NCBI RefSeq assembly: GCF_000338295.1
Contig: NZ_ANMO01000097.1
Coordinates: 1-64,000, forward strand
Reading direction: 5' to 3'
Length of the DNA stretch: 64,000 nucleotides
Origin: Rhodopirellula europaea 6C
GTDB taxonomy: Bacteria; Planctomycetota; Planctomycetia; Pirellulales; Pirellulaceae
Numbering within the stretch: the first letter of the stretch is position 1; every line of letters begins with the position of its first letter. Below the pieces are notes generated by a model, which was not told the origin of the DNA, searched no databases, and saw only the letters and a program-made list of their open reading frames with translations. Position numbers and translations under genes: made by a program. Below, piece by piece: positions 1-64,000 of the stretch.

Positions 1-20
1 AGGTGCACGATGTTGGATGG

Positions 21-237
21 CCGAATCTGGCTACGGGGTGGGACCTTGCTTACGCGGCGGGTTGTGATGAGGGTGGTTGCCAGGGAACCGGAGCTAACGC
101 TCGGCGGCTGATAGGCTCGGTTGTGGGTGGTCGAATCTGCCGAATCTGGCTACGGGGTGGGCCTTGCTTACGCGGCGGGTTCTGATGAGGGTGGCTGCCA
201 GGGAACCGGAGCTAACGCTCGGCGGCTGATAGGTTCA
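21..237. repeat. Two direct copies of a ~98-bp repeat
   Basis: Two nearly identical units start at 21 and 140 (offset 119). Each begins CCGAATCTGGCTACGG, passes through CTTGCTTACGCGGCGGGTT and ends with GGAGCTAACGCTCGGCGG. The second copy lacks one base in the GTGGGACCTTG stretch and has a few substitutions. Degenerate pieces recur at about 1407-1545, 1688-1712 and 2815-2838, so this family clusters around the two GDP-fucose genes. No convincing gene lies in 1-338, which is the gap downstream of gmd. Confidence 0.85.
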
Positions 238-338
238 GTGGGGTGTTGGGGGCGACGAAGAGGCCTTCGTCGCCTACAGGTGATAAGGAACAGGTGATAT
301 GGGGAATGACAAGCTGGAAGCCTATCCCACATTTGGTG

Positions 339-1349
339 CTATGAGAGTGACTTTTGGGCCAACTCGGTTTTGGCGAGTTTGAGGTCGTGTTCGACCATCA
401 GCTCGGCCAGTTGTTTGCAGCTGGTTTCTGGTTCCCAGCCGAGTTTGGCTTTGGCTTTGGAGTAGTCGCCTAACAGTAAATCGACTTCGGTGGGACGGAA
501 GTAGCGAGGGTCGATCTCGACGTGCTTGTTCCAGTCCAGGTCCAAGGCCTCGAAGGTGTAGTCAAGGAATTGGCGAATGGTTTGGGTTTCGCCGGTGGCC
601 AGGACGAAATCATCAGGCTCATCGTGCTGAAGAATTCGCCACATGCCTTCGACATAGTCTTTGGCATATCCCCAGTCGCGTTTGGCGTCGAGGTTCCCGA
701 GATACAGCTTGTCTTGCAGTCCCAGTTTGATCCGTGTTGCTGCACGCGTGATTTTGCGAGTCACAAACGTTTCGCCTCGACGTGGTGATTCGTGGTTGAA
801 GAGAATGCCGTTGCTGGCGAACAAGTCATAAGCGTGCCGATAGTTCACCGTTTGGTGAAAGGCGTAAACCTTGGCACAGGCATAAGGGCTTTGCGGTTGA
901 AACGGTGTCGTTTCAGTCTGCGGTGTTTCGATCACGTCGCCGAACATTTCACTGCTGCTGGCTTGGTAGACGCGAGTCGGTTTTTGCTTGTTGAGTTGGC
1001 GAGCGGCTTCGAGCACGTTCAGCGAGCCGAGGCCGACGGTTTGGACCGTGTAAACTGGCGAGTCGAATGAAACCCGCACGTGTGACTGGGCGCCGAGGTT
1101 GTAGATCTCGTCCGGTTGGATGTCCAAGACGAGGTTGGTCATGTTTTGACCGTCCGTCAGGTCGCCATAGTGCAAATGCAGGTTGGAAGACTCGTGCGGG
1201 TCTTTGTAAACGTGATCAATCCGGTCGGTATTGAAGGTGCTGCTTCGACGAACGATCCCGTGGACCTGATAGCCCTTTTCCAGCAGCAAGTCGGTGAGGT
1301 AGGAACCGTCTTGGCCCGTGATGCCGGTGATGAGTGCGGTTTTGGTCAT
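339..1349 (-). CDS. gmd: GDP-mannose 4,6-dehydratase
   Basis: This enzyme converts GDP-D-mannose to GDP-4-keto-6-deoxy-mannose, the first step to GDP-L-fucose, in the cytoplasm. The 336-residue protein is of usual length for the family. It is an extended short-chain dehydrogenase with the N-terminal NADP-binding motif [10 protein letters not shown], the [11 protein letters not shown] segment typical of Gmd, a serine-rich SSSEMFGD stretch and the catalytic YACAK (YxxxK) motif. The conserved [16 protein letters not shown] and [14 protein letters not shown] segments are also present. It lies downstream of fcl on the same strand, separated by 391 bases of repeat-rich DNA, so the two genes may be transcribed separately. 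The bases upstream of its ATG closely resemble those upstream of fcl, are pyrimidine-rich and show no obvious ribosome binding site. Identification is secure. Confidence 0.97.
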
Positions 1350-1403
1350 GGTAGGAAAAGAGTGGGAAAGGGACGCAGGGGCTCAGGGCCACAGGTTCAG
1401 GGT

Positions 1404-1735
1404 TTTCCGAATTCTGGCGAATGCGGGTACGGAGTGTTGGGGAATGCCTTGCTTACGCGGGCTGTTGATTGACTGAGCCGTACCGCGTAAGCGGCGGTTA
1501 ATCAGACGCCAACCGGGGCTAACGCCCATCGGCTAAATCTACAGTGGGCTATGAAGGATGGACGCCTTGCTGGCCGGCTTGTCGATTGAGTTGCCTATGG
1601 CGTTTTAATGCATGTAGGATGGGCGGTCTTACCCGTCGAAGTTGTGGATGTCGGCCGAGAGTGGCCAACCTAGAGCAAATTCGACAAGTCTTGCTTACGC
1701 GGCGGGTTATGACAGCGGGTGGTGATTGGTGACGT
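1404..1735. repeat. Degenerate repeat fragments between gmd and fcl
   Basis: The 391-base gap between gmd and fcl holds no supported gene. It contains a copy of the dispersed 24-bp element (1407-1430, core with GAATTCTGGCGAA) followed by CTTGCTTACGCGG, TAAGCGGCGG and GGGGCTAACGCC. These match parts of the unit repeated at 21-237. A further piece, CTTGCTTACGCGGCGGGTTA, sits at about 1690. The pieces look like eroded copies of one family. Confidence 0.7.
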
Positions 1736-1740
1736 AGAGG

Positions 1741-2685
1741 CTAGACCGAACGGACTTCGCCGGATTGGACTCGTTGTCGATAGTCGGCGACGGTTTGGGT
1801 GAGGCCATCGTCCAGGCTGATGGTCGGTTGCCAACCGGTGGACCGGATTCGGCTGATGTCGGTGCATTTGACGGGGGTCCCGTCTGGTTTGCTTGCGTCT
1901 TGGGCGATTTGTCCTTCGAAGCCCGTCGCGTCGGCAATCTTCTTCGCAAGGTCGGCGATTGTGAGGTCGACTCCCGTTCCGACGTTGACCCAGTTCGGAG
2001 GGTTATCGAGTTGGAGCAGGTGTTCCACGGCGGCGGCCAAGTCATCGACGTGCAGGAATTCACGTCTTGGTTTTCCACTGCCCCAAACGGTGACTGAGTT
2101 GGCGTTCTCTTTCGCAGCCGCGTCGAAGCGGCGAATGAGGCCTGGAATCACGTGTGAGTTGTCGGGGTGGTAGTTGTCGCCTGGGCCATAAAGGTTTGTC
2201 GGCATCGCACTATGGAAGATTGCGCCATGCTGTTGTCGGTAGTACTGGCAAAGCTTTAGCCCCATGATTTTTGCCAGGGCATATCCCTCGTTGGTTTCTT
2301 CCAACGGGCTGGTCAGCAAAGCGTCTTCTTGGATCGGCTGAGGTGCCATCCGCGGGTAGATACAGGTGCTACCTAAAAACAGAAACCGTGAGACACCTGT
2401 TTGAAACGCTGCGTGGATGGCGTTGGCCGCCATCATGGTGTTGTCGTAGGCAAAATCTGCGGGGTAGGTCGCGTTGGCGTGGATCCCGCCGACCTTGGCT
2501 GCCGCAAAGACAACAGTGTCGGGGCGTTCCGATTCGAAGAACTCGTTGACAGCGGCTTGGTTGCAAAGATCCAGTTCGGTCCGAGTCCGAGTGACGATTT
2601 GGAGATCATCGCGGTCGGCAAATCGGCGAAGGATGGCCGATCCGACCATGCCTCGGTGTCCAGCAACGAAGATCTTCTGGGGCAT
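1741..2685 (-). CDS. fcl: GDP-L-fucose synthase
   Basis: This bifunctional epimerase/reductase converts GDP-4-keto-6-deoxy-mannose to GDP-L-fucose using NADPH. The 314-residue length is typical. It has the N-terminal nucleotide-binding motif [12 protein letters not shown], the family signature [17 protein letters not shown] and the catalytic YALAK (YxxxK) followed by a conserved [13 protein letters not shown] stretch. [11 protein letters not shown] and [14 protein letters not shown] match the substrate-binding half. It lies upstream of gmd on the same strand, and together they form the complete two-step route from GDP-mannose, probably feeding cell-surface glycan synthesis. The ATG is preceded by a pyrimidine-rich leader similar to that of gmd. 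Confidence 0.96.
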
Positions 2686-3387
2686 TGTTGGGAAGTGGGA
2701 AAGGGCCGCACGGGCTCAGTGCCAGTGGCGGATGCTTTGGGGGACGGCTCGCTTCCTGGTGGAAGCATCGGTTGGGGTGCCAGGTGAGACCTGGCCTACG
2801 GGAGGGTTGGCTGGCCTTGCTGACGCGGCGGGTTATGACTGGTGCCGGTCGTTTCGGCCAGGAAATTGCTTGGTCAGCGCGGACTTCGTCCACTTGGGTG
2901 ACACTTGTTTCATTGTCACCGCCGGCGGGCCGGAAAGTTCAGCCAGAGTGAATTCGTCGCCTAATCGGACTTTCCACATCTGGATGGTTGTTAAGTTCTC
3001 AAAGTTGCGGCATCGGGTGCGACCTGGTGGGGCTGCACGCATTGCACGACTTCAAGGTATCTGGTTCACGTCCATTTTAGCTTCCTGAACCAAATTCGCT
3101 TCCCCCTCCGCAACTTTTGATCGCCCCCGTTGGGGCACCCGAGCCGCGGTGTGAAAAGCTACTCAATCCATAGCACGCTGAGCGGGCGGAGGAGCAACTT
3201 CCCGGGGATGCTGGGAAGATTAGTTGGTGTCCAGGATTGTGGATCGGCGAACTCGCCAGTGCTGGCGTAATCGGATTCATTTTCTGTTAAGCTCTCGCTA
3301 CAACCCACACCTCGCTCGTTTTCGGCCGTCACAATGTGCACCGCCGTCTGATATTTTCGTCCCGATTCGACCGGTTCGCCGCCCCCC
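2686..3387. other. Intergenic region with a hairpin repeat and no gene seen
   Basis: These 702 bases separate fcl (minus) from the zinc-ribbon gene (plus). I see no credible coding region. At 2780-2794 there is a small palindrome, CCAGGTGAGACCTGG, followed by GCCTACGG. The same motif recurs at 25018, 33853 and 34040. CTTGCTGACGCGGCGGGTTA at about 2817 is a fragment of the repeat at the window start. Promoters for both divergent genes should lie here, but none could be assigned with confidence. Confidence 0.6.
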
Positions 3388-4233
3388 ATGCCGATTCAAG
3401 TCACTTGTCCAAATTGTCTGAAACGGTTCCAAGTCAGCGACAAGTTTGCTGGGAAGCAGGGGCCCTGTCCGGCCTGCAAAAAGACGATTCGGGTCCCCGA
3501 CGCTTCCGAAGCCGTCACGATCCACGCGCCCGAAGACGATGGGCCGAAGGATTCAAAGGGGCAAAGCGTCCTCAAGCCGATCACCCGAACGGACCGCGAT
3601 TTCACGCGGCGGCACCTCTACATCGCAGCAGGCGTTGTCATTGGGATGCTCTTTCTAGCTCTTGGGTTCCGCTTTGCGATGGGTGGGGCTCCGCTCTGGG
3701 CTCAGATTATCGGGATTCTGTTGCTTGCGCCGCCCGTGGTTCGAACAGGGTACAGCTTCGTTCACGACGCTGAATTGGAACCCTATGCGGGGGTTGAGCT
3801 TCGCAACCGAGTCCTGATCTGCTCGGCGATTTACGCCGCGATTTGGCTGGTGTACGCGTTCGTTCCTGCGTACGTGTTGGAATTGGACCATGCCAACGAG
3901 ATGTCTTGGACGACGGCCGGGATTGTGTTTTCCGTCATGATCTTGATCGGGGCGGCGGTTTCGGTGGGGGCTTTTGAGTTGGAGTTCATCAACGGGCTGG
4001 CTCAATCCGGTTTGTATTTCGTCACCGTGATTTTGCTGGCTCTGGTCGCAGGCGTTTCGCTCGCGGGTCAACCGGGAGCACGCCGTGAACTGGATCCGGA
4101 TTGGGAAGACGAGGAGTTCGTTGACGATCTCGTGCAATTGCCTTCCCCGGTGGAGATCACCAGGGCGGCCGAAACAACCTTCGTCGATCGAGCCAGGCAA
4201 ATGAATGGCACGGTTCAGGACTTGTCCGTTTGA
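3388..4233 (+). CDS. Zinc-ribbon (MJ0042-like) integral membrane protein
   Basis: The function is unknown. The 281-residue protein starts with a zinc ribbon (CPNC at residues 7-10 and CPAC about 20 residues later, with FAGKQG between). This ribbon is common at the N-terminus of planctomycete membrane and signalling proteins. After a charged linker come about five hydrophobic segments between roughly residues 75 and 235, for example LYIAAGVVIGMLFLALGF and VLICSAIYAAIWLVYAFV. The C-terminal tail is acidic (DPDWEDEEFVDDL). It overlaps the next gene by four bases, so the two are probably translated together. A membrane-anchored cytoplasmic zinc ribbon suggests a protein- or nucleic-acid-binding role, but that is inference. 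Confidence 0.85.
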   Translation: MPIQVTCPNCLKRFQVSDKFAGKQGPCPACKKTIRVPDASEAVTIHAPEDDGPKDSKGQSVLKPITRTDRDFTRRHLYIAAGVVIGMLFLALGFRFAMGGAPLWAQIIGILLLAPPVVRTGYSFVHDAELEPYAGVELRNRVLICSAIYAAIWLVYAFVPAYVLELDHANEMSWTTAGIVFSVMILIGAAVSVGAFELEFINGLAQSGLYFVTVILLALVAGVSLAGQPGARRELDPDWEDEEFVDDLVQLPSPVEITRAAETTFVDRARQMNGTVQDLSV

Positions 4234-5645
4234 GCGACCGCGAATCTGTGTGTGTTCCTGAAGTGCATTTGATGGATCGCGGGCCGTCGCGGTTGCGGAT
4301 TCCGCCGGCGATCGATGTGCCCGTCTCGGCTCGTGTTCAGCGATTGATCGACACCGCACCGATGAGAAGGCTGGCGTCGATCAGCCAGCTTGGATTGGTG
4401 TCGATGGTTTATCCGGGAGCGATGCACAGCCGGTTGGAGCATTCGCTCGGCGTCTACACCTGGGCATTGCGAGTCCTGAATCAGGTCGGCGAGCCGAGCC
4501 TAGCGAATCAAAGCCCAGCAACCCAAAACGCTGATGACGTTCGTGCATCAGAAGCCTTCATTGTCGCGTCTCTGGTGCATGACGCTGGTCATTGGCCGTT
4601 TTGCCATCCCATCGAAGACATGGGCCAGTCCGGTATGCCGCGACACGAAGAGCGTGTCGAAGCGATGTTGCGGTCCGGGCCTCTCGCCGATGGACTGCTG
4701 GCGGACTGGTCGTGCACCGCCGACGACGTCATGGCGATCCTGTGTCCGAAAAAGATCGATCAGTATCCAGCCGCAACTCCGTCGGAGCACATCGCGTTTT
4801 ATGCGAGCTGCCTGAGTGGGCCAATCGACGTCGACAAATTGGATTACTTGCAACGCGACAGTCTGCATGCGGGGGTCCCGTACGGTCGAAACTTTGATCC
4901 GATGCGGATCATCGCTTCGTTGGTCCGGCATCCGGATCGACCGAAGCTGGCCATTCACGAAAAGGGACGCACGGCGGCGGAGATGATGGTGTTCGGTCGC
5001 TATGTGATGTTCAGCGAAGTTTACTGGCATCACACGGTTCGGTCCGCCACCGCGATGTTGCAGCGAGCTATTCACGAGTTGCAGCAAACTGTCCACGGCC
5101 AGAATGTTGACGTTGCCGAGTGGATGGATCTGAGTGAGTCAGCTTGGGTCAGTCGGTTTGTTGAAGCCGCGGATCAGCGTGGTGGACCGGTGAAAAGTTT
5201 GGCCGATGGGTTGTTCGGGCCGACTCGGAAGTTGCTCAAGCGAGCGGCGGAGTTCAACGTTGAGTCCGGCGAAGATATGCACCAGATTCTGGCGAGGCGT
5301 CCGTATTGGTGGCTCGCGTCTTGTTCGCGGCCGTTGGCCGATTCCATCAGCGATGCGATTGGAAAGCCCGTTGAACCGGAGTTGGTGCTGATCGATGCGC
5401 CTCCGGTCAAGCTGGAGGTCGACATCAACATCGACATCGTGCTTCGGTCGGGCGAGGTCGCGACGCTGGGTGATGTCTCGCCTGTTGCGTCGGTGTTGGC
5501 CAACCGGCAATTCGACAATCATGTCAAACGCGTTCGCGTCTTTGTGCCGGAGTGGGTTCGAGATTGCCTGGCTGATTTGCCTGGTGATTCAATGCGAAGA
5601 TGGCTGACCGCGGCGGTTGCTGAAACAGAAAAACAGTGGGCGTAA
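4230..5645 (+). CDS. HD-domain phosphohydrolase (SAMHD1/dGTPase-like)
   Basis: This is a predicted metal-dependent phosphohydrolase of the HD superfamily, in the branch that includes dNTP triphosphohydrolases. Residues about 50-75 carry the conserved SRLEHSLGVY with its histidine. The HD pair is in ASLVHDAGHWPFCH at about residues 109-122, and the later aspartate is in GPIDVDKLDYLQRDS near residue 200. These give the H...HD...D metal site. The frame opens with TTG at 4230 overlapping the previous stop. A second possible start is ATG at 4272, which would remove 14 residues and still leave the HD domain intact. The substrate cannot be told from sequence. It is followed closely by a nagB-like gene, giving an operon-like run. 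Confidence 0.85.
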   Translation: MSDRESVCVPEVHLMDRGPSRLRIPPAIDVPVSARVQRLIDTAPMRRLASISQLGLVSMVYPGAMHSRLEHSLGVYTWALRVLNQVGEPSLANQSPATQNADDVRASEAFIVASLVHDAGHWPFCHPIEDMGQSGMPRHEERVEAMLRSGPLADGLLADWSCTADDVMAILCPKKIDQYPAATPSEHIAFYASCLSGPIDVDKLDYLQRDSLHAGVPYGRNFDPMRIIASLVRHPDRPKLAIHEKGRTAAEMMVFGRYVMFSEVYWHHTVRSATAMLQRAIHELQQTVHGQNVDVAEWMDLSESAWVSRFVEAADQRGGPVKSLADGLFGPTRKLLKRAAEFNVESGEDMHQILARRPYWWLASCSRPLADSISDAIGKPVEPELVLIDAPPVKLEVDINIDIVLRSGEVATLGDVSPVASVLANRQFDNHVKRVRVFVPEWVRDCLADLPGDSMRRWLTAAVAETEKQWA

Positions 5646-5682
5646 CTCCGGATTCCTTTTTGAACGGGTGGGCGGAATCAAC

Positions 5683-6423
5683 GTGATTGAGTTAGAGATT
5701 GTTGCCGACCACGAATCGGCTTCCGCACGAGTGGCGGGGTGCATCGTCGAGCAGGTTCGTCGCGAACCGGCCAGTGTTCTTGGCCTGGCCACGGGTGGAA
5801 CTCCCGAACGAACGTATGAGCTTTTGGTTGAGAAGGTGCGAGCCGGTCACCTGTCGTTTTCGCAGGCCACCACGTTCAACTTGGACGAATACGTTGGGTT
5901 GCCGCCCGCTCACCCACAAAGCTATCACGCGTACATGCGGTCTCGTTTGTTCGGTGAGGCTGACTTTGATTCAGAGCGAACCCATTTGCCCGATGGAACG
6001 GCGGATGATCTGGCGAAAGCGGGAGAGCAATACGAGGCATTGATCACCGAAGCGAGCGGCATCGATTTGCAATTGCTTGGTTTGGGTGCGAACGGGCACA
6101 TCGGGTTCAACGAACCTGGTGCGACGGAAGACAGTCGCACGCGGGTGGTGGATTTGACCGAAGAAACCATCGCCGCGAATGCACGTTTTTTTGAAGCACG
6201 CGATGACGTTCCGCGGCGGGCACTCACGATGGGAATCGCGACCATTTTGGAAGCTCGTGAGATTGTTTTGATCGCGACGGGCGAGTCGAAAGCGGAAGCG
6301 GTCGAGCGAGCCGTTCGCGGCCCGGTTACTTCGCAGATGCCGGCCTCGTTTCTTCAGCAGCATCCAAGAGTCACGTTTGTTTTGGACGAGGCCGCGGCAA
6401 GCTTGTTGGGATCGCGGGCATGA
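5683..6423 (+). CDS. nagB: Glucosamine-6-phosphate deaminase-like protein
   Basis: It probably converts glucosamine-6-phosphate to fructose-6-phosphate and ammonia in amino-sugar catabolism. The 246-residue protein has the phosphate-binding LATGGTPERTYE, the catalytic-loop NLDEYVGL and the signature LGLGANGHIGFNEPG containing the active-site histidine. The C-terminal FVLDEAAASLL is also usual. I chose the GTG at 5683 because GGGCGGA lies just upstream and the conserved domain begins at once. The frame is open back to a TTG at 5617 inside the previous gene. The stop overlaps the next start (ATGA). Paralogous 6-phosphogluconolactonases share the fold, but LDEYVGL and GHIGFNEP favour NagB. Confidence 0.92.
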   Translation: MIELEIVADHESASARVAGCIVEQVRREPASVLGLATGGTPERTYELLVEKVRAGHLSFSQATTFNLDEYVGLPPAHPQSYHAYMRSRLFGEADFDSERTHLPDGTADDLAKAGEQYEALITEASGIDLQLLGLGANGHIGFNEPGATEDSRTRVVDLTEETIAANARFFEARDDVPRRALTMGIATILEAREIVLIATGESKAEAVERAVRGPVTSQMPASFLQQHPRVTFVLDEAAASLLGSRA

Positions 6424-7928
6424 GCGTCACGTTGCTGGTCGGTTCGCAGAAGCAGTTGGCCGATGGGCTGCCCTGGCTTCGTCAATTCGCGGAATCGATG
6501 AAGTTGCGTGCGGACATTTTGGTGCTGGGGTTGGATCACCGAACGCTGGAGCTTCGCAGTCAAAAGGAGCTGGAGAACATCGGGGCAGGTTCCGCGAAGC
6601 AAACAACCACGAAGTCACCCAATCGCGTCGAGCGAGTGGAAGCCGATGTCGAGGCGATTTCGCTGCAGCTGGCCAAGTGGGATTCGCGTTTGCTGCTGAT
6701 GGTCGACGATGTGGATGACGACCGGTTCCAAGCGACCTTGTTCGATCGGTGTGCGATCAAATCGGTTTGGCTGAGTTCGAAGGGAACGCCGCCGGAGTCG
6801 TCTCATCATGTTTTCTCGATCGACGATTCGTCTGACAAAGTAACGCGGTGGATCTCGCGGCGTTTGTTGGGGATGGATCCCGGATTGCATTTAGATCACG
6901 AATGGTTGACCGAACTGGCGAAGCGAAGTGAGTCGTCGTCTGACTCCGAGTCAGAGCATCCTGCCCCAATTGATGCGGCGATCGAGAAAGCACTGAGTTT
7001 GGAACGCCAGCGTTGTGACCCTGGCGATTTGATTTGGGTGCCGTTTGGATCGAAGCCTTCGTCTGAGCCGCACTACAAAGTTGCTCGAGCGTTGCTTGGT
7101 CAATCGACGCAAGCCTCGGTGGCGTTGGTCAGTCAGAAAGAGAGTTGGAATCAGTCGTTGTCGGCGAGCGTTCGCTATTGGGCCAGTCACGTGGCCGAGC
7201 CGATGGATCGTGAGGCACGGTTGGAGTTGGCTCGTTCTCTCGAGGAAGGATCCGAGCCGAGTTTGGAGTTTCTCGGATTGATCTCGGCGGCGGCGATGTT
7301 GGCCGCATTTGGTTTGCTGCAGAATTCGGCGGCGGTGATCATTGGTGCGATGTTGATTGCTCCTTTGATGACGCCGATCATGGGTGCGGGGTTATCGCTG
7401 GCTCATGGGAACCGGCCGTTATTCCGGCGTTCGCTTCTGTCGATTGGGATTGGTCTCGCGGGCGCGTTTGGATCAAGCTTCCTGTTTGGATTGCTGGTTC
7501 GGTTGGTGCATCATCCGGTCGTGACGGATGAGATGTGGGGCCGCTGCAATCCTTCGCCGTTGGATTTTTGTGTCGGTCTGGTTGGTGGCATGGCTGCTTC
7601 ATACGCTCGCACGCGAAGTCACTTGTCGTCGGCTTTGGCGGGAGCGGCGATCGCGGCGGCGTTGGTGCCTCCCATTTCGACCGCGGGTTTGCAGGCATCG
7701 TTCAATGTCTGGGAATCGACCGAGCGTGGATGGCCGGTCTTTGGGCCGCTGATCTTGGTCTGCGTCAACGTGCTGACAATCATGATCGGGACATCGTTTG
7801 TGCTTTACGCTCGCGGGTTGCGAGTCGAGTCAGGTCACAAGTGGGCGACGCGAATGACGGTTTCGTTGGTTACGTTGCTGATGCTGGTGCTGGTTTGGAT
7901 GATGCACCTGGAGAAGTGGCTGTTCTGA
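6420..7928 (+). CDS. DUF389 family integral membrane protein
   Basis: This is a conserved membrane protein of unknown function. The N-terminal ~260 residues are soluble and could contain a universal-stress-like domain (VPFGSKPSSEPHYKVARALL near residues 205-225). The C-terminal half has about six hydrophobic segments and the family signature SAAAMLAAFGLLQNSAAVII followed by GAMLIAPLMTPIMGAGLSLA. Glycine/alanine-rich helices such as ALAGAAIAAALVPPISTAGL follow. The length of 502 residues fits the family. The start overlaps the nagB stop by four bases, so it is probably the last gene of the 3388-7928 run. The family is sometimes linked to transport, but nothing here fixes a substrate. Confidence 0.88.
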   Translation: MSVTLLVGSQKQLADGLPWLRQFAESMKLRADILVLGLDHRTLELRSQKELENIGAGSAKQTTTKSPNRVERVEADVEAISLQLAKWDSRLLLMVDDVDDDRFQATLFDRCAIKSVWLSSKGTPPESSHHVFSIDDSSDKVTRWISRRLLGMDPGLHLDHEWLTELAKRSESSSDSESEHPAPIDAAIEKALSLERQRCDPGDLIWVPFGSKPSSEPHYKVARALLGQSTQASVALVSQKESWNQSLSASVRYWASHVAEPMDREARLELARSLEEGSEPSLEFLGLISAAAMLAAFGLLQNSAAVIIGAMLIAPLMTPIMGAGLSLAHGNRPLFRRSLLSIGIGLAGAFGSSFLFGLLVRLVHHPVVTDEMWGRCNPSPLDFCVGLVGGMAASYARTRSHLSSALAGAAIAAALVPPISTAGLQASFNVWESTERGWPVFGPLILVCVNVLTIMIGTSFVLYARGLRVESGHKWATRMTVSLVTLLMLVLVWMMHLEKWLF

Positions 7929-8000
7929 GGGAGAGGTTCTGCAACTGTAGTTCGGTGGTCCTCCACCGAGAAAGAACTGTTCTAAAACACCGCCCTCACA

Positions 8001-8060
8001 TAGCGGTGCGGCGCAAGCCGCCCGGTGCCGCAACGCCGTAGGGCTCGCGCCCTGGCGCTA
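8001..8060. repeat. Palindromic intergenic repeat, copy 1
   Basis: This 60-base element begins TAGCGGTGCGGCGCAAGCCG and ends GGGCTCGCGCCCTGGCGCTA. Both ends and interior halves can pair with each other. A second copy lies at 20798-20854 (TAGCGGAGCGGCGCGAGCCG to GCTCGCGCCCTACCGCTA). It sits in the gap between the convergent DUF389 and LacI genes. Confidence 0.75.
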
Positions 8061-8085
8061 CAAACGCTATTTGTTTCGAGGCCAG

Positions 8086-9096
8086 CTACGTCGCAGTTCT
8101 TTGCTGAACCGATTCACGGAGCACGACGTCCCCGCCGAGTGTTGGCAAGTCTGGTTGGCCGCCGTTGATCATCGCGATGATGGCGGTGGCTGCGGCCTGG
8201 CCCATCTCTTTACCGGGCTGGCGGATGGTGGTCAGTGGCGGGATCATCCACTCCGATTCCGGTTGATCATCCACGCCAATCAACGAAACCTGATCGGGAA
8301 CGGATACCTGCCGGCGATGGAGAGCCAGTCGTGCACCGAATGCCATCAGGTCATTCGCGGCAAAGATCGCGGTGTAGTGCACGCCGCGCTGAACCAGTGT
8401 CTCGATCGCGTCCGCGGCGGATTCCGCGTGGAAGTCACCGTGGACGATGTGATCGTTGGTCACCTCGATTCCGGCTTGCTGCATCGCGTGTTGGAATCCA
8501 GCGAGCCTGCCAATCGCATCGATGTGATCGGCGGGCCCCGAGATGTGAACGATTTTTCGGTGTCCGTGATCGATCAGCGTTTGCGTCGCGTTGGCACCGA
8601 TTTGGAAGTTGTTCGTTGCGATGTTGACGCCATTCCAATTCGGCATTTCTCTCGCGACGACCAGTGTTGGTTTTTGCTCGCCGAGTTCTTCGATTTTTTC
8701 AGACGGTATGTCGCCCGCGATCAAAATCAATCCGTCGACATTTCGTCCCATCAGAGTTCGGGCGGCGTCGAGAAACAGGTTTTGTTTCAGCATCGCATCG
8801 CCGACGATGGGTGAGAAGCCCGTTCCGTTGAGCCCTTGCATCACGCCTTGCACGACCGAGTCGTAAAACGGCGTGCCGATGTTTTGGGTCACGATCCCGA
8901 TCGTCATCGAGCGGCCACCGGCCAACGATCGAGCGACTTGGTTAGGTTCGTAGCCCAGTTCCGCCATTGTCGCCATCACGCGTTCGCGTTTGTCGGCTTG
9001 GACAATCAGCGGGCTGTTGAGAACTCGCGAAACGGTGCTCTTGGAGACTTCTGCTCGATTGGCAATGTCCTGGATCGTGATCCGGCCTTTTGACAT
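8086..9096 (-). CDS. LacI-family transcriptional regulator
   Basis: This is a DNA-binding regulator that senses a sugar or related effector. The N-terminal helix-turn-helix (ITIQDIANRAEVSKSTVSRV) and hinge (NQVARSLAGGRS) are standard. The remainder is a periplasmic-binding-protein-like effector domain with typical GIVTQNIGTPFYDSVVQG, IFAANDLMAFGARLAL and SLIGVDDQPESEWMIPPLTTI segments. I prefer the ATG at 9096, which gives the usual MSKGRITIQDIA beginning; another ATG at 9111 adds five residues. No transporter or catabolic operon sits beside it, so its target is unknown. The length of 336 residues is normal. Confidence 0.93.
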   Translation of the reverse strand: MSKGRITIQDIANRAEVSKSTVSRVLNSPLIVQADKRERVMATMAELGYEPNQVARSLAGGRSMTIGIVTQNIGTPFYDSVVQGVMQGLNGTGFSPIVGDAMLKQNLFLDAARTLMGRNVDGLILIAGDIPSEKIEELGEQKPTLVVAREMPNWNGVNIATNNFQIGANATQTLIDHGHRKIVHISGPADHIDAIGRLAGFQHAMQQAGIEVTNDHIVHGDFHAESAADAIETLVQRGVHYTAIFAANDLMAFGARLALHRRQVSVPDQVSLIGVDDQPESEWMIPPLTTIRQPGKEMGQAAATAIIAMINGGQPDLPTLGGDVVLRESVQQRTAT

Positions 9097-9335
9097 CGGG
9101 CGTGGTCTCATAGGGAAGCGAAGAAAAGGATCGTTCGGCAGGGAAGTGAACGTTCAATTCTGATTCTAACCCGATTTGGCCAAAAAGGCGCCACCACGTG
9201 AGTCGACGTGGAGCGCTCGCTTTGTGGCCCTATTGAGCGTGCCGGTCAGGCTCTGCGTCCCGACGATTTGGCTTCGCCGGCCTTGGTGAGGCCAGCGTGC
9301 GTTTTTCGGCAGCGGAGTTGGTCTCTCGGGCGAGA

Positions 9336-9596
9336 TCACTTCGCCGGCGGATTCAATTCCTGCAGCGACTTGCCCAAGCGTTTTCGCGGGGCGGCTTTTC
9401 GGCCGGTCGAGCGGGTGCCCTTCTTGGCCGGCAGGGCTTGTTTGCCCGTCGTCGGTTCTTGCAGCAACGCCGCGACTTGCGGGTTGATTTCGGACGACTC
9501 GTCAGGAGTGCCGATTTGCTCGACCGCGTCGCTCACGCCCAGAATGACGGATTGGCGAACGCCGTCTCGTAGCCAGTCGAAAAAATTCAGGTTCAT
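9336..9596 (-). CDS. Small basic hypothetical protein
   Basis: This 86-residue protein is not recognised. The N-terminal half (NFFDWLRDGVRQSVILGVSD) looks like an amphipathic helix. The C-terminal half is rich in lysine, arginine and proline (KKGTRSTGRKAAPRKRLGKS), which would suit binding nucleic acid or a membrane surface. It begins at ATG 9596 with GAGAT immediately upstream and is divergent from the S1 gene. Its single open frame, sensible start and domain-like organisation support coding. It could still be a chance frame, so confidence is moderate. Confidence 0.55.
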   Translation of the reverse strand: MNLNFFDWLRDGVRQSVILGVSDAVEQIGTPDESSEINPQVAALLQEPTTGKQALPAKKGTRSTGRKAAPRKRLGKSLQELNPPAK

Positions 9597-9933
9597 ATCT
9601 CAATTGGGTGGTTGGTGTCGGTGAAGGATCGCCGCCGATGGACCGAGCATTTCGGTGTTCAGGTGGCTGCGATCCGTCCACGGGGCTCAGATCACGTGTC
9701 ATGCCTCACGTTCGTCGCCTGTAAAACAATCGCCGGCGGGGTGTCCAGACCAACAAACGCATTGTGACGAATTTCCGACTTTGGTAGGCTTCTCGGCTAG
9801 GCGCCGCGGCGAGTCCGCGGGGACGCCCCCCTCCGGCTGTAGTTTTACAATCCACACCACCAACCCAGGTGACGGATCGACGGGTCATTTGCCGGAGCCC
9901 GATCGATACGATTTCACCATCGGTAACGTTTTT
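9597..9933. other. Divergent intergenic region upstream of rpsA
   Basis: This 337-base gap separates the small basic gene (minus) from rpsA (plus). The frame of rpsA is open across much of it, but the S1 homology begins only at 9934, so I treat it as a leader region. I see no RNA gene. It must hold the rpsA promoter, which I could not assign. Confidence 0.5.
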
Positions 9934-11730
<1,797 letters not shown>

Positions 11731-11906
11731 TCGAAAGATTTTTCAACTTGGGTAAATCGGGTGCTTCGGCATCCGGTTGCTCGGTTGGAATCGATTGTTT
11801 TTGTTGTGAACGCTTGTCGGCCCTTCACGGGCACGACGGGGGTTCAAAGACGTCGCGAAAGGCTGCTCATATCGAGCGGCATTCGCATTGAACATTGACA
11901 TGTGGG

Positions 11907-11944
11907 ACGGGCGTTTGATCTGCTTCAGACGCCCGTTTTTTTTT
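11907..11944 (+). terminator. Rho-independent terminator after rpsA
   Basis: ACGGGCGT pairs with ACGCCCGT across a short loop and is followed by a run of about ten T. It lies 177 bases downstream of the rpsA stop and about 90 bases before the next gene's start. It supports placing that gene's start at 12034 rather than further upstream. Confidence 0.85.
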
Positions 11945-12033
11945 GCGCCGTATATTTGATTTCTGTTCAAACGGCCCGGCGGAGAGCGGAGTTTTGTTTC
12001 CGTTCAATGCAACCACTTTCATCAATGTTCGCC

Positions 12034-13302
12034 ATGAGAATCAATCGCCGCGAAATGATTGGCGCTAGTTTGGCTTCCGCAGCCGCCGTTGCCAGTTCGG
12101 ACGTGTTTGCGGCGCCGGCCATTCACAACTCGGAAAAACCGGTTGTGCGTGTCCTGGGGACCCATGTGACCTTGCAGGAAGATCTGCGAGTTCGCGCGGA
12201 GGCAGATTTGGGAATTCGGCTGGAGTTTTCGCCGGGCGGAAGTGCGGAGGTTCTGCACCGAGCTTCGACACGTCCAGAGACGTTCGATCTTTATGAGCAA
12301 TGGTCCAATAGCATCCGCGTGCTCTGGCAGGCAAACGCTATTCAGCCGATTGATCGAAAGCGAATTCGTTACTGGGATGAGATCAACCCGCTGACCCGCG
12401 AAGGGCGTTTGACTCCCCAGGCCAAGCTTGGCGCCGGTGATGCACCAAACAAGTTACTTTTCATTCAGCCAGACGGAACTTTGGGCGGTATGCCGACGGA
12501 CAACGTGACGTTCTTGCCCTACGTGCACAACGTGGACTCGTTTGGCTATGACGCATCGATCGTTCCGCGTGGGGTCCCGTTCGAGACCGAATCGTGGGCT
12601 TGGTTGCTCGATGAGCGTTGGGCTGGGCGAGTCGCGATCGTCAATGAACCGACCATCGGCCTGTTCGATTTGGCTTTGGCCGTTCAGGCGAAGGGGCTGG
12701 CCGAATTTGAAGACATCGGCAATCTGAGCGAAGCCGACTTGGAAACGCTGTTCAAGATCTTAGAACACTACCGTCACGAAGGTCATTTTCGCGGTGTCTG
12801 GAGCAGCGTTCCTGCATCGGTTGATTTGATGAGCAGCGGCGAGGCTGTCATTGAAAGCATGTTTTCACCAGCGGTGTTCGATTTGAAAGGCCGCGGGATC
12901 GATTGCGTTTACGCATCTCCCAAGGAAGGCTATCGAGCTTGGCACGGCGTGATGTGCTTGTCATCCAAAACGGTTGGTACGGTCAAGGACGCGGCGTATG
13001 AATACATGAATTGGTGGTTGTCGGGATGGCCCGGAGCATTCATTGCTCGCCAGGGCTACTACATCTCCAACCCGCAACGCTCGCGGGAGGAGCTCAGCGA
13101 AGCCGAATGGGACTACTGGTATCAGGGCAAACCCGCAGCGACAGACTTGCTGGGCACGACTGGTCAGGTGGTCGTTAAACAGGGGCAGCGTCGAGACGGC
13201 GGTTCCTATGTGAAACGATTTAGCAACGTTGCGGTTTGGAACACCGTGATGAAGTCGTACGAAGCCAGCCTTCAACATTGGAACGAGTTCTTGGCAGGAT
13301 GA
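12034..13302 (+). CDS. Periplasmic ABC-type solute-binding protein (PotD-like)
   Basis: This is an extracellular solute-binding protein resembling the spermidine/putrescine or iron-binding type. The N-terminus (NRREMIGASLASAAAVASS) has a twin-arginine pair and a hydrophobic stretch, so it is probably exported by Tat or Sec. The mature part has VRVLGTHVTLQEDLRVRAEA and TFDLYEQWSNSIRVLWQANA, then a hinge region and WHGVMCLSSKTVGTVKDAAY near the C-terminus. The start is ATG 12034, after the terminator. The stop overlaps the next start (ATGA) and the kinase-regulator pair follows, with no permease or ATPase nearby. The protein may therefore serve as a sensing input rather than for import, which is inference. 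Confidence 0.85.
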   Translation: MRINRREMIGASLASAAAVASSDVFAAPAIHNSEKPVVRVLGTHVTLQEDLRVRAEADLGIRLEFSPGGSAEVLHRASTRPETFDLYEQWSNSIRVLWQANAIQPIDRKRIRYWDEINPLTREGRLTPQAKLGAGDAPNKLLFIQPDGTLGGMPTDNVTFLPYVHNVDSFGYDASIVPRGVPFETESWAWLLDERWAGRVAIVNEPTIGLFDLALAVQAKGLAEFEDIGNLSEADLETLFKILEHYRHEGHFRGVWSSVPASVDLMSSGEAVIESMFSPAVFDLKGRGIDCVYASPKEGYRAWHGVMCLSSKTVGTVKDAAYEYMNWWLSGWPGAFIARQGYYISNPQRSREELSEAEWDYWYQGKPAATDLLGTTGQVVVKQGQRRDGGSYVKRFSNVAVWNTVMKSYEASLQHWNEFLAG

Positions 13303-15230
13303 GCACCTTGATCTCTCGTCTGGTAGGGCGGACGCTTCGGCAACGCATTTATCTCGCCAGCGCGTGCTTCGTGTTACTGTGCGTCTTGGTTGCATGGTTT
13401 GGTATCACCGGGCAATTGGCTTTGCTCAAGAGCTTTGCCGAGTACCAGCGTGCGGAGAACACATCGGTCGCCATTGAATCGATCGAGCGAAAGGTTCAGG
13501 AACTGAAGTCTCGCAGCGAGCGATATCTTTTGACTGGAGCCTCGGCTCAGTATCGAGCCGCACTCAGTTTGCAGGATCAGTTGGCGGAGGAGATCGAACG
13601 TGCCAAAGGTGAAACGCCAGCGATCCAGGAAACGTTGGATCAGATGGAAGGCCACCTGAAAGTATTGAGCGACCAAATGAAATTGGCCGCTGAGGAACGT
13701 GACCTTCGATCTCGGTTAGTACAAATCGAGTTGCCAGAGAAGGCGGAGCGTGTTCGCGAAGCGTTCAACGCCTTGCGAGGGCAATGGATGATGTCTCCCG
13801 TCGAAAAGGAGACGCAGATTCATCAACACGGGAATGCCCGCGGTGCGTATGTTTCGGCGCATCGATCTTTGCTGGAGTACTTCAATCACCCGAAGTCGGC
13901 GAGTTTCGATCTCGCCAGTCAGCGTCTTGAGAAAGCGATATCGATTTGCGAGGAACTCAAAGAAAATCCTGATAATCAGCAGGCCGACATCCAGCTGATG
14001 ATGGAAGAGTTGCTCGCGAGTTTGAATGAGTTTCGACGAGTCGGGACGCGGGCGTTTCAAGCAACCCGTGGGTACATGGTGTATTCCAATGTTGTGATGG
14101 CCGGTGAGATATCTGAGTTCAGCTATCGTTCGTCTCAGCTGAAGGAGTACGTCCAAGAACAGAAGACCTTGAACCAGCGAAACCGTGAAACATCATTTCG
14201 ACAATCGCAGTACGCGGCGGTGGGAGCGGCCATCGGAGCGGTTCTATTGGCAATCTTTCTCGCGACGAGTCTCTCGATGGCAGTCGTCGGACCGATCGGT
14301 CGTTTGACGGAGATGTTCCGGCGTTTGGCGGCTGGTGAGACGATGGCAATCAGCGGCGAAATCGGACGCACGGACGAAATTGCGGAAATGGTCAACGCAG
14401 CCCGAGTCTTTAGCGATAAGAATCAGGAAACGACTCAGTTGCTGATTCGTTCCGAAACGCTGAGCCAGGAGTTGGCGAAGAAGGCCGATGCTCTCGTTGA
14501 ATCCAATAGAGAGCTTGATAACTTCGCTTACATCGCGTCTCACGATTTGAAATCACCACTGCGAGGCATCCAGCACCTGGCGAGTTGGGTCCAGGAGGAT
14601 TGTGAAGATATTCTGCCCGAGACCTCGCAGACGCATTTGGCTCACATGCAATCTCGCGTCCGCAACATGGAATGTCTACTCGATGACCTGCTCAACTATT
14701 CGAGAGTCGGCCGCGTGGATGCTCGTCCTGAAATGGTGGACTGCCGTGAACTGGTTTCAGGGATCGTCGAAATGGCGGACAATTCGGAAAACTGCCAGAT
14801 TTCCTGGGAATTCCTTCCGACGTGTTCCACGGTCCGGACGCCACTGAAGCAGGTTCTGTTGAATTTGATCACCAACGCGATCAAGTATAACGACAAGGGG
14901 GCGGAAGGCCGCGTTAGCGTGCAATGCGTCCAAGATGACAGCTGGTACAGATGGGAGGTCAGCGATAACGGTATCGGGATCGAACCTCGGTTTCACGAAA
15001 AAGTGTTCCAAATGTATCAGCGGGTCGCTCCAGAAGTTTCCGAAGGAAGCGGCATGGGACTTGCGATCGCCAAGAAACATGTGGAACATTACGGCGGAGA
15101 AATAGGAATCCATTCGTCACCGGGAGAGGGCACCACGTTTTGGTTCACCTGGCCGGTACAGATCGAAACGGCGGAGTCGCCATCTAGCGGCGACCTCGCT
15201 GAAGACCCCATTGCAAACGTGCCACAATGA
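13299..15230 (+). CDS. Membrane sensor histidine kinase
   Basis: This is a two-component sensor of 643 residues. An N-terminal membrane segment (ASACFVLLCVLVAWFGITG) is followed by a ~270-residue helical sensor region, a second membrane segment (AAIGAVLLAIFLATSLSMAV) and a HAMP-like linker (GPIGRLTEMFRRLAAGETMA). The HisKA helix carries the phospho-accepting histidine near residue 414 (YIASHDLKSPLRGI). The ATPase domain shows LLNLITNAIKYND (N box), DNGIGI (G1) and GSGMGLAIAKK (G2). ATG 13299 overlaps the upstream stop. The gene overlaps the response regulator downstream, so all three genes appear translationally coupled. The sensor region has long coiled helices and could bind the upstream solute-binding protein. 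Confidence 0.93.
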   Translation: MSTLISRLVGRTLRQRIYLASACFVLLCVLVAWFGITGQLALLKSFAEYQRAENTSVAIESIERKVQELKSRSERYLLTGASAQYRAALSLQDQLAEEIERAKGETPAIQETLDQMEGHLKVLSDQMKLAAEERDLRSRLVQIELPEKAERVREAFNALRGQWMMSPVEKETQIHQHGNARGAYVSAHRSLLEYFNHPKSASFDLASQRLEKAISICEELKENPDNQQADIQLMMEELLASLNEFRRVGTRAFQATRGYMVYSNVVMAGEISEFSYRSSQLKEYVQEQKTLNQRNRETSFRQSQYAAVGAAIGAVLLAIFLATSLSMAVVGPIGRLTEMFRRLAAGETMAISGEIGRTDEIAEMVNAARVFSDKNQETTQLLIRSETLSQELAKKADALVESNRELDNFAYIASHDLKSPLRGIQHLASWVQEDCEDILPETSQTHLAHMQSRVRNMECLLDDLLNYSRVGRVDARPEMVDCRELVSGIVEMADNSENCQISWEFLPTCSTVRTPLKQVLLNLITNAIKYNDKGAEGRVSVQCVQDDSWYRWEVSDNGIGIEPRFHEKVFQMYQRVAPEVSEGSGMGLAIAKKHVEHYGGEIGIHSSPGEGTTFWFTWPVQIETAESPSSGDLAEDPIANVPQ

Positions 15231-15691
15231 AATCGGCCCCTGTCGACAGTTCGAATCAAGATGACGTGAAACGTCCGACATTTCTTCTGATCGAGGACGA
15301 CGCCGTCGACGCCGAGGCGTTTCGCCGTGCAGTGAAACGCAACCAAGTCGATTGCGAGTTGGTGCACGCCAGTGATGGCGGCGAAGCTTTGGAAAAGCTG
15401 CGTAACATGGTCGACGAAAACGACGATATCGGAGTCCTGGCATTTCTCGATTTGAATATGCCAGGGCTGAACGGGCACGAATTCCTGGCGGAAGTCCGCC
15501 GGGACGAATCATTGAAAAGACTGGCTGTTTTTGTCGTGACGACATCTCGCCACAAACGCGACATTGCATTGGCCTACGACAAAAACGTCGCTGGCTATTT
15601 TGAAAAGGACGACTTAGCATCGGTGCTGGAAATCGCACGCCAATTCGCGGGACGCTTGGTCTTCCCGACTCTGGGCCGCAAAAGCGATTGA
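15227..15691 (+). CDS. Single-domain response regulator (Rcp1-like)
   Basis: This 154-residue receiver domain has no output domain. It has the acidic cluster LIEDDAVDAEAF, the phospho-accepting aspartate in AFLDLNMPG near residue 75, the switch threonine in VVTTSRHKRD and the lysine in GYFEKDD. It resembles the stand-alone regulators paired with phytochrome-type kinases. It overlaps the kinase gene by four bases. Its partner after phosphorylation is not visible here. It likely acts by protein-protein contact rather than by binding DNA. Confidence 0.93.
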   Translation: MKSAPVDSSNQDDVKRPTFLLIEDDAVDAEAFRRAVKRNQVDCELVHASDGGEALEKLRNMVDENDDIGVLAFLDLNMPGLNGHEFLAEVRRDESLKRLAVFVVTTSRHKRDIALAYDKNVAGYFEKDDLASVLEIARQFAGRLVFPTLGRKSD

Positions 15692-15908
15692 ACGACCTGT
15701 CGGGTGCTTTGCACGACAATGGCCTGGCACTCATTTCAGGTTGTTAGCCGTCTGCGTTTGGGCTCCTGTTCTTCGCGCGGCTCGGCCGACCAGCTTTTCC
15801 GATGTAGTCACACGGTTGTCGATGCCGGCGGAAAAAGCGACAACAGCGACGCGAGATTGTTCATCGCCTGAGTGACCCCGTTCCGAGTTGAAGCCTTTTA
15901 GTTGCATC

Positions 15909-16949
15909 ATGTCATCATCCAATCTTCGCGTCGCTCTCGTCGGATCGACCGGTTACACCGCACTCGAAGTCGCCCGATTGTTGCTCACCCATCCCAGTGC
16001 GGAGTTGGTGGTCGCGACCAGTCGCCAAGACGAGGGCAAACCACTGTCGGAAATTCATCCGATGCTGGCCGGACGCTGCGACGTGGCGCTGCAACCGCTC
16101 GATGCAGACGTGATCGCGAAATCTGCTGACGTTGCGATGTGCTGCTTGCCCCACGGAGCCTCCGCGGAGAGCGTCAAGCAATTGGCCGACGCTGGAATGC
16201 GAGTGATCGATTTCAGTGCCGATTTCCGTTTGTCGAGCCTTGAGACGTACGAGCACTGGTACGGCGTTAAGCATCCATGGCCGGAACGGATTGGTAATGT
16301 CGTCTACGGCATGCCCGAGTTTTTCGCGGACGAGATTCGCACTGCCGACATCGTTGCCAACCCAGGCTGCTATCCCACGTCCGCGATTATGCCGCTGGCC
16401 CCACTGGTGAAAGCGGGATTGATCGAAACCGACGACATCATCGTCGACAGCAAATCGGGCGTGTCAGGTGCGGGCCGTTCACCTAAGCTGGCAACGCTTT
16501 ACTGCGAGACCAACGAATCGATCTCCGCCTACGCGGTCGGAACGCACCGCCACGCACCCGAGATCGCGGACCTGGTCGAACGGATCGCGGGGGCTCCGAT
16601 CGAAGTGATGTTCACGCCTCACCTGACACCGATGGATCGTGGCATTCTGTCGACGATCTATGTGAAGCCGGCGGGCAAAGCTGGTTCGGTGGAGGAAGCC
16701 GTTCGTTCGATGATGAGTTTGTTGCGAGATACTTACTCAGACCAACCTTGCGTCCACGTGGTCGATCACTTGCCCGCGACGAAGTATGTCGCCGGGACCA
16801 ACCACGTTCAAATTTCGGTTCGTCCATCGGGCAAACGTGCTGTCATCGTTTGTGCGATCGATAACCTGACCAAGGGTGCCAGCGGCGCGGCCGTGCAAAA
16901 CATGAACGTGATGTTCGGTCTGCCAGAAACGGCTGGTTTGTTGATGTGA
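15909..16949 (+). CDS. argC: N-acetyl-gamma-glutamyl-phosphate reductase
   Basis: This is the third enzyme of arginine synthesis: it reduces N-acetyl-glutamyl phosphate to the semialdehyde with NADPH. The 346-residue protein has the N-terminal VALVGSTGYTALEVARLL binding motif and the catalytic-cysteine signature VANPGCYPTSAIMPLAPL. SKSGVSGAGR and the histidine-containing VGTHRHAPEI are also present. The ATG at 15909 gives the conventional N-terminus (MSSSNLRVALVGSTGYT). A 217-base gap separates it from the response regulator. No other arginine genes are close by. Confidence 0.96.
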   Translation: MSSSNLRVALVGSTGYTALEVARLLLTHPSAELVVATSRQDEGKPLSEIHPMLAGRCDVALQPLDADVIAKSADVAMCCLPHGASAESVKQLADAGMRVIDFSADFRLSSLETYEHWYGVKHPWPERIGNVVYGMPEFFADEIRTADIVANPGCYPTSAIMPLAPLVKAGLIETDDIIVDSKSGVSGAGRSPKLATLYCETNESISAYAVGTHRHAPEIADLVERIAGAPIEVMFTPHLTPMDRGILSTIYVKPAGKAGSVEEAVRSMMSLLRDTYSDQPCVHVVDHLPATKYVAGTNHVQISVRPSGKRAVIVCAIDNLTKGASGAAVQNMNVMFGLPETAGLLM

Positions 16950-17035
16950 TCTCACGGTCGTTGGGGTAAAGATCATGCCACGGATGTTTGCAAATCGACT
17001 TGGACTTGAAACGTTGCCCTGCATCGGAGCTTGTT

Positions 17036-18385
17036 ATGCCAGAGGTCACACCGTTTGCCGCGTTGCGTTACAACCTGGATCACATTCGGTCGTTGTCCGA
17101 AGTTGTCGCACCGCCGTATGACGTCATCGGCGATGACTATCAAGACGTGCTTTACAAACGACACCCATCCAATGTGATTCGCGTGATCTTGAATCGCGAG
17201 GAACCTGGCGATGAGGTTGACGAGACCTACTCGCGGGCAGCCGGTTTCGTCAAACAGTGGATCAGCGAAGGTGTGCTGAAGCAGGACGACGAACCGGCGT
17301 TCTATCTTTATCACCAAACCTTTGAGATTTCGGGTGACGGTGGCAAACCCGAGACGGTGACCCGGCGCGGGTTCATGGGGCGAGTTCGTTTGGAGCCCTT
17401 TGGGAAAGGCAGCATCCATCCGCACGAGGAAACGCATCCCAAGGCGAAGGTGGATCGTATGAAATTGCTGAAGGCGACGGAGCAGAACAACAGCCCAATC
17501 TTTGGATTGTACCCCGACGATGACAACGTGGTCATTGAATGCTTGGAAGTTGCCAAGGCCGATGTCACACCGATCGAAGCCACTGACGATGCGGACGTGG
17601 TTCATACCGTTTGGCCGATCACGGATTCTGAAGCCATCACGAAGGCCAGTCAATTTTTGTCGGACAAACCGATGTACGTTGCCGACGGACACCATCGATA
17701 CGAAACGGCATGTGACTACCGAGACTTCGTCGCGGAGCAGGCCGGCGGTATCGCCCCGGATCATCCGGTGAACTTTGTGATGACGATGTTGGTGGGCATG
17801 AACGATTCAGGATTGGTCGTGCTGCCAACGCACCGATTGATTCGCGGCATTCGTCCGCTGCGCTCAGATGAGTTGATCGAACGACTTGGCGATCGTTTCG
17901 ATTGCGAAACGCTCAGCGGTGGCATGTCTGCGGCACCTGATGCTTGGACACGAATCCAGTTGGCGAATCGTCAAAGTTTGATGGCGTTGTATGCCGCGGA
18001 GGATGAGACGTGGGTGATGATCAATGCGAATGAGACGGCGCTGATTCGCATGTCGGAGCTCGCCGGCAACCAAAGTGCGACCTGGCGATCTCTGGGCGTC
18101 AGCTTGCTGCACAAGTTGGTGTTGGAGGATTGCTTGGGAGAAACAAATCATCCCAAGCCAACCTATGTCCACGAGGTGAACGATGTGTTGGCCGGTTTGA
18201 AAGGCGAGACCGACGCCGCGGAATCAGAAGGCGACGGCGACTACACTTTCGCGGCGCTCGTGATGCCCGCGACGGTGTCGGATGTTGAGCAGATCAGCCT
18301 GAACCACGAACGCATGCCCGCCAAAAGCACCTACTTCTACCCCAAGTTGCTCAGCGGTTTAGCATTTCATCGATTGATGCCGTGA
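17036..18385 (+). CDS. DUF1015 family protein
   Basis: This is a conserved protein of unknown function, 449 residues long. The family N-terminus is recognisable in TPFAALRYNLDHI and VVAPPYDVIGDDYQ. Other conserved blocks are HPSNVIRVILNRE, RGFMGRVRLEPFGKGSIHPH, HEETHPKAKVDRMKLLKATE and YVADGHHRYETACDYRD. The histidine-rich HHRYET block suggests a catalytic or metal-binding role. ATG 17036 is chosen because family similarity begins at MPEVTPF. It lies 86 bases after argC on the same strand and may be co-transcribed with it. Confidence 0.88.
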   Translation: MPEVTPFAALRYNLDHIRSLSEVVAPPYDVIGDDYQDVLYKRHPSNVIRVILNREEPGDEVDETYSRAAGFVKQWISEGVLKQDDEPAFYLYHQTFEISGDGGKPETVTRRGFMGRVRLEPFGKGSIHPHEETHPKAKVDRMKLLKATEQNNSPIFGLYPDDDNVVIECLEVAKADVTPIEATDDADVVHTVWPITDSEAITKASQFLSDKPMYVADGHHRYETACDYRDFVAEQAGGIAPDHPVNFVMTMLVGMNDSGLVVLPTHRLIRGIRPLRSDELIERLGDRFDCETLSGGMSAAPDAWTRIQLANRQSLMALYAAEDETWVMINANETALIRMSELAGNQSATWRSLGVSLLHKLVLEDCLGETNHPKPTYVHEVNDVLAGLKGETDAAESEGDGDYTFAALVMPATVSDVEQISLNHERMPAKSTYFYPKLLSGLAFHRLMP

Positions 18386-18446
18386 GCCGTGCATGGGGGC
18401 GATCACCGAGTTTTGGTGAATGATACGCTTGGGAGCGATGAGGGCG

Positions 18447-18816
18447 GATGAATTTGGCCGTTGGCCAAAGCGTCCGGGTGGTGCGTTGCAAGACCAGGGG
18501 CGTTGCCCGCTGGCTATGTTGAGTTTGGCCTTTGGCCAATGCGGTTGACTGGCCAACGGCCAGTTTCATCGAAGCCAGGGGCAACGCCCCTGGTACTCGG
18601 ACCGACATCGAACGGTTTGGCCAACGGCCAAGATCAACCGGGCCGCCTCGCATGCGATGTCAGACGCCACAATTGCCTCTCGGAACACCCCGGCGTCTTG
18701 ATCGTCTAAGCTGAATGTCGGTTGTCGGCCACTCTGGCCAACGGCCAGTTTCAACGAAGCCAGGGGCATCGCCCCTGGGACTCGAACCAACGTCGAAGGG
18801 TTTGGCCAACGGCCAA
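18447..18816. repeat. REP-like palindromic units left of the transposase
   Basis: There are three units. Unit 1 (18447-18539) is in one orientation and units 2 (18549-18631) and 3 (18734-18816) are in the other. Each has three hairpins built on TGGCCAACGGCCA, CCAGGGGC...GCCCCTGG and TTTGGCCAACGGCCAA. Unit 1 is identical over 93 bases to the unit at 19302-19394. Such palindromes flanking a small HUH transposase are what REP/RAYT systems show. No gene is seen in 18386-18844. Confidence 0.88.
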
Positions 18817-18844
18817 ATTCAACCGAACGGGGAGACGACATCCA

Positions 18845-19297
18845 ATGCCACAGTCATTGTCTCAACTCTATGTTCACTTGATCTTCAGCACCAAAGACCG
18901 GTTCCCGTTCTTAAAAGACGACATCCGAGACCGCGTTCACGCCTACCTGGCATCTGTTCTACGCGAAATGGGGGCGCCGTTCGTGGTCGTGGGCGGCGTC
19001 GACGATCATGTTCACGTTCTATTTGATATGGGCCGGATTCATCCAGCAAAAGATTTCGTTGAAAAAGTCAAACGTGAGACGTCCAAGTTTGTGAAGACGC
19101 TACGTCCCAATCTGGACAAATTTTATTGGCAGCGCGGATACGGGATCTTCTCCGTTTCTCCGACGCATCGTGAGAGCGTCGTTGAATACATCGAGAACCA
19201 GCAATCGCATCACCGAGCAACAACGTTCCAAGAGGAGTACCGCGACTTCCTCAAACGATATGGGATCGCGTTTGATGAGCGATATGTTTGGGAGTGA
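18845..19297 (+). CDS. IS200-like / REP-associated tyrosine (HUH) transposase
   Basis: This 150-residue single-strand DNA transposase belongs to the Y1 family. It opens with the usual SLSQLYVHLIFSTKDRFPFL and carries the HUH metal motif in DHVHVLFDM. Further motifs are FWQRGYG-like YWQRGYGIFSVSP and the nucleophile tyrosine in VVEYIENQQSHH. The C-terminus GIAFDERYVWE is also typical. It appears intact with a clean ATG at 18845. Palindromic repeat units lie on both sides, so it probably recognises and moves or spreads these repeats. Whether it is a domesticated RAYT or a mobile IS200-type element cannot be settled from one copy. I see no tnpB-like partner. Confidence 0.93.
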   Translation: MPQSLSQLYVHLIFSTKDRFPFLKDDIRDRVHAYLASVLREMGAPFVVVGGVDDHVHVLFDMGRIHPAKDFVEKVKRETSKFVKTLRPNLDKFYWQRGYGIFSVSPTHRESVVEYIENQQSHHRATTFQEEYRDFLKRYGIAFDERYVWE

Positions 19298-19301
19298 TGA
19301 G

Positions 19302-19500
19302 GATGAATTTGGCCGTTGGCCAAAGCGTCCGGGTGGTGCGTTGCAAGACCAGGGGCGTTGCCCGCTGGCTATGTTGAGTTTGGCCTTTGGCCAAGGATGA
19401 CAGGCCGACATGAAAGACTGGCCAACGGCCAGATTCATCGAAGCCAAGGGCATCGCCCCTGGAGCTCGAATCAATGTCGAACGGTTTGGCCAACGGCCAA
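19302..19500. repeat. REP-like palindromic units right of the transposase
   Basis: Unit 4 (19302-19394) starts four bases after the transposase stop codon and is identical over 93 bases to unit 1 at 18447-18539. Unit 5 (19419-19500) is in the opposite orientation and matches units 2 and 3. The arrangement around the transposase is: one forward unit and two reverse units, the gene, then one forward and one reverse unit. Confidence 0.88.
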
Positions 19501-19564
19501 AATCAACCGGACAACGGAGACGCACAATGCCCCGGTCATTGCCGAGAAGGACGCTCAGTTTCGA

Positions 19565-19716
19565 CGGCCCCGTCCGGGGCGGATGGACATGTTGTTTGGG
19601 GAACAATTCTCGGGGCTGACACCCCGAGCTAAGAACGCGGACTCCTCCGGAGTCATGCATGCACAACCGCCCCGGACGGGGCCGCCGTTGGTAGCTCGGG
19701 GCGGAAGCCCCGAGAC
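19565..19716. repeat. Nested inverted repeats of a second family
   Basis: An 18-base sequence containing GGCCCCGTCCGGGGC (19565-19582) is repeated as its exact reverse complement at 19667-19684. Between them lie CTCGGGGCTGACACCCCGAG and GACTCCTCCGGAGTC, and just after lies CTCGGGGCGGAAGCCCCGAG. These are separate palindromes from the transposase-linked family. The stretch 19501-19818 contains no supported gene. Confidence 0.8.
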
Positions 19717-19818
19717 CGGTGGTGCACATCACGATGTCGCCCCGGATGGGGGCCGTCGTCGTCTTCGCCAGAATTCAGATGCTCGAGCGAGTGGACCTCC
19801 GAATTCTGGTGAATCCGG

Positions 19819-20754
19819 CTACTTGATCCGTGGCAAGACGGTGTCGAGTGTTTTGCGGAGGGCGGCGCCGCTGGCTCGGAGGCCTTGGACTTCCTTGGGC
19901 CAGAGGTCGATCTCGAGTTGATCTACGACTCCGGTGCGGCCAACCACGGTGGGGACGCTGAGTGCCACATCGTGGATGCCGTAGCAACCCGATTGCACGC
20001 TGCTGACGGGCAGCAAGCACTTGCGGTCGAGGATCACGGCGTCGATCACATCGCGAATCGCGATGCCGACGGCGAAGCCCGCTCCGCCCTTGCGTTTGAT
20101 GACTTCTGCACCACTGCCACGAGTCCGGGTGAACAACTGATTCGCGAGAGCTGGGGTCCAGCCTGGGAATTTTTCGAGTGGCAAGCTGCCGATCGCTGCA
20201 CTGCTCCAGATGGGAACCATCGTGTCGCCGTGTTCGCCCAAGATCAACGCTTTCGTTTGCGTTGGTGGTGCCTTGAGTTCTTCTGCAATCAATGAACAGA
20301 ATCGGATGGTGTCGAGCTGCGTTCCCAATCCGATGACTTGCTTGGTTGGCAATCCAAGCATGCCTGCGGCGACGTACGTCAGGATGTCGACGGGGTTGCT
20401 GACGACCAGCACGATCGCGGATTGCTTCGGCCCGGCGGCCTTCACGTCGCGAAGGATTTGGACGAACAGGTCGGTGTTGCGGTTGATCAAGTCCAAACGT
20501 GACTCGTCCGGTTTGCGACGCAGACCCGCGGTGATGCAGATGATGTCGCTGTCAGGAATGTGCTCGTAACCACCACCCACAATCGTTTGATCCGCGGTGC
20601 TTGGCGAACCGTGTTGCAAATCCAACGCGTGACCCACGGCGGTTTCAACGTTGACGTCGAGCAACGCGATTTCGCGAGCCAAGCCGCCGCACTGCAACGC
20701 GTAAGCGGCACAAGATCCGACGAGGCCGCCGGCACCAATGATGGAAACTTTCAT
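19819..20754 (-). CDS. L-lactate/malate dehydrogenase family enzyme of the microcompartment locus
   Basis: This is an NAD-dependent 2-hydroxyacid dehydrogenase of the LDH/MDH superfamily, 311 residues. It shows the Rossmann motif IIGAGGLVGSCAAYAL, the NAD-selective aspartate in LLDVN, NPVDILTYV, and the catalytic histidine in LGEHGDTMVP. The substrate loop reads TAGLRRKPDESR. R80 sits where lactate dehydrogenases have glutamine and malate dehydrogenases have arginine, so malate is as likely as lactate. It is the last gene of the microcompartment operon, after the aldolase. In planctomycete microcompartments such an enzyme has been proposed to handle the lactate made from lactaldehyde. No cargo tail is visible. 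Confidence 0.88.
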   Translation of the reverse strand: MKVSIIGAGGLVGSCAAYALQCGGLAREIALLDVNVETAVGHALDLQHGSPSTADQTIVGGGYEHIPDSDIICITAGLRRKPDESRLDLINRNTDLFVQILRDVKAAGPKQSAIVLVVSNPVDILTYVAAGMLGLPTKQVIGLGTQLDTIRFCSLIAEELKAPPTQTKALILGEHGDTMVPIWSSAAIGSLPLEKFPGWTPALANQLFTRTRGSGAEVIKRKGGAGFAVGIAIRDVIDAVILDRKCLLPVSSVQSGCYGIHDVALSVPTVVGRTGVVDQLEIDLWPKEVQGLRASGAALRKTLDTVLPRIK

Positions 20755-20797
20755 GGGATCAGTTGAGTTGGATGTGGGGGGATGGTTTGTGTGGTGT

Positions 20798-20854
20798 TAG
20801 CGGAGCGGCGCGAGCCGCCCGGTGCGGTACCGGAGGGCTCGCGCCCTACCGCTA
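20798..20854. repeat. Palindromic intergenic repeat, copy 2
   Basis: This is the second copy of the element at 8001-8060, running from TAGCGGAGCGGCGCGAGCCG to GGGCTCGCGCCCTACCGCTA. The two halves can pair. It lies between the aldolase and the dehydrogenase genes, where it could act as an RNA-stabilising or processing hairpin in the operon transcript. Confidence 0.75.
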
Positions 20855-20891
20855 GGAATCCAAATTCTGGCGAATCCGGCTACCTCGTGAG

Positions 20892-21755
20892 CTAGCTCGA
20901 CGCTTTCATCTGACGCATGACTTCGTTGGTGATCAGCTTGACGAGCTGCTCTTCGTCCACACCAGCAGGTGCAGCCGATGCCGAACCGGATGTCTTGATC
21001 GGTGGTGGTGGAGCGAATGCACGACGCTCGACGCCCGAGTCCTTCCATGATTCGCGGAAGATGTCGTTGGCGCAGATGTCGCAATCCTCGTACTCAGAAG
21101 TATTCCGTGGGTCTTTGAATCCCCATTTGTCCTTCAGTTCCAGCAATTCACGCGACTTGGTTTCGTCCAAGTACGACACGTTGCCCAATTGTTTGGCGAG
21201 CAACAACATTCGGCAGTAAGAGTCGAGGATCTCGGTCCACCAGTAAGCTCGTTCCACCGATTCACCGTACGAAACGGTGCCGTGGTTGGCCAAAATCATG
21301 ACGTTCGTTTTTTCAACGAAAGGAATGATCGTGTCAGCGAAGGCTTGTCCGCCAGGTGTTTCGTACTTGGTGATTGGCACGTCGCCGAGGAAGACTTCGA
21401 CCTCGGGCAAGATGCACTGTGGAATGGGCTCGCGAGCGATCGCGAACGCGGTCGCGTGCGGTGGGTGGCAGTGAACGACGGACTTGATGTCAGCACGTTG
21501 CTTGTAGATTTCCAAGTGCAACAACGCTTCGCTGCTGCGTTTCTTGCGACCAGCAATTTGCTTGCCGGTCATGTCGATCATCGAGATGTCGTCCGGCGTC
21601 AGATAGCCTTTGCAGTGCATCGTCGGTGTGCAGAGGACTTCGTTTTCGCTGACGCGGACGGTGATGTTGCCGTCGTTGGCCGCCGCGAATTGACGGTTGT
21701 AGATGCGGCGACCGATGTCGCACATGTCTTGTTTGATCTTATGGATGTTTTGCAT
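20892..21755 (-). CDS. Class II aldolase (fuculose/rhamnulose-phosphate aldolase-like) with C-terminal cargo helix
   Basis: It probably cleaves L-fuculose-1-phosphate or L-rhamnulose-1-phosphate to dihydroxyacetone phosphate and L-lactaldehyde, which would be the entry step of the microcompartment pathway. The aldolase/adducin fold spans about residues 1-230, with AANDGNITVRV, SVVHCHPPHATAFAI (zinc-binding HxxH region), PEVEVFLGDVPI and the third histidine in LANHGTVSYG. After a linker rich in proline and alanine, the last ~20 residues (EEQLVKLITNEVMRQMK) form an amphipathic helix typical of encapsulation peptides. A cysteine pair, CDICANDIF, lies before the linker. It is 86 bases downstream of a pentamer shell gene. 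Confidence 0.92.
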   Translation of the reverse strand: MQNIHKIKQDMCDIGRRIYNRQFAAANDGNITVRVSENEVLCTPTMHCKGYLTPDDISMIDMTGKQIAGRKKRSSEALLHLEIYKQRADIKSVVHCHPPHATAFAIAREPIPQCILPEVEVFLGDVPITKYETPGGQAFADTIIPFVEKTNVMILANHGTVSYGESVERAYWWTEILDSYCRMLLLAKQLGNVSYLDETKSRELLELKDKWGFKDPRNTSEYEDCDICANDIFRESWKDSGVERRAFAPPPPIKTSGSASAAPAGVDEEQLVKLITNEVMRQMKASS

Positions 21756-21841
21756 GACAAGTGGTCCAAGTCAGGAAAGGGAGGTCGAGAGATGGGAGAT
21801 GAATCGGAACGGGGTGGGCGTTCCGAATTGAGTTTTGTTGA

Positions 21842-22144
21842 TCACGAGGTTTGCACCTCGCAGTGGTCCAGGATGGCGACGATGGAAGCGTCGGTTGGTT
21901 TGACATCGGGGCGAAAGGGAGCGGCGGATTCAGGCCCTTCGGCCAACGCGACCCAGTCCCCCTGTCCACTGCCAACCAAATCCCACGCGATGATGGTGTC
22001 ACCACCAATCGGTTTCGCGTCGTCTTGGTTGACCTGGATTTGGTCCGCGGACTCCACGACTTCGACGCAGCGAAGTTTGTAGCCCTGCATGGACGGATGC
22101 ATTCGCGAAAGCGTCACGGTTCCTATCACACGAGCGATCTTCAT
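21842..22144 (-). CDS. BMC-P (EutN/CcmL) pentameric shell protein 1
   Basis: This 100-residue protein forms pentamers that cap the vertices of the microcompartment shell. It begins MKIARVIGTVTLSRMHPSMQ and contains YKLRCVEVV, IIAWDLVGSGQGDWVALAEG and the C-terminal SIVAILDHCEV, all standard for the family. The ATG at 22144 overlaps the stop of the preceding gene (ATGA), indicating translational coupling with the unassigned cargo-like protein. It is one of three BMC-P genes in this operon. Confidence 0.95.
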   Translation of the reverse strand: MKIARVIGTVTLSRMHPSMQGYKLRCVEVVESADQIQVNQDDAKPIGGDTIIAWDLVGSGQGDWVALAEGPESAAPFRPDVKPTDASIVAILDHCEVQTS

Positions 22145-22815
22145 CGAGATGTCTCCTGTGACGTGGAAGCGGTTGGCTTTGGCAATTGAGCGATGGTGTT
22201 CGCCGCGTTGACGAGAGCGACCAGGTTGAATCGCTGCATGTCGAGCACGAACGTGTCGGCGTCCATTTCCGCTGCGAAGCGTGGAATGTCTTCGAGCCGA
22301 GTGATCAACACCGCTCGTGAACCCGATTGAATGCGACCGAACAAGGTCGCGGCAGGACGGTCGGTCACGATCACGGAGCGGTGAGCCCGTGGGCAATGAT
22401 CAACGCCGCGAAGCGAAAGCTGACGAGTCAGCGCGTCGCGAATGGATTTGGAGGATGTGTCGGTGTGCAGTTGGATGAAGCGTTTGCCGGAGTTGCTCGC
22501 CGGTTTGGTTGCAGCGGCGTGCGTGGCCTTCGATCCAGCCAGGGCGATTCCGCGTGATCGCATTTCGTCGCGAGCGGCGGGCGTCACGATGCCTCCGGAC
22601 ACCTGAACCTGGGTGACTCCCGCGGGGATGCCCTGAATGACGTCGACGCTGATGACTTTGTCGTTCAGGACGTGAACGGTTTGATCGTTCGGCACTGGTT
22701 TGGACGGCGAAACGCTGGTGTCGGTTTGGTCTCGCAACCGGCGCAATACTTGTTCAACGATCGACGCGATGTCGACGTTGTTGGGCGTTGCGGATTGGGT
22801 TGCGGGGGAGGTCAT
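22141..22815 (-). CDS. Microcompartment-associated protein of unknown function
   Basis: This 224-residue protein is not assigned. Residues about 14-30 (VDIASIVEQVLRRLRDQ) form an amphipathic helix of the kind that targets cargo to the shell, followed by a proline/serine linker. The next block (ISVDVIQGIPAGVTQVQVSG then GIVTPAARDEMRSRGIAL) resembles the TPAAR...GI segment seen in some microcompartment and cobalamin-related proteins. A C-terminal block (SRAVLITRLEDIPRFAAEMD) faintly recalls RpiB-like folds. That last resemblance is weak. It lies between two BMC-P genes and overlaps the downstream one. Cargo or assembly factor are both possible. Confidence 0.85.
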   Translation of the reverse strand: MTSPATQSATPNNVDIASIVEQVLRRLRDQTDTSVSPSKPVPNDQTVHVLNDKVISVDVIQGIPAGVTQVQVSGGIVTPAARDEMRSRGIALAGSKATHAAATKPASNSGKRFIQLHTDTSSKSIRDALTRQLSLRGVDHCPRAHRSVIVTDRPAATLFGRIQSGSRAVLITRLEDIPRFAAEMDADTFVLDMQRFNLVALVNAANTIAQLPKPTASTSQETSR

Positions 22816-22897
22816 TGGTTTGGATTGGTAGCCGGATTCGCCAGAATTCGGTTGTTGGGTTGGTCGTAGGAATTACAGGCTGGAAGCCTATGCCACT

Positions 22898-23185
22898 TCA
22901 CTTCTTCTTGGATTTCTTCTTCTTTGTCGGTTCGTCAATCAGTCCTTGGACGCTCCAGCGAGCGGGGCAGGTTTCGAAACCGGTCATCTCGCGGACGGGG
23001 CCGGTTTCGCTGGTTAGCATCACGCGGTCACCGACTCGGCACCCGAGTTCATCCAACACGAGCAAGGGGGCTCCGTCCGGTTTCTCGTTCACGCCGGTGG
23101 GTTGAACGAGAACGAGACGTTGGCCTTGCAATGATTCGTGTTTGACGGTCGCGCGGGTGTGACCGATGACGCGTGCGGGTTGCAT
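22898..23185 (-). CDS. BMC-P (EutN/CcmL) pentameric shell protein 2, lysine-rich tail
   Basis: This is a second vertex protein of 95 residues. The family pattern is clear in MQPARVIGHTRATVKHESLQ, GQRLVLVQPTGV, PLLVLDELGCRVGDRVMLTS and the final SVQGLIDEP. It ends in an unusual basic run, KKKKSKKK. The start codon ATG at 23185 lies two bases after the aldehyde dehydrogenase stop, so the two are probably co-translated. The basic tail could bind nucleic acid, RNA or an acidic partner on the shell surface, but that is speculation. Confidence 0.94.
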   Translation of the reverse strand: MQPARVIGHTRATVKHESLQGQRLVLVQPTGVNEKPDGAPLLVLDELGCRVGDRVMLTSETGPVREMTGFETCPARWSVQGLIDEPTKKKKSKKK

Positions 23186-23187
23186 GC

Positions 23188-24612
23188 TCAGACCACTCGC
23201 AATTCGTCGATCATGCTGCAGCGTCGTTCGCGGGTGAACGTGTCTGGTGTCGTGACGCCTTCGCCGGTTGGGCCTGCGATGGAGAACGACAGGTAGCCTT
23301 CGCCGCCCAGTCCCAACGATGCCATGCAAGGACCGTTTTTGACGTACAGGGTTGTGTCCAACTCCTTGCCCATCTTGGTCATGTTGTGAACGTTGCGCGA
23401 GTGAATGATCGCGGTGTGACGGAAGCCGTGTTCGTAGTGCTTGGCCATCGCGATGGCGTGGTCCACGTCACGTGCTCGGACGAACGGGATGAACGGCATC
23501 ATTTGTTCAACGCTGACGAACGGGTGATGTTCGTCGGTTTCGCCAAAGACCAACTCGCACGATTCGGGAACCTTCACACCAGCGGCGGCGGCCAGAACCG
23601 CGGCGTCTTTGCCGATGTAGTCTTTTGCTGCGGCGTCGTGGTTGTCATCACCGACTTGAGTGATCGCGACCGAAGTCAGCTTTGCGATTTGGGCTTGGTC
23701 AAGTTGGACGGCTCCCGCACGTCGCATGGCGGCCATCATGTCATCGAAGACCGAGTCGACGACGAAGACTTCTTTTTCCGCGATGCACAACAGGTTGTTG
23801 TCGTATGCACCGCCTTGGATGATGCAGCGAGCCGCGTTGTCGAGGTCGGCGGTTTCGTCGACGACAACGGGCGGGTTGCCTGGGCCAGCAACAATGGCTC
23901 GTTTGCCACTGTTGAGTGCTGCACGTCCCACGGCGGGACCGCCGGTGACACAGATCAATGCGACGTCGCGGTGACCAAACAGTTCCGCAGCACTTTCGAG
24001 CGTTGGTTCAGCGATCACGCAGATCAAGTTGTCGATGCCGACTTCGCGAGCGATTTCTTCGTTGAAGCGACGGACACCTTCGACGGCAACCAAACGACCC
24101 GATGGGTGAGGGTTGACGACGACGGCGTTTCCGCCGGCGATCATGCTGACGGCGTTCCCGGTGATGGTTGGCAAGCTGTGCGTGACGGGGGTGATCGCCG
24201 CGATGACGCCAAACGGGGCTCGTTCGATGATCGCGAGACCGTGGTCGCCGGAGAAGGCTTTGGTTTGCAGGAACTCGGTGCCGGGCGACAGTTCGCCGAG
24301 GGCTCGCAGTTTTTCGATTTTGTGTTCGGGCCGACCGATACCGGTTTCCCGCATTTCCATCAGGCCGAGTTCTTCGCAGTTCTCAATGCTGATCTTGCGA
24401 ATGATATCGATCACGCGTTTGCGATCTTCCATAGGACGTTCGCGAAGTTGTTCGAACGCACGACGAGCTGCGGTGACCGCATCGGAAGCGTTGCCGAAGA
24501 TGCCGTGGCTGCCTTCGAAGGCGTTCGCCGAATCCGGCATGCTGGGCATCGGTCCGACTTCCGCGAGCACTTGTGCGACCACGCTGCGAATGGTGTTTTC
24601 GTCGAGTTGCAT
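23188..24612 (-). CDS. CoA-acylating aldehyde dehydrogenase of the microcompartment
   Basis: This enzyme oxidises an aldehyde, here probably lactaldehyde, to its acyl-CoA with NAD. The 474-residue protein is PduP/EutE-like. The N-terminal helix (LDENTIRSVVAQVLAEVG) is a cargo-targeting peptide. It is followed by a short proline/serine linker and the dehydrogenase fold, with GVIAAITPVTHSLPTI, the glycine motif VTGGPAVGRAA, AGPGNPPVVVDE and the catalytic C276 in DNNLLCIAEKEVFV. It sits between pentamer genes in the operon. PduL and the kinase encoded upstream would take its product onward to acyl phosphate and ATP. Confidence 0.95.
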   Translation of the reverse strand: MQLDENTIRSVVAQVLAEVGPMPSMPDSANAFEGSHGIFGNASDAVTAARRAFEQLRERPMEDRKRVIDIIRKISIENCEELGLMEMRETGIGRPEHKIEKLRALGELSPGTEFLQTKAFSGDHGLAIIERAPFGVIAAITPVTHSLPTITGNAVSMIAGGNAVVVNPHPSGRLVAVEGVRRFNEEIAREVGIDNLICVIAEPTLESAAELFGHRDVALICVTGGPAVGRAALNSGKRAIVAGPGNPPVVVDETADLDNAARCIIQGGAYDNNLLCIAEKEVFVVDSVFDDMMAAMRRAGAVQLDQAQIAKLTSVAITQVGDDNHDAAAKDYIGKDAAVLAAAAGVKVPESCELVFGETDEHHPFVSVEQMMPFIPFVRARDVDHAIAMAKHYEHGFRHTAIIHSRNVHNMTKMGKELDTTLYVKNGPCMASLGLGGEGYLSFSIAGPTGEGVTTPDTFTRERRCSMIDELRVV

Positions 24613-24667
24613 GATGAGGGATGAATGAGGGGGGATGGAGTGGAACAGGAAAGCGAAGGCACGTTGG

Positions 24668-24976
24668 TTAGGTGCTGGCTTTCACCTCTTTGGCATCCAC
24701 GTGAACGGAATCGACCAAGCCGATGACGACCGCGTCGATGGGAAGTGTTTTGGTTTCGGGGGTCAGTCGAGCGCTGCTGCCTTGGCACACCAGCACCAAC
24801 TCACCTTCACCAGCGCCCAACGTGTCGACCGCGATGAAAGTGCGTCCCGTTGAAGAAAGCTTTGCACGCGTTTTCTCATCGAGCCGGTAAGGCTCGACAA
24901 TCAACAGCTTGTGACCGGTCATGGATGCAACCTTTTGGGTGCAAACGACCGATCCGGTGACGCGGGCTAGAAACAT
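24668..24976 (-). CDS. BMC-P (EutN/CcmL) pentameric shell protein 3
   Basis: This third vertex protein of 102 residues begins MFLARVTGSVVCTQKVASMT and has HKLLIVEPYRLDE, FIAVDTLGAGEGELVLVCQG and DAVVIGLVDSVHV, matching the family closely. It lies between the kinase and the aldehyde dehydrogenase with gaps of about 55 bases on each side. Having three different pentamers suggests that they occupy different vertices or have different interaction partners. Confidence 0.95.
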   Translation of the reverse strand: MFLARVTGSVVCTQKVASMTGHKLLIVEPYRLDEKTRAKLSSTGRTFIAVDTLGAGEGELVLVCQGSSARLTPETKTLPIDAVVIGLVDSVHVDAKEVKAST

Positions 24977-25033
24977 GGGAGTGGTGGGTTGAGGTGATGT
25001 GTTTGGGGAGATCGACGCCAGGTGGAACCTGGC

Positions 25034-26269
25034 CTACTGGGCGGCGAGAGCACGAAGGCTTCGCTTGGCCACGATCCATTCTTCGTTGGTGGGCAAAACC
25101 AGAATCTGAGTTTTGCTGGACTCGGTGTGCAGGCTTCCTTCACCACGCATGCCGTCATTCTTGGAGGCATCCAGTTCGATGCCAAAACCTTCCAGGCCTG
25201 AACAAACGGCGGCCCGGACCACGTCGCTGTTTTCACCAATTCCTCCGGTGAACACGATCGCATCCAAGCGACCCAGAGCGACCATCATTCCGCCGAGGTG
25301 TCGGCGAATCTCTTCGGTGTAAACACCGAGCGCCAATTTCGCGTCGGCATTGCCTTCGGAGGCGGCCGACTCGATGTCTCGCAAATCAGCCATGCCGCCG
25401 GAGAGACCTTTCAGTCCACCTTGGCTGGCCAGTGTTTGCAGGACTTCTTCCAGCGATTGGCTGGTTCGTTGCATGATCAACGGGATCGCGAAAGCGTCGA
25501 AATCGCCCACGCGGTTGTTTTGCGGGACGCCGGTTTGAGGTGTCATGCCCATCGTGGTCATGATGCTCTTGCCAGAATCAATCGCGGTCAGCGAACTGCT
25601 TCCGCCCAAGTGACACGAGATGATCTTGGCGTCGTCGCGACCCAAGACTTCCGCGGCACGTTCGGCAATGAAGCGGTGGCTGGAACCATGGAATCCCCAC
25701 TTTTGAATTTGCATCTCACGCGTCCATTCCGCAGGAATCGCGTAGGTGCGACGCTCCGGCGAAATCGTGTCGTGAAATTCGGTTTCAAACGCGGCGACCA
25801 ACGGTAGCTCCGGAAAACGTTGACGTAACAGTTTCATCGCAGCGATGTACGGTGGGTTGTGCGCCGGGGCGGCGGCACTCATTTCGTCCATCGCTTCAAG
25901 CACTTCGTCATCGACGACGAAGGTGCCACTTTTGCGTCCACCGTGAACGGCTTTGAAACCGATCGCGGCAACTTCATTGGCCTCTTTCAAACATCCGTTT
26001 TCAGGATGGGTCAGTTGGTCCAAGCAGGCTTGAACAGCAACGCCATGATCCGGCACGGGCATCTGCGTTTCTTCGCGAAACGTTTCGCCTTGATGCGATC
26101 GCGTCACAATCACTTCGCATTGACTGATGGGTTCGCCAATGCGATCGACGGCCCCGCGAGCGAGCACGCGAGAGTCGGGGGAGGCATTCGCAGATTCAAA
26201 GTCACCGGACATGTCCAGCAGCTTGTACTTGAAACTGGTCGAGCCCAGATTGGCAACGAGGATCAACAT
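25034..26269 (-). CDS. ackA: Acetate/propionate kinase family enzyme of the microcompartment locus
   Basis: It would transfer phosphate from an acyl phosphate to ADP, making ATP. The 411-residue protein has the N-terminal phosphate loop VANLGSTSFKY, a GFKAVHGG motif, AAPAHNPPYI, FETEFHDTIS, KWGFHGSSH, the ISCHLGGSSSL stretch and VFTGGIGEN. Two residues known to be essential in classical acetate kinases differ: the arginine of HRVVHGG is K106 and the aspartate of FDTAFH is E162. The NRVGDFD arginine and the GIGEN glutamate are kept. These changes suggest a specialised substrate such as lactyl phosphate. It lies between shell genes. Confidence 0.92.
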   Translation of the reverse strand: MLILVANLGSTSFKYKLLDMSGDFESANASPDSRVLARGAVDRIGEPISQCEVIVTRSHQGETFREETQMPVPDHGVAVQACLDQLTHPENGCLKEANEVAAIGFKAVHGGRKSGTFVVDDEVLEAMDEMSAAAPAHNPPYIAAMKLLRQRFPELPLVAAFETEFHDTISPERRTYAIPAEWTREMQIQKWGFHGSSHRFIAERAAEVLGRDDAKIISCHLGGSSSLTAIDSGKSIMTTMGMTPQTGVPQNNRVGDFDAFAIPLIMQRTSQSLEEVLQTLASQGGLKGLSGGMADLRDIESAASEGNADAKLALGVYTEEIRRHLGGMMVALGRLDAIVFTGGIGENSDVVRAAVCSGLEGFGIELDASKNDGMRGEGSLHTESSKTQILVLPTNEEWIVAKRSLRALAAQ

Positions 26270-26353
26270 CGAATCACGGTCCTTGTGAAAGAGGTTTCAC
26301 GCAGCGTGTGTGAACCAGGTTGTGAACGTCGCAACCGGATCACACGGCGGCGA

Positions 26354-26623
26354 TCAATTGAAGTAAGCGTTCATCAAGCCTTCGGCTGGACGAGCGATCA
26401 CGTGGCTGCTTACCAATTCGCCAACTTGAGCGGCTGCGGCGGCACCGGCTTCGACGGCTGCGCGGACGCTTCCGACGTCACCGCTGACGACGGTCGTGAC
26501 CATGCCACCACCGAGGTCGACGCGTTTGACAACAGCGACGTTGGCGGCTTTGGCCATGGCGTCGGTGGCTTCGACCAACGGCAAGAGGCCCTTCGTTTCA
26601 ATCAAACCAATGGCATCGTTCAT
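26354..26623 (-). CDS. BMC-H hexameric shell protein 1
   Basis: This 89-residue protein tiles the flat facets of the microcompartment. It is a single BMC domain beginning MNDAIGLIETKGLLPLVEAT, with DAMAKAANVAVVKRV, VTTVVSGDVGSVRAAVEAGA and HVIARPAEGL. The pore loop region appears as RVDLGGGMV. It is a close paralogue of the next BMC-H gene, and both have an A/T-rich leader with AATCTCAA or TATCTCAA just before the ATG. No tandem-domain BMC-T gene is present, so the facets depend on these two hexamers. Confidence 0.96.
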   Translation of the reverse strand: MNDAIGLIETKGLLPLVEATDAMAKAANVAVVKRVDLGGGMVTTVVSGDVGSVRAAVEAGAAAAAQVGELVSSHVIARPAEGLMNAYFN

Positions 26624-26693
26624 TTGAGATTCTCTAAAAGTTGTTTTGGTGAGGTGGGAGACAATCGGGGTGACAGACGCTGCTGTCGCTCGA

Positions 26694-26990
26694 TCACTTT
26701 TTGCTGGACGAAGGCAGCTTCAGGATCTTTTCCAAGTCGCCGTGTGGGCGTGGGATCACTTGAACGCTGACGACTTCGCCGACGCGACCAGCGGCTGCGG
26801 CACCCGCATCGGTGGCTGCTTTGACAGCGGCGACATCGCCGGTGACGAACACGGTTGCCAAGCCAGCACCAATCTTGTCCCAACCAAGGAACTGAACGTT
26901 GGCGGCTTTCATCATTGCGTCGGTTGCCTCCACTGCTGAAACGAAACCTTTGGTTTCGATCATGCCGAGGGCTTCACTGATTTTGGCCAT
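26694..26990 (-). CDS. BMC-H hexameric shell protein 2
   Basis: This second facet protein has 98 residues: [20 protein letters not shown], then [38 protein letters not shown] and [15 protein letters not shown]. It has a short serine/lysine tail (LPSSSKK) absent from the other hexamer. It is the first shell gene after PduL in the operon. High expression is likely, since shell hexamers are needed in large numbers. The gap upstream contains a small TTGGCAGTTTGCCAA hairpin. Confidence 0.96.
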
Positions 26991-27038
26991 CTTTTGAGAT
27001 ACCTAAAAAGGAAAGGGGAAAACGTGAGAGAGTGAGAG

Positions 27039-27053
27039 TTGGCAGTTTGCCAA
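27039..27053 (-). other. Small hairpin between pduL and the first BMC-H gene
   Basis: TTGGCAGTTTGCCAA forms a 6-bp stem with a 3-base loop in the 116-base gap between PduL and the first hexamer gene. It could mark an mRNA processing or stabilising point that lets shell genes be expressed above the regulator and PduL. There is no T-run, so it is not a classical terminator. Confidence 0.4.
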
Positions 27054-27106
27054 CGGTTTCAATCACCGGACCGAATTGGCACCGGCGAACGGTTTGAGTG
27101 AGTCGA

Positions 27107-27832
27107 TCAGTGCTGGCAAGCACAGCCGGACTTTTTCAGTTCAACGCTGGTAGCTGCATCCAGGTTGCAAGCGTTGCCTTCGTCCGTGTCGATATGAACT
27201 TCCAACTTGGCGGCTTTGTCGGCACGAACCAAAACGTCTTCAAACGAAACGCTGCAGTCAGGACTGCGAACGGAAAGTTGCATCATGTCGCCATCGGAAA
27301 CACCGTAGTACGCCGCGTCGGCGAAGTTCATGTGCACGTGGCGAGCGGCGCGGATAACGCCTTGTTCGAGTTGAACGCTGCCGGCGGGGCCGACCAACAC
27401 GCACCCGGGCGTGCCGTCGATTTTGCCGCTGTGGCGAACCGGTGCGTTGATGCCCAGTGAGATCGAATCGGTCAGTGCCAGTTCGACTTGGCTGGCTCCA
27501 CGCGTTGGTCCGAGCACGCGAACGCTGGGGAGCATTCGTTTGCGAGGTCCGACGACCATCACGGTTTGCTTGGCCGCGTAAAAGCCATCTTGGTAGAGGT
27601 CTTTGTCAGGTTCCAAAACGCTGCCGCGACCGAACAAGATTTCAACATGCTCGTCAGTCAGGTGGCAGTGGCGAGCGGAAATGCTGACACGCAAGTTCGG
27701 TTTGCCATCGACCCAACCCAGAGGTTGTTGTCCGGCGGAAGCGACCGACGGGGCTGGCGGTGCCATACCCGATTGACGGATCGCGTTGCGAACGAGGGAT
27801 TCAATGCGTGAACGATCGACAGCCAAGCTCAT
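27107..27832 (-). CDS. pduL: PduL-type phosphate acyltransferase
   Basis: It exchanges CoA for phosphate on the acyl group, regenerating CoA inside the compartment. The 241-residue protein starts at ATG 27832, overlapping the DeoR stop (ATGA). Residues about 5-22 (VDRSRIESLVRNAIRQSG) form a cargo-targeting helix, followed by a proline/alanine linker. The two-part PduL fold shows VSISARHCHLTDEHVEILFG and VIRAARHVHMNFADAAYYGV, with the histidines that bind zinc, and GPRKRMLPSVRVLGPTR. The C-terminus ends in a cysteine-containing KKSGCACQH. As second gene of the operon it links the aldehyde dehydrogenase to the kinase. Confidence 0.95.
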   Translation of the reverse strand: MSLAVDRSRIESLVRNAIRQSGMAPPAPSVASAGQQPLGWVDGKPNLRVSISARHCHLTDEHVEILFGRGSVLEPDKDLYQDGFYAAKQTVMVVGPRKRMLPSVRVLGPTRGASQVELALTDSISLGINAPVRHSGKIDGTPGCVLVGPAGSVQLEQGVIRAARHVHMNFADAAYYGVSDGDMMQLSVRSPDCSVSFEDVLVRADKAAKLEVHIDTDEGNACNLDAATSVELKKSGCACQH

Positions 27833-28734
27833 GAGAGATTCGCGTTGTTCAAGGAATGGGTGGGGGAGGAGTTCGATGGGGACGCGGCCGGAGCCGGCGT
27901 CGATGATTCGTGCGGCGACTGGGCCTGCGGCGACTGGGCCTGCGGTGACTGGGCCTGCGATGACTGAGTCAACGGGGACTGGGCCAAGCGTAGTTGGACA
28001 CCGGCGGATTCCAGCCACGCTTTCGCGTCAGAATCCAGCCCGTCGTCCGTGACAACCGTGTCAATCTGATTCAACTCGCAAATTCGGCTCAAACTGGTTT
28101 TTCCGAACTTGCTGTGGTCGGCCAACACGATGCCTCGTTCGGCCGAAGCGAGCATCGCCTTTTCGCTTTCCACCAGCATCATGTCGCTGTTGAAAAATCC
28201 GCGAGGCGAGACGCCGGCGACCGACAAGAACGCGGTGGTGACGTGGATGTTTGCCAATTGCGAATCGGCCAGAGGGCCGATCGTGACCGAGGTGCGACCG
28301 CGAACGCAGCCGCCGATCATGACCAAGTCGATCGAATCGCTGGTGGAAAGCAAATGCGCGACCGGCAGCGAATTCGTCACGACTTGCAACGGCCGATGGA
28401 TGATCAGGCGAGCCAATTCGTAAACCGTGCTGCCGCCATCCAGCAAAATGGTGTCGTGGTCGGCGATCAATTCCGATGCGGCTCGGCCGATGGATTGTTT
28501 CGCGGCCCAGAAATCGTCGTTTCGGGATTCGAACACGCTGATCGTGTCGGAATCGCCCGTCCAGTAGACGCCGCCGTGGGTGCGACGCGCCAAACCGGCT
28601 TCTTCCAGCATTTCCAAATCGCGACGGATCGTCGATTCGCTGACCGACAATTGCGACGCCAGTTCGCCCAAAGCCGCGAATCCGCGGTCTTTGACCAAAT
28701 CACGCAATCGATCTCGACGTTCGTCGGTGGTCAC
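27829..28734 (-). CDS. DeoR-family regulator of the microcompartment operon
   Basis: This is a sugar-responsive repressor, first gene of the microcompartment operon. The N-terminal helix-turn-helix (GELASQLSVSESTIRRDLEM) and LEEAGLARRTHGGVYW are classic DeoR. The effector domain contains DGGSTVYELARLI, VTNSLPVAHLL, MIGGCVRGRTSVTIGPLA and DHSKFGKTSLSRI. The effector is probably a phosphorylated deoxysugar intermediate. The C-terminus carries a glutamine/serine/proline tail of repeated AQSPQ units encoded by a 15-base tandem repeat at about 27908-27965. The stop overlaps the PduL start. An 18-base palindrome upstream is the likely operator, pointing to autoregulation. Confidence 0.94.
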   Translation of the reverse strand: MTTDERRDRLRDLVKDRGFAALGELASQLSVSESTIRRDLEMLEEAGLARRTHGGVYWTGDSDTISVFESRNDDFWAAKQSIGRAASELIADHDTILLDGGSTVYELARLIIHRPLQVVTNSLPVAHLLSTSDSIDLVMIGGCVRGRTSVTIGPLADSQLANIHVTTAFLSVAGVSPRGFFNSDMMLVESEKAMLASAERGIVLADHSKFGKTSLSRICELNQIDTVVTDDGLDSDAKAWLESAGVQLRLAQSPLTQSSQAQSPQAQSPQAQSPHESSTPAPAASPSNSSPTHSLNNANLS

Positions 28735-28800
28735 TGAGTGGGGCGCTGTGGGGATTGGGGCGCTGTAGCGAAGAATCTACCAGGCAGGTCCGTTGCTCAT

Positions 28801-28818
28801 TTGCAAGATTTCTTGCAA
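28801..28818. promoter_or_regulatory. Candidate operator palindrome upstream of the microcompartment operon
   Basis: TTGCAAGATTTCTTGCAA is an inverted repeat with perfect 8-base arms and a 2-base centre. It lies 67 bases upstream of the DeoR start codon and about 27 bases downstream of the best candidate -10 box. A half-site, TTGCAAG, recurs at 28869. Position and symmetry fit a repressor-binding site, most simply the DeoR protein encoded just downstream. Confidence 0.65.
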
Positions 28819-28845
28819 GGCGAAAGGTTTCTGCCATCGGCTGGT

Positions 28846-28874
28846 ATTATTCTTTCAAGCCTACACCATTGCAA
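28846..28874 (-). promoter_or_regulatory. Candidate promoter of the microcompartment operon
   Basis: Reading the minus strand, TTGCAA (plus coordinates 28869-28874) and AATAAT (28846-28851) are spaced by 17 bases, close to a housekeeping -35/-10 pair. Transcription would start near 28838 and cross the palindrome at 28801-28818. No better pair was seen in 28735-28920. Confidence 0.5.
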
Positions 28875-28920
28875 GCGTCCAATTGTGTGGATTTGGAAAA
28901 GATGGGAGGAATGAATGTCG

Positions 28921-29514
28921 CTACGCGTTGGGCTGGGCGGCGATTTCGGGATTGTCAGTGATAGATTCCAACCACCCACTGGTCCGATCGAGCATCTCGA
29001 ACGCGTCGATCCCCACTGATTCCCAGATATAGATGGAAGTCTGGGTGGATAGGGTAGAGTTTGAGCCGTCTGGAGCTGTCGCCGCGATCGTGACGTTTGG
29101 AAGATCTCTTTCACGAAAGAGCTCCAAGGCGGTGAGCAATTGTTGCCGCGTTTCAGCCCATTGCTCCAAAACGTTTCGCTGGATCGCCGAGTCAATCGGC
29201 TGCCACACAAATTTGACTTTCTGCGTTCGATCACCGGCGGATCCATCTGGGTTGGTCGGCTCCGGACGCCGGAGCTCGCACAGCCTTCCACCCTCCGCTG
29301 CCAATTTTGAGCCATCCAGGTAGACTCGTCGCAGTTGATTGTCTGCGTTGAATTGGTAGACCCGGTCGGGGCCATCGTAGAAAGCCGGTCCACCGCCGGT
29401 GCGCCAGCCGACCACCCATTCTCGGCCGCTCGCCCGGTGCAGCAGCCGAGCTCGCTCGGGCAAATTGACGCCCTCCAACAGTAAATCTTCGCGGTCGTGA
29501 GTTTCGCGTGCCAT
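28921..29514 (-). CDS. Hypothetical protein
   Basis: This 197-residue protein is not recognised. It appears cytoplasmic, with no signal or membrane segment. It has a compact mixed composition, including RARLLHRASGREWVVGWRTG, FYDGPDRVYQFNADNQLRRV and WESVGIDAFEMLDRTSGWLE. The N-terminal half reads like a small beta-rich domain and the middle (QWAETRQQLLTALELFRERD) like a helix. It lies upstream of the DeoR gene on the same strand, but the promoter-operator region falls between them, so it is probably not part of the microcompartment operon. Codon use matches its neighbours. Confidence 0.7.
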   Translation of the reverse strand: MARETHDREDLLLEGVNLPERARLLHRASGREWVVGWRTGGGPAFYDGPDRVYQFNADNQLRRVYLDGSKLAAEGGRLCELRRPEPTNPDGSAGDRTQKVKFVWQPIDSAIQRNVLEQWAETRQQLLTALELFRERDLPNVTIAATAPDGSNSTLSTQTSIYIWESVGIDAFEMLDRTSGWLESITDNPEIAAQPNA

Positions 29515-29598
29515 CGTTTTCGGTTTGTTTGTTGGACTGAATACGTGAATTGAACTGCCGCTGTCTTTCTCTTTCTATCTTCCTCGTTCGGATGCCCC

Positions 29599-30684
29599 AT
29601 GAGTTCTGATTCTTCGATCGATCAGAACGACTTTGCCGTCAAGGATGTGGACACGGCGGCGGTTGCGTGGTGGGAACGACTCGGCAGCGGAATGATCTCG
29701 CCAGGAATTGGTTTTGGGATCGTGGCGGGAATTGCCTCGGCGGTGTTGTACACGCTGGCGAACATCTCGCTCCGCAATGCGATCTCGGTGGACCCTTTCA
29801 TCGTTTCGACCTTCAAAGCGGCTCCGACCGTGTTGGTGCTAACGCCCTATTTGGCGGCGGTCAAAGCCAGCGGACGACCGATTGCGACCAGTCGCCAATG
29901 GATTCCGATCTTCATTCCAATTTGCCTGATCGGGCAAGTCATTGGCAACGGCGCTTTCCAGGTGGCTCTTGGCAGCATCGGTTTGGCTGCGTCGGTGCCG
30001 ATCACGCTGGGATCGTTGTTGATCGGCAGTGCGATTTTGGGCCGGATTCTGCTGAGGGAACCGGTTCGTGCTCGGACGCTTGTTTCGATTGCCACGCTGA
30101 TCATCGCCGTGATCGTGTTGTCTCAGTCTCGCGGAGTCGAACCAGTCGAGTGGAGTTCATCGTCGGCGGAAGTCTCGGAGGAACCGGTGGACTGGCTGCA
30201 CTCGCCGATCGTTGGCGCTTTGTGCGCGGTGTCGTCCGGATTGGCCTACGCCGTTTTCAGCACGACGATGCGTTTCACGATGAAACGCGGGATGTTGGCG
30301 TCGATGGCGATGTGGATCAGCGGTGTTTCAGGCACGTTGGCGCTAGCCGGTATCGTCGCCGTGAGAACGGGATGGTCGCCGACCGCGGATATCCCACCTG
30401 CGATGTGGCAGTCCATGATTCTGGCCGGGATCTTCAATTTTACCGCATTCGTCGCGATTTCGACGGCATTGAAAGTCCTACCGGTCGTGGCCGTGCACCT
30501 GATCAATGCGTCTCAAGTCGCGATGGCGAGCGTTGCCGGTGTGCTCGTCTTTGACGAACCCGTGACCAAACTGTTGGTGCTCGGTATCTCGCTGACCCTG
30601 GCCGGACTGACGATCCTTGCCACCCGGCGGAGGCCGGCTCCGGATCCATCGACCACATTCCAGTCAACCTTTCGTTCGGAATAA
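29599..30684 (+). CDS. EamA/DMT-family transporter
   Basis: This is a predicted inner-membrane permease of the drug/metabolite superfamily, 361 residues. About ten hydrophobic segments are visible, in two EamA-like halves. The first starts near GIVAGIASAVLYTLANISLR and the second near VGALCAVSSGLAYAVFSTTM. The typical end of each half is seen in LGSLLIGSAILGRILLREPV and MASVAGVLVFDEPVTKLLVL. The first ~35 residues are a soluble acidic extension. The substrate cannot be assigned. It is divergent from the hypothetical gene at 28921-29514. Confidence 0.9.
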   Translation: MSSDSSIDQNDFAVKDVDTAAVAWWERLGSGMISPGIGFGIVAGIASAVLYTLANISLRNAISVDPFIVSTFKAAPTVLVLTPYLAAVKASGRPIATSRQWIPIFIPICLIGQVIGNGAFQVALGSIGLAASVPITLGSLLIGSAILGRILLREPVRARTLVSIATLIIAVIVLSQSRGVEPVEWSSSSAEVSEEPVDWLHSPIVGALCAVSSGLAYAVFSTTMRFTMKRGMLASMAMWISGVSGTLALAGIVAVRTGWSPTADIPPAMWQSMILAGIFNFTAFVAISTALKVLPVVAVHLINASQVAMASVAGVLVFDEPVTKLLVLGISLTLAGLTILATRRRPAPDPSTTFQSTFRSE

Positions 30685-30793
30685 CCGATACACACGTTAA
30701 GACCCGTCGTGCCGTTGCAGAATGCTTGATTGCTGCGACTGCACCTCGGGAAGAACCCAACGTGATGTCACCGACCGCGGAAGAAAATTGACT

Positions 30794-33715
30794 GTGTCAG
30801 AAAAACGCCAACGTTTGGCCGCTTTGTTGATTGCAACAAGCTTGTCGACGTCTTCGTGTCTCGCCACCGTGGCCGTTCAAGCGGACGAACCCAAGATGGC
30901 TGCGCCGACGTTGGCCGCACCAGCGATGAGTCTGCCTGAAACGATGCAGTTGCCGAAACAATTGAGTTTCCCGGCATCGAGCGGCGATTCAGCACCCGCC
31001 AAGGCTCAACCCGCGAAGGGATCAGTCGGCATGGTGCCATCGAAGTCGTTCGATGGAATCGACGGACCCGGACCTTCCAATGCGATTGAACCGCGAGTGG
31101 CTGGGCCCGCCGTTGTGGTTCGCGAAAACAACGATCCAACTCGATCGCATTTGCAGTTCCGTGAGCAGAACGGCAAGTGGAACACGCAAGGCGGGCCGAT
31201 CGGATCGGCCATCCAATTGTTGCCACCTCAGATCGCTGAGCCTTCCAAGATGGATGAGCCGGTGTTCTTGGGCAACGCGGATGTCGTCAGCACCAACGAA
31301 ACGGTGCAAACGCCACGCATGGTGACCCGCCAAGATGCACGCCTCAACGGCGTCCGCAAGACTTGGGAAGCCGACGGACCTCTGTTCACACAGACCGAGC
31401 CATCAATGGTTCTGCGTGGTCCTGAGTCGGCCGAAGCTGAGTTGGAAATTCCGACGAAGGGACAAGTTGCGGACACGCCGCCAGATTTGTTCGATCCAAC
31501 CAAGATGCCCGCGGAGTTTGATTCGCGTCCGACCAAATCGGTTTCCGATCGACAGAACGCATCGGGATGGAATGGTGAAGACAAACCAAACACGACCCAG
31601 TGGAATGCTCGGCGGAATGTCGACCGGGTCACACCGCTTCGCGATCCAGTGCCATCGACCACCATGGCGCCGATTGGCAGTGGTGCCCTGCCCGCTCGCA
31701 AGGCCCCGTCTTTGCAATCACCCGCTCTGCAGTCGCCAACCCGGTCGCCGGTTCAAGCGGAATCGCTGCCGAGTCTGCCGGCTTTGAACGCGCCGTCGTT
31801 CCAAGCACCGCAGGTGAACGAACCGATCGACGATTTGCCGCAAAAGGTTGACGAGCTGACCAGCAAGATCGAAGAGCTGACTGAACAACTGAACGCTCTG
31901 AAGTCCAGCAAACCGCAGCCAATCGAAAAAGCTGCACCCGAAAAGGTCAAAGCAACACCGGCCGCTCCGAAGATCCAGGCTCCGGCCAACGTCATCCCGC
32001 CGAGCATTCCGAAGACGCGATCGGCAATCGAAACGTTGCCGGAAATGAAGCCGGCTGATGTGTTGGAGGAATTGCCGTCGTTGAAGGATGCTCGGTCGTC
32101 GGTCTCGCAAGAAACCGTCGGAAGTGGATTGCAAGGCGGTCAGTTGTCGCTGGAGGCACCGAAGTCGCTGACGCAGCCGAAGTCGGCGATGAAGTCAAAA
32201 TCGTTGGAGGTCGAGCTCGATTCGGCGGACAACAGCGAAGTCGATGCAGCTCGCAAATTGAACGAGAGCATCGCGGAACAGCTTCGTCGCGAAGAGGCTC
32301 GCGATCGGATGCAAATTCAAAACCGTGACGAAGAAGTCTCCCTGCAACCTGCTTCGCCACGACGCTCGACCAACGAGTCATCACGATTGAATTCGGCGAA
32401 GCGTGGTCAAGGGATCTTTGATCAGGAAGAGTCCGACAAGCTCTCGCGTGTGCCGCTGCAACCGGTCGAACGCGATCGACTGATGCCGCTCGAGGATGCA
32501 CCCGCCGGATCGGTTAGCTTGCGAGACATTCGCGGCAACGATCTGGACGAAGCTGATTTGGAAGATCTGTATGATGCCGAATCCAAAGCCGGCGAATCCG
32601 ACGCTGTCGCTGAAAAGGATGATTCAACTGAGCGACGACGTTTGCGTTTGGCTCAACTTGATGCGACCGGTCGAGCGAAAACTCACGGCGGAAAAGGTGC
32701 TGCACCGAACTTGAGCACCGGTGTGATGCGGATGCAGAAACCGATCGTTCAGTGTCTGCAGCATTACTATGGTCAACGTGAGAAGGCTGACGGACGCAGC
32801 AATTGGGGCATGATGCATGCCGTGATGGTGTTCGGCCCCGACACTCGTTTGATCGCTCGCGGTCGCGACTACAGCACGATCGCTTGGATGGCTGGCAACA
32901 ACGTTTGTCGCGGTCAGCGATTGATGGAAGTCGAAGGCGGAAAGATCAAGGCTCGCGAAGGCGTCGGACTGCAAGGACACCAAGCCCAGTGGTTGGCTGT
33001 TCTCGCGATGGCTGGCGTTCCAAGCGACTATCCGTTGTACGTGGATGGCGAAAAGTTCAGTGTGGCTGATCTGGTCAAAGTCGAAGCGTCCAAGTGCAAG
33101 GAAGGCGAAGAGCTCACGTTCAGCCTGATCGGGTTGTCGCACTACTTGGATACGGAAACGACGTGGGTCGGTGCCGATGGCGAGCGTTGGGATTTCTCCC
33201 GCTTGATCGCTGCGGAACTGGATCAACCCGTGGTTGGTTCGGCTTGTGGCGGCACGCACCGCTTGATGGGATTCGCTCACGCGTTGCGGAAGCGGCGTTT
33301 GGAAGGCCAACCGATCGATGGGCAGTGGGCTCGCGCGGAGCAGTTCCTCGATGACTTCGTCGATTATACGCTGCGACTGCAGAACCGTGACGGTTCGATG
33401 AGCACGGATTGGTTTGAGTCACGTCAGGACAACGGTGACTTGGATCGCAAGGTGCAAACGACCGGGCATATGGTCGAGTTCTTGCTCACGCATTTGCCGG
33501 ACGAAAAGTTGTTGGAACCCGAAGTGTTGCGTTCGGTCACGTTCTTGTTGAACGCGATGTTGAAAGGACGCAACAACGATTGGTCGATCGGGCCCAAGGG
33601 GCACGCTTTGCGATCGTTGGCATTGTTCCACCAACGGGTTTACGGCGAACCAGCACCGCTCGCGAATTCTCGCAGCGTCGCAAGACAACGCCAACCAACC
33701 CGCCGATCCCGCTAA
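30794..33715 (+). CDS. Large exported protein with coiled coil and predicted alpha-toroid C-terminal domain
   Basis: The function is unknown. The frame is open from 30722, but a signal peptide (RLAALLIATSLSTSSCLATV) begins just after GTG 30794, and GGAAG lies about ten bases before it. That start is therefore preferred and gives 973 residues. Residues ~30-620 are low-complexity, rich in proline, alanine and serine, with a coiled coil (VDELTSKIEELTEQLNALK) near residue 360. The C-terminal ~320 residues look globular (QKPIVQCLQHYYGQREKADG, GVGLQGHQAQWLAVLAMAGV, SACGGTHRLMGFAHALRKRR, QNRDGSMSTDWF). The spacing of helices and the QNRDGS motif recall alpha/alpha-toroid proteins such as squalene-cyclase-like folds. 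Cell-envelope location is likely. Confidence 0.75.
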   Translation: MSEKRQRLAALLIATSLSTSSCLATVAVQADEPKMAAPTLAAPAMSLPETMQLPKQLSFPASSGDSAPAKAQPAKGSVGMVPSKSFDGIDGPGPSNAIEPRVAGPAVVVRENNDPTRSHLQFREQNGKWNTQGGPIGSAIQLLPPQIAEPSKMDEPVFLGNADVVSTNETVQTPRMVTRQDARLNGVRKTWEADGPLFTQTEPSMVLRGPESAEAELEIPTKGQVADTPPDLFDPTKMPAEFDSRPTKSVSDRQNASGWNGEDKPNTTQWNARRNVDRVTPLRDPVPSTTMAPIGSGALPARKAPSLQSPALQSPTRSPVQAESLPSLPALNAPSFQAPQVNEPIDDLPQKVDELTSKIEELTEQLNALKSSKPQPIEKAAPEKVKATPAAPKIQAPANVIPPSIPKTRSAIETLPEMKPADVLEELPSLKDARSSVSQETVGSGLQGGQLSLEAPKSLTQPKSAMKSKSLEVELDSADNSEVDAARKLNESIAEQLRREEARDRMQIQNRDEEVSLQPASPRRSTNESSRLNSAKRGQGIFDQEESDKLSRVPLQPVERDRLMPLEDAPAGSVSLRDIRGNDLDEADLEDLYDAESKAGESDAVAEKDDSTERRRLRLAQLDATGRAKTHGGKGAAPNLSTGVMRMQKPIVQCLQHYYGQREKADGRSNWGMMHAVMVFGPDTRLIARGRDYSTIAWMAGNNVCRGQRLMEVEGGKIKAREGVGLQGHQAQWLAVLAMAGVPSDYPLYVDGEKFSVADLVKVEASKCKEGEELTFSLIGLSHYLDTETTWVGADGERWDFSRLIAAELDQPVVGSACGGTHRLMGFAHALRKRRLEGQPIDGQWARAEQFLDDFVDYTLRLQNRDGSMSTDWFESRQDNGDLDRKVQTTGHMVEFLLTHLPDEKLLEPEVLRSVTFLLNAMLKGRNNDWSIGPKGHALRSLALFHQRVYGEPAPLANSRSVARQRQPTRRSR

Positions 33716-33740
33716 AGGTCGCGTAGCCAATATCAAACCC

Positions 33741-34114
33741 ACGTAGGCCATGTTTCACATGGCGTTGGGTGAAATGCCGTGACCACCAACTCTCGCGAAA
33801 AAGCGTCGGTTGGTTTGGACGCCTCGCTTCTTGCGAAGCATCGGTTCGATCGCCAGGTACAACCTGGCCTACAGTGGTTGTTGCACAATGTCCCGTAGCC
33901 GGATTCGCCGGAATTCGGACTTCGCTCACGTAGGCCATGTTTCACATGGCGATCGGTGAAACGCCGGGGCCAATGACGCTCGCGAAAGAGCGTCGGTTGG
34001 TTTGCACGGCTCGCTTCTTGCGAAGCATCGGTTCGATCGCCAGGTACAACCTGGCCTACGGTGGTTGTTGCACGAATTCGCGTAACCGGATTCGCCGGAA
34101 TTCGGACGCTACGC
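33741..34114. repeat. Tandem duplication of a 187-bp unit
   Basis: Two copies start at 33741 and 33928. Each begins ACGTAGGCCATGTTTCACAT and continues with GCGTCGGTTGGTTTG, CTCGCTTCTTGCGAAGCATC, the palindrome CCAGGTACAACCTGG and a copy of the dispersed 24-bp element containing GGATTCGCCGGAATTC. Differences are scattered substitutions. Small palindromes (GCCATGTTTCACATGGC, CCAGGTACAACCTGG) sit inside. The tandem fills the 408-base gap between two convergent genes, and I see no coding potential in it. Confidence 0.9.
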
Positions 34115-34123
34115 GAACACGTT

Positions 34124-37100
34124 CTACTTTTGATTGCTGAGAATGTAGTTCAGCAGCTCGAAGACCTCGTCCTCCGTGTACTGATCGAGCAAAGCCTTTG
34201 GCATCATCGAGGTCGATGTCTTGACCATCTGCTCAATCTCATCCTGCTCAATCACGGTGGGCTCTTTCGCTTCCGCATTGGCCATCAACTTCACGACGTC
34301 GTCGGTTTCTTCGACCAACAAACCCGAGAACGTTTGCCCGTCGGCGGTCAGAACCAAGTGCATTGCGTACTTGTCGTCGATGCGGTCAGACGGATGCAGG
34401 ATCTCCTTCAACACCTCACGCGAATCGCCTTTCCATTTGCTGACGACTTCGTCGAGTGCCGGACCGATCTGGCCGCCTTTGCCGGCGACTTGGTGGCAGC
34501 TCGCACAGGTGGCCTGTTCGAAGATCTTCTGCCCGATTTCCGCGGTTCGACCACGCAAACCCTCAGTCAGCTTGTCGCCTGCGAAATCGTCGATTGTCCA
34601 GGCTTGCACAAACGAACGATTGTTTCCGATCGGATCAGCGGGCTCGAATGGATCGGCGTTGTAGGCATCGAGGTCTTCGACGACGACCATCACGCCGTAC
34701 ATGCGGTACCAGTGTTGAGGGAATGTGCAAACGTAGGGATACTCACCGGGTTCGGTGGGAGCCGTGAACGTCAACGCTTCCTTCTCGTTGGAGGCAACCA
34801 AGTCGGTGCTATGCAACACCAGTTCGGAGTCAGGGACGTATTGCTTGCCCTGGAATCCACCGCGAGGTCCGGCTTGCAAACCAAGTTCGGCCACCTTTTT
34901 CAGTTCACCAGGGACGGTGATGACCAAGTTGTGCGGCATGCCGTCGTGGTTTTCCAAGACAACTTGCACGGGGCGTCCCGCTTCGACAGCGAAATAGGGC
35001 ACGTCGTAACGCATTTCTTCATCGACCGTTTTGATACGGACCAAACGCACCGTGATCTCACGCAGACGATCGCGAAATTGTTTGGCGGTCTTGGTCGGCA
35101 ATTTGGCGATGGCTCGGTCGGCGACTTGCATCGCGTCGATGAACGAGTCGCTGGTGCGGTTTCTCGCCTTGGTTCGCTCGGCAAAATTGACGAGATAACG
35201 AGCCAATTTCAGCGACGTTTCAGGCTGGTAGGCTTTCTTCGGAATCGCGAGCAGCGTGGCAATCCCGTCTTCGCGAAAACCTTCGCAGGCAAGGTTGCCG
35301 ACTCGTTCAAACGTGTCGTTCCAGTCGCCCGGGACAACAGCCAGCGTTCGAATGGCGGCGGCAACAACTTCTTTTTTGTCGCTGTTGGACATCAGGTCGA
35401 CGACTCGTTCACGTTGCGATTCACGATCCAGTCGATCGGGAAGCATCGCGACGCCAGTCAACCAATTGACCTTCGCCGCATCGGATCGCTTTGCTAGTTC
35501 GAACGATGCGACGTCATCACCGGCAACAATCAATCCAGCCAACGCAATCGGAGCGATGGCGGCATCGCCTTTTCGAGCGGCTGCGGTGAATCGGTCCTGC
35601 AACGATTCCAAGTTGCCAGCGGGAAGCTTCAGCAACATATTCGACAACCCGCGAGCGGCTCGCAAGTTGACGTCTCGTTTGGATTTGTCCTTCCAGTCCA
35701 AGTTCTCGATGACGCCGAGCAAGACATCGCCGGGGTCGGAGTCTTGCAGGGCCACCAAGGCGTCCAGGGCGGCGCGTCGGTCTTGGTCGCCAACTTCGCC
35801 TCGAGCCAAAATCGCGGCATGCAGCGGTTCGTATTTTGGATCTTTGGAATCTCGCGGGACAGCCAACAACGCTGGCGTCGACAGACGTTCGATTTGGTAC
35901 GAAACGATCTCTGGTGAAAGGTCAAAGAAGACCGGCAACGCGGCGTTGTACGGAGCAATCTTGCTGCCGTGGCCGTTGAACGTCGCACCGGGATCGGTCA
36001 ACAGGTGAACTTGGTCAACCGCATATCCGACCTGAGGTTGAATGTGACCGGCGTGAGCGTGGGCCGTCTGACTTTTCGCGTTTTTATCCTCCGGCAGATA
36101 CGGAGCACGACTGGCGATGACCTGTTCGAAACGCTGCATCGTTTCTTCGAGAGCGTAGTCGAGGTAGTGATCCATCGGCATCTCTTTGATACGCAATGCC
36201 GCTCGGATCAAACGATCTTGATCGTCCAACGCCCAGGGTTCGCCGAACGCGTGCGAAATGCCACGCAGAGCTTCCATGCGAACTCGCGGATGTTCATCGG
36301 TCACAAGTTCTTCGTAGCGCTGAGTCGTGTATTCAATTCCGGCCCAATAGGACAGCACGCGGGTGGCGGCACTGCGGGCTCGATGATCGTCGCTGGCCAG
36401 TAAGTCCGTCAGTAATTCTTCATGTACCATGTTGTGAGCTTGATGAAGCCAAAGCAGTTCCAGCAAATCATGGTCGTCGCCCTTGCTTTCTCTAAGTCGT
36501 TGCAATTTGGCTTGTGCACTCCATAGAACATCGTCAGTTGGTCGAGCATGCAGTTCTCGACGGACACGGTAAGCGTGTCGTTGGTTCTTGCGACCAACAT
36601 CCGAGCACAGTTGATCGATCAGGTCAGGCGTGCTGGTCTCGGCGATCACGGGCAACTTCACCAGCGGACGTTCTTTGTGAGTCAAACGCCAGATGCGGCC
36701 GTGGCTATGGTCGCGGCTTGGATCACGCAAGTTGTGTTGCAGGTGACCGATCAACGCGTTGTGCCAATCGATGATGTAGAGCGAGCCGTCGGGAGCGATT
36801 TCGATGTCGACGGGACGGAAGTTTCCATCGCCACCACCGACCAACATCGGTTCCTCGGTGCCTTCGTAGCCAGAGTCCTTTTCCACGACTTCGTGTCGAA
36901 GCACGGCACGGTCACCGATCACGTTCGTCACCAGGAAATCGCCTTGGACATCATCGGGGAAGTGCTCGCTGCTCAGGAAGCGACACCCAGCCAGCGGTCG
37001 AATTCGTTTTGGATAGAACGTTTGGTAGTCGACCAATCCATCGTCGTATCCTTGCTCTCCGGCAACGCGGCGATGTTGGGAACCGCCCGGGTGCTTGATC

Positions 37101-38863
37101 GGGTAATCCAGTCTCGTGCTGATCCCGGTTGCCCAGTAACTCTTGCCAGGCGAAGCGTCACCGATGAAGTCTTGTCCCCATTCGTTGAAACCAAATCCCC
37201 AAGGGTTTGCGAACGCGAAGTTCACGTGAACGCCGAATTTCTTCGTGCGAGGATCGTAACGGAAAACACCACCCTCCAAGTTCCGAGTCAGCCCGTAGGG
37301 ACTTTCAATTTGCGTGAACTTGAACGTGCCTTCTTGGGCGTACAGGTGACCGCCGGGACCAAAGTCAAACGCGGCCAGCCCGTGGTGCGAATCGGCGGTG
37401 TCGAAGCCAACGATTGCCCGAGTTCGCTTGTCCGCGACATCGTCGCCATCGGTGTCTTCTAAAAACAAAATGTCGTGTTGCCCGCCAACGAAGACGCCAC
37501 CACGTCCGATTTCGAAACCAGTCGGTTGGTGTAATCCGCCGGCGAACGTCTTGCACTCGTCCGCGTCGCCGTCACCGTCGGTGTCTTCCAGGATCAACAG
37601 TTTGTCGTCCATCGGCGACTTCGGTTGCCAGTGCGGGTAGCTTGGCATGGTCGAGACCCACAGACGGCCTTTGGAATCAAAATCCAGAGCGACCGGGTTG
37701 GCAAGTTCAGGAAACTGTTGCTCGGAAGCAACCAGTTGAATCTCGTAGCCGTCGAGCAACGTGAACGTCTTGAGTTGCTCGTCGGTCGTCAGGTATTCCA
37801 GCGATCCAAGCTTCCCGCGTTTCGCATTCGGATCATCGGGTCCACCCACGTTGGTTTTGGGGATGATGAACGGCAGCGTGTTGGAATCATCGATCGGTTC
37901 GCTGATGTTCTCGCCACCGGCGATCGCCCAAACTCGAGCGTCTCGGTTGGCGGTCATTTGATCGAGAATCTCGAGTTCGCGGTTCATGACCGAACGGTTG
38001 TTGTAAGTTCCGTCGCTGCCCGCGCTGCCTCGTTTGCCATAGATCGAATAACCGTTGACCGCGCGGTAGCGATTGAACCAATGAAAGTTCTTGTCCGCGA
38101 CAGCGGCCAGCAGCGTCGGGTTGGTTTGTTCGGGCACGTCGACTTCACCCAGCAGTCCACGAACCATGATCGGGGCGAGAGCGGTGTAACCATCCGAGTT
38201 CAGGTGCCCGCCGTCCAGCGTCAGTTGCTGATCACTCTTTTCGAAAAGCTCCTTTGTCGGAGTGAACAGATTGACGAACGAAACACCGTGCTTTTCGGCA
38301 ACAGCTCGCATCGTCCTCGCGATTTTGCTCAACGCCGCGTTTCGAGGTGCGGCTTCGGGAAGGTTCGGATCCTCGGTCGCTTCAAACGCAATGGGTGAGA
38401 TCAACGCGATGCGTGGGTTGCTCTCTCCGTTGTAGACCTGCGACTGAGTGTGCGAGATCAGCTCATCCAGTTCGTTGGTGAAGTCACGAAGGACCTTTTT
38501 GTGATCCAATCCTTCGCGGAGTCGAAACGATTCGTTGTAGCCGAAGAACATGAGCACAACGTCCGCGCCGCTGTGCGTGAGGTGTTCGTCGGGCGATCCA
38601 AAGTCGAGGCTTCGCAGGCGGATCTTAGGTTCATCACCCGGGGCACACAGGTTTCGGATGGTCAGATCCAAATCAGGTCGCACGGCATGCAAGAGAGTTT
38701 CAAACTGATTCTCATGCTGCATCCGTTCGCCTAGCGCGTTGCCGATCAGACAAACGTGGTCGCCTGGTCGAAGTTCCAACGCGGGCAGTTGGGCCTGGAC
38801 GATTGCGGGAGAGAAAACAAACACCAGCGCCGCGGAGGCGAAGAGATGGCGAAGTACTGTCAT
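34124..38863 (-). CDS. Giant PVC-type membrane-bound dehydrogenase with SGNH-like, cupredoxin and cytochrome c domains
   Basis: This exported protein of 1579 residues probably works in periplasmic oxidation. ATG 38863 opens a signal peptide (LRHLFASAALVFVFSPAIVQ). Residues ~25-240 are SGNH-hydrolase-like (ADVVLMFFGYNESF, LDGGHLNSDGY), but the usual GDS nucleophile is replaced by IGN. Residues ~370-770 form a PVC-type dehydrogenase propeller (GYEIQLVASEQQFPELANPV, DGDGDADECKTFAGG, DGSLYIIDWHNALIGHLQHN). A long helical HEAT-like stretch follows. Then comes a cupredoxin with possible copper ligands in MPHNLVI and YVCTFPQHWYRMYG. The C-terminal cytochrome c has CASCH and a distal methionine near SMMP. 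Copper then heme suggests electron transfer away from the propeller. The natural substrate is unknown. Confidence 0.9.
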   Translation of the reverse strand: MTVLRHLFASAALVFVFSPAIVQAQLPALELRPGDHVCLIGNALGERMQHENQFETLLHAVRPDLDLTIRNLCAPGDEPKIRLRSLDFGSPDEHLTHSGADVVLMFFGYNESFRLREGLDHKKVLRDFTNELDELISHTQSQVYNGESNPRIALISPIAFEATEDPNLPEAAPRNAALSKIARTMRAVAEKHGVSFVNLFTPTKELFEKSDQQLTLDGGHLNSDGYTALAPIMVRGLLGEVDVPEQTNPTLLAAVADKNFHWFNRYRAVNGYSIYGKRGSAGSDGTYNNRSVMNRELEILDQMTANRDARVWAIAGGENISEPIDDSNTLPFIIPKTNVGGPDDPNAKRGKLGSLEYLTTDEQLKTFTLLDGYEIQLVASEQQFPELANPVALDFDSKGRLWVSTMPSYPHWQPKSPMDDKLLILEDTDGDGDADECKTFAGGLHQPTGFEIGRGGVFVGGQHDILFLEDTDGDDVADKRTRAIVGFDTADSHHGLAAFDFGPGGHLYAQEGTFKFTQIESPYGLTRNLEGGVFRYDPRTKKFGVHVNFAFANPWGFGFNEWGQDFIGDASPGKSYWATGISTRLDYPIKHPGGSQHRRVAGEQGYDDGLVDYQTFYPKRIRPLAGCRFLSSEHFPDDVQGDFLVTNVIGDRAVLRHEVVEKDSGYEGTEEPMLVGGGDGNFRPVDIEIAPDGSLYIIDWHNALIGHLQHNLRDPSRDHSHGRIWRLTHKERPLVKLPVIAETSTPDLIDQLCSDVGRKNQRHAYRVRRELHARPTDDVLWSAQAKLQRLRESKGDDHDLLELLWLHQAHNMVHEELLTDLLASDDHRARSAATRVLSYWAGIEYTTQRYEELVTDEHPRVRMEALRGISHAFGEPWALDDQDRLIRAALRIKEMPMDHYLDYALEETMQRFEQVIASRAPYLPEDKNAKSQTAHAHAGHIQPQVGYAVDQVHLLTDPGATFNGHGSKIAPYNAALPVFFDLSPEIVSYQIERLSTPALLAVPRDSKDPKYEPLHAAILARGEVGDQDRRAALDALVALQDSDPGDVLLGVIENLDWKDKSKRDVNLRAARGLSNMLLKLPAGNLESLQDRFTAAARKGDAAIAPIALAGLIVAGDDVASFELAKRSDAAKVNWLTGVAMLPDRLDRESQRERVVDLMSNSDKKEVVAAAIRTLAVVPGDWNDTFERVGNLACEGFREDGIATLLAIPKKAYQPETSLKLARYLVNFAERTKARNRTSDSFIDAMQVADRAIAKLPTKTAKQFRDRLREITVRLVRIKTVDEEMRYDVPYFAVEAGRPVQVVLENHDGMPHNLVITVPGELKKVAELGLQAGPRGGFQGKQYVPDSELVLHSTDLVASNEKEALTFTAPTEPGEYPYVCTFPQHWYRMYGVMVVVEDLDAYNADPFEPADPIGNNRSFVQAWTIDDFAGDKLTEGLRGRTAEIGQKIFEQATCASCHQVAGKGGQIGPALDEVVSKWKGDSREVLKEILHPSDRIDDKYAMHLVLTADGQTFSGLLVEETDDVVKLMANAEAKEPTVIEQDEIEQMVKTSTSMMPKALLDQYTEDEVFELLNYILSNQK

Positions 38864-39156
38864 CGGTTGGGGATTCACAAGACAGGAGGTGGGATGATGG
38901 CAAGGCATGCGCGGTCGCCAGATGGCGAGCCAGCACGCAATTTACAACAGCCGCCTGAGCGACGTGTTTATCAATCAAGATTGTTACACGACTTCGATGA
39001 ATTCGTGTTGCGTGTCCCGAAGGATTGCTGGGCGATTTTGAGGATTTGACGCCGCGTTTTCAACGATCACCTCCGGATATCCGAAGGTGGCGGAATTCGT
39101 TCGCGAAGAGGAGTGAATTGCGTCGTGGTGAGGTGGTCAACGACGCGGTCGCGAGC

Positions 39157-41085
39157 TCACGGTCGATCTAGGCGATCAAGGTGTTGTTGGATCAAACCTT
39201 TCGGATCCGGATTGAACGGCAGTCGAAACAGTTTGGATCCCATTGGATATGGATTGCCCGCCAACGCATTGACGTGCCGCACCATGTTGAAAATCTGCAA
39301 GGCTTCTGTCGGTGACTGACTGAGTTCCAATGTTCTCTGAAAAGTCGGTCGAGGATCTGCAACTTGCAGGATCGCGGCGAGCTGGGCGGCTCGTGCCGCA
39401 ACCAGTGGCTCTGTATCAAGCGTTCGGCGATGCAGCAATTTGATGAACGTTTCGTCCGCTGCCATGTCGTGATTGGCCGATCGATTCCATGCCGCGATCG
39501 AACTCGCCGCAACCAAGGCCCAGTATCGCTCCAGCTTGTCTCCGCTGTTGATTGCCGACAGCAGAGCCTTGTTGGCTTGATCCCATGGCATGACCGCGAT
39601 GTTGGCGGTGTCGATGTAGTTTGCGATCTCGTTCGACAGACGCTTGCCATTTTCGACCGGGGCGTCAATGACTTTTAGCATGCCGGCTTCGGTCAAGAAG
39701 CCGAGGTCATTGGTTTGCTTCAGATGCGCGTTCAACTTCGCACGCAATTCCGTCAGTCGATCGCCGTGGGCAGGATCACTCGCCAAGTTATTCACTTCAT
39801 GCGGGTCGTCCGCCAAGTTGAACAGCAACTCGGGTGGACGCGGTTTGAAGAACTGACTTTGGACGTTGTTGAGTTTGCCGGTGTGATACCGATCTCGCCA
39901 TTGTTGGTAGGCCAGCATCTTGTAGCGGTAGTCGGCCCACATCGCGTCTGGATGAAACGATTCAAAGGAGCGAATCAGCTTCCAATCGCCAACCCGAATC
40001 GAGCGAACGAGATCGTACTTTTCGTCCATCCGGTCGGCGTAACCAAACGTGGTGTCTCGCGTGTCGACTTTGGCGGAATCGATTCTCGGTCCGAGAAAAG
40101 CTTTGCCATCGATTGGGTCGGCTTTGTCCAATCGAACACCCGCCAAATTCAGCACGGTGGGGGCAAAGTCGATGAACGACACGAAGCCTTTGGTCCGAGA
40201 TCCCAACTCTCGATCGACCAGGTTGCGGTAGTTGTTTGGAACACGAACGACCAGCGGAACATGCAGCCCTGATTCATAGATGTAGCCTTTCCCGCGAGGC
40301 AGCACGCCACCGTGGTCACCGAAGTAAAACACAAACGTGTTTTCTAGTTCGCCGGCCTCTTCCAGCTGAGCGATCACGCTGGCGACTTTCTCGTCGATGA
40401 TGCTCATCCGATCGCGATAGAATGCGGCCGTGTGCCGGAAGACTTGTGTGTCGGGAAAGTAGGGTGGCAGCGATACGGTTTTCTGATCGAAGTCAGTTGG
40501 CTTTTGCAATGCGTCGACGCCGAAGTGCAATCGGCCTTCGTGTGAATCAGCAAACGTGACGACGTGGAAGAAAGGTGTGTCTTCGGACGGTCGGTTTTTC
40601 CAAGACGCTTTTCGCGAGGAGTCATCCCACGGCTCCATCCGCTTTTTCGCGTTGTAGTCTTCTTTGGAGTTGTTGGTCGTGTAGTAACCAGACTGTCGAA
40701 GCCAGGCCGGGAACATTTCGACTCCTTCGGGCAACGTGGCCAATTCGGTGCGTCGATGAAATTGAGTTCCAATCCGAGGACCGTAGCACCCGGTGATCAA
40801 AGTGGTTCGCGCGGTGGAGCAAACCGGCGCGTTGCTGAACGCTCGATCGAACGTTATCCCGTGAGCGGCCATGGCTTCGATAGCGGGAGTCTCGACGCCG
40901 GTTTCGTCGAAGTGTTTCAAGTAGTGCTTGGAATTGTCTTCCGACATGATCCAAACGATGTTTGGACGAGAGGCCGAATGAATGTTCGTTGACTCTGGTT
41001 GTGCGAGAGCGACCGCGGGAGCAACGAATAGAATCGCCATCGAACAAGTGACGGCGTGGAACGTCGACTGAAACATCTTGGGCAA
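39157..41085 (-). CDS. Exported sulfatase (alkaline-phosphatase superfamily)
   Basis: It probably removes sulfate esters from polysaccharides outside the cell. The 642-residue protein has a signal peptide (CSMAILFVAPAVALAQP). The metal-binding start is RPNIVWIMSEDNSKHYLKHF. The maturation site is C89-S-T-A-R, which would be converted to formylglycine. The usual motif is C-x-P/A-x-R, so threonine replaces proline. Other family blocks are GCYGPRIGTQFHRRTELATL, FYFGDHGGVLPRGKGYIYES and LFNLADDPHEVNNLASDPAH. The C-terminal ~150 residues are helical and unlike a standard sulfatase tail. Planctomycetes of this group carry many sulfatases for algal glycans. Confidence 0.93.
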   Translation of the reverse strand: MPKMFQSTFHAVTCSMAILFVAPAVALAQPESTNIHSASRPNIVWIMSEDNSKHYLKHFDETGVETPAIEAMAAHGITFDRAFSNAPVCSTARTTLITGCYGPRIGTQFHRRTELATLPEGVEMFPAWLRQSGYYTTNNSKEDYNAKKRMEPWDDSSRKASWKNRPSEDTPFFHVVTFADSHEGRLHFGVDALQKPTDFDQKTVSLPPYFPDTQVFRHTAAFYRDRMSIIDEKVASVIAQLEEAGELENTFVFYFGDHGGVLPRGKGYIYESGLHVPLVVRVPNNYRNLVDRELGSRTKGFVSFIDFAPTVLNLAGVRLDKADPIDGKAFLGPRIDSAKVDTRDTTFGYADRMDEKYDLVRSIRVGDWKLIRSFESFHPDAMWADYRYKMLAYQQWRDRYHTGKLNNVQSQFFKPRPPELLFNLADDPHEVNNLASDPAHGDRLTELRAKLNAHLKQTNDLGFLTEAGMLKVIDAPVENGKRLSNEIANYIDTANIAVMPWDQANKALLSAINSGDKLERYWALVAASSIAAWNRSANHDMAADETFIKLLHRRTLDTEPLVAARAAQLAAILQVADPRPTFQRTLELSQSPTEALQIFNMVRHVNALAGNPYPMGSKLFRLPFNPDPKGLIQQHLDRLDRP

Positions 41086-41451
41086 GACCTTTGGGTTCGA
41101 AGGCGGGGCCGGTCAGGATGGTGGGCGTCGATATGATGCAATCGCGAACGAGTGAGACGTTCATCGATGCGACCGGATGCCCCCCAATGTATCAGCTCGC
41201 GTTCACCAATCCGTGGAATCGCGTTCGTTCAATCCCGAAATGCTTTGCCCGGCATCGAACAACTCGTCGCACCGGAATGATCTGGCGTATGAGCCGAATC
41301 GGTGCGACTGATGCAGTTTCTCATTGGCGGATTCGAATCTTCCGGGTGTTGTTTGCAATCGCGGGTGCTACCCAGTTTCGCGAAATGAAACAGAATGGGC
41401 CGCCCAGTGACCGGCACATCAGTTTCCGCTTTCGATCCATCCGAGCTCCGA
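41086..41451. other. Intergenic region, nothing recognised
   Basis: This 366-base gap lies between the sulfatase (minus) and tatD (plus). No gene, RNA or repeat is recognised. It must hold the two divergent promoters. An open frame leading into tatD extends back to 41395, but the conserved TatD start is at 41452. Confidence 0.5.
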
Positions 41452-42228
41452 ATGAATCCTCTTTTTGACACCCACGCTCATTTGAACTCCAAGGACTTCA
41501 ACGACAACGTTGCCGAAGTGGTTGAGCGAGCTCGCCAGGCAGGCGTGGTCGGCATCGGTGTCATCGGGATTGATCTGGCGACCAGTCGCCGAGCGGTTGA
41601 GCTGGCAGCGGAGTTCCCGGACATGATCCATGCCGTCGTTGGGATTCAGCCCAATTCAGTCGCTGAATCTTCCGAAGGTGATTTCACGGAAATTGAAAAG
41701 TTGGCTTCGGCCCCAGGAGTTCGCGGGATAGGTGAGACCGGCCTGGATTGCTACTGGGATGACACACCGATCGAGCAGCAACAGGCTGCGTTTGATCAGC
41801 ACATTGAGTTGGCATGTCGATCGAACCTGCCAATGGTCATTCACATGCGAGAAAGCGGCGAGCTGATCGCGGAACAACTCGGCCGGCAATCGCAACTTCC
41901 GGCGGCGGTAATGCATTCGTTCACCGGTGATTGGGAATTGGCCGAGCGTTGCTTGGACATGGGGCTGATGATCAGTTTCGCTGGGATGGTCACTTTCAAG
42001 AAGAGCGACGATCTCCGGGAGGTGGCTAAGCGGGTTCCCGAGGACCAATTGCTGATCGAAACCGATTCGCCGTATTTGTCGCCCGAACCGCTGCGGGGAA
42101 AACGGCCGAACGAGCCCGCCCGGGTGCAACACATCCTGCGATGTTTGGCTGACGTGCGGAATGTGCCAACCTCGAGGCTGGCTGAAGCGACGACTGCCAA
42201 CGCGAGGCGATTTTTTCAGCTTTCGTGA
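41452..42228 (+). CDS. tatD: TatD-family metal-dependent deoxyribonuclease
   Basis: This is a TIM-barrel metal hydrolase with 3'-5' exonuclease or DNase activity in DNA repair or turnover. ATG 41452 gives MNPLFDTHAHLN, the canonical metal-binding opening. IGETGLDCYW, VIHMRES, MHSFTGDW and the C-terminal ETDSPYLSPEPLRGKRPNEP are all present. The length of 258 residues is normal. The gene stands alone, with an unrelated regulator downstream. Confidence 0.95.
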   Translation: MNPLFDTHAHLNSKDFNDNVAEVVERARQAGVVGIGVIGIDLATSRRAVELAAEFPDMIHAVVGIQPNSVAESSEGDFTEIEKLASAPGVRGIGETGLDCYWDDTPIEQQQAAFDQHIELACRSNLPMVIHMRESGELIAEQLGRQSQLPAAVMHSFTGDWELAERCLDMGLMISFAGMVTFKKSDDLREVAKRVPEDQLLIETDSPYLSPEPLRGKRPNEPARVQHILRCLADVRNVPTSRLAEATTANARRFFQLS

Positions 42229-42458
42229 ATCCAGCGGGCAGGGTTCGATAAGATTAGGGTTCGGTACGATGCCAGGAAGCGGCCGCTAGGATCTGATTGG
42301 GTGTGCCGAATCGATTGATTCTGGATTCCCGAATGAGATCTTCATCAAACCTTCAACGAAACGGCGGTTTGTGGGTGGTGCCAAACTTCACATCTTCCAC
42401 GAAACTACACGCGAATCGGAAGATATGAATCTCCTCTCAAAACGCAGCATGCGGACGA

Positions 42459-43148
42459 ATGTCAAAAACCAAAGTTCTCATCGTTGAAGATTACCGGCCG
42501 TTGGTAGAAACGCTGGAGTACCAGCTGAAACGAGCTGGCTACGAGGTCTATCGAGCTGCCGATGGACGGGAGGCTCTCAACCAAGCGAAGCTGTATTTGC
42601 CCGACGTGGTGGTTTTGGACGTCGACCTGCCAGTCCTGAGCGGTGTGGAGGTCTGCAAGCAACTGCGATCTGATGCGACGACGAAAGACACGTTGATTCT
42701 GATGCTCAGTGCGTTGGGCGAAGAGTCCGACCAGGTCGTCGGATTTGCCGTCGGAGCCGACGATTACGTCGTCAAACCGGTCGAGAGCTACAAAGTGCTG
42801 CTCCAGCGAATCAAAGCGTTGCTGCGTCGTCGCGAACCCAGCATGGACGACGCCGACGCAATTTCGCGATGCGGCGTGACGGTCGATCGCCGGCGTTTCG
42901 TCGCGACGATCGAGGGTGAGGCGGTCAAGCTGACCAAGAGCGAGTTCCGATTGCTCGACACTTTAATTCGCCAGCCCGGACGAGCCTTCGACCGCAGCGA
43001 ACTGGTCGATGCCGCCCTGGGCGAAGACACCATGGTGCTGGAGCGAACCATCGACGTCCACGTGCGAGCCCTCCGTAAAAAAATGAACGAACACGCCGAT
43101 CTGGTGGAAACGGTTCGCGGGATTGGCTACCGGTTTCGGGAGGAGTAG
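42459..43148 (+). CDS. OmpR-family response regulator
   Basis: This is a DNA-binding two-component regulator of 229 residues. The receiver has LIVEDYRPLVETLEYQ, the phospho-acceptor aspartate in PDVVVLDVDLP near residue 54, and the lysine in VGADDYVVKPVE. The C-terminal winged helix is recognised by LTKSEFRLLDTLIRQPGRAF and TIDVHVRALRKKM. No histidine kinase is next to it, so it is an orphan in this window. A 230-base gap precedes it. Target genes are unknown. Confidence 0.93.
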   Translation: MSKTKVLIVEDYRPLVETLEYQLKRAGYEVYRAADGREALNQAKLYLPDVVVLDVDLPVLSGVEVCKQLRSDATTKDTLILMLSALGEESDQVVGFAVGADDYVVKPVESYKVLLQRIKALLRRREPSMDDADAISRCGVTVDRRRFVATIEGEAVKLTKSEFRLLDTLIRQPGRAFDRSELVDAALGEDTMVLERTIDVHVRALRKKMNEHADLVETVRGIGYRFREE

Positions 43149-43234
43149 GGCTTTCGACCTTTCGGGGCGGTGGAGGATCTTCGCGAAGCTGGTGAAGGTT
43201 TGCGGCGCGCGACCCTCGGTGGGGGGGCACCAAG

Positions 43235-44200
43235 CTACGGTTGAGGCGTCTGGGCTTCTAACAAATAGCCACCTGCGATCCGCAGTTTGTTGGCGGCGCT
43301 TTCTTCGATTGTTGTGGATCCGTCGAGTGAGAGACGGTGGATGTGGTTGATTTGCCAGCCGCTGCTTTTTAGATCCGCGATGATTTCTCGGCGTGAGTAG
43401 CGGTGCAGGAACATGTCGGGGAGGCCTCGGTAGGCGTAGGTTGCGTCGCCGAATTCGTGCTCGCGGCTGACGATCGATTTCAACAAGCTTTTGGCGAGCA
43501 GCCGTTTTCCGCCGGATTGGGCCAGCGATGCGTATCGGTTGTGCACGTGCAGGAGTAGTTTGCCTCCTGGTCGGACAATTCGTGAAGTATGCCGCAGGAC
43601 GGCCCGGCGATTCTTTCTGCCTTGAATCATGCCCAAGGTGCTGAACAAGCAAACCGCACCCGCCGCTGAGTTGTCGGCCAAGCAATCGAGCTGGACCAAG
43701 TTGGCTCGCAAAGGAACGATCGATCCTGTTCCCAGAGAGGTCGATTCCACCTGGGATCGTTTCGAGCGCTCGACTACGTGATTGAGCATGGATTGCGACA
43801 AGTCGATCGCGAGCACGTTGCGGCCCAGTCGTGATAACTCGGTGGCGGTTCGGCCGGTTCCGCAGCCCAAATCGAGCACCCAATTGTCTCGATCAGAAAA
43901 AACTTTTTGGCCGGTCCGCCTAGCTTTCCCCTCGGTAGATTCCGCTGAATTCTGACCGAAATCGATAGATTCAAACACTTGGCGCAGGATCGTCTGGTCC
44001 AATGCACAGAGCGGCGTCTCCGCCACAAAAGCATCGTAGTGGTTGGCGATGGACCCTTGTTGGACGTATCGCCATGTTCCCGGTGCGACCCCCGCTGGGC
44101 GACGCCATTGGGATTGTTCGATTCGGGCGGATGATTCCCGTCGATCGTGATGTGAGGACTCGGCAGGTGAAGCAATTTTTTCGGGCCGAGGATCGGTCAT
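43235..44200 (-). CDS. SAM-dependent class I methyltransferase
   Basis: It transfers methyl groups from S-adenosylmethionine; the acceptor is unknown. The 321-residue protein has the motif I stretch WVLDLGCGTGRTATELSRLG, then VLAIDLSQSMLNHVVERSKR, a motif-IV-like GAVCLFSTLGMIQG and VRPGGKLLLHVHNRYASLAQ. A basic, histidine-rich N-terminal extension of about 40 residues precedes the domain. ATG 44200 is preferred to an upstream in-frame TTG. The C-terminal region after residue 250 (DMFLHRYSRREIIADLKSSG) is typical of UbiE/COQ5-like family members. It is divergent from gapA. Confidence 0.88.
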   Translation of the reverse strand: MTDPRPEKIASPAESSHHDRRESSARIEQSQWRRPAGVAPGTWRYVQQGSIANHYDAFVAETPLCALDQTILRQVFESIDFGQNSAESTEGKARRTGQKVFSDRDNWVLDLGCGTGRTATELSRLGRNVLAIDLSQSMLNHVVERSKRSQVESTSLGTGSIVPLRANLVQLDCLADNSAAGAVCLFSTLGMIQGRKNRRAVLRHTSRIVRPGGKLLLHVHNRYASLAQSGGKRLLAKSLLKSIVSREHEFGDATYAYRGLPDMFLHRYSRREIIADLKSSGWQINHIHRLSLDGSTTIEESAANKLRIAGGYLLEAQTPQP

Positions 44201-44291
44201 CGTGGGTGGTTCGAGGTCAGTGGAATGGTTCGGGGGCTGTTTCAAAATGGACTCGCGATCTTATAATCCGCGCCCACAGCGGACTGGGTGA

Positions 44292-45377
<1,086 letters not shown>

Positions 45378-45395
45378 GATCGCCTTGGGCGATTG

Positions 45396-45526
45396 CCACT
45401 AGCTTCTAGCGATTAGCCAGAAGCTTTTTGAGCGAATTCCTCGGACGTGGTGATACAATCACCGCGTCCGTTTTTCATTTTACGGCTGCTAGCTAATCGC
45501 TAGGAGCTAATAGCTAGAAGCTTTTC
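45396..45526. repeat. TAGC-rich palindromes flanking the gapA terminator
   Basis: AGCTTCTAGCGATTAGCC, just after gapA, and CTAGCTAATCGCTAGGAG followed by TAATAGCTAGAAGCTT before obg are related palindromic sequences in inverted orientation. They sit on both sides of the terminator hairpin. They are made of short CTAGC and GATTAGC modules and could fold over the whole gap. Confidence 0.7.
45441..45474 (+). terminator. Rho-independent terminator after gapA
   Basis: CGGACGTGGTGAT pairs with ATCACCGCGTCCG across the loop ACA, with one mismatch, and is followed by TTTTT. It separates gapA from obg, so obg probably has its own promoter. Confidence 0.88.
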
Positions 45527-45528
45527 AA

Positions 45529-46752
45529 ATGTTCTTTGATCGCGTTGAAATTGAGTTCCAAGCCGGCAAGGGCGGCGATGGCTGCATGAGCTTTCGCAAG
45601 GAGAAGTACGTTCCCAAGGGCGGTCCCGACGGTGGCGATGGCGGCCGGGGTGCGAGCATCGTTTTGGAAGCTCGCCTGGGCGTGAACTCGTTGGCACAAT
45701 TCGCGACCCGAAAGTTCTTTCGAGCTGAAAAGGGTGGCTTCGGCATGGGCGCCCTTCGCCATGGCAGAAAGGGCCGCGAAATGCGTCTGTTTGTTCCTTG
45801 CGGGACGAGCATCATCGATGCGAAAGACGGTTTCGTCATCAAAGATCTGACGCAGGTCGGCGAAGAATTTGTGATCTGCCGCGGTGGCAAAGGAGGTCAT
45901 GGGAACGCTCGTTTCAAAACGCCGCAGAACCAAGCACCACGAGAACGCGAACTGGGCCAGCCCGGCGAAACGCGACACGTGATCATGGAACTGAAATCGA
46001 TCGCCGATGTGGGGCTGATCGGAAAACCAAACGCTGGCAAAAGCACCCTGCTTTCGCGAATCAGCAGTGCTCGACCTGAGATCGCAGATTATCCGTTCAC
46101 GACGAAGTATCCCAACCTTGGAATCGTCGACGTCGATATCGAACGCTCGTTCATCCTGGCTGACATTCCCGGTTTGATCGAAGGGGCGAGCGAGGGCGTT
46201 GGGCTGGGGCACGAGTTCCTTCGTCATGTCGAACGCGCCGGGTTACTGGTTCACTTGATCGAGCCCACTCCGGTTGACGGAAGCGATCCGATTCAAAACT
46301 ACGTCGCGATTCGCGAAGAGTTGCAGCACTACGACGAGACGCTCGCCGATCGTGATGAATTGGTTGTGATGACCAAGTGCGAATTGGACCCGGATGGCGA
46401 AGTTCGTGAGAGATTGCAGGCTTACTTTGATGAGCACCCCGCCAACCATGCTCGCGACCTGCGTTCCATCAGTGCCGCAACCGATGTGGGACTGAAAGAA
46501 CTGGTTGGCGAAATCATGGATCGAGTCGCTAAACGTCGTGAAGAAATGATCGAAGCGGGCATCACGCCCACTTTGATTCGCCAAGACGACGCTCCCGCGA
46601 CACCCAAGAAAGAACGTCGCCTGCCACCTCACAAAGCCGCCGCGACGGAAGGTTTGTCGGACGAAGTGCAGGCACAGGATATCCAAGGTGCCGCCACGCT
46701 ATCTGACACCGGCAAAGTCGTGCCCGGCGAACGCCGCGATCGTTCGTCTTGA
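45529..46752 (+). CDS. obgE: Obg family GTPase
   Basis: This is a ribosome-associated GTPase of growth control and 50S assembly. Its 407 residues include the glycine-rich Obg fold ([35 protein letters not shown]) at about 1-160. The G domain has the P-loop [39 protein letters not shown] and a SAATDVG motif. After residue ~345 there is a short, basic, low-complexity tail ([16 protein letters not shown]) in place of a large C-terminal domain. The start codon follows a palindromic repeat region. A 16-base gap separates it from the pantothenate kinase gene. Confidence 0.96.
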
Positions 46753-46768
46753 AGCAGTCGGCAGGAAT

Positions 46769-47656
46769 ATGGCAGACGAGCAGTCCCCCGCGAATGAGCA
46801 ACAGCTCCATGATGAATCGCATTGCGATGTCGTGATGGTGCGAGTTGGCATCGATGTTGGCAACACCGCGATCAAGGTTGTCACCGAGTTCTCAGCAACC
46901 GACGAAACGGTGCAGCGGAACAAGACGCGAGGTCCTCAGCTTCGATCGATTTCGCTGCGAGATCCAGAGTGGATTACCAAGTGCGTCGAGCATCTGCAAA
47001 CGCTGGCGGAGCAGGTTGCGGCTTGTGAATCTCGCGACTGCGAATCCGTTTGCTATGACGTTCGAGTCGCGAGCGTGAATCGAGGCTCGGCGGAACCCTT
47101 GGTGGTTGCTCTCGATGAAGCATTTTTCCAGTGCATTCGCGTGCGTTTTGTGACGCACGAAGACGTTTCGATGCCAATCGATGTGAACTTCCCCGAACGT
47201 GTTGGGATCGATCGATTGCTCGGAGCGGAAGCCGCATTCCGACGTCACACGGCACCGTTGATTGTGGTCGACGCCGGAACCACGGTGACGGTCGATTTTG
47301 TTTCCGCCGAAGGAGTGTTTCGCGGTGGAGCCATTCTGCCTGGCTTGGAAATGCAGACCGCGGCCCTCGCGGCCGGCACGGATGCGTTGCCCAAACTCGA
47401 TTGGGCGTCCCACCGATGTCGAGAGATGCCTGAGGGGCCGGGCCGAGACACGGTTGCCGCGATGCGATTGGGCGTGCTCGCGTCGGTCGCAGGTGCCGTC
47501 GAACGATTGCTTCGAATCTATGGCGGTGCTGCGACCTTGGTCGTGACCGGTGGCGACGCGGGATGTTTGGTGGATGCCTTGCCAGCGGAATGCGACGCGG
47601 TGGAAGAGCCTCATCTGGTCGCGCAAGCGCTGCTGGATCTGATGCTGCACGATTAA
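46769..47656 (+). CDS. coaX: Type III pantothenate kinase
   Basis: It phosphorylates pantothenate, the first committed step of coenzyme A synthesis. The ATG at 46769 with GGAA upstream gives 295 residues. After a ~28-residue acidic N-terminal extension comes the ASKHA fold, with the phosphate loop VGIDVGNTAIKVV. The second phosphate motif is in IVVDAGTTVTVDFV, GGAILPGLEMQTAALAAGTD follows, and the third is LVVTGGDAG near the end. NFPERVGIDRLLGAEAAF marks the substrate-binding region. The extra N-terminal segment is unusual and may be non-essential. It is adjacent to obgE on the same strand. Confidence 0.92.
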   Translation: MADEQSPANEQQLHDESHCDVVMVRVGIDVGNTAIKVVTEFSATDETVQRNKTRGPQLRSISLRDPEWITKCVEHLQTLAEQVAACESRDCESVCYDVRVASVNRGSAEPLVVALDEAFFQCIRVRFVTHEDVSMPIDVNFPERVGIDRLLGAEAAFRRHTAPLIVVDAGTTVTVDFVSAEGVFRGGAILPGLEMQTAALAAGTDALPKLDWASHRCREMPEGPGRDTVAAMRLGVLASVAGAVERLLRIYGGAATLVVTGGDAGCLVDALPAECDAVEEPHLVAQALLDLMLHD

Positions 47657-48186
47657 GCGACGAAGCTATTGCCGTTGAGAGCCCCCTAATGAGGGCTTTC
47701 GGGCGCGTCACATGCTGATCGCATTTCAAGCTCCATTCTTTGATGGACATGACCGTTCGCGTTTCGCTAACAGGCGATTGGTTCCTTTGTTTGGGACCAT
47801 GTGATCGAGCCCCACTGAGCCAAACCCTGCCGGTTATTCAGGCTCCAACGGTTGCACGATCGCCTGGTAATTCGCGCAAACCTTTTTGAGCAGGAAAGCT
47901 TTTCCGGCATGGTCGACGAGGACGAAAGCAATCCTTGTCGACAGGCGGTCGCAACGAAGTTTTGGCAAGCTGAAATCGCAGCAACAAACGATAGCCAACA
48001 CGTGCACCGCCGAAGACTGGCACCGATGGATCGCGTCTCATTGCTTTCCCCTCCCTAGCAATCGATGCGTGTACTGCGATGCGGCGGCCCTCTCGTCCAA
48101 GGATCCGGGCGAGACCCGAGGGGCCGCCGCCAGATTGATCGCAATCACGTATTGAAAGCAAGTCGAACACACTGGCGAACCCTACC
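47657..48186. other. Intergenic region, no supported gene
   Basis: This 530-base gap separates coaX from the RNase H-like gene. Open frames on both strands overlap each other and have no recognisable domain, sensible start or codon bias, so I do not call them. I see no tRNA-like fold or repeat. AGAGCCCCCTAATGAGGGCT just after coaX (about 47680-47700) is a small palindrome that could end the coaX transcript. Confidence 0.5.
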
Positions 48187-48909
48187 ATGATGGATCCTTT
48201 GCAATCCCTCGAAGAATTCGCGTCGATGACGTCCGAATTCGGAGACCCCGATTTCAACCCCGCACCCGCGAAGCCTCGTGCTTCGTTCTTGTTGGTCGTG
48301 TCCGCTCACAGCACGTCGCTGACCGATGGTCGTTGGCAATTTGTGATCGAGACTTCGGACGGCAAACCCGTGATGGAAGCAGACGACCAAGAGTTCGGCG
48401 ACTTGAACCGATTGTCGTTGCTGGCGGCGGTGCGAGGGCTCGAGGCAATCGACGGGCCCTCGGGCATCACCTTGCTCAGCCACAACCGATACCTGATTCG
48501 ATCACTGACTGATTCATTGCCGAGATGGCGACGCAGCGATTTCGTGTGGGATCACTTTGGCCGTCGCGTTGAAGTCCAGCACGCTGATTTGTGGCGACGC
48601 GTCGACCACGCCTTGGGGATCCACGAGGTTCAAGCGTGCTTGGTGACGTCTCGATTGGTCAGTCGCAAACCCGATCATGTCGCGCCGGACGGCGCGATTC
48701 CCGCGGCCGAAGTCGACGCTTCGGTTGCCCGCGGATCCACCAAATTGAATGACGACTGGTCAAGAATCGACCAACCTCACTCAGGCCCACCTGCACCGAA
48801 ATCCAATCGTGCGGTTCCAACCGCCAACGATCGACTGCGTGACTGGTTGCTGAGTACCGCAATCTCAGCCAACGGCATTCAACGATCCAACCCAATCAAA
48901 ACGTCCTGA
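48187..48909 (+). CDS. RNase H-fold protein lacking catalytic residues
   Basis: This protein of 240 residues aligns by eye with ribonuclease HI: NRLSLLAAVRGLEAI, ITLLSHNRYLIRSL and DLWRRVDHALGIHEV match NRMELLAAI.., ..STDSQYV and DLWQRLD...H. However, the metal-binding residues are missing. The first aspartate corresponds to A40, the glutamate to S77, and the second aspartate to H99. The last ~90 residues are basic and low-complexity. The protein probably keeps the nucleic-acid-like fold without nuclease activity. An ATG one codon later (48190) is an equally good start. It lies 60 bases before glgB. Confidence 0.8.
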   Translation: MMDPLQSLEEFASMTSEFGDPDFNPAPAKPRASFLLVVSAHSTSLTDGRWQFVIETSDGKPVMEADDQEFGDLNRLSLLAAVRGLEAIDGPSGITLLSHNRYLIRSLTDSLPRWRRSDFVWDHFGRRVEVQHADLWRRVDHALGIHEVQACLVTSRLVSRKPDHVAPDGAIPAAEVDASVARGSTKLNDDWSRIDQPHSGPPAPKSNRAVPTANDRLRDWLLSTAISANGIQRSNPIKTS

Positions 48910-48968
48910 TTCCAGGCCTGTTTTCGCATTTTTGAACTCATTTCTATCAATTCACTCGTAGTCCAGCC

Positions 48969-51179
48969 ATGAATTCGCAGCTTTCATTATCGACCATTCA
49001 GTCACTCGTTGATGGCAGTGTGGCGAACCCGGGTAGTTTGTTGGGCCGTCACCCTGTCAACTATCGGGGGCGAGAAGCCACATCCGTTCGCGTTTTGGAA
49101 CCCAACGCCGAATCCGTGTGGCTGATCGATTCGGCAAGCGGTTTGCGACGTCCCATGCGACGGTTGCATCCCGGCGGATTCTTCGAAGCGATCTGCGATG
49201 AGCCCATCACCAAGCCCTCCATGTCCAGACTGCAAATGATCGACAAGACCGGTAAAGAAATGAAGACGACGTCTCCTTACACCGTCCCCAGCATCTTCAG
49301 CGACCTCGATCGCTACCTGATCGGTGAAGGTCGCCACCACCAGTTGTACGAGCGACTGGGGGCACAGCTCCGCGAAGTCGACGGCGTTAAAGGCGTCAAC
49401 TTCGCCGTGTGGGCACCCAATGCTCGATCGGTTCAAGTTGTCGGCGATTTCAACGGTTGGGACGGACGCAGTCATGTCGCTCAGCCCGTCGAGTCGACCG
49501 GAATTTGGGAGTTGTTCCTTCCTGGCGCGACGGTTGGTCAGAAGTACAAGTTCCGAATTCAGACCCAGCACGGTCATTGGATGGATAAGTGCGACCCGTT
49601 GGCGTTCGCCGCCGAGTTGCCACCGCTGACCGCGAATATTATCACGGACATCAACACGTACTCGTGGAATGATTCGGATTGGTTGCAGCAACGGGCAGAG
49701 ATGGACCCGATGCACACTCCAATGAACGTTTATGAAGTTCATTTGGGCAGCTGGCAAAAAGGCCCCGGCCGCACCCACGGTTGGTTGGACTATCGCGACT
49801 TGGCCAAACGATTGGTTGACTACTGTCACCGCATGAATTTCACACACGTGGAATTGATGCCAATCAGCGAGCATCCATTCACGGGGTCATGGGGCTACCA
49901 AAGCGTCGGCTACTACGCGCCGACTAGTCGTCACGGATCGCCCGAAGACTTCATGTTCTTTGTCGATCACATGCACCAAAACGGCATCGGCGTGTTGATC
50001 GATTGGGTTCCCGCTCACTTCCCCAAAGACGATCACGGCCTGCGTCAGTTCGATGGTTCGGCGTTGTACGAGCATGCGGATCCTCGTCAGGGCGAGCACC
50101 CGGATTGGGGCACGATGATCTTCAACTTCGGTCGCAACGAAGTGAAGAACTTCTTGATCGCCAACGCGTTGTTCTGGTTGGACAAGTATCACATCGATGG
50201 TCTGCGAGTCGACGCGGTCGCATCCATGTTGTACTTGGATTACAGCCGAGAAGACGGCGAGTGGATTCCCAACCGTTACGGCGGACGTGAGAACCTCGAG
50301 TCGATCGACTTCCTGCGTGATTTCAACATCGCGGTTCATGAGAATCACCCCGGTGTGATCACGGCGGCGGAAGAGTCGACCGCGTGGCCCGGCGTTTCTC
50401 GGCCAACGTACGACGGCGGTCTCGGTTTCACCTACAAGTGGAACATGGGATGGATGAATGACACGTTGAGCTACATGCGGAATGAGCCGATCCACCGCAA
50501 GTTCCATCAAAACGAGCTGACGTTCAGTCTGATCTATGCCTTCACCGAAAACTTCACGTTGCCGTTGTCGCACGATGAGGTCGTTCACGGCAAAGGATCG
50601 TTGATCAGCCAAATGCCGGGTGACATGTGGCAGAAATTCGCCAACCTGCGATTGCTGTACAGCTACATGTGGACTCACCCCGGCAAGAAGTTGCTCTTCA
50701 TGGGTGGTGAAATCGCACAGTGGACCGAATGGAACGCGGACGACGGCCCTCAGTGGGAATTGCTCGACTTCGACACGCACCGCGGTGTTCAGCAACTGGT
50801 CGCGGATTTGAACGAGGTCGTGATTGAAAATCCAGCCCTGCACTGGCATGATTTCACGGGCGATGGCTTCGAGTGGATTGACGCTCAAAACGCGGAAGAC
50901 AGCGTCTTGGTCTACCTGCGAAAGGGAGCCGAAGGCGATCCACCGATCCTGGTTTGCAACAACTTCACGCCCGTCCCTCGAGACAACTATCGCGTTGGAG
51001 TGCCGGCACAAGGTTTCTGGAAAGAGATCTTCAACAGCGATGGTGAAGCGTACGGCGGATCGAACCTGGGCAACTATCCCGGATGCCAAACGACCGGCAT
51101 TGAGCACCACGCTCGTCCGGACAGCATCGAAGTGACCTTGCCGCCACTGGGCACCACGATCCTGCGTTTGGAATCCTGA
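48969..51179 (+). CDS. glgB: 1,4-alpha-glucan branching enzyme
   Basis: It forms the alpha-1,6 branches of glycogen. The 736-residue protein has two N-terminal beta modules (about 20-110 and 120-225, including [20 protein letters not shown]). A GH13 catalytic domain follows, with [22 protein letters not shown], the nucleophile in [17 protein letters not shown], the acid/base in [14 protein letters not shown] and [15 protein letters not shown]. The C-terminal beta domain ends in [10 protein letters not shown]. All expected catalytic residues are present and the length is standard. No other glycogen genes are adjacent. Confidence 0.97.
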
Positions 51180-51254
51180 TCAGACGCCAAACAGCGTTCC
51201 CAACGTAGGTCGGCCACTCTTGACCGACACTGGAGCAAGGCGGTTCGTTGTGTG

Positions 51255-51274
51255 GACGGGCAAGAGTGCCCGTC
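51255..51274. repeat. GACGGGCAAGAGTGCCCGTC hairpin
   Basis: A palindrome with 7-base arms lies in the gap between convergent glgB and the isomerase gene. It might stop transcription from either side, but there is no T-run. The neighbouring TCGGCCACTCTTGACCGA at about 51209 is a related short inverted repeat. Confidence 0.45.
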
Positions 51275-51330
51275 CTACGTGAAGTGGGAGATTGCTCTTG
51301 GACGACGAAGGCTCCGTCGCCGGCTTGGGC

Positions 51331-52341
51331 TCAGGCCTGTTGAGCTTTGGCGGCTTCCAAATCTTCGAACGTTCGCAGGTGATAGTCGATGCCGACTTTG
51401 TCGAGCACGCGGCACAACCCGCGAGCGGCGATGCCGAATCCATCGGGACCACTGAAACCGCCGAATTGGCCGCCGCCGCGAACGTGGGGTTCGAGGTCCA
51501 GGTAAATGCCTTCGACGCCGCGACGTGACATGCGGTCCGCGAGCGTCGGCAGGAATGTCTTGAGGTCCTCGAAGATTCGTTCGTGGGAACTGTCGCCTTG
51601 GTCGGCAGGCACAAAGTGGCTGGCGGATTCTTCATCGACGTGATCGACGCGGCCATTCAGCGATGGGTCTTTGTAGTCCTTGATGTGCAACCAACCGAGC
51701 GATGGTTTCAACGCTTCGTACTGGGCGTACACCTGATCCGATGTCAGTCCCTGCATCACCATGTTGGCTCCGTCAAAGATAGTGACCAGGGCCGGGTTGT
51801 TCACCTTTTCAGCGATCGCGGCGAGCAGGTCGCCGGTCTGCCCGACCAAGTTGGCTTCGACTTCCAGACCAAACGTCAAACCACGTTTGTCGCATGCTTC
51901 AGCGATTTGTCCGAGTTGGTCCGAAACCTGATCAATGTGGTCTTCGGGTGATGTGCCCTTGGGGTGATAGAACGAGAAACCGCGAAGCAATTTGCAGTCG
52001 AACGCTTCCGCTCGATTGCAGGCGATCTGCACGTCTTCGGCGAGGTACTTTTCGAATGGGATGAACTTATTCGCGGTTCCGTCTTCGACGTCCAACAACT
52101 TCACCTTGCCAATCGGCGAGCCAATGCTGCTGACCGACATGCCGTATTCTTTGTGCAGTTTCTGAAGCGTCTCGATTTCAGAAGGTTCCAACACCATCAC
52201 GTTTTTGATGCCATTTCCGACATCAACAAAACGGATCGAGTAGTGCTGAAGGCCGATGGCGGCCAGAGCAGCGAATTGCTCGTTGGCTTTTTTCGAGAAG
52301 GCGGATTCGTCGGCGAAACCAGACAGAATGACGGAGGACAT
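51331..52341 (-). CDS. TIM-barrel sugar-phosphate isomerase/epimerase family protein
   Basis: This is a cytoplasmic xylose-isomerase-like barrel of 336 residues. It begins SVILSGFADESAFSKKANEQ. Putative metal ligands are in LTFGLEVEANLVG (Glu), TIFDGANMVMQG (Asp), WLHIKDYKDPS (His) and YLDLEPHVRGGGQFGG (Glu near the C-terminus). This gives the E-D-H-E set of the family. The substrate is unknown; the family includes inosose and ketose epimerases. The motif FVPADQGDS is also typical of its loops. It is convergent with glgB and lies downstream of queF. Confidence 0.87.
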   Translation of the reverse strand: MSSVILSGFADESAFSKKANEQFAALAAIGLQHYSIRFVDVGNGIKNVMVLEPSEIETLQKLHKEYGMSVSSIGSPIGKVKLLDVEDGTANKFIPFEKYLAEDVQIACNRAEAFDCKLLRGFSFYHPKGTSPEDHIDQVSDQLGQIAEACDKRGLTFGLEVEANLVGQTGDLLAAIAEKVNNPALVTIFDGANMVMQGLTSDQVYAQYEALKPSLGWLHIKDYKDPSLNGRVDHVDEESASHFVPADQGDSSHERIFEDLKTFLPTLADRMSRRGVEGIYLDLEPHVRGGGQFGGFSGPDGFGIAARGLCRVLDKVGIDYHLRTFEDLEAAKAQQA

Positions 52342-52392
52342 GGCGCAGGCGGGTTTGGTGGGGAGGGACGGGAAATTCGTGCCGTGATCAGA

Positions 52393-52758
52393 TCACGCTT
52401 CGTCGGGGTAAGTCACGATGATGTTGCTGTTCAGGCCGCCGCGTGGCGTCCATTTGCTCTCGACGGTGACTTTGCGAGGCTGGACGACGGCGACAAAGTC
52501 GTCCAGAATTCGGTTGGTGACTTGCTCGTAGAAAATTCCTTCGTTGCGGAACTTCTGCAAGTACATTTTCAAGCTCTTCAGCTCCACGCAGACACGGTCT
52601 GGAACGTACGTGAAAACGATCGTTCCATAGTCGGGTTGTCCCGTTTTCGGGCAAACCGACGTGAATTCCGGGCAATGATGCTCGATCGTGAAATTTCGTG
52701 TCGGGGCGGGGTTTTCAAAAACTTCGAGAGTGTCTCGAAAAGAGGCTGTGTCGCTCAC
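52393..52758 (-). CDS. queF: NADPH-dependent preQ0 reductase
   Basis: It reduces 7-cyano-7-deazaguanine (preQ0) to preQ1 for queuosine in tRNA. The 121-residue short type has the catalytic cysteine region [40 protein letters not shown] and the conserved [14 protein letters not shown]. It begins with GTG at 52758 ([17 protein letters not shown]). It is divergent from queE with almost no spacer. The TIM-barrel gene lies 51 bases downstream. Confidence 0.96.
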
Positions 52759-52792
52759 GTGGTTTGGTTCACTTCTAGAAACGCGGTGTCGT

Positions 52793-53566
52793 TTGAAATC
52801 GGTCGATCATCCAGTCGATGTTTTACCCGCTGAGGACTCGGCGGAAACCCCCGGGGACTCATGCGCCCCGGCATCGTCGCTGCTGATTTCAGAAACCTTC
52901 GTCAGTCGTCAAGGCGAAGGCGAATTGACCGGCACCGAAAGCGTTTTCATCCGGACCAGTGGCTGCAATCTGCGGTGCTGGTTCTGCGACACGCCTTACG
53001 CGTCTTGGAAGCCCGAGGGCGCGAGGCTAACCGTCGACGACTTGTTGCAATTGGTCGCGGATTCAGGCGTCAAGCACGTGGTGTTGACCGGTGGTGAACC
53101 GTTGATCGCTAAGGGCATCGTCAGCTTGATCGATCAATTGCGAGTCGCGGGGAATCACGTGACGATCGAAACCGCTGGCACCGTCGACCCTGGCGTGCGA
53201 TGCGACCTGCTGTCGCTCAGCCCCAAGCTACGGGCCAGCACCCCGGATGAAAAAGATCATCCGCGTTGGGCAAAACTGCACGCTGAGAGGCGGTTGCCGA
53301 TCAACACGATGAAGCAATTGATTCAATCCGCAGAAGCGACCCAGGTCAAATTTGTGGTCGATTCGGCCGATGAATTGCCTGAGATCGATGAGGTTGTGCG
53401 GCAATTGGAGATCTCAGCGGATTCCGTGTATTTGATGCCGCAAGGGATCTCGGTCGAACAGCTGGACACCGCACGTCCATGGTTGGAACCGATGGCAACC
53501 TTGCGAGGCTATCAATATTGCGACCGCATGCAAATTCGTTGGTACGGAAACCGCCGAGGAACCTGA
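52793..53566 (+). CDS. queE: 7-carboxy-7-deazaguanine synthase
   Basis: This radical-SAM enzyme of the preQ0 pathway forms the carboxy-deazaguanine ring. The cluster motif is CNLRCWFC (CxxxCxxC), preceded by [12 protein letters not shown] and followed by [27 protein letters not shown] and SLSPKL. The length is about 257 residues from TTG 52793. The frame is also open from GTG 52748 and GTG 52688, the latter overlapping queF, so the exact start is uncertain. The N-terminal ~30 residues before the conserved region are not conserved. The enzymes that act before and after it (queC, queD) are not in the window. Confidence 0.9.
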
Positions 53567-53669
53567 TCGGGGAGACCTCGATTCGCGAATTTTCTTGTGC
53601 GAGTGAATCGGTGCGAGAGAAGACCCTGTTGGCGGGAAAGGGTTCGAGGGAAATGTCTGTGCGCAAAAA

Positions 53670-53698
53670 ATCGGCGTCGTTTCGAAAACGACGCCGAT
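53670..53698. terminator. Bidirectional terminator between queE and the cupredoxin-like gene
   Basis: ATCGGCGTCGTT and AACGACGCCGAT form a 12-bp stem around a short loop. A run of six A lies on the left side, which reads as T on the minus strand. This serves the minus-strand gene well and may also stop queE transcripts. Confidence 0.85.
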
Positions 53699-53724
53699 CG
53701 AATGTTTGATTTGGCGGTGTGGTC

Positions 53725-54498
53725 TTACAGCGACAAAGCGTCTGCTGGGACCAAGACGTCGCCCAGATCGTTCATGCCGGGTTTGATGTCCAGCTCGAAG
53801 CGACTGCGACGCCATGATTCCTTCGAACCATCGATCTTGACTTCATCGATTTTGCCGGCTTCGTGCGAAACGCGAAACATGACTTCGCCGGTTGGGATGC
53901 CTTCGATGGTCAACGTTCCATCTTCACCGCTGACGGCAGCGTAGGGGTGTTCCAGAACCACGACGTAAGCACGCATCCAAGGGTGGATGTTGCATTCGAC
54001 TGGAATGGCAGCCGGTTCTGGCTTTTCCAAAGCGACTTCTTTGTCAGCACCAGCTGGGATCATCAAGTTCTCGGCCTTGTTCGCGAAGAAATTCAAATTC
54101 GCGTTGTGACCGACAGTATCAGGGTTGGTGATTTTCAGCGTGTCACCCGTTTGTGCGATCACGTAGTGGGGCTCAAAGCGGCATTTGTCGTTGGCCAACT
54201 CGTGAGTCTCATTCTTTGCGGCGACGTCATCCAATTTGGTTCCGCCACGACCGGTGTAGACATAGACCAACACGTTCTTGATGCCTTTGGTCTCGGAGTC
54301 GACCAATAGCTTTTCGTTGGGGATCTCGTGCTTGCCGCAGAAAGCGATGTCTTTGTTGGGTTCGATCAACTCCACTTTGGGAGCGTTATCGGAGTCGTAG
54401 ACGAAACGCATTTTCAACGTTCCGGTTTCGGCCATGGCCATCGATGCGGTCAGTGCACAAGCGGCAGCGGTGCCAGCAATCAGCGGACGGATATTCAA
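53725..54498 (-). CDS. Exported cupredoxin-like protein
   Basis: This is a periplasmic or envelope protein of 257 residues. I chose TTG 54498 because GGAG lies eight bases upstream and a signal peptide follows at once (NIRPLIAGTAAACALTASMA). An in-frame ATG at 54603 would add an unlikely tail. The middle has VGHNANLNFFAN and PVECNIHPWMRAYVVVLEH, giving candidate copper ligands His, Cys, His and Met. It is therefore either a type 1 copper site or a related fold. The C-terminal part (GTLTIEGIPTGEVMFRVSHE) resembles a carboxypeptidase-regulatory-like beta domain. Function in electron transfer or copper handling is inference. Confidence 0.82.
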   Translation of the reverse strand: MNIRPLIAGTAAACALTASMAMAETGTLKMRFVYDSDNAPKVELIEPNKDIAFCGKHEIPNEKLLVDSETKGIKNVLVYVYTGRGGTKLDDVAAKNETHELANDKCRFEPHYVIAQTGDTLKITNPDTVGHNANLNFFANKAENLMIPAGADKEVALEKPEPAAIPVECNIHPWMRAYVVVLEHPYAAVSGEDGTLTIEGIPTGEVMFRVSHEAGKIDEVKIDGSKESWRRSRFELDIKPGMNDLGDVLVPADALSL

Positions 54499-54656
54499 AG
54501 GGGTTTCTCCTAGAAGAACGATTGTTCGGTGTAGGTGGGTGACGACGAGACTGTGCGTTTCGCAAAGCCTATCTGCGGGGGGCGTCGCCAGAAAGGTGGG
54601 CAATCCATTGTATCAATCCGACAACGAAAGTCCAGGAATGGGCGGGCGAAACGCTG

Positions 54657-56978
54657 TTATCTGAAACGAAATAAACTTGAAAGGAGTTCGTAGATTCTTT
54701 GCCAAACCGAAGCCGAATCGACCACTATTTTTACTCGGCCAGAGGCTCCCGCGACGCAAGTGGAGGGTGCCGTGGCGGAATCGTCGATTGCAATCTCAAC
54801 GACGTAGCTGGTGCCCGGCGTTCGGGTCGTTCGATCAGCCCGATGGTGATCACGGCGGGGAGCGTCGATTCGAGGATCGTAGGTTTCTTCTGAGATCTGA
54901 ACGACGCGACCGCGAAAAATTTGTTTGGGCGAGGAGTCGCGAATCATCACGGCTTCATCGCCGAGCGAGATTCGATGTCTTTGGACGGATGGAACGATTG
55001 CCTCAGCCCGCCAGCGAACGGAATTGTTTCGCGATGGGTCGGTAGACGATGAATCGGCTGCTTCCTCCAGCGAAGCGATGCTCAGCAATTCAGTCCCCGC
55101 TTCCAACAAGCACCCATTGTTCTCTATGGCGGTGGGATAGCCTGACCATGATGCCAAACGGACGGCGGTGCGATCCATCGCCGGATTCAATGCAGGCCCG
55201 ATCTCCAGCGGATTGGCATCGGCGTCGAGGGCAGTGTCCGATGCGGATTGCGGATTGCTTTGAGCGACCATCACGATGCCATCGCACGGAGCGGTGATTG
55301 TTAGCGACTCGCGTCGCCGCTCAGCCGCTGCCAGGCGGTCTCGCATTTCATCCAGTAACGCTTCCGCGGTGGGTAGTTGCGAGCTGGCTTCTGGGACCAA
55401 CGTTTGCGACGCGCGCAATCCTTCCAAACGCAACGTTTGTTCCCGAACTTCGCTTTTGGCATCGAGAACCTGCAGCTCAATTTCTGGGTTGGAGAGCTCT
55501 GCCAAAACATCGCCGGGGCGGACGCTTTGGCCAGGTTCAACATGGATTTGCCTCAGAACGCCTGGCGATGTCAGATGCACGCGAGTTTCTTGTGCCGGCA
55601 AAAGACGGACGGCAGTGTAGACGTGGCGAGGCAACGGAACCGTTCCGGCGAAGCCAATCGCGGCAAGCAAGACGCACCAAACCAATGCACGTCGTGGACG
55701 AATGTTTCTGCGGTTCACGGGATTGTTCCAAAAACGACGCAGTGGTACCAAGCCGGCCCAAACCATGGAGGTTGCCACGACCAATGCGAGCATTTGACCG
55801 ATGATTTCGAGTCCATAGGGTCTTAATGATATCCATATGAATCCAATGATGGTCGCCATCAGAATCCATCGATAGGCAAGCGAAGCGACCGCATAGACTA
55901 GCAACCACGCCGAGCCATCCTCGGGTTCGTTGGGAGCCCCCGTTTCGACTCCCAAGAAGACTCTCGAAAGAAAACGCCCCCAGCGCCGCTGGCCTCGTTG
56001 AGCCAAATTGGGCATGTCGGTCATATCGGACAACAAATAATAGCCGTCGTATCGCAGTAGCGGATTGACATTGAAAACAATGGTGCTGATTCCACAAACG
56101 ACCATCACGTGCGATGCGACGGTATGTGTCAGTCCCTCAGGTGTTTGCAGCCAAACCCAAGCCGCGATGGATGCGATCAGGACTTCTGTGGCGATGCCCG
56201 CCAAAGCAACCGCCGCTCGACGCGAGCGACTGGGGATCATCCACGAACCGCTGGTGTCGCAGTACAACGCGGGAGTGAATACGAGCAGCATCGGGCCGAT
56301 CGATCGACACTTTGCACCAAATCGCTCTGACACAACCGCGTGCCCCAATTCATGAGCGACTTTTGTGAGCGCGACGACGGCGGCCAAAATCATTGCGTTT
56401 TGGAACGTTAGCCATTCGTGAGATGCGGGCAACTCCGCGAGATAACGCTGGCGATGCACTAGCATCATCACGGCCGCCGAAACGACCAAAGCCAAACAAG
56501 CGATCAAGCCAGGTGGAGTCAGCAACGGACGAACGACCGGCATCAGGATTCGCATGACCGGTGCCGGATCGATTCCAGGAAACCGCATGAACAACCACTG
56601 CGACGCCATCGCCAAACGCTTTTGTCGCCGATCCGAATCCGCTCGTTGAAGCAACGGTTCGCCCTGCATCGCGGATTGACTGGTCGTCAAGCCACTTTCG
56701 TGAAAGCGGAACAGCAACGCGTTGATTTGGTTGGACCGAACGCGACGGTTCGGATAGCGCGCCTGATACAGATCTCGCAGATCATCCAGGCTGCATTGCC
56801 CGTCCAGCGATGTCAGCAAGAAGTATTCGTCTTCGCGAAGTCGGTGATGCTGGCCCGCGATCGCATCATGGACGACCACCCATCCCGAATGACGATGCGA
56901 AACTCGGACGGCTTTTAGGCCGACCTTGTGGTGCACTCCCAACGGACGCTGAGTTGATGAACTGACACCCGCGTTCAT
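54657..56978 (-). CDS. M50 metallopeptidase fused to HlyD-type adaptor, with PqqD-like N-terminus
   Basis: This integral membrane protein of 773 residues starts at ATG 56978, overlapping the upstream gene's stop. Residues ~25-95 (GWVVVHDAIAGQHHRLREDE, LDGQCSLDDLRDLYQARYP) look like a PqqD/RiPP-recognition winged helix. About six membrane segments follow. The zinc motif is HELGH at 209-213 and the third ligand region is NPLLRYDGYYLLSD. The C-terminal ~300 residues are a membrane-fusion adaptor with lipoyl-like hairpins (GVLRQIHVEPGQSVRPGDVL, APCDGIVMVAQSN). Such proteins occur in peptide-maturation and export systems. No precursor or radical-SAM gene is nearby. Confidence 0.88.
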   Translation of the reverse strand: MNAGVSSSTQRPLGVHHKVGLKAVRVSHRHSGWVVVHDAIAGQHHRLREDEYFLLTSLDGQCSLDDLRDLYQARYPNRRVRSNQINALLFRFHESGLTTSQSAMQGEPLLQRADSDRRQKRLAMASQWLFMRFPGIDPAPVMRILMPVVRPLLTPPGLIACLALVVSAAVMMLVHRQRYLAELPASHEWLTFQNAMILAAVVALTKVAHELGHAVVSERFGAKCRSIGPMLLVFTPALYCDTSGSWMIPSRSRRAAVALAGIATEVLIASIAAWVWLQTPEGLTHTVASHVMVVCGISTIVFNVNPLLRYDGYYLLSDMTDMPNLAQRGQRRWGRFLSRVFLGVETGAPNEPEDGSAWLLVYAVASLAYRWILMATIIGFIWISLRPYGLEIIGQMLALVVATSMVWAGLVPLRRFWNNPVNRRNIRPRRALVWCVLLAAIGFAGTVPLPRHVYTAVRLLPAQETRVHLTSPGVLRQIHVEPGQSVRPGDVLAELSNPEIELQVLDAKSEVREQTLRLEGLRASQTLVPEASSQLPTAEALLDEMRDRLAAAERRRESLTITAPCDGIVMVAQSNPQSASDTALDADANPLEIGPALNPAMDRTAVRLASWSGYPTAIENNGCLLEAGTELLSIASLEEAADSSSTDPSRNNSVRWRAEAIVPSVQRHRISLGDEAVMIRDSSPKQIFRGRVVQISEETYDPRIDAPRRDHHRADRTTRTPGTSYVVEIAIDDSATAPSTCVAGASGRVKIVVDSASVWQRIYELLSSLFRFR

Positions 56979-59116
56979 GTCCGAAACCGAAACAATACGT
57001 TGCGGTGGAACCAAGCGACCACGTCGTCCATCGCACTGGCCAAATACCGGCGACGTCCGCAAACGATCTTTGCGGTGACTTCCGCATCACCGCGAAAACC
57101 GCCTTCTGGAATGTCATCGATCTCGGCGATGATGTCCACGACGTTCCGACCGTCAGCACGTTTGCGAGCGACTCCGCCGATTGCGGAGATCTTCGCGTGA
57201 AAGGTTTCGGTTGGTCTTGTTTCGATGGCGAAGTGAACTGGTAGCCCGTGATCGTCCGCATGTCGTCGGATGACCTCCCCAGCACGAGTTTCCTCTAGCC
57301 TCAGTTCCAACTCCCACGGGCCTTCACGCTGAACGACCGCGAGCAATCGGTCTCCACGAGACACCGGTCGGTCTTTCAAACGTTCGTTCAATCGCCAGGC
57401 GACGACCTGCCCGTCAAATGGAGCTTTGACGGAAAGCATGTCTTTCATCTCACGATTGATTTGCAATCGTTTACTAAGCGATTCAATTTGGTTCTCGAGC
57501 GTTTGTTGTTCGAGAATGCTCTGGGCTAAATCACGTGAGTCGTTCGACGCGGCCAGCAACATCGCTCGGACGGAACTCAGCTTTTGAGTGGCTGTGGTGA
57601 GCTGCCCCGACAACGCCTCGGCTTCGCGAGTGAGTTCCGCATTACTAAGCTGGACCAGCACATCACCTTGCCGAACGACATCGCCGTCTTTCACCTTCAA
57701 CTCGTCAACGACGCCGTCGATCCCGGCAAAGATTGCTTGGCGAACCGCGGGGCGAGCCAGCCCGGTTGCGACGACGTGATGATCGACCCGAATGAACCAA
57801 CCGGCCAACAATCCGGCGGCCAACAACATGCAGCCGGCCAATATCCAGTGACGTGTCGCTCTGCGAGTGGCGGCCGCAGCCGGGCGTCGAATTGGTAACG
57901 CAAATACGCTGTCGTATCGAATTGCATTGCTGATGGCGGACGAAGACTCTTCGGCAACCTCAACCATTGCGGGTGAGATCGAACTTGCTGGCTCACCCGA
58001 AAACGTTTCCAGCATCAGCATGGCAATCAGCATCGATTGGCGACGTTGTTTTTCGCGAGCCTCCTCATCCAATTCATTGGATGAGTTCACACCCGCGGCA
58101 GCCAGCGTGTCATCGACTGATTCGAAGAGCGGGATTATCGTCACCGACAACACACCGGATTCGTCCAAGTATGTTTCGAGCGGTGGAACCAGTTGCGGTG
58201 ACAACGATGCAGGATCGATTGCATCCGTGTCGGTCGACGGTGGCAAAATCAAAGGTCGCTTCAAAACCGAAACGGCGTCGGCCAATTGATTCATCGAGCG
58301 AACCAATGGTGAGCGACGGTCAATCACCGATGAACCACTGATTGCGGCAACTCGGTATCGAGGCCGATGAGCTGTCGGATTTTTGGCGAGCAAAACGACG
58401 GAACGTTCGCAGGGCAACAAGCGAGGCAGTTCCGACGCGATGCGATACGCGGTCGCCGTGGGATCCAAGTCGGTATGAAATGCTCGGAGAGCCGTTCGGA
58501 TTCCGCGGGAAGTATCAAAGGAGTTCGTGATCGATGTGGAGCCAGCATCTGGAACCGACAAAGCTTGGGAACCCGGTTGCTGATCGTCCGATTGTGCATC
58601 CGCCGCATTCATCGTTTGACGCGTCGCGGTGGCGATGTCTCCCAGCGATTTCATGGCAGAGAGCATTTGTGCAGCTGGCAATTGTGAGTCATGGATGATC
58701 AAGACCTTCGCGAACAGCGGGTTCGGCAAAAGCTCGACACCCAACGCCGTGACTTTGGACGCAGACGGCTGAGGCGACCGTTCGCCATCGTTCCATGCGA
58801 TTTCGCATGCGGCCACTGATGGCGTGACCACACCCAATTGTTCTCTCAGCCGATCGCGGTCCAGTCTTGCAGCGATGGATTCGTCGCGAACGAGCATGCG
58901 GGGTTGCGGGAACGTCGAGTCTTGAACGGCCACGATTGACGCGTTGAATGCCTTCGCCAAGTGCATCGCCATGCGATGAAGAAAGTCCGCTCGATCACGT
59001 GACTCCTTCGCGATTCGCTCAACCGTTTCTTGCGTTGAAACGGCCTTCGCATCGGTTTCACCCGACGGGACAGAAGCGGTCGTGGAAGCATCAAGACGGT
59101 TCATGCCCCCCAGCAT
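56975..59116 (-). CDS. HlyD-type secretion adaptor with GAF-like N-terminal half
   Basis: This is a 713-residue partner of the M50-HlyD gene, overlapping it by four bases. ATG 59116 with GGGGGC seven bases upstream is the preferred start. Residues ~1-420 form cytoplasmic helix/sheet regions that read like one or two GAF-like domains (RTALRAFHTDLDPTATAYRI, LLPCERSVVLLAKN). A single membrane segment (HWILAGCMLLAAGLLAGWFI) follows. The periplasmic adaptor contains the lipoyl-like GVVDELKVKDGDVVRQGDVL, a coiled-coil hairpin (EALSGQLTTATQKLSSVRAM) and VKAPFDGQVVAWR. It is a likely sensor-coupled secretion or efflux component. Confidence 0.85.
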   Translation of the reverse strand: MLGGMNRLDASTTASVPSGETDAKAVSTQETVERIAKESRDRADFLHRMAMHLAKAFNASIVAVQDSTFPQPRMLVRDESIAARLDRDRLREQLGVVTPSVAACEIAWNDGERSPQPSASKVTALGVELLPNPLFAKVLIIHDSQLPAAQMLSAMKSLGDIATATRQTMNAADAQSDDQQPGSQALSVPDAGSTSITNSFDTSRGIRTALRAFHTDLDPTATAYRIASELPRLLPCERSVVLLAKNPTAHRPRYRVAAISGSSVIDRRSPLVRSMNQLADAVSVLKRPLILPPSTDTDAIDPASLSPQLVPPLETYLDESGVLSVTIIPLFESVDDTLAAAGVNSSNELDEEAREKQRRQSMLIAMLMLETFSGEPASSISPAMVEVAEESSSAISNAIRYDSVFALPIRRPAAAATRRATRHWILAGCMLLAAGLLAGWFIRVDHHVVATGLARPAVRQAIFAGIDGVVDELKVKDGDVVRQGDVLVQLSNAELTREAEALSGQLTTATQKLSSVRAMLLAASNDSRDLAQSILEQQTLENQIESLSKRLQINREMKDMLSVKAPFDGQVVAWRLNERLKDRPVSRGDRLLAVVQREGPWELELRLEETRAGEVIRRHADDHGLPVHFAIETRPTETFHAKISAIGGVARKRADGRNVVDIIAEIDDIPEGGFRGDAEVTAKIVCGRRRYLASAMDDVVAWFHRNVLFRFRT

Positions 59117-59179
59117 AATCAAGCCCCCGAAATTGTGGGGATTGTCACCTGTGTCAGTCCGCGGGTTCGCCGGAATCGC

Positions 59180-60268
59180 TTATTGAAGTCGGCCGAAGCG
59201 ACCGTCTGAGCCGCAGGCAAAAATCTGGGTTTTTCCGACCGATAGACAGTGAAATCCGGTGTCCGAGAGCGGCTGCCATGTATCTCCATCGGCGGAAAAG
59301 TCAGTTCCCGCGGGACCAACGGCGATCATGCCTTTTGCTTGTGAACTGTCCGCGGGGATGGAGACGACAGCACTACGAAAGCTGGCTGGTTGCTCCGCGA
59401 TGGTCCGCCAAGAGTTACCGTCGTCATGACTGATGCAGGCGGTGATTTCGGAAGTCTCGGTCGCTCGGTAGTCGCCGCCCACGCACACCAATGGGCCAGA
59501 GCCGTCGTGACCGTCGGATTCAGGACCGCGACAAATCGCGAAAATGCCTGATGCCTGCGAGCTTGGCATGGGGGCGTTGACGGTAACCCATGGTTCATTC
59601 CAACCCGAGCGAGTGTACAGGCGACTGGTGTCAGATTCAGCTCCGCCGGTTCCGCACCAAAGTCGGCCATCCTCGCCGAGCAGCAAAGAGGAGTTGCTGG
59701 CCGCGAAGGCGGCTTCACCAGTGCGTGCGAGTGGGAGCTGCGTGTTCAACTTCTGCCATGACTTGCCACCGTCCTTGGTTTCCACAACCAACAATCGACC
59801 ATCGACAGGATCGCTGAAGGCCATTCCCCGATCCGCATCCCAAAACTTCATCGCGTCAAAGAACGCTGCGTTTGATTCGGCGCGATAGGTTTCCATCCAG
59901 GAATCTCCGCCGTCTTCGGTCCGCAACAGCACGGCTGGCGTTCCCGCGCTTCCGATGCAAGCAACGTTTGCACTGAACGCACAAACGCAGCGGAATTCTA
60001 ATTCGCCGTATCCTTCCGGGCCGCACGCTTTCCAAGTCTCGCCACCATCGGTCGAGCGAATCACTGTCGCCGCCGCACCACTGGCCCAGATGACTTCATC
60101 ATCCACTGCGGAGAGACTACGAAGGCTGACGTTCGTTCCCGTTTCGCTCACGATCCAATTGGAAGGCATTTGATCCGCAGCCACCGAGAGGCTCGCGTTC
60201 AAAGCCAACATCGCTAGAACGATGAAGCAGCGAATGTCGATGTTTGTCTTGGAAGCCATTGAATTCAT
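59180..60268 (-). CDS. Exported BNR-repeat / Ycf48-like beta-propeller protein
   Basis: This exported protein of 362 residues starts at ATG 60268 (or ATG 60259), then has a signal peptide (IRCFIVLAMLALNASLSVAA). The rest is made of Asp-box repeats, STDGGETWK, TEDGGDSWM, TKDGGKSWQ, SHDDGNSWR and SADGDTWQ, spaced about 40-55 residues apart. These mark a seven-bladed propeller like Ycf48/HCF136 or BNR proteins. Catalytic sialidase residues are not evident. It lies just upstream of the HlyD pair on the same strand but is separated by 63 bases. Confidence 0.88.
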   Translation of the reverse strand: MNSMASKTNIDIRCFIVLAMLALNASLSVAADQMPSNWIVSETGTNVSLRSLSAVDDEVIWASGAAATVIRSTDGGETWKACGPEGYGELEFRCVCAFSANVACIGSAGTPAVLLRTEDGGDSWMETYRAESNAAFFDAMKFWDADRGMAFSDPVDGRLLVVETKDGGKSWQKLNTQLPLARTGEAAFAASNSSLLLGEDGRLWCGTGGAESDTSRLYTRSGWNEPWVTVNAPMPSSQASGIFAICRGPESDGHDGSGPLVCVGGDYRATETSEITACISHDDGNSWRTIAEQPASFRSAVVSIPADSSQAKGMIAVGPAGTDFSADGDTWQPLSDTGFHCLSVGKTQIFACGSDGRFGRLQ

Positions 60269-60324
60269 TCGATGTCGGTTTGGCCAGTTGAAAAACAGAT
60301 TCTACGCCATCGAATCGCAATGAA

Positions 60325-60362
60325 AGAACGCGGTGCAACGTTTGATCGCTGCACCGCGTTCT
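60325..60362 (-). terminator. Hairpin terminator downstream of xylA
   Basis: AGAACGCGGTGCA and TGCACCGCGTTCT are perfect 13-base inverted arms around a 12-base loop. The minus strand then reads TTCATTGC rather than a long T-run. It lies about 60 bases after the xylA stop and before the BNR gene. Confidence 0.7.
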
Positions 60363-60420
60363 GAATGGAATTCTCTCTCCCAAGCGTTCATTGACTCGGG
60401 AGTTGATTTGCCTCGGTCGA

Positions 60421-61740
60421 TCAAACGCGATCGATGTACTTGTTGATCATGTGCTCGAGGTACTCTTGGCGACCGCTTTGGTTTGCGTCGACCTCGCCTT
60501 TTTCCAGCATGTAGGCTTCCAGTTCCGCGAAGCCAACTTCGCCGGCTTCGATCTTGGCACCGATTCCGGAATCCCAAGTCGAGTAGCGGTTCTTCACAAA
60601 GTCAGCCAATTCGCCGCTGGCACGAATCGCCGCTGCGATCTTCAAACCTTTCGCGAACGCGTCCATTCCGCCGATGTGAGCGTGGAACAAATCGATGGGC
60701 TCGAACGATTCACGACGCACCTTGGCATCGAAGTTCACGCCACCGGTGCCGATGCCGCCGTGCTTCATGATCATCAGCATGGTTTGGGTGGTCAGGTAGT
60801 AATCGGTTGGGAATTGGTCGGTGTCCCAACCCAACAACAAGTCACCCGTGTTGGCATCGATGCTGCCCAGGCCGCCTTGCATGCCCGCGTAGTCGAGCTC
60901 GTGCATCATCGTGTGACCCGCCAGCGTCGCGTGGTTGGTTTCGATGTTGAGCTTGAAGTGCGAATCCAAATCGTAGGCTCGCAAGAAGTTCATGCATGCG
61001 GCCGCGTCGCTGTCGTACTGGTGCTTGGTGGGCTCTTTCGGTTTGGGCTCGATCAAGAACTGGCCGTCGAAACCGATCGACTTGGCGTAGTCGACTGCCA
61101 TGTGGAAGAACTTGGCCAAGTGATCCAGTTCTCGTTTCATGTCGGTGTTGTAGAGGTTCTGGTAGCCTTCGCGGCCACCCCAGAACACATAGTTTTCACC
61201 GCCGAGTCGCTTGGTAACTTCCAAAGCCTTTTTGACTTGAGCACCCGCGTAGGCGAACACGTCCGCGTTGCAGCTGGTTGCGGCCCCGTGCATGAAGCGT
61301 GGGTTGCTGAACATGTTGGCCGTGCCCCACAGCAATTTCACGCCGGTCGCTTTTTGCTGTTCTTCCAGCACATCAGCAACCGCATCCAAATTCGCGTGGG
61401 TTTCTCGCAAGTTGGCTCCTTCGGGTGCCACATCGCGATCGTGCCAAGCGTAGTACGGGGCCTGCAGTTTGGTGAACAATTCAAACGCGACGACGGCACG
61501 CTTTTGAGCGTTTTCGACACTTTCCGATCCGTCATCCCAAGGACGAACCGCTGTTCCGGGACCGAATGGGTCGGCCCCCGTTCCGCGGAAAGTGTGCCAG
61601 TAGACGATGCTGAACCGCATGTGGTCCTTCATCGTTTTGCCTTCGATGACTTCGTCAGGGTTGTACCAGCGGAAGGCGAGCGGGTTGTCGGACTGAGGGC
61701 CTTCGTACTGAATGACGGGAACATCGGGGAAAGCGGTCAT
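60421..61740 (-). CDS. xylA: Xylose isomerase
   Basis: It interconverts D-xylose and D-xylulose (and glucose/fructose). The 439-residue class II enzyme starts at ATG 61740. It contains [69 protein letters not shown] with the metal-binding glutamate, and [18 protein letters not shown] with the second metal-site histidine. The C-terminal [20 protein letters not shown] is also typical. No xylulokinase or transporter is adjacent, so its role could be sugar interconversion in general. A hairpin terminator follows. Confidence 0.97.
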
Positions 61741-62003
61741 CAAACGGATTCCGTGTGTGGCTGCGAGGTGAAAAGGGCAAGTCAATGGAATTCACCAATA
61801 TCAGAAGTTGGCGGAAACGCGACAAGGGGGTGAAACCGGTTTCAGCTTCGCAGTGGTGCGGGAATGGACTTTCGGGATCCGTTTAGGGCGACCAAAACGC
61901 TGCCAGCGGCGCAGGGTGGTGTTCTCGACCCTGTTGGAGAGGCGAAATGCAGCCCCGGCAGCAAAGCGGTCGTGCAGCTTTTAAGTACTGTGCCAGTAAC
62001 GCC

Positions 62004-62170
62004 TTGAGAACCTCGCCCGCGCAGCGGGAGGGGTCGGAAAACGAGCGTTCAGCGAATTTTTTGGGGGAGAGCAATCCGTGCCGCTTCCCATTCTCGGCCC
62101 CCTCCCTCACGCACGCTTGAACGGCGTCGCTCGGCCTCCCCCAAAACTTCGTTTCGGGAGAGGTTCTCAA
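62004..62170. mobile_element. MITE-like 167-bp element with inverted ends
   Basis: TTGAGAACCTCGCCCG at 62004 matches the reverse complement of CGGGAGAGGTTCTCAA ending at 62170 at 15 of 16 positions. Inside, TTTTTTGGGGGAG and CTCCCCCAAAA are a second inverted pair, so nearly the whole element can fold back on itself. It carries no frame of its own worth calling. It lies in the 701-base gap between xylA and the MurB-like gene, in which nothing else is recognised. No target-site duplication is clear. Confidence 0.6.
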
Positions 62171-62441
62171 ATGCTGAACCCCGCTGAAACGCGTCCTCGA
62201 TAAACTGAACGACCTCCAAGTCGACGACTCTGGCCGAATTAACGGTCTTCGCCGGGCTTCGAAGACCGACCGACCCGAGAGTTCGCGGAATCCCTGGCGT
62301 CGCAGGCTGGGTGATCCACTAGATTTCATGTTCGCCGGTCGTCCAATCGAATCCAGATTGCCAATTTTGCTTCGGACTGCGAAACTGGCGTCCAGCGTCC
62401 CGCCGCCTGGAGGTGGTGGCTTTCGAAACTCGCACCGGCAA

Positions 62442-63359
62442 ATGAACGACGTGTCCTCTGCTCCCTCTGAATCGCTCACCGAATTTTTCCCCGAAGACCT
62501 GCTGCACGTGGTTCGTGAAAACCAACCGCTGCGTGAAACGTTGTGGTTGGGCATTGGCGGCCCCGCACGCTTCCTAGCCGAACCGGTCGAAATCGATCAG
62601 ATCGAAAAGCTCTACACCGCCGCTCGCGAAAAACAGCTGGCCCTGCGTGTCCTCGGGCAAGGCAGCAACGTGCTGGTTCGTGAAGCCGGTTTCGACGGGT
62701 TGGTCATCAAATTGTCCGCTCCCGCAACCAGTGGGCTGGAAATCCAAGGCCAAAAATTGATCGCCGGTGCGGGAGCCAAGCTGACTCACGCGGTGATCAA
62801 AACAGTCGGCGAAGGCTTGGGCGGGCTGGAGCACTTGGTCGGTATCCCTGGCAGCATCGGTGCGGCCGTCGTCGGAAACGTCTCAGCGGAAGGTCGCGAC
62901 ATCGGATCGGTCGTCGAGTCGATCGAGATCATCGACGAAGAAGGCAAACGCAAAACGCTCACGGGTGAAGAGGCCGGGTTCGCTCACCGTCAATCGACAT
63001 TGATGGGAACCGTGGTTCTGTCGGTAACGTTCAACTTGGAACCCAAGGACGTTTCGGCCCTCACTAAACGCATGCAGAAATTGTGGATCCACCGAGGCCA
63101 GCGTCGTCCATCGGAATCCAATCGCATCGCGATGCCGTTCATCGATCCGGATTCCATTTCGGCGTGCGAGTTGATCAACAGCACCGGACTGGCGGGAATT
63201 CGCGAAGGCGATGTGTCGCTTGATTCGGCGGCACCGCATTACTTGATCGCCCACGAAAACGCGACCAGCGATCAATGCGTGAAACTGATCGGCCGGGTTC
63301 GTGAACAAGTCTTGATGCAAACCGGGATCGACTTGCAGTTGAATCTGCAAATTTGGTAA
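62442..63359 (+). CDS. murB: Divergent MurB-like FAD enzyme (UDP-N-acetylenolpyruvoylglucosamine reductase family)
   Basis: It is a MurB homologue of 305 residues, normally the reductase that makes UDP-MurNAc for peptidoglycan. ATG 62442 (MNDVSSAPSES) precedes the fold. FAD-binding blocks are clear in LWLGIGGPARFLAEP, VLGQGSNVLVREAGFDGLVI and LVGIPGSIGAAVVGNVSAEG. Key catalytic positions differ: the Tyr-Arg pair is H182-R183, the proton-donating Ser is replaced by M231 in RIAMPFIDP, and the C-terminal Glu is N301 (DLQLNLQIW). It is followed ten bases later by an FtsQ-like gene, the order expected in a division/cell-wall cluster. Reductase activity is therefore doubtful. Confidence 0.85.
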   Translation: MNDVSSAPSESLTEFFPEDLLHVVRENQPLRETLWLGIGGPARFLAEPVEIDQIEKLYTAAREKQLALRVLGQGSNVLVREAGFDGLVIKLSAPATSGLEIQGQKLIAGAGAKLTHAVIKTVGEGLGGLEHLVGIPGSIGAAVVGNVSAEGRDIGSVVESIEIIDEEGKRKTLTGEEAGFAHRQSTLMGTVVLSVTFNLEPKDVSALTKRMQKLWIHRGQRRPSESNRIAMPFIDPDSISACELINSTGLAGIREGDVSLDSAAPHYLIAHENATSDQCVKLIGRVREQVLMQTGIDLQLNLQIW

Positions 63360-63369
63360 CCGTACTCGG

Positions 63370-64000
63370 ATGACCGAGTCGCCCCCATCCGAAAAACGAC
63401 CACGATTGATCCGGCGGAAGCGCGGACTGGAAGTGGAAGAACCGTCAACGATGGTTGGATGGGTCCGCGGGATGATTGCCGCACCGGCGGTCTTGTCGAT
63501 TCTTTGGCCTGCCATCTTGCTGGTCGTCGGCTACGCCGCCTGGCAAACTTGGGGAGCCAATTATGTTGCGGTGAACTATCACGGGATTGATCCACAAAAG
63601 ATCTCCGTGACGTCGCCACCGGAATACGTTCGGACGGACATCGTCGATGTCGTCTACACCGAAACAGCGATGAAGGACATGTCGCTGCTCGACAAACAGG
63701 TTTCCGCGAAAGTGGCTTCTGCGTTTGCGAGTCATCCATGGGTGCAGCGTGTTGTCGGTGTGCGAAAAAAGGCAAACGGCCGACTCGATGTGCGTCTGAA
63801 TTATCGATTGCCCGTCGCAATGGTCTACGTTGACGATCCCAAAACCGGACCTGGTTTCTTGGTGGTCGACGGCGAAGGCACCTTGTTGCCGAGCGACTTT
63901 GCACCATCCGAAACCGATCACTACCTGCACATCATCGTTCCCGGTGCTTATCACACCGGCGGACTTGGATCGCCTTTCGGCGACACGCGAGTTCATTGCG
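63370..64000 (+). CDS. ftsQ: FtsQ-like cell-division protein (partial, runs off the window)
   Basis: The first 210 codons are present; the gene continues past the edge. It starts at ATG 63370, ten bases after the MurB-like stop. After a basic cytoplasmic tail (EKRPRLIRRKRGLEVE) there is one membrane segment (PAVLSILWPAILLVVGYAAW). The extracytoplasmic part begins with a POTRA-like region ending in HPWVQRVVGVRKKANGRLDV and RLNYRLPVAMVYVDD, matching the W-V...V.R..P..L.V...ER.P.A pattern of FtsQ/DivIB. FtsQ bridges early and late division proteins. Its position next to a MurB homologue supports the call, though similarity is modest. Confidence 0.8.
   Translation, partial: MTESPPSEKRPRLIRRKRGLEVEEPSTMVGWVRGMIAAPAVLSILWPAILLVVGYAAWQTWGANYVAVNYHGIDPQKISVTSPPEYVRTDIVDVVYTETAMKDMSLLDKQVSAKVASAFASHPWVQRVVGVRKKANGRLDVRLNYRLPVAMVYVDDPKTGPGFLVVDGEGTLLPSDFAPSETDHYLHIIVPGAYHTGGLGSPFGDTRVHC

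Follow-up and report, generated by a model that had tools for sequence, protein, structure and literature searches.

Which organelle do the minus-strand genes at 19819-28734 encode, which sugar does it use, and what are PvmL and PvmO doing in it? The window analysed here is a stretch of 64,000 nucleotides from Rhodopirellula europaea 6C, and these genes are very probably a PVM metabolosome operon, pvmA-B-D-E-G-H-J-K-L-M-N-O (Table 1). PMC8217296 gives 285 PVM loci catalogued by 2021. The present operon is an ordinary, complete copy of this already known type of organelle.

Table 1. Genes of the PVM operon, with their positions in the window and the matches that identify them.
Gene and product	Position	Strand	Evidence and remarks
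pvmA, DeoR-family regulator	27829..28734	-	PF00455 1.2e-48, PF08220 2.2e-15; GTG start; 4-nt overlap with pvmB
pvmB, PduL phosphotransacylase, 241 aa	27107..27832	-	PF06130 9.3e-71; NCBIfam PRK15070 241.5 bits, cut-off 209
pvmD, BMC-H shell protein	26694..26990	-	PF00936 3.6e-27
pvmE, BMC-H shell protein	26354..26623	-	PF00936 5.8e-24
pvmG, acetate/propionate-family kinase, predicted lactate kinase	25034..26269	-	PF00871 8e-104; TIGR00016 337.5 bits, cut-off 293.4
pvmH, BMC-P vertex protein	24668..24976	-	PF03319 2.8e-29
pvmJ, CoA-acylating aldehyde dehydrogenase	23188..24612	-	NCBIfam PRK15398 633.8 bits, cut-off 403
pvmK, BMC-P vertex protein	22898..23185	-	PF03319 2.6e-21; start at 23185
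pvmL, 224 aa, predicted cargo-shell adaptor	22141..22815	-	alignment, AlphaFold2, Foldseek, hhalign, module HMM
pvmM, BMC-P vertex protein	21842..22150	-	PF03319 9e-21; start overlaps pvmL end
pvmN, class II aldolase, signature enzyme	20892..21755	-	PF00596 8.5e-48, residues 9-185 of 287; FucA-type PDB relatives
pvmO, Ldh_1-family dehydrogenase, predicted malate/oxaloacetate type	19819..20754	-	PF00056 1.9e-36, PF02866 5.6e-29

The assignment is carried by the shell genes and the enzymes together. The operon has two BMC-H (PF00936) and three BMC-P (PF03319) genes, so that BMC-P outnumbers BMC-H as in a PVM shell. A search of the whole genome (99.93% complete) with these two models gave the same two and three matches, all within the operon, and hence no BMC-T or further shell gene was found. 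The class II aldolase that is the signature enzyme of PVM loci is present, as are the core enzymes PduL and CoA-acylating aldehyde dehydrogenase, and also the DeoR-family regulator, the acetate-kinase gene and the Ldh_1 gene that enter the definition given in PMC4207490. In an alignment to 5cuo, PvmB keeps the Zn ligands and has Phe at the position of Gln77 of rPduL. With numbering through 5cuo and His48/His50, this residue is Phe in 48 of 48 sequences (window plus 47 loci); most pvm PduLs have Tyr or Phe there, as stated in PMC4784909. The start of PduL was taken at 27832 rather than at the upstream GTG at 28018.

The first-pass annotation, made from the letters of the window, had described two BMC-H and three BMC-P proteins with no BMC-T, and had named the PVM type; the genome search returned the same counts, and the signature aldolase, the core enzymes and Phe77 of PduL support the type as well. 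Every part that it listed is present, and all are on one strand as it had said, but it passed over pvmL. Its "several overlaps" come down to two, between pvmA and pvmB (ATGA) and between pvmL and pvmM, while pvmJ and pvmK are spaced by 2 nt. Its 2-hydroxyacid dehydrogenase gene exists, but the product is a member of the L-lactate/malate family (PF00056/PF02866) and not of the D-2-hydroxyacid family.

It had also proposed a comparison of gene order with planctomycete loci. The order A-B-D-E-G-H-J-K-(L)-M-N-(O), on one strand, was found in 60 of 62 relatives' loci, those in which two or more of the genes are seen, leaving aside one extra aldehyde-dehydrogenase match of <50% identity in L043; J alone was seen in the remaining two (L057, L058). 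The full set of eleven (A, B, D, E, G, H, J, K, M, N and O) is present in 38 of the 62. PVM loci are described as almost confined to Planctomycetes and Verrucomicrobia. The scan here covers close relatives: sixty loci carry planctomycete names and two are from "bacterium" MAGs (L040, L062). One genome contributes two contigs, L048 and L067. In four divergent MAG loci (L055-L058), few or none of the pvm neighbours are seen although there is room for them around J. A plasmid tblastn search aimed at verrucomicrobial PVM loci gave 440 records, all at <60% identity, and no verrucomicrobial name is among the ten commonest names listed for these records (there are 86 further names).

The cluster of Planctopirus (Planctomyces) limnophila, pvmABDEGHIJKLMNO, has the same letters in the same order except for pvmI, a match of cluster name and not of sequence. 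In making it, the functions of the letters beyond pvmA were in part those that we take them to have. The window has no pvmI between pvmH and pvmJ, since the gap there is only 55 bp. In P. limnophila, pvmA and pvmB are separated by 46 bp with a predicted promoter, according to PMC11958385, whereas the two genes overlap here. Our promoter scan gave 2 sites, with 2.4 expected from shuffles, and because the sites are no more numerous than in shuffles we claim no promoter. Compared by description, the verrucomicrobial PV-BMC of Puniceicoccaceae and Akkermansiaceae likewise has a class II aldolase, aldehyde dehydrogenase, BMC-H and BMC-P. Unlike the window, it is described in PMC8857213 as having two contiguous loci and three copies of shell genes.

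From the gene content, order and conservation, the key residues, the predicted fold of PvmL and the confinement of shell genes to the operon, we infer the following reactions, locations and regulation. Cytosolic enzymes encoded elsewhere would isomerise and phosphorylate the deoxysugar. A C-terminal targeting helix would keep the aldolase PvmN in the lumen, where it would cleave the ketose 1-phosphate to DHAP and L-lactaldehyde. PvmJ would oxidise lactaldehyde to lactyl-CoA, with formation of NADH, and PvmB would convert lactyl-CoA to lactyl-phosphate, freeing CoA. Outside the shell, the kinase PvmG would then give lactate and ATP. The shell would be built from PvmD and PvmE (BMC-H) with PvmH, PvmK and PvmM (BMC-P). 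Control of the operon would fall to PvmA, of the DeoR type, the gene of which overlaps pvmB in the window. Two further steps are our own suggestion: PvmO may re-oxidise the NADH as a malate-type dehydrogenase, reducing oxaloacetate to malate, and PvmL may tie the EP-bearing enzymes to the shell through a module like H1/H2 of EutQ.

The N-terminus of PvmB and the C-terminal helix of PvmN are EP-like, with hydrophobic moments of 0.67 and 0.55. The N-terminal extension of PvmJ is a candidate EP with a moment of only 0.39, which is exceeded by the C-terminal ends of PvmD (0.59) and PvmO (0.52), neither expected to be an EP; hydrophobic moment alone does not separate EPs among these proteins. PvmG has no N-terminal extension, since its family match spans residues 2-402 of 411. 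PvmN stays below all the curated cut-offs shown; its best score, with NF043034, is 135 of 250 bits.

What is the function of PvmL? We predict that it is a cargo-shell adaptor, a prediction that we hold to be as probable as its opposite. Residues 16-31 form an EP-like helix, residues ~47-94 an "LIT...TPxAR" module like H1/H2 of EutQ, and residues ~112-209 a degenerate RpiB-like domain. The pLDDT of the AlphaFold2 model is 84.3, and Foldseek matched its C-terminal domain to RpiB (E 6.8e-5, probability 1.00, TM-score 0.55 by target length). The hhalign score of PvmL with EutQ was 40.4, while none of 65 other proteins scored above 21.8 and none of 100 shuffles above 17.7. PvmL from residue 52 aligns with residues 2-95 of EutQ, and the module part, ~52-94, with residues 2-45. 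A module HMM gave E 0.0012 over 15,359 frames. By sequence resemblance, then, PvmL appears to have a shell-binding module of the H1/H2 type, a region of EutQ shown to bind the shell in PMC12487888. The reading of PvmL as just an ordinary hypothetical protein was rejected, since alignment, fold and module HMM agree. Searching the PDB with the PvmL sequence gave a single match, at chance level (E 0.57).

PvmL is not an EutQ, because its C-terminal domain is RpiB-like whereas EutQ has a cupin kinase domain; in PvmL, moreover, the EP-like helix comes before the module. EutT is conspicuous in the profile comparison (30.0), but the HMM search does not single it out (E 0.7). Like PduM, PvmL would be a small structural protein of the lumen with an EP-like N-terminus. 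TIGR04493, the PduM model, matched the module weakly at its C-terminal end (8.7e-4, below the cut-off). Since the single Kosakonia PduM compared with PvmL scored 17.2, not above the null, and the module HMM misses it, common descent of the two is only weakly suggested.

PvmO has been labelled a putative alcohol dehydrogenase in the literature. Its residues lead us to predict a dehydrogenase of the malate type, acting on oxaloacetate, and here too we see the chances as evenly balanced. In PDB alignments, residue 80 of PvmO falls at specificity position 102 and is Arg, the malate dehydrogenase residue. Counting the window in both sets, which may share species and are thus not independent, position 102 is Arg in 44 of 44 sequences from the relatives and in 30 of 30 from the phylum draw (43/43 and 29/29 besides the window), and Gln, the L-lactate dehydrogenase residue, in none. 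Thus, NAD+ may be regenerated with oxaloacetate. PvmO of the window also has Arg109, Asp168, Arg171 and His195, and the set of five is complete in 42 of the 43 relatives and all 29 phylum-draw loci. The exception, in L045, is a broken frame of 177 aa in which 168 is Tyr and 195 a gap. These counts drop 2 of 45 matches whose frames reach the end of the contig (L017, L033) and, in the phylum draw, 10 of 39 non-own matches without a locus, two of them at <43% identity. LDH and MDH models score PvmO alike and neither cut-off is passed; for the curated MDH models the scores are 264.7 of 283 (PRK06223) and 212.3 of 351.85 (TIGR01763). No terminal extension was seen. Ccel_0137, an LDH-family malate dehydrogenase of Clostridium cellulolyticum, likewise has Arg at 102 (Arg81). 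PMC3268733 calls it the primary malate dehydrogenase and says that both clostridial enzymes catalyse both reactions. PvmO, whose activity is predicted, differs in an additional Arg at 101 and in its place in a BMC operon. PvmO is absent from six loci with 4.0-7.6 kb past pvmN (L052, L053, L054, L056, L059, L063) and PvmL from two (L042, L047), so neither is universal.

In the published view, NAD+ is regenerated in the lumen by PvmO, which reduces a second lactaldehyde to 1,2-propanediol. This view fits the statement in PMC12078418 that the products of P. limnophila are lactate and 1,2-propanediol, and if the diol was measured in the 2014 study (Erbilgin 2014), this counts against malate. We nevertheless consider it rather unlikely, as the 2-hydroxyacid active site (Arg109, Asp168, Arg171, His195) is kept, and as Arg102 pairs in malate dehydrogenases with a second carboxylate, which lactaldehyde does not have. 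Could PvmO act instead on another acidic substrate of the pathway, with the paired Arg101-Arg102 as the mark of its clade? Both arginines occur in the window and in 72 of 72 relative entries (43 + 29), whereas the paralogue in L090, which resembles canonical MDH, has Pro at 101, and the loop of the paralogue in L092 aligns with a one-residue insert. The data point to no candidate substrate, however, and Arg102 by itself suffices for malate specificity in a Bacillus LDH frame, according to PMC4109310; we regard this as distinctly unlikely. That PvmL works in the lumen as a catalytic sugar-phosphate isomerase, and not as an adaptor, is very improbable. Its C-terminal domain does have the RpiB-like fold, and RpiB enzymes occur in SPU-type BMCs, as stated in PMC8217296. 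Yet in an alignment of 41 sequences (40 of 51 K-M frames plus the window) only M1, T78 and P79 are invariant, none of them in that domain, and the domain is missing altogether from seven short forms of 81-119 aa (L011, L013, L018, L037, L038, L044, L062). The printed rows show no conserved Cys or Gly-Thr-Gly loop, which we take to be the catalytic motif of RpiB.

The sugar most likely to feed the organelle is L-rhamnose, and it may possibly serve L-fucose as well. Elsewhere in the genome are RhaA, above its curated cut-off, and a rhamnulokinase whose best family, TIGR02627, it matches below the cut-off; the RhaA contig also bears two GH78 rhamnosidases and six sulfatase matches. It is unlikely, although there are points in its favour, that L-fucose (or both sugars) feeds the organelle here and L-rhamnose is handled by a separate rha cluster on contig C192. 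The neighbours of RhaA include a tandem class II aldolase of 430 aa and an aldehyde dehydrogenase of the NAD type (L087:4203-7028), an apparent non-BMC route, and therefore rhamnose may not depend on the organelle. The genome has one GH29 fucosidase, and fucoidan degraders own PVM loci, as described in PMC8857213. Against this, the pvmA/pvmB regulatory region of P. limnophila gave a rhamnose-inducible reporter, as stated in PMC11958385, no kinase in the genome reaches the curated cut-off for fuculokinase, and no protein matches any NCBIfam fucose isomerase. The single isomerase-like protein just passes PF02952 (30.7 over 29.3) and misses PF07881 (26.1 of 28); it is encoded next to an L-ribulokinase and has no match among the NCBIfam families. 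Searched against the PDB, the fucose-isomerase-like protein on C154 gave nothing at E 0.001. The first-pass annotation had proposed fucose/rhamnose, and the upstream enzymes bear out the rhamnose half. Its two clues to fucose have no bearing on the substrate of the organelle: the nearby sulfatase (39157-41085, at a distance of ~10 kb) is a single one of the genome's 125 matches, and the GDP-mannose dehydratase and GDP-fucose synthase at 339-2685, of which the first passes its NCBIfam cut-off and the second misses, concern fucose synthesis and lie ~17 kb away.

As a whole, the operon adds one more planctomycete to a well-catalogued type of organelle. Our proposals for PvmO and PvmL taken jointly, which we put forward as doubtful, are that a dedicated malate-type dehydrogenase lets reducing power leave as malate for respiration, which would suit an aerobic host, with half the lactaldehyde not wasted as 1,2-propanediol, and that PvmL is an adaptor whose module is common to EutQ, EutT, a fusobacterial BMC flavoprotein and perhaps PduM, so that unrelated microcompartments would anchor cargo alike. 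Genetic tools exist for P. limnophila, and its pvm regulatory region responds to rhamnose, according to PMC11958385. If PvmO acts as we predict, the accepted redox balance of the organelle would change, and with it the energy yield on algal methyl pentoses. If PvmL is an adaptor, a gene with hitherto no assigned function would gain a role, and its module would give a general handle to find or design cargo anchoring in microcompartments.

Every operon gene named in the first-pass annotation is present (table below), and the shell composition that it gave was borne out. A whole-genome search found two matches to PF00936 and three to PF03319, all inside the operon, so the shell is made of two BMC-H and three BMC-P proteins, with no BMC-T. 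The family scores are far above chance, with 634 bits for AldDH (cut-off 403), 241.5 bits for PduL (cut-off 209), and 337.5 bits for the acetate-type kinase (cut-off 293.4). Genes overlap at two junctions, A/B (4 nt) and L/M, and the gap between J and K is 2 nt. The 224-aa gene, pvmL, was absent from the first list and matches no Pfam family above cut-off. Seven TTTGGCCNTTGGCCAAA palindromes, counted with up to 1 mismatch (against a mean of 0.00 over 100 shuffles), surround a transposase gene flanked by identical copies of a 94-nt direct repeat, which together we take to be a REP/RAYT-like unit adjoining the 3' end of the operon.

Features and coordinates in the window and in fetched loci
Feature	Location	Strand	Remarks
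PVM operon, twelve genes	window 28734 down to 19819	minus	order: DeoR regulator, PduL, BMC-H, BMC-H, acetate-type kinase, BMC-P, CoA-acylating AldDH, BMC-P, 224-aa gene, BMC-P, class II aldolase, Ldh_1-family dehydrogenase
C-terminal tail of pvmA product	window about 27829-27987	minus	low-complexity Ser/Pro/Gln (SPQAQSPQAQSP...)
197-aa open frame upstream of pvmA	window 28921-29514	minus	no Pfam match at the E-values used
IS200-like (Y1_Tnp) transposase gene	window, open frame 18722-19297		PF01797, 2.5e-22
REP/RAYT-like unit with its palindromes	window 18446-19512
Direct repeat copies	window 18446 and 19301
1594-aa protein	window 34124-38908	minus	GDSL lipase-like, DUF7133, HEAT, copper-binding, and cytochrome c domains combined
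Cluster on C192, another contig of the genome	L087:4203-9494, L126, L127 (outside window)		two GH78 rhamnosidases, six sulfatase matches, RhaA, RhaS-like regulator, NAD-type aldehyde dehydrogenase, 430-aa tandem class II aldolase
Loci with the 'LIT...TPxAR' module of PvmL	L130:9503-11004, L131:9940-10647		module common to EutQ, EutT (weaker), and a fusobacterial BMC flavoprotein

The cluster of P. limnophila is named pvmABDEGHIJKLMNO (PMC11958385), and by letter the window holds A B D E G H J K L M N O. It differs in that pvmI has no counterpart, since only a 55-bp gap without a gene separates H and J. Most pvm PduLs are reported to have Tyr or Phe at the position of R. palustris Gln77 (PMC4784909). 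When this position was placed by alignment to 5cuo, anchored on His48 and His50 of that paper, Phe was found in 48/48 sequences (the window and 47 loci). A single genome scan with AldDH as query, which reaches close relatives only, gave 62 distinct loci, 60 of them with planctomycete names. Gene order and the single strand are identical in the 60 loci with at least two of the genes, and L057 and L058 have J only. The eleven-gene set A, B, D, E, G, H, J, K, M, N, and O is complete in 38 of the 62; contig ends cut many of the incomplete loci, not all, and the divergent MAG loci L055-L058 have room for the upstream genes, yet these were not detected there.

The operon had been interpreted as the PVM type for degradation of fucose and rhamnose. 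This is partly supported: the type holds, and rhamnose has the better case of the two sugars, with an L-rhamnose isomerase (RhaA) scoring 703 bits against a cut-off of 572, while the case for fucose is weak. The best family for the rhamnulokinase is TIGR02627, at 433.6 bits, under the cut-off of 528; the remaining three FGGY kinases are best matched as glycerol kinase, xylulokinase, and ribulokinase, each above a cut-off. The only fucose-isomerase-like protein adjoins the ribulokinase, barely passes PF02952 (30.7 over 29.3), misses PF07881 (26.1 of 28), and matches no NCBIfam family; there is one GH29 fucosidase in the genome. The C192 cluster is a rhamnose locus that resembles a parallel, non-BMC lactaldehyde route, and may carry such a route of its own. 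In the second half of its tandem aldolase, Asp replaces the histidine of the ENHG motif of the first half (ENDG). Given the isomerase, the rhamnulokinase, and the C192 genes, against weak fucose candidates, rhamnose is the better-supported sugar. The nearby sulfatase, cited earlier as evidence for the sugar, carries no weight, since it lies 10 kb from the operon and is one of 125 sulfatase matches genome-wide.

What is the substrate of PvmO? The literature describes lactate/malate dehydrogenase domains and predicts an alcohol dehydrogenase converting lactaldehyde to 1,2-propanediol (PMC4207490, PMC6620236). Position 102 in superfamily numbering, the specificity residue, suggests malate dehydrogenase activity instead. 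It is Arg in all known malate dehydrogenases and Gln in canonical lactate dehydrogenases, and the substitution Gln102Arg makes a malate dehydrogenase out of a Bacillus lactate dehydrogenase, with the caution that such a clean switch may be exceptional (PMC4109310). Alignment of PvmO AGLRRKPDESRLDL with T. maritima LDH AGVPQKPGETRLQL places Arg (residue 80) at this position. Arg102 is found in the window protein, in 43/43 relatives (extracted from 45 hits), and in 29/29 loci obtained by sampling 392 genomes of the phylum, two sets that may have species in common. Arg109 and Arg171 are retained in all sequences, and the sole departure at 168 and 195 is L045, a broken frame of 177 aa. In 26 of the 29 loci, the fetched flank holds a PvmN match in the same orientation; none was found in that flank for L104, L110, and L117. 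Counting against the malate reading, PvmO scores nearly equally with the LDH (270.6) and MDH (264.7) models and passes no curated cut-off. A study of Clostridium cellulolyticum took its Arg-bearing paralogue to be the main malate dehydrogenase, though both paralogues are said to catalyze both reactions (PMC3268733).

The genome encodes two further Ldh_1 proteins, one of which (L090) has the canonical MDH loop, so the housekeeping role may fall to a protein other than PvmO. Its position inside the shell is only putative, since no terminal extension was seen. Nor is it indispensable to all PVM-type loci, since the match is missing in L052, L053, L054, L056, L059, and L063, though the contigs run 4.0-7.6 kb past pvmN. 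As a malate dehydrogenase, PvmO would re-oxidize the NADH from PvmJ with oxaloacetate, to be exported as malate. A literature search, not exhaustive, gave no publication that we recognized as assigning PvmO or a malate dehydrogenase such a role in these organelles.

PvmL orthologues, encoded between K and M, diverge rapidly, with identity falling from 96% to 33% over 12 same-genus genomes; by contrast, AldDH is 76-85% identical across the 30 loci L006-L035, some from other genera. Only M1, T78, and P79 are invariant in 41 sequences. In the AlphaFold2 model, which is mostly confident (pLDDT 84.3, pTM 0.55), residues 16-31 form a helix, a small module spans about 47-93, and residues 112-209 fold as an alpha/beta domain. 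Foldseek matches this last domain to ribose-5-phosphate isomerase B, with a best E of 6.8e-5, a probability of 1.00, and a TM-score of 0.55 when scaled by target length. No conserved catalytic residues were seen in it, and seven short forms (81-119 aa) do without it.

The module has the pattern 'V/LIT...TPxARD..RxRGI' and aligns in profile comparison with EutQ of E. coli, starting at residue 2, and with residues 16-50 of EutT. The scores are 40.4 for EutQ, 30.0 for EutT, and 24.2 for an Ilyobacter BMC flavoprotein. The highest score among 65 other proteins was 21.8, and among 100 shuffles 17.7; PduM, at 17.2, is not above this null. The best two of the 65 are PduD and EutE, whose N-terminal residues 2-26 and 2-24 align with columns 13-37 of the PvmL profile, in favor of an encapsulation peptide in that stretch. 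In the fusobacterial flavoprotein, the module is C-terminal and the N-terminus resembles an encapsulation peptide. A module-only HMM, searched against 15,359 open frames of 65 loci, matched EutQ at E 0.0012 and the flavoprotein at 0.013, with a weak match to EutT at 0.7. Besides PvmL, the only other match below 0.05 was the frame L029:15536-15817 (E 0.012), outside the K-M interval. The module is present between K and M in 51 of the 53 loci having both, L042 and L047 being the exceptions.

In Salmonella, EutQ attaches to the shell through helices H1/H2 and to cargo targeting peptides through H3/H4, and loss of either pair separates shell and cargo (PMC12487888). PduM helps link cargo with shell in Pdu compartments (PMC9132943) and is described as having no sequence relatives beyond Pdu (PMC12108088). 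PvmL combines a targeting-peptide-like helix with a module resembling EutQ H1/H2, in a genome that lacks a BMC-T like PduB or EutL. By analogy, we predict that PvmL bridges cargo and shell. The EutQ shell site involves EutL, a BMC-T, so the partner in the PVM organelle would have to differ. A search of the open literature, not exhaustive, gave no paper that we recognized as naming either a shared module of this kind or a function for PvmL. The operon is one more PVM locus, of a known type, and the readings of PvmO and PvmL are the parts worth following.
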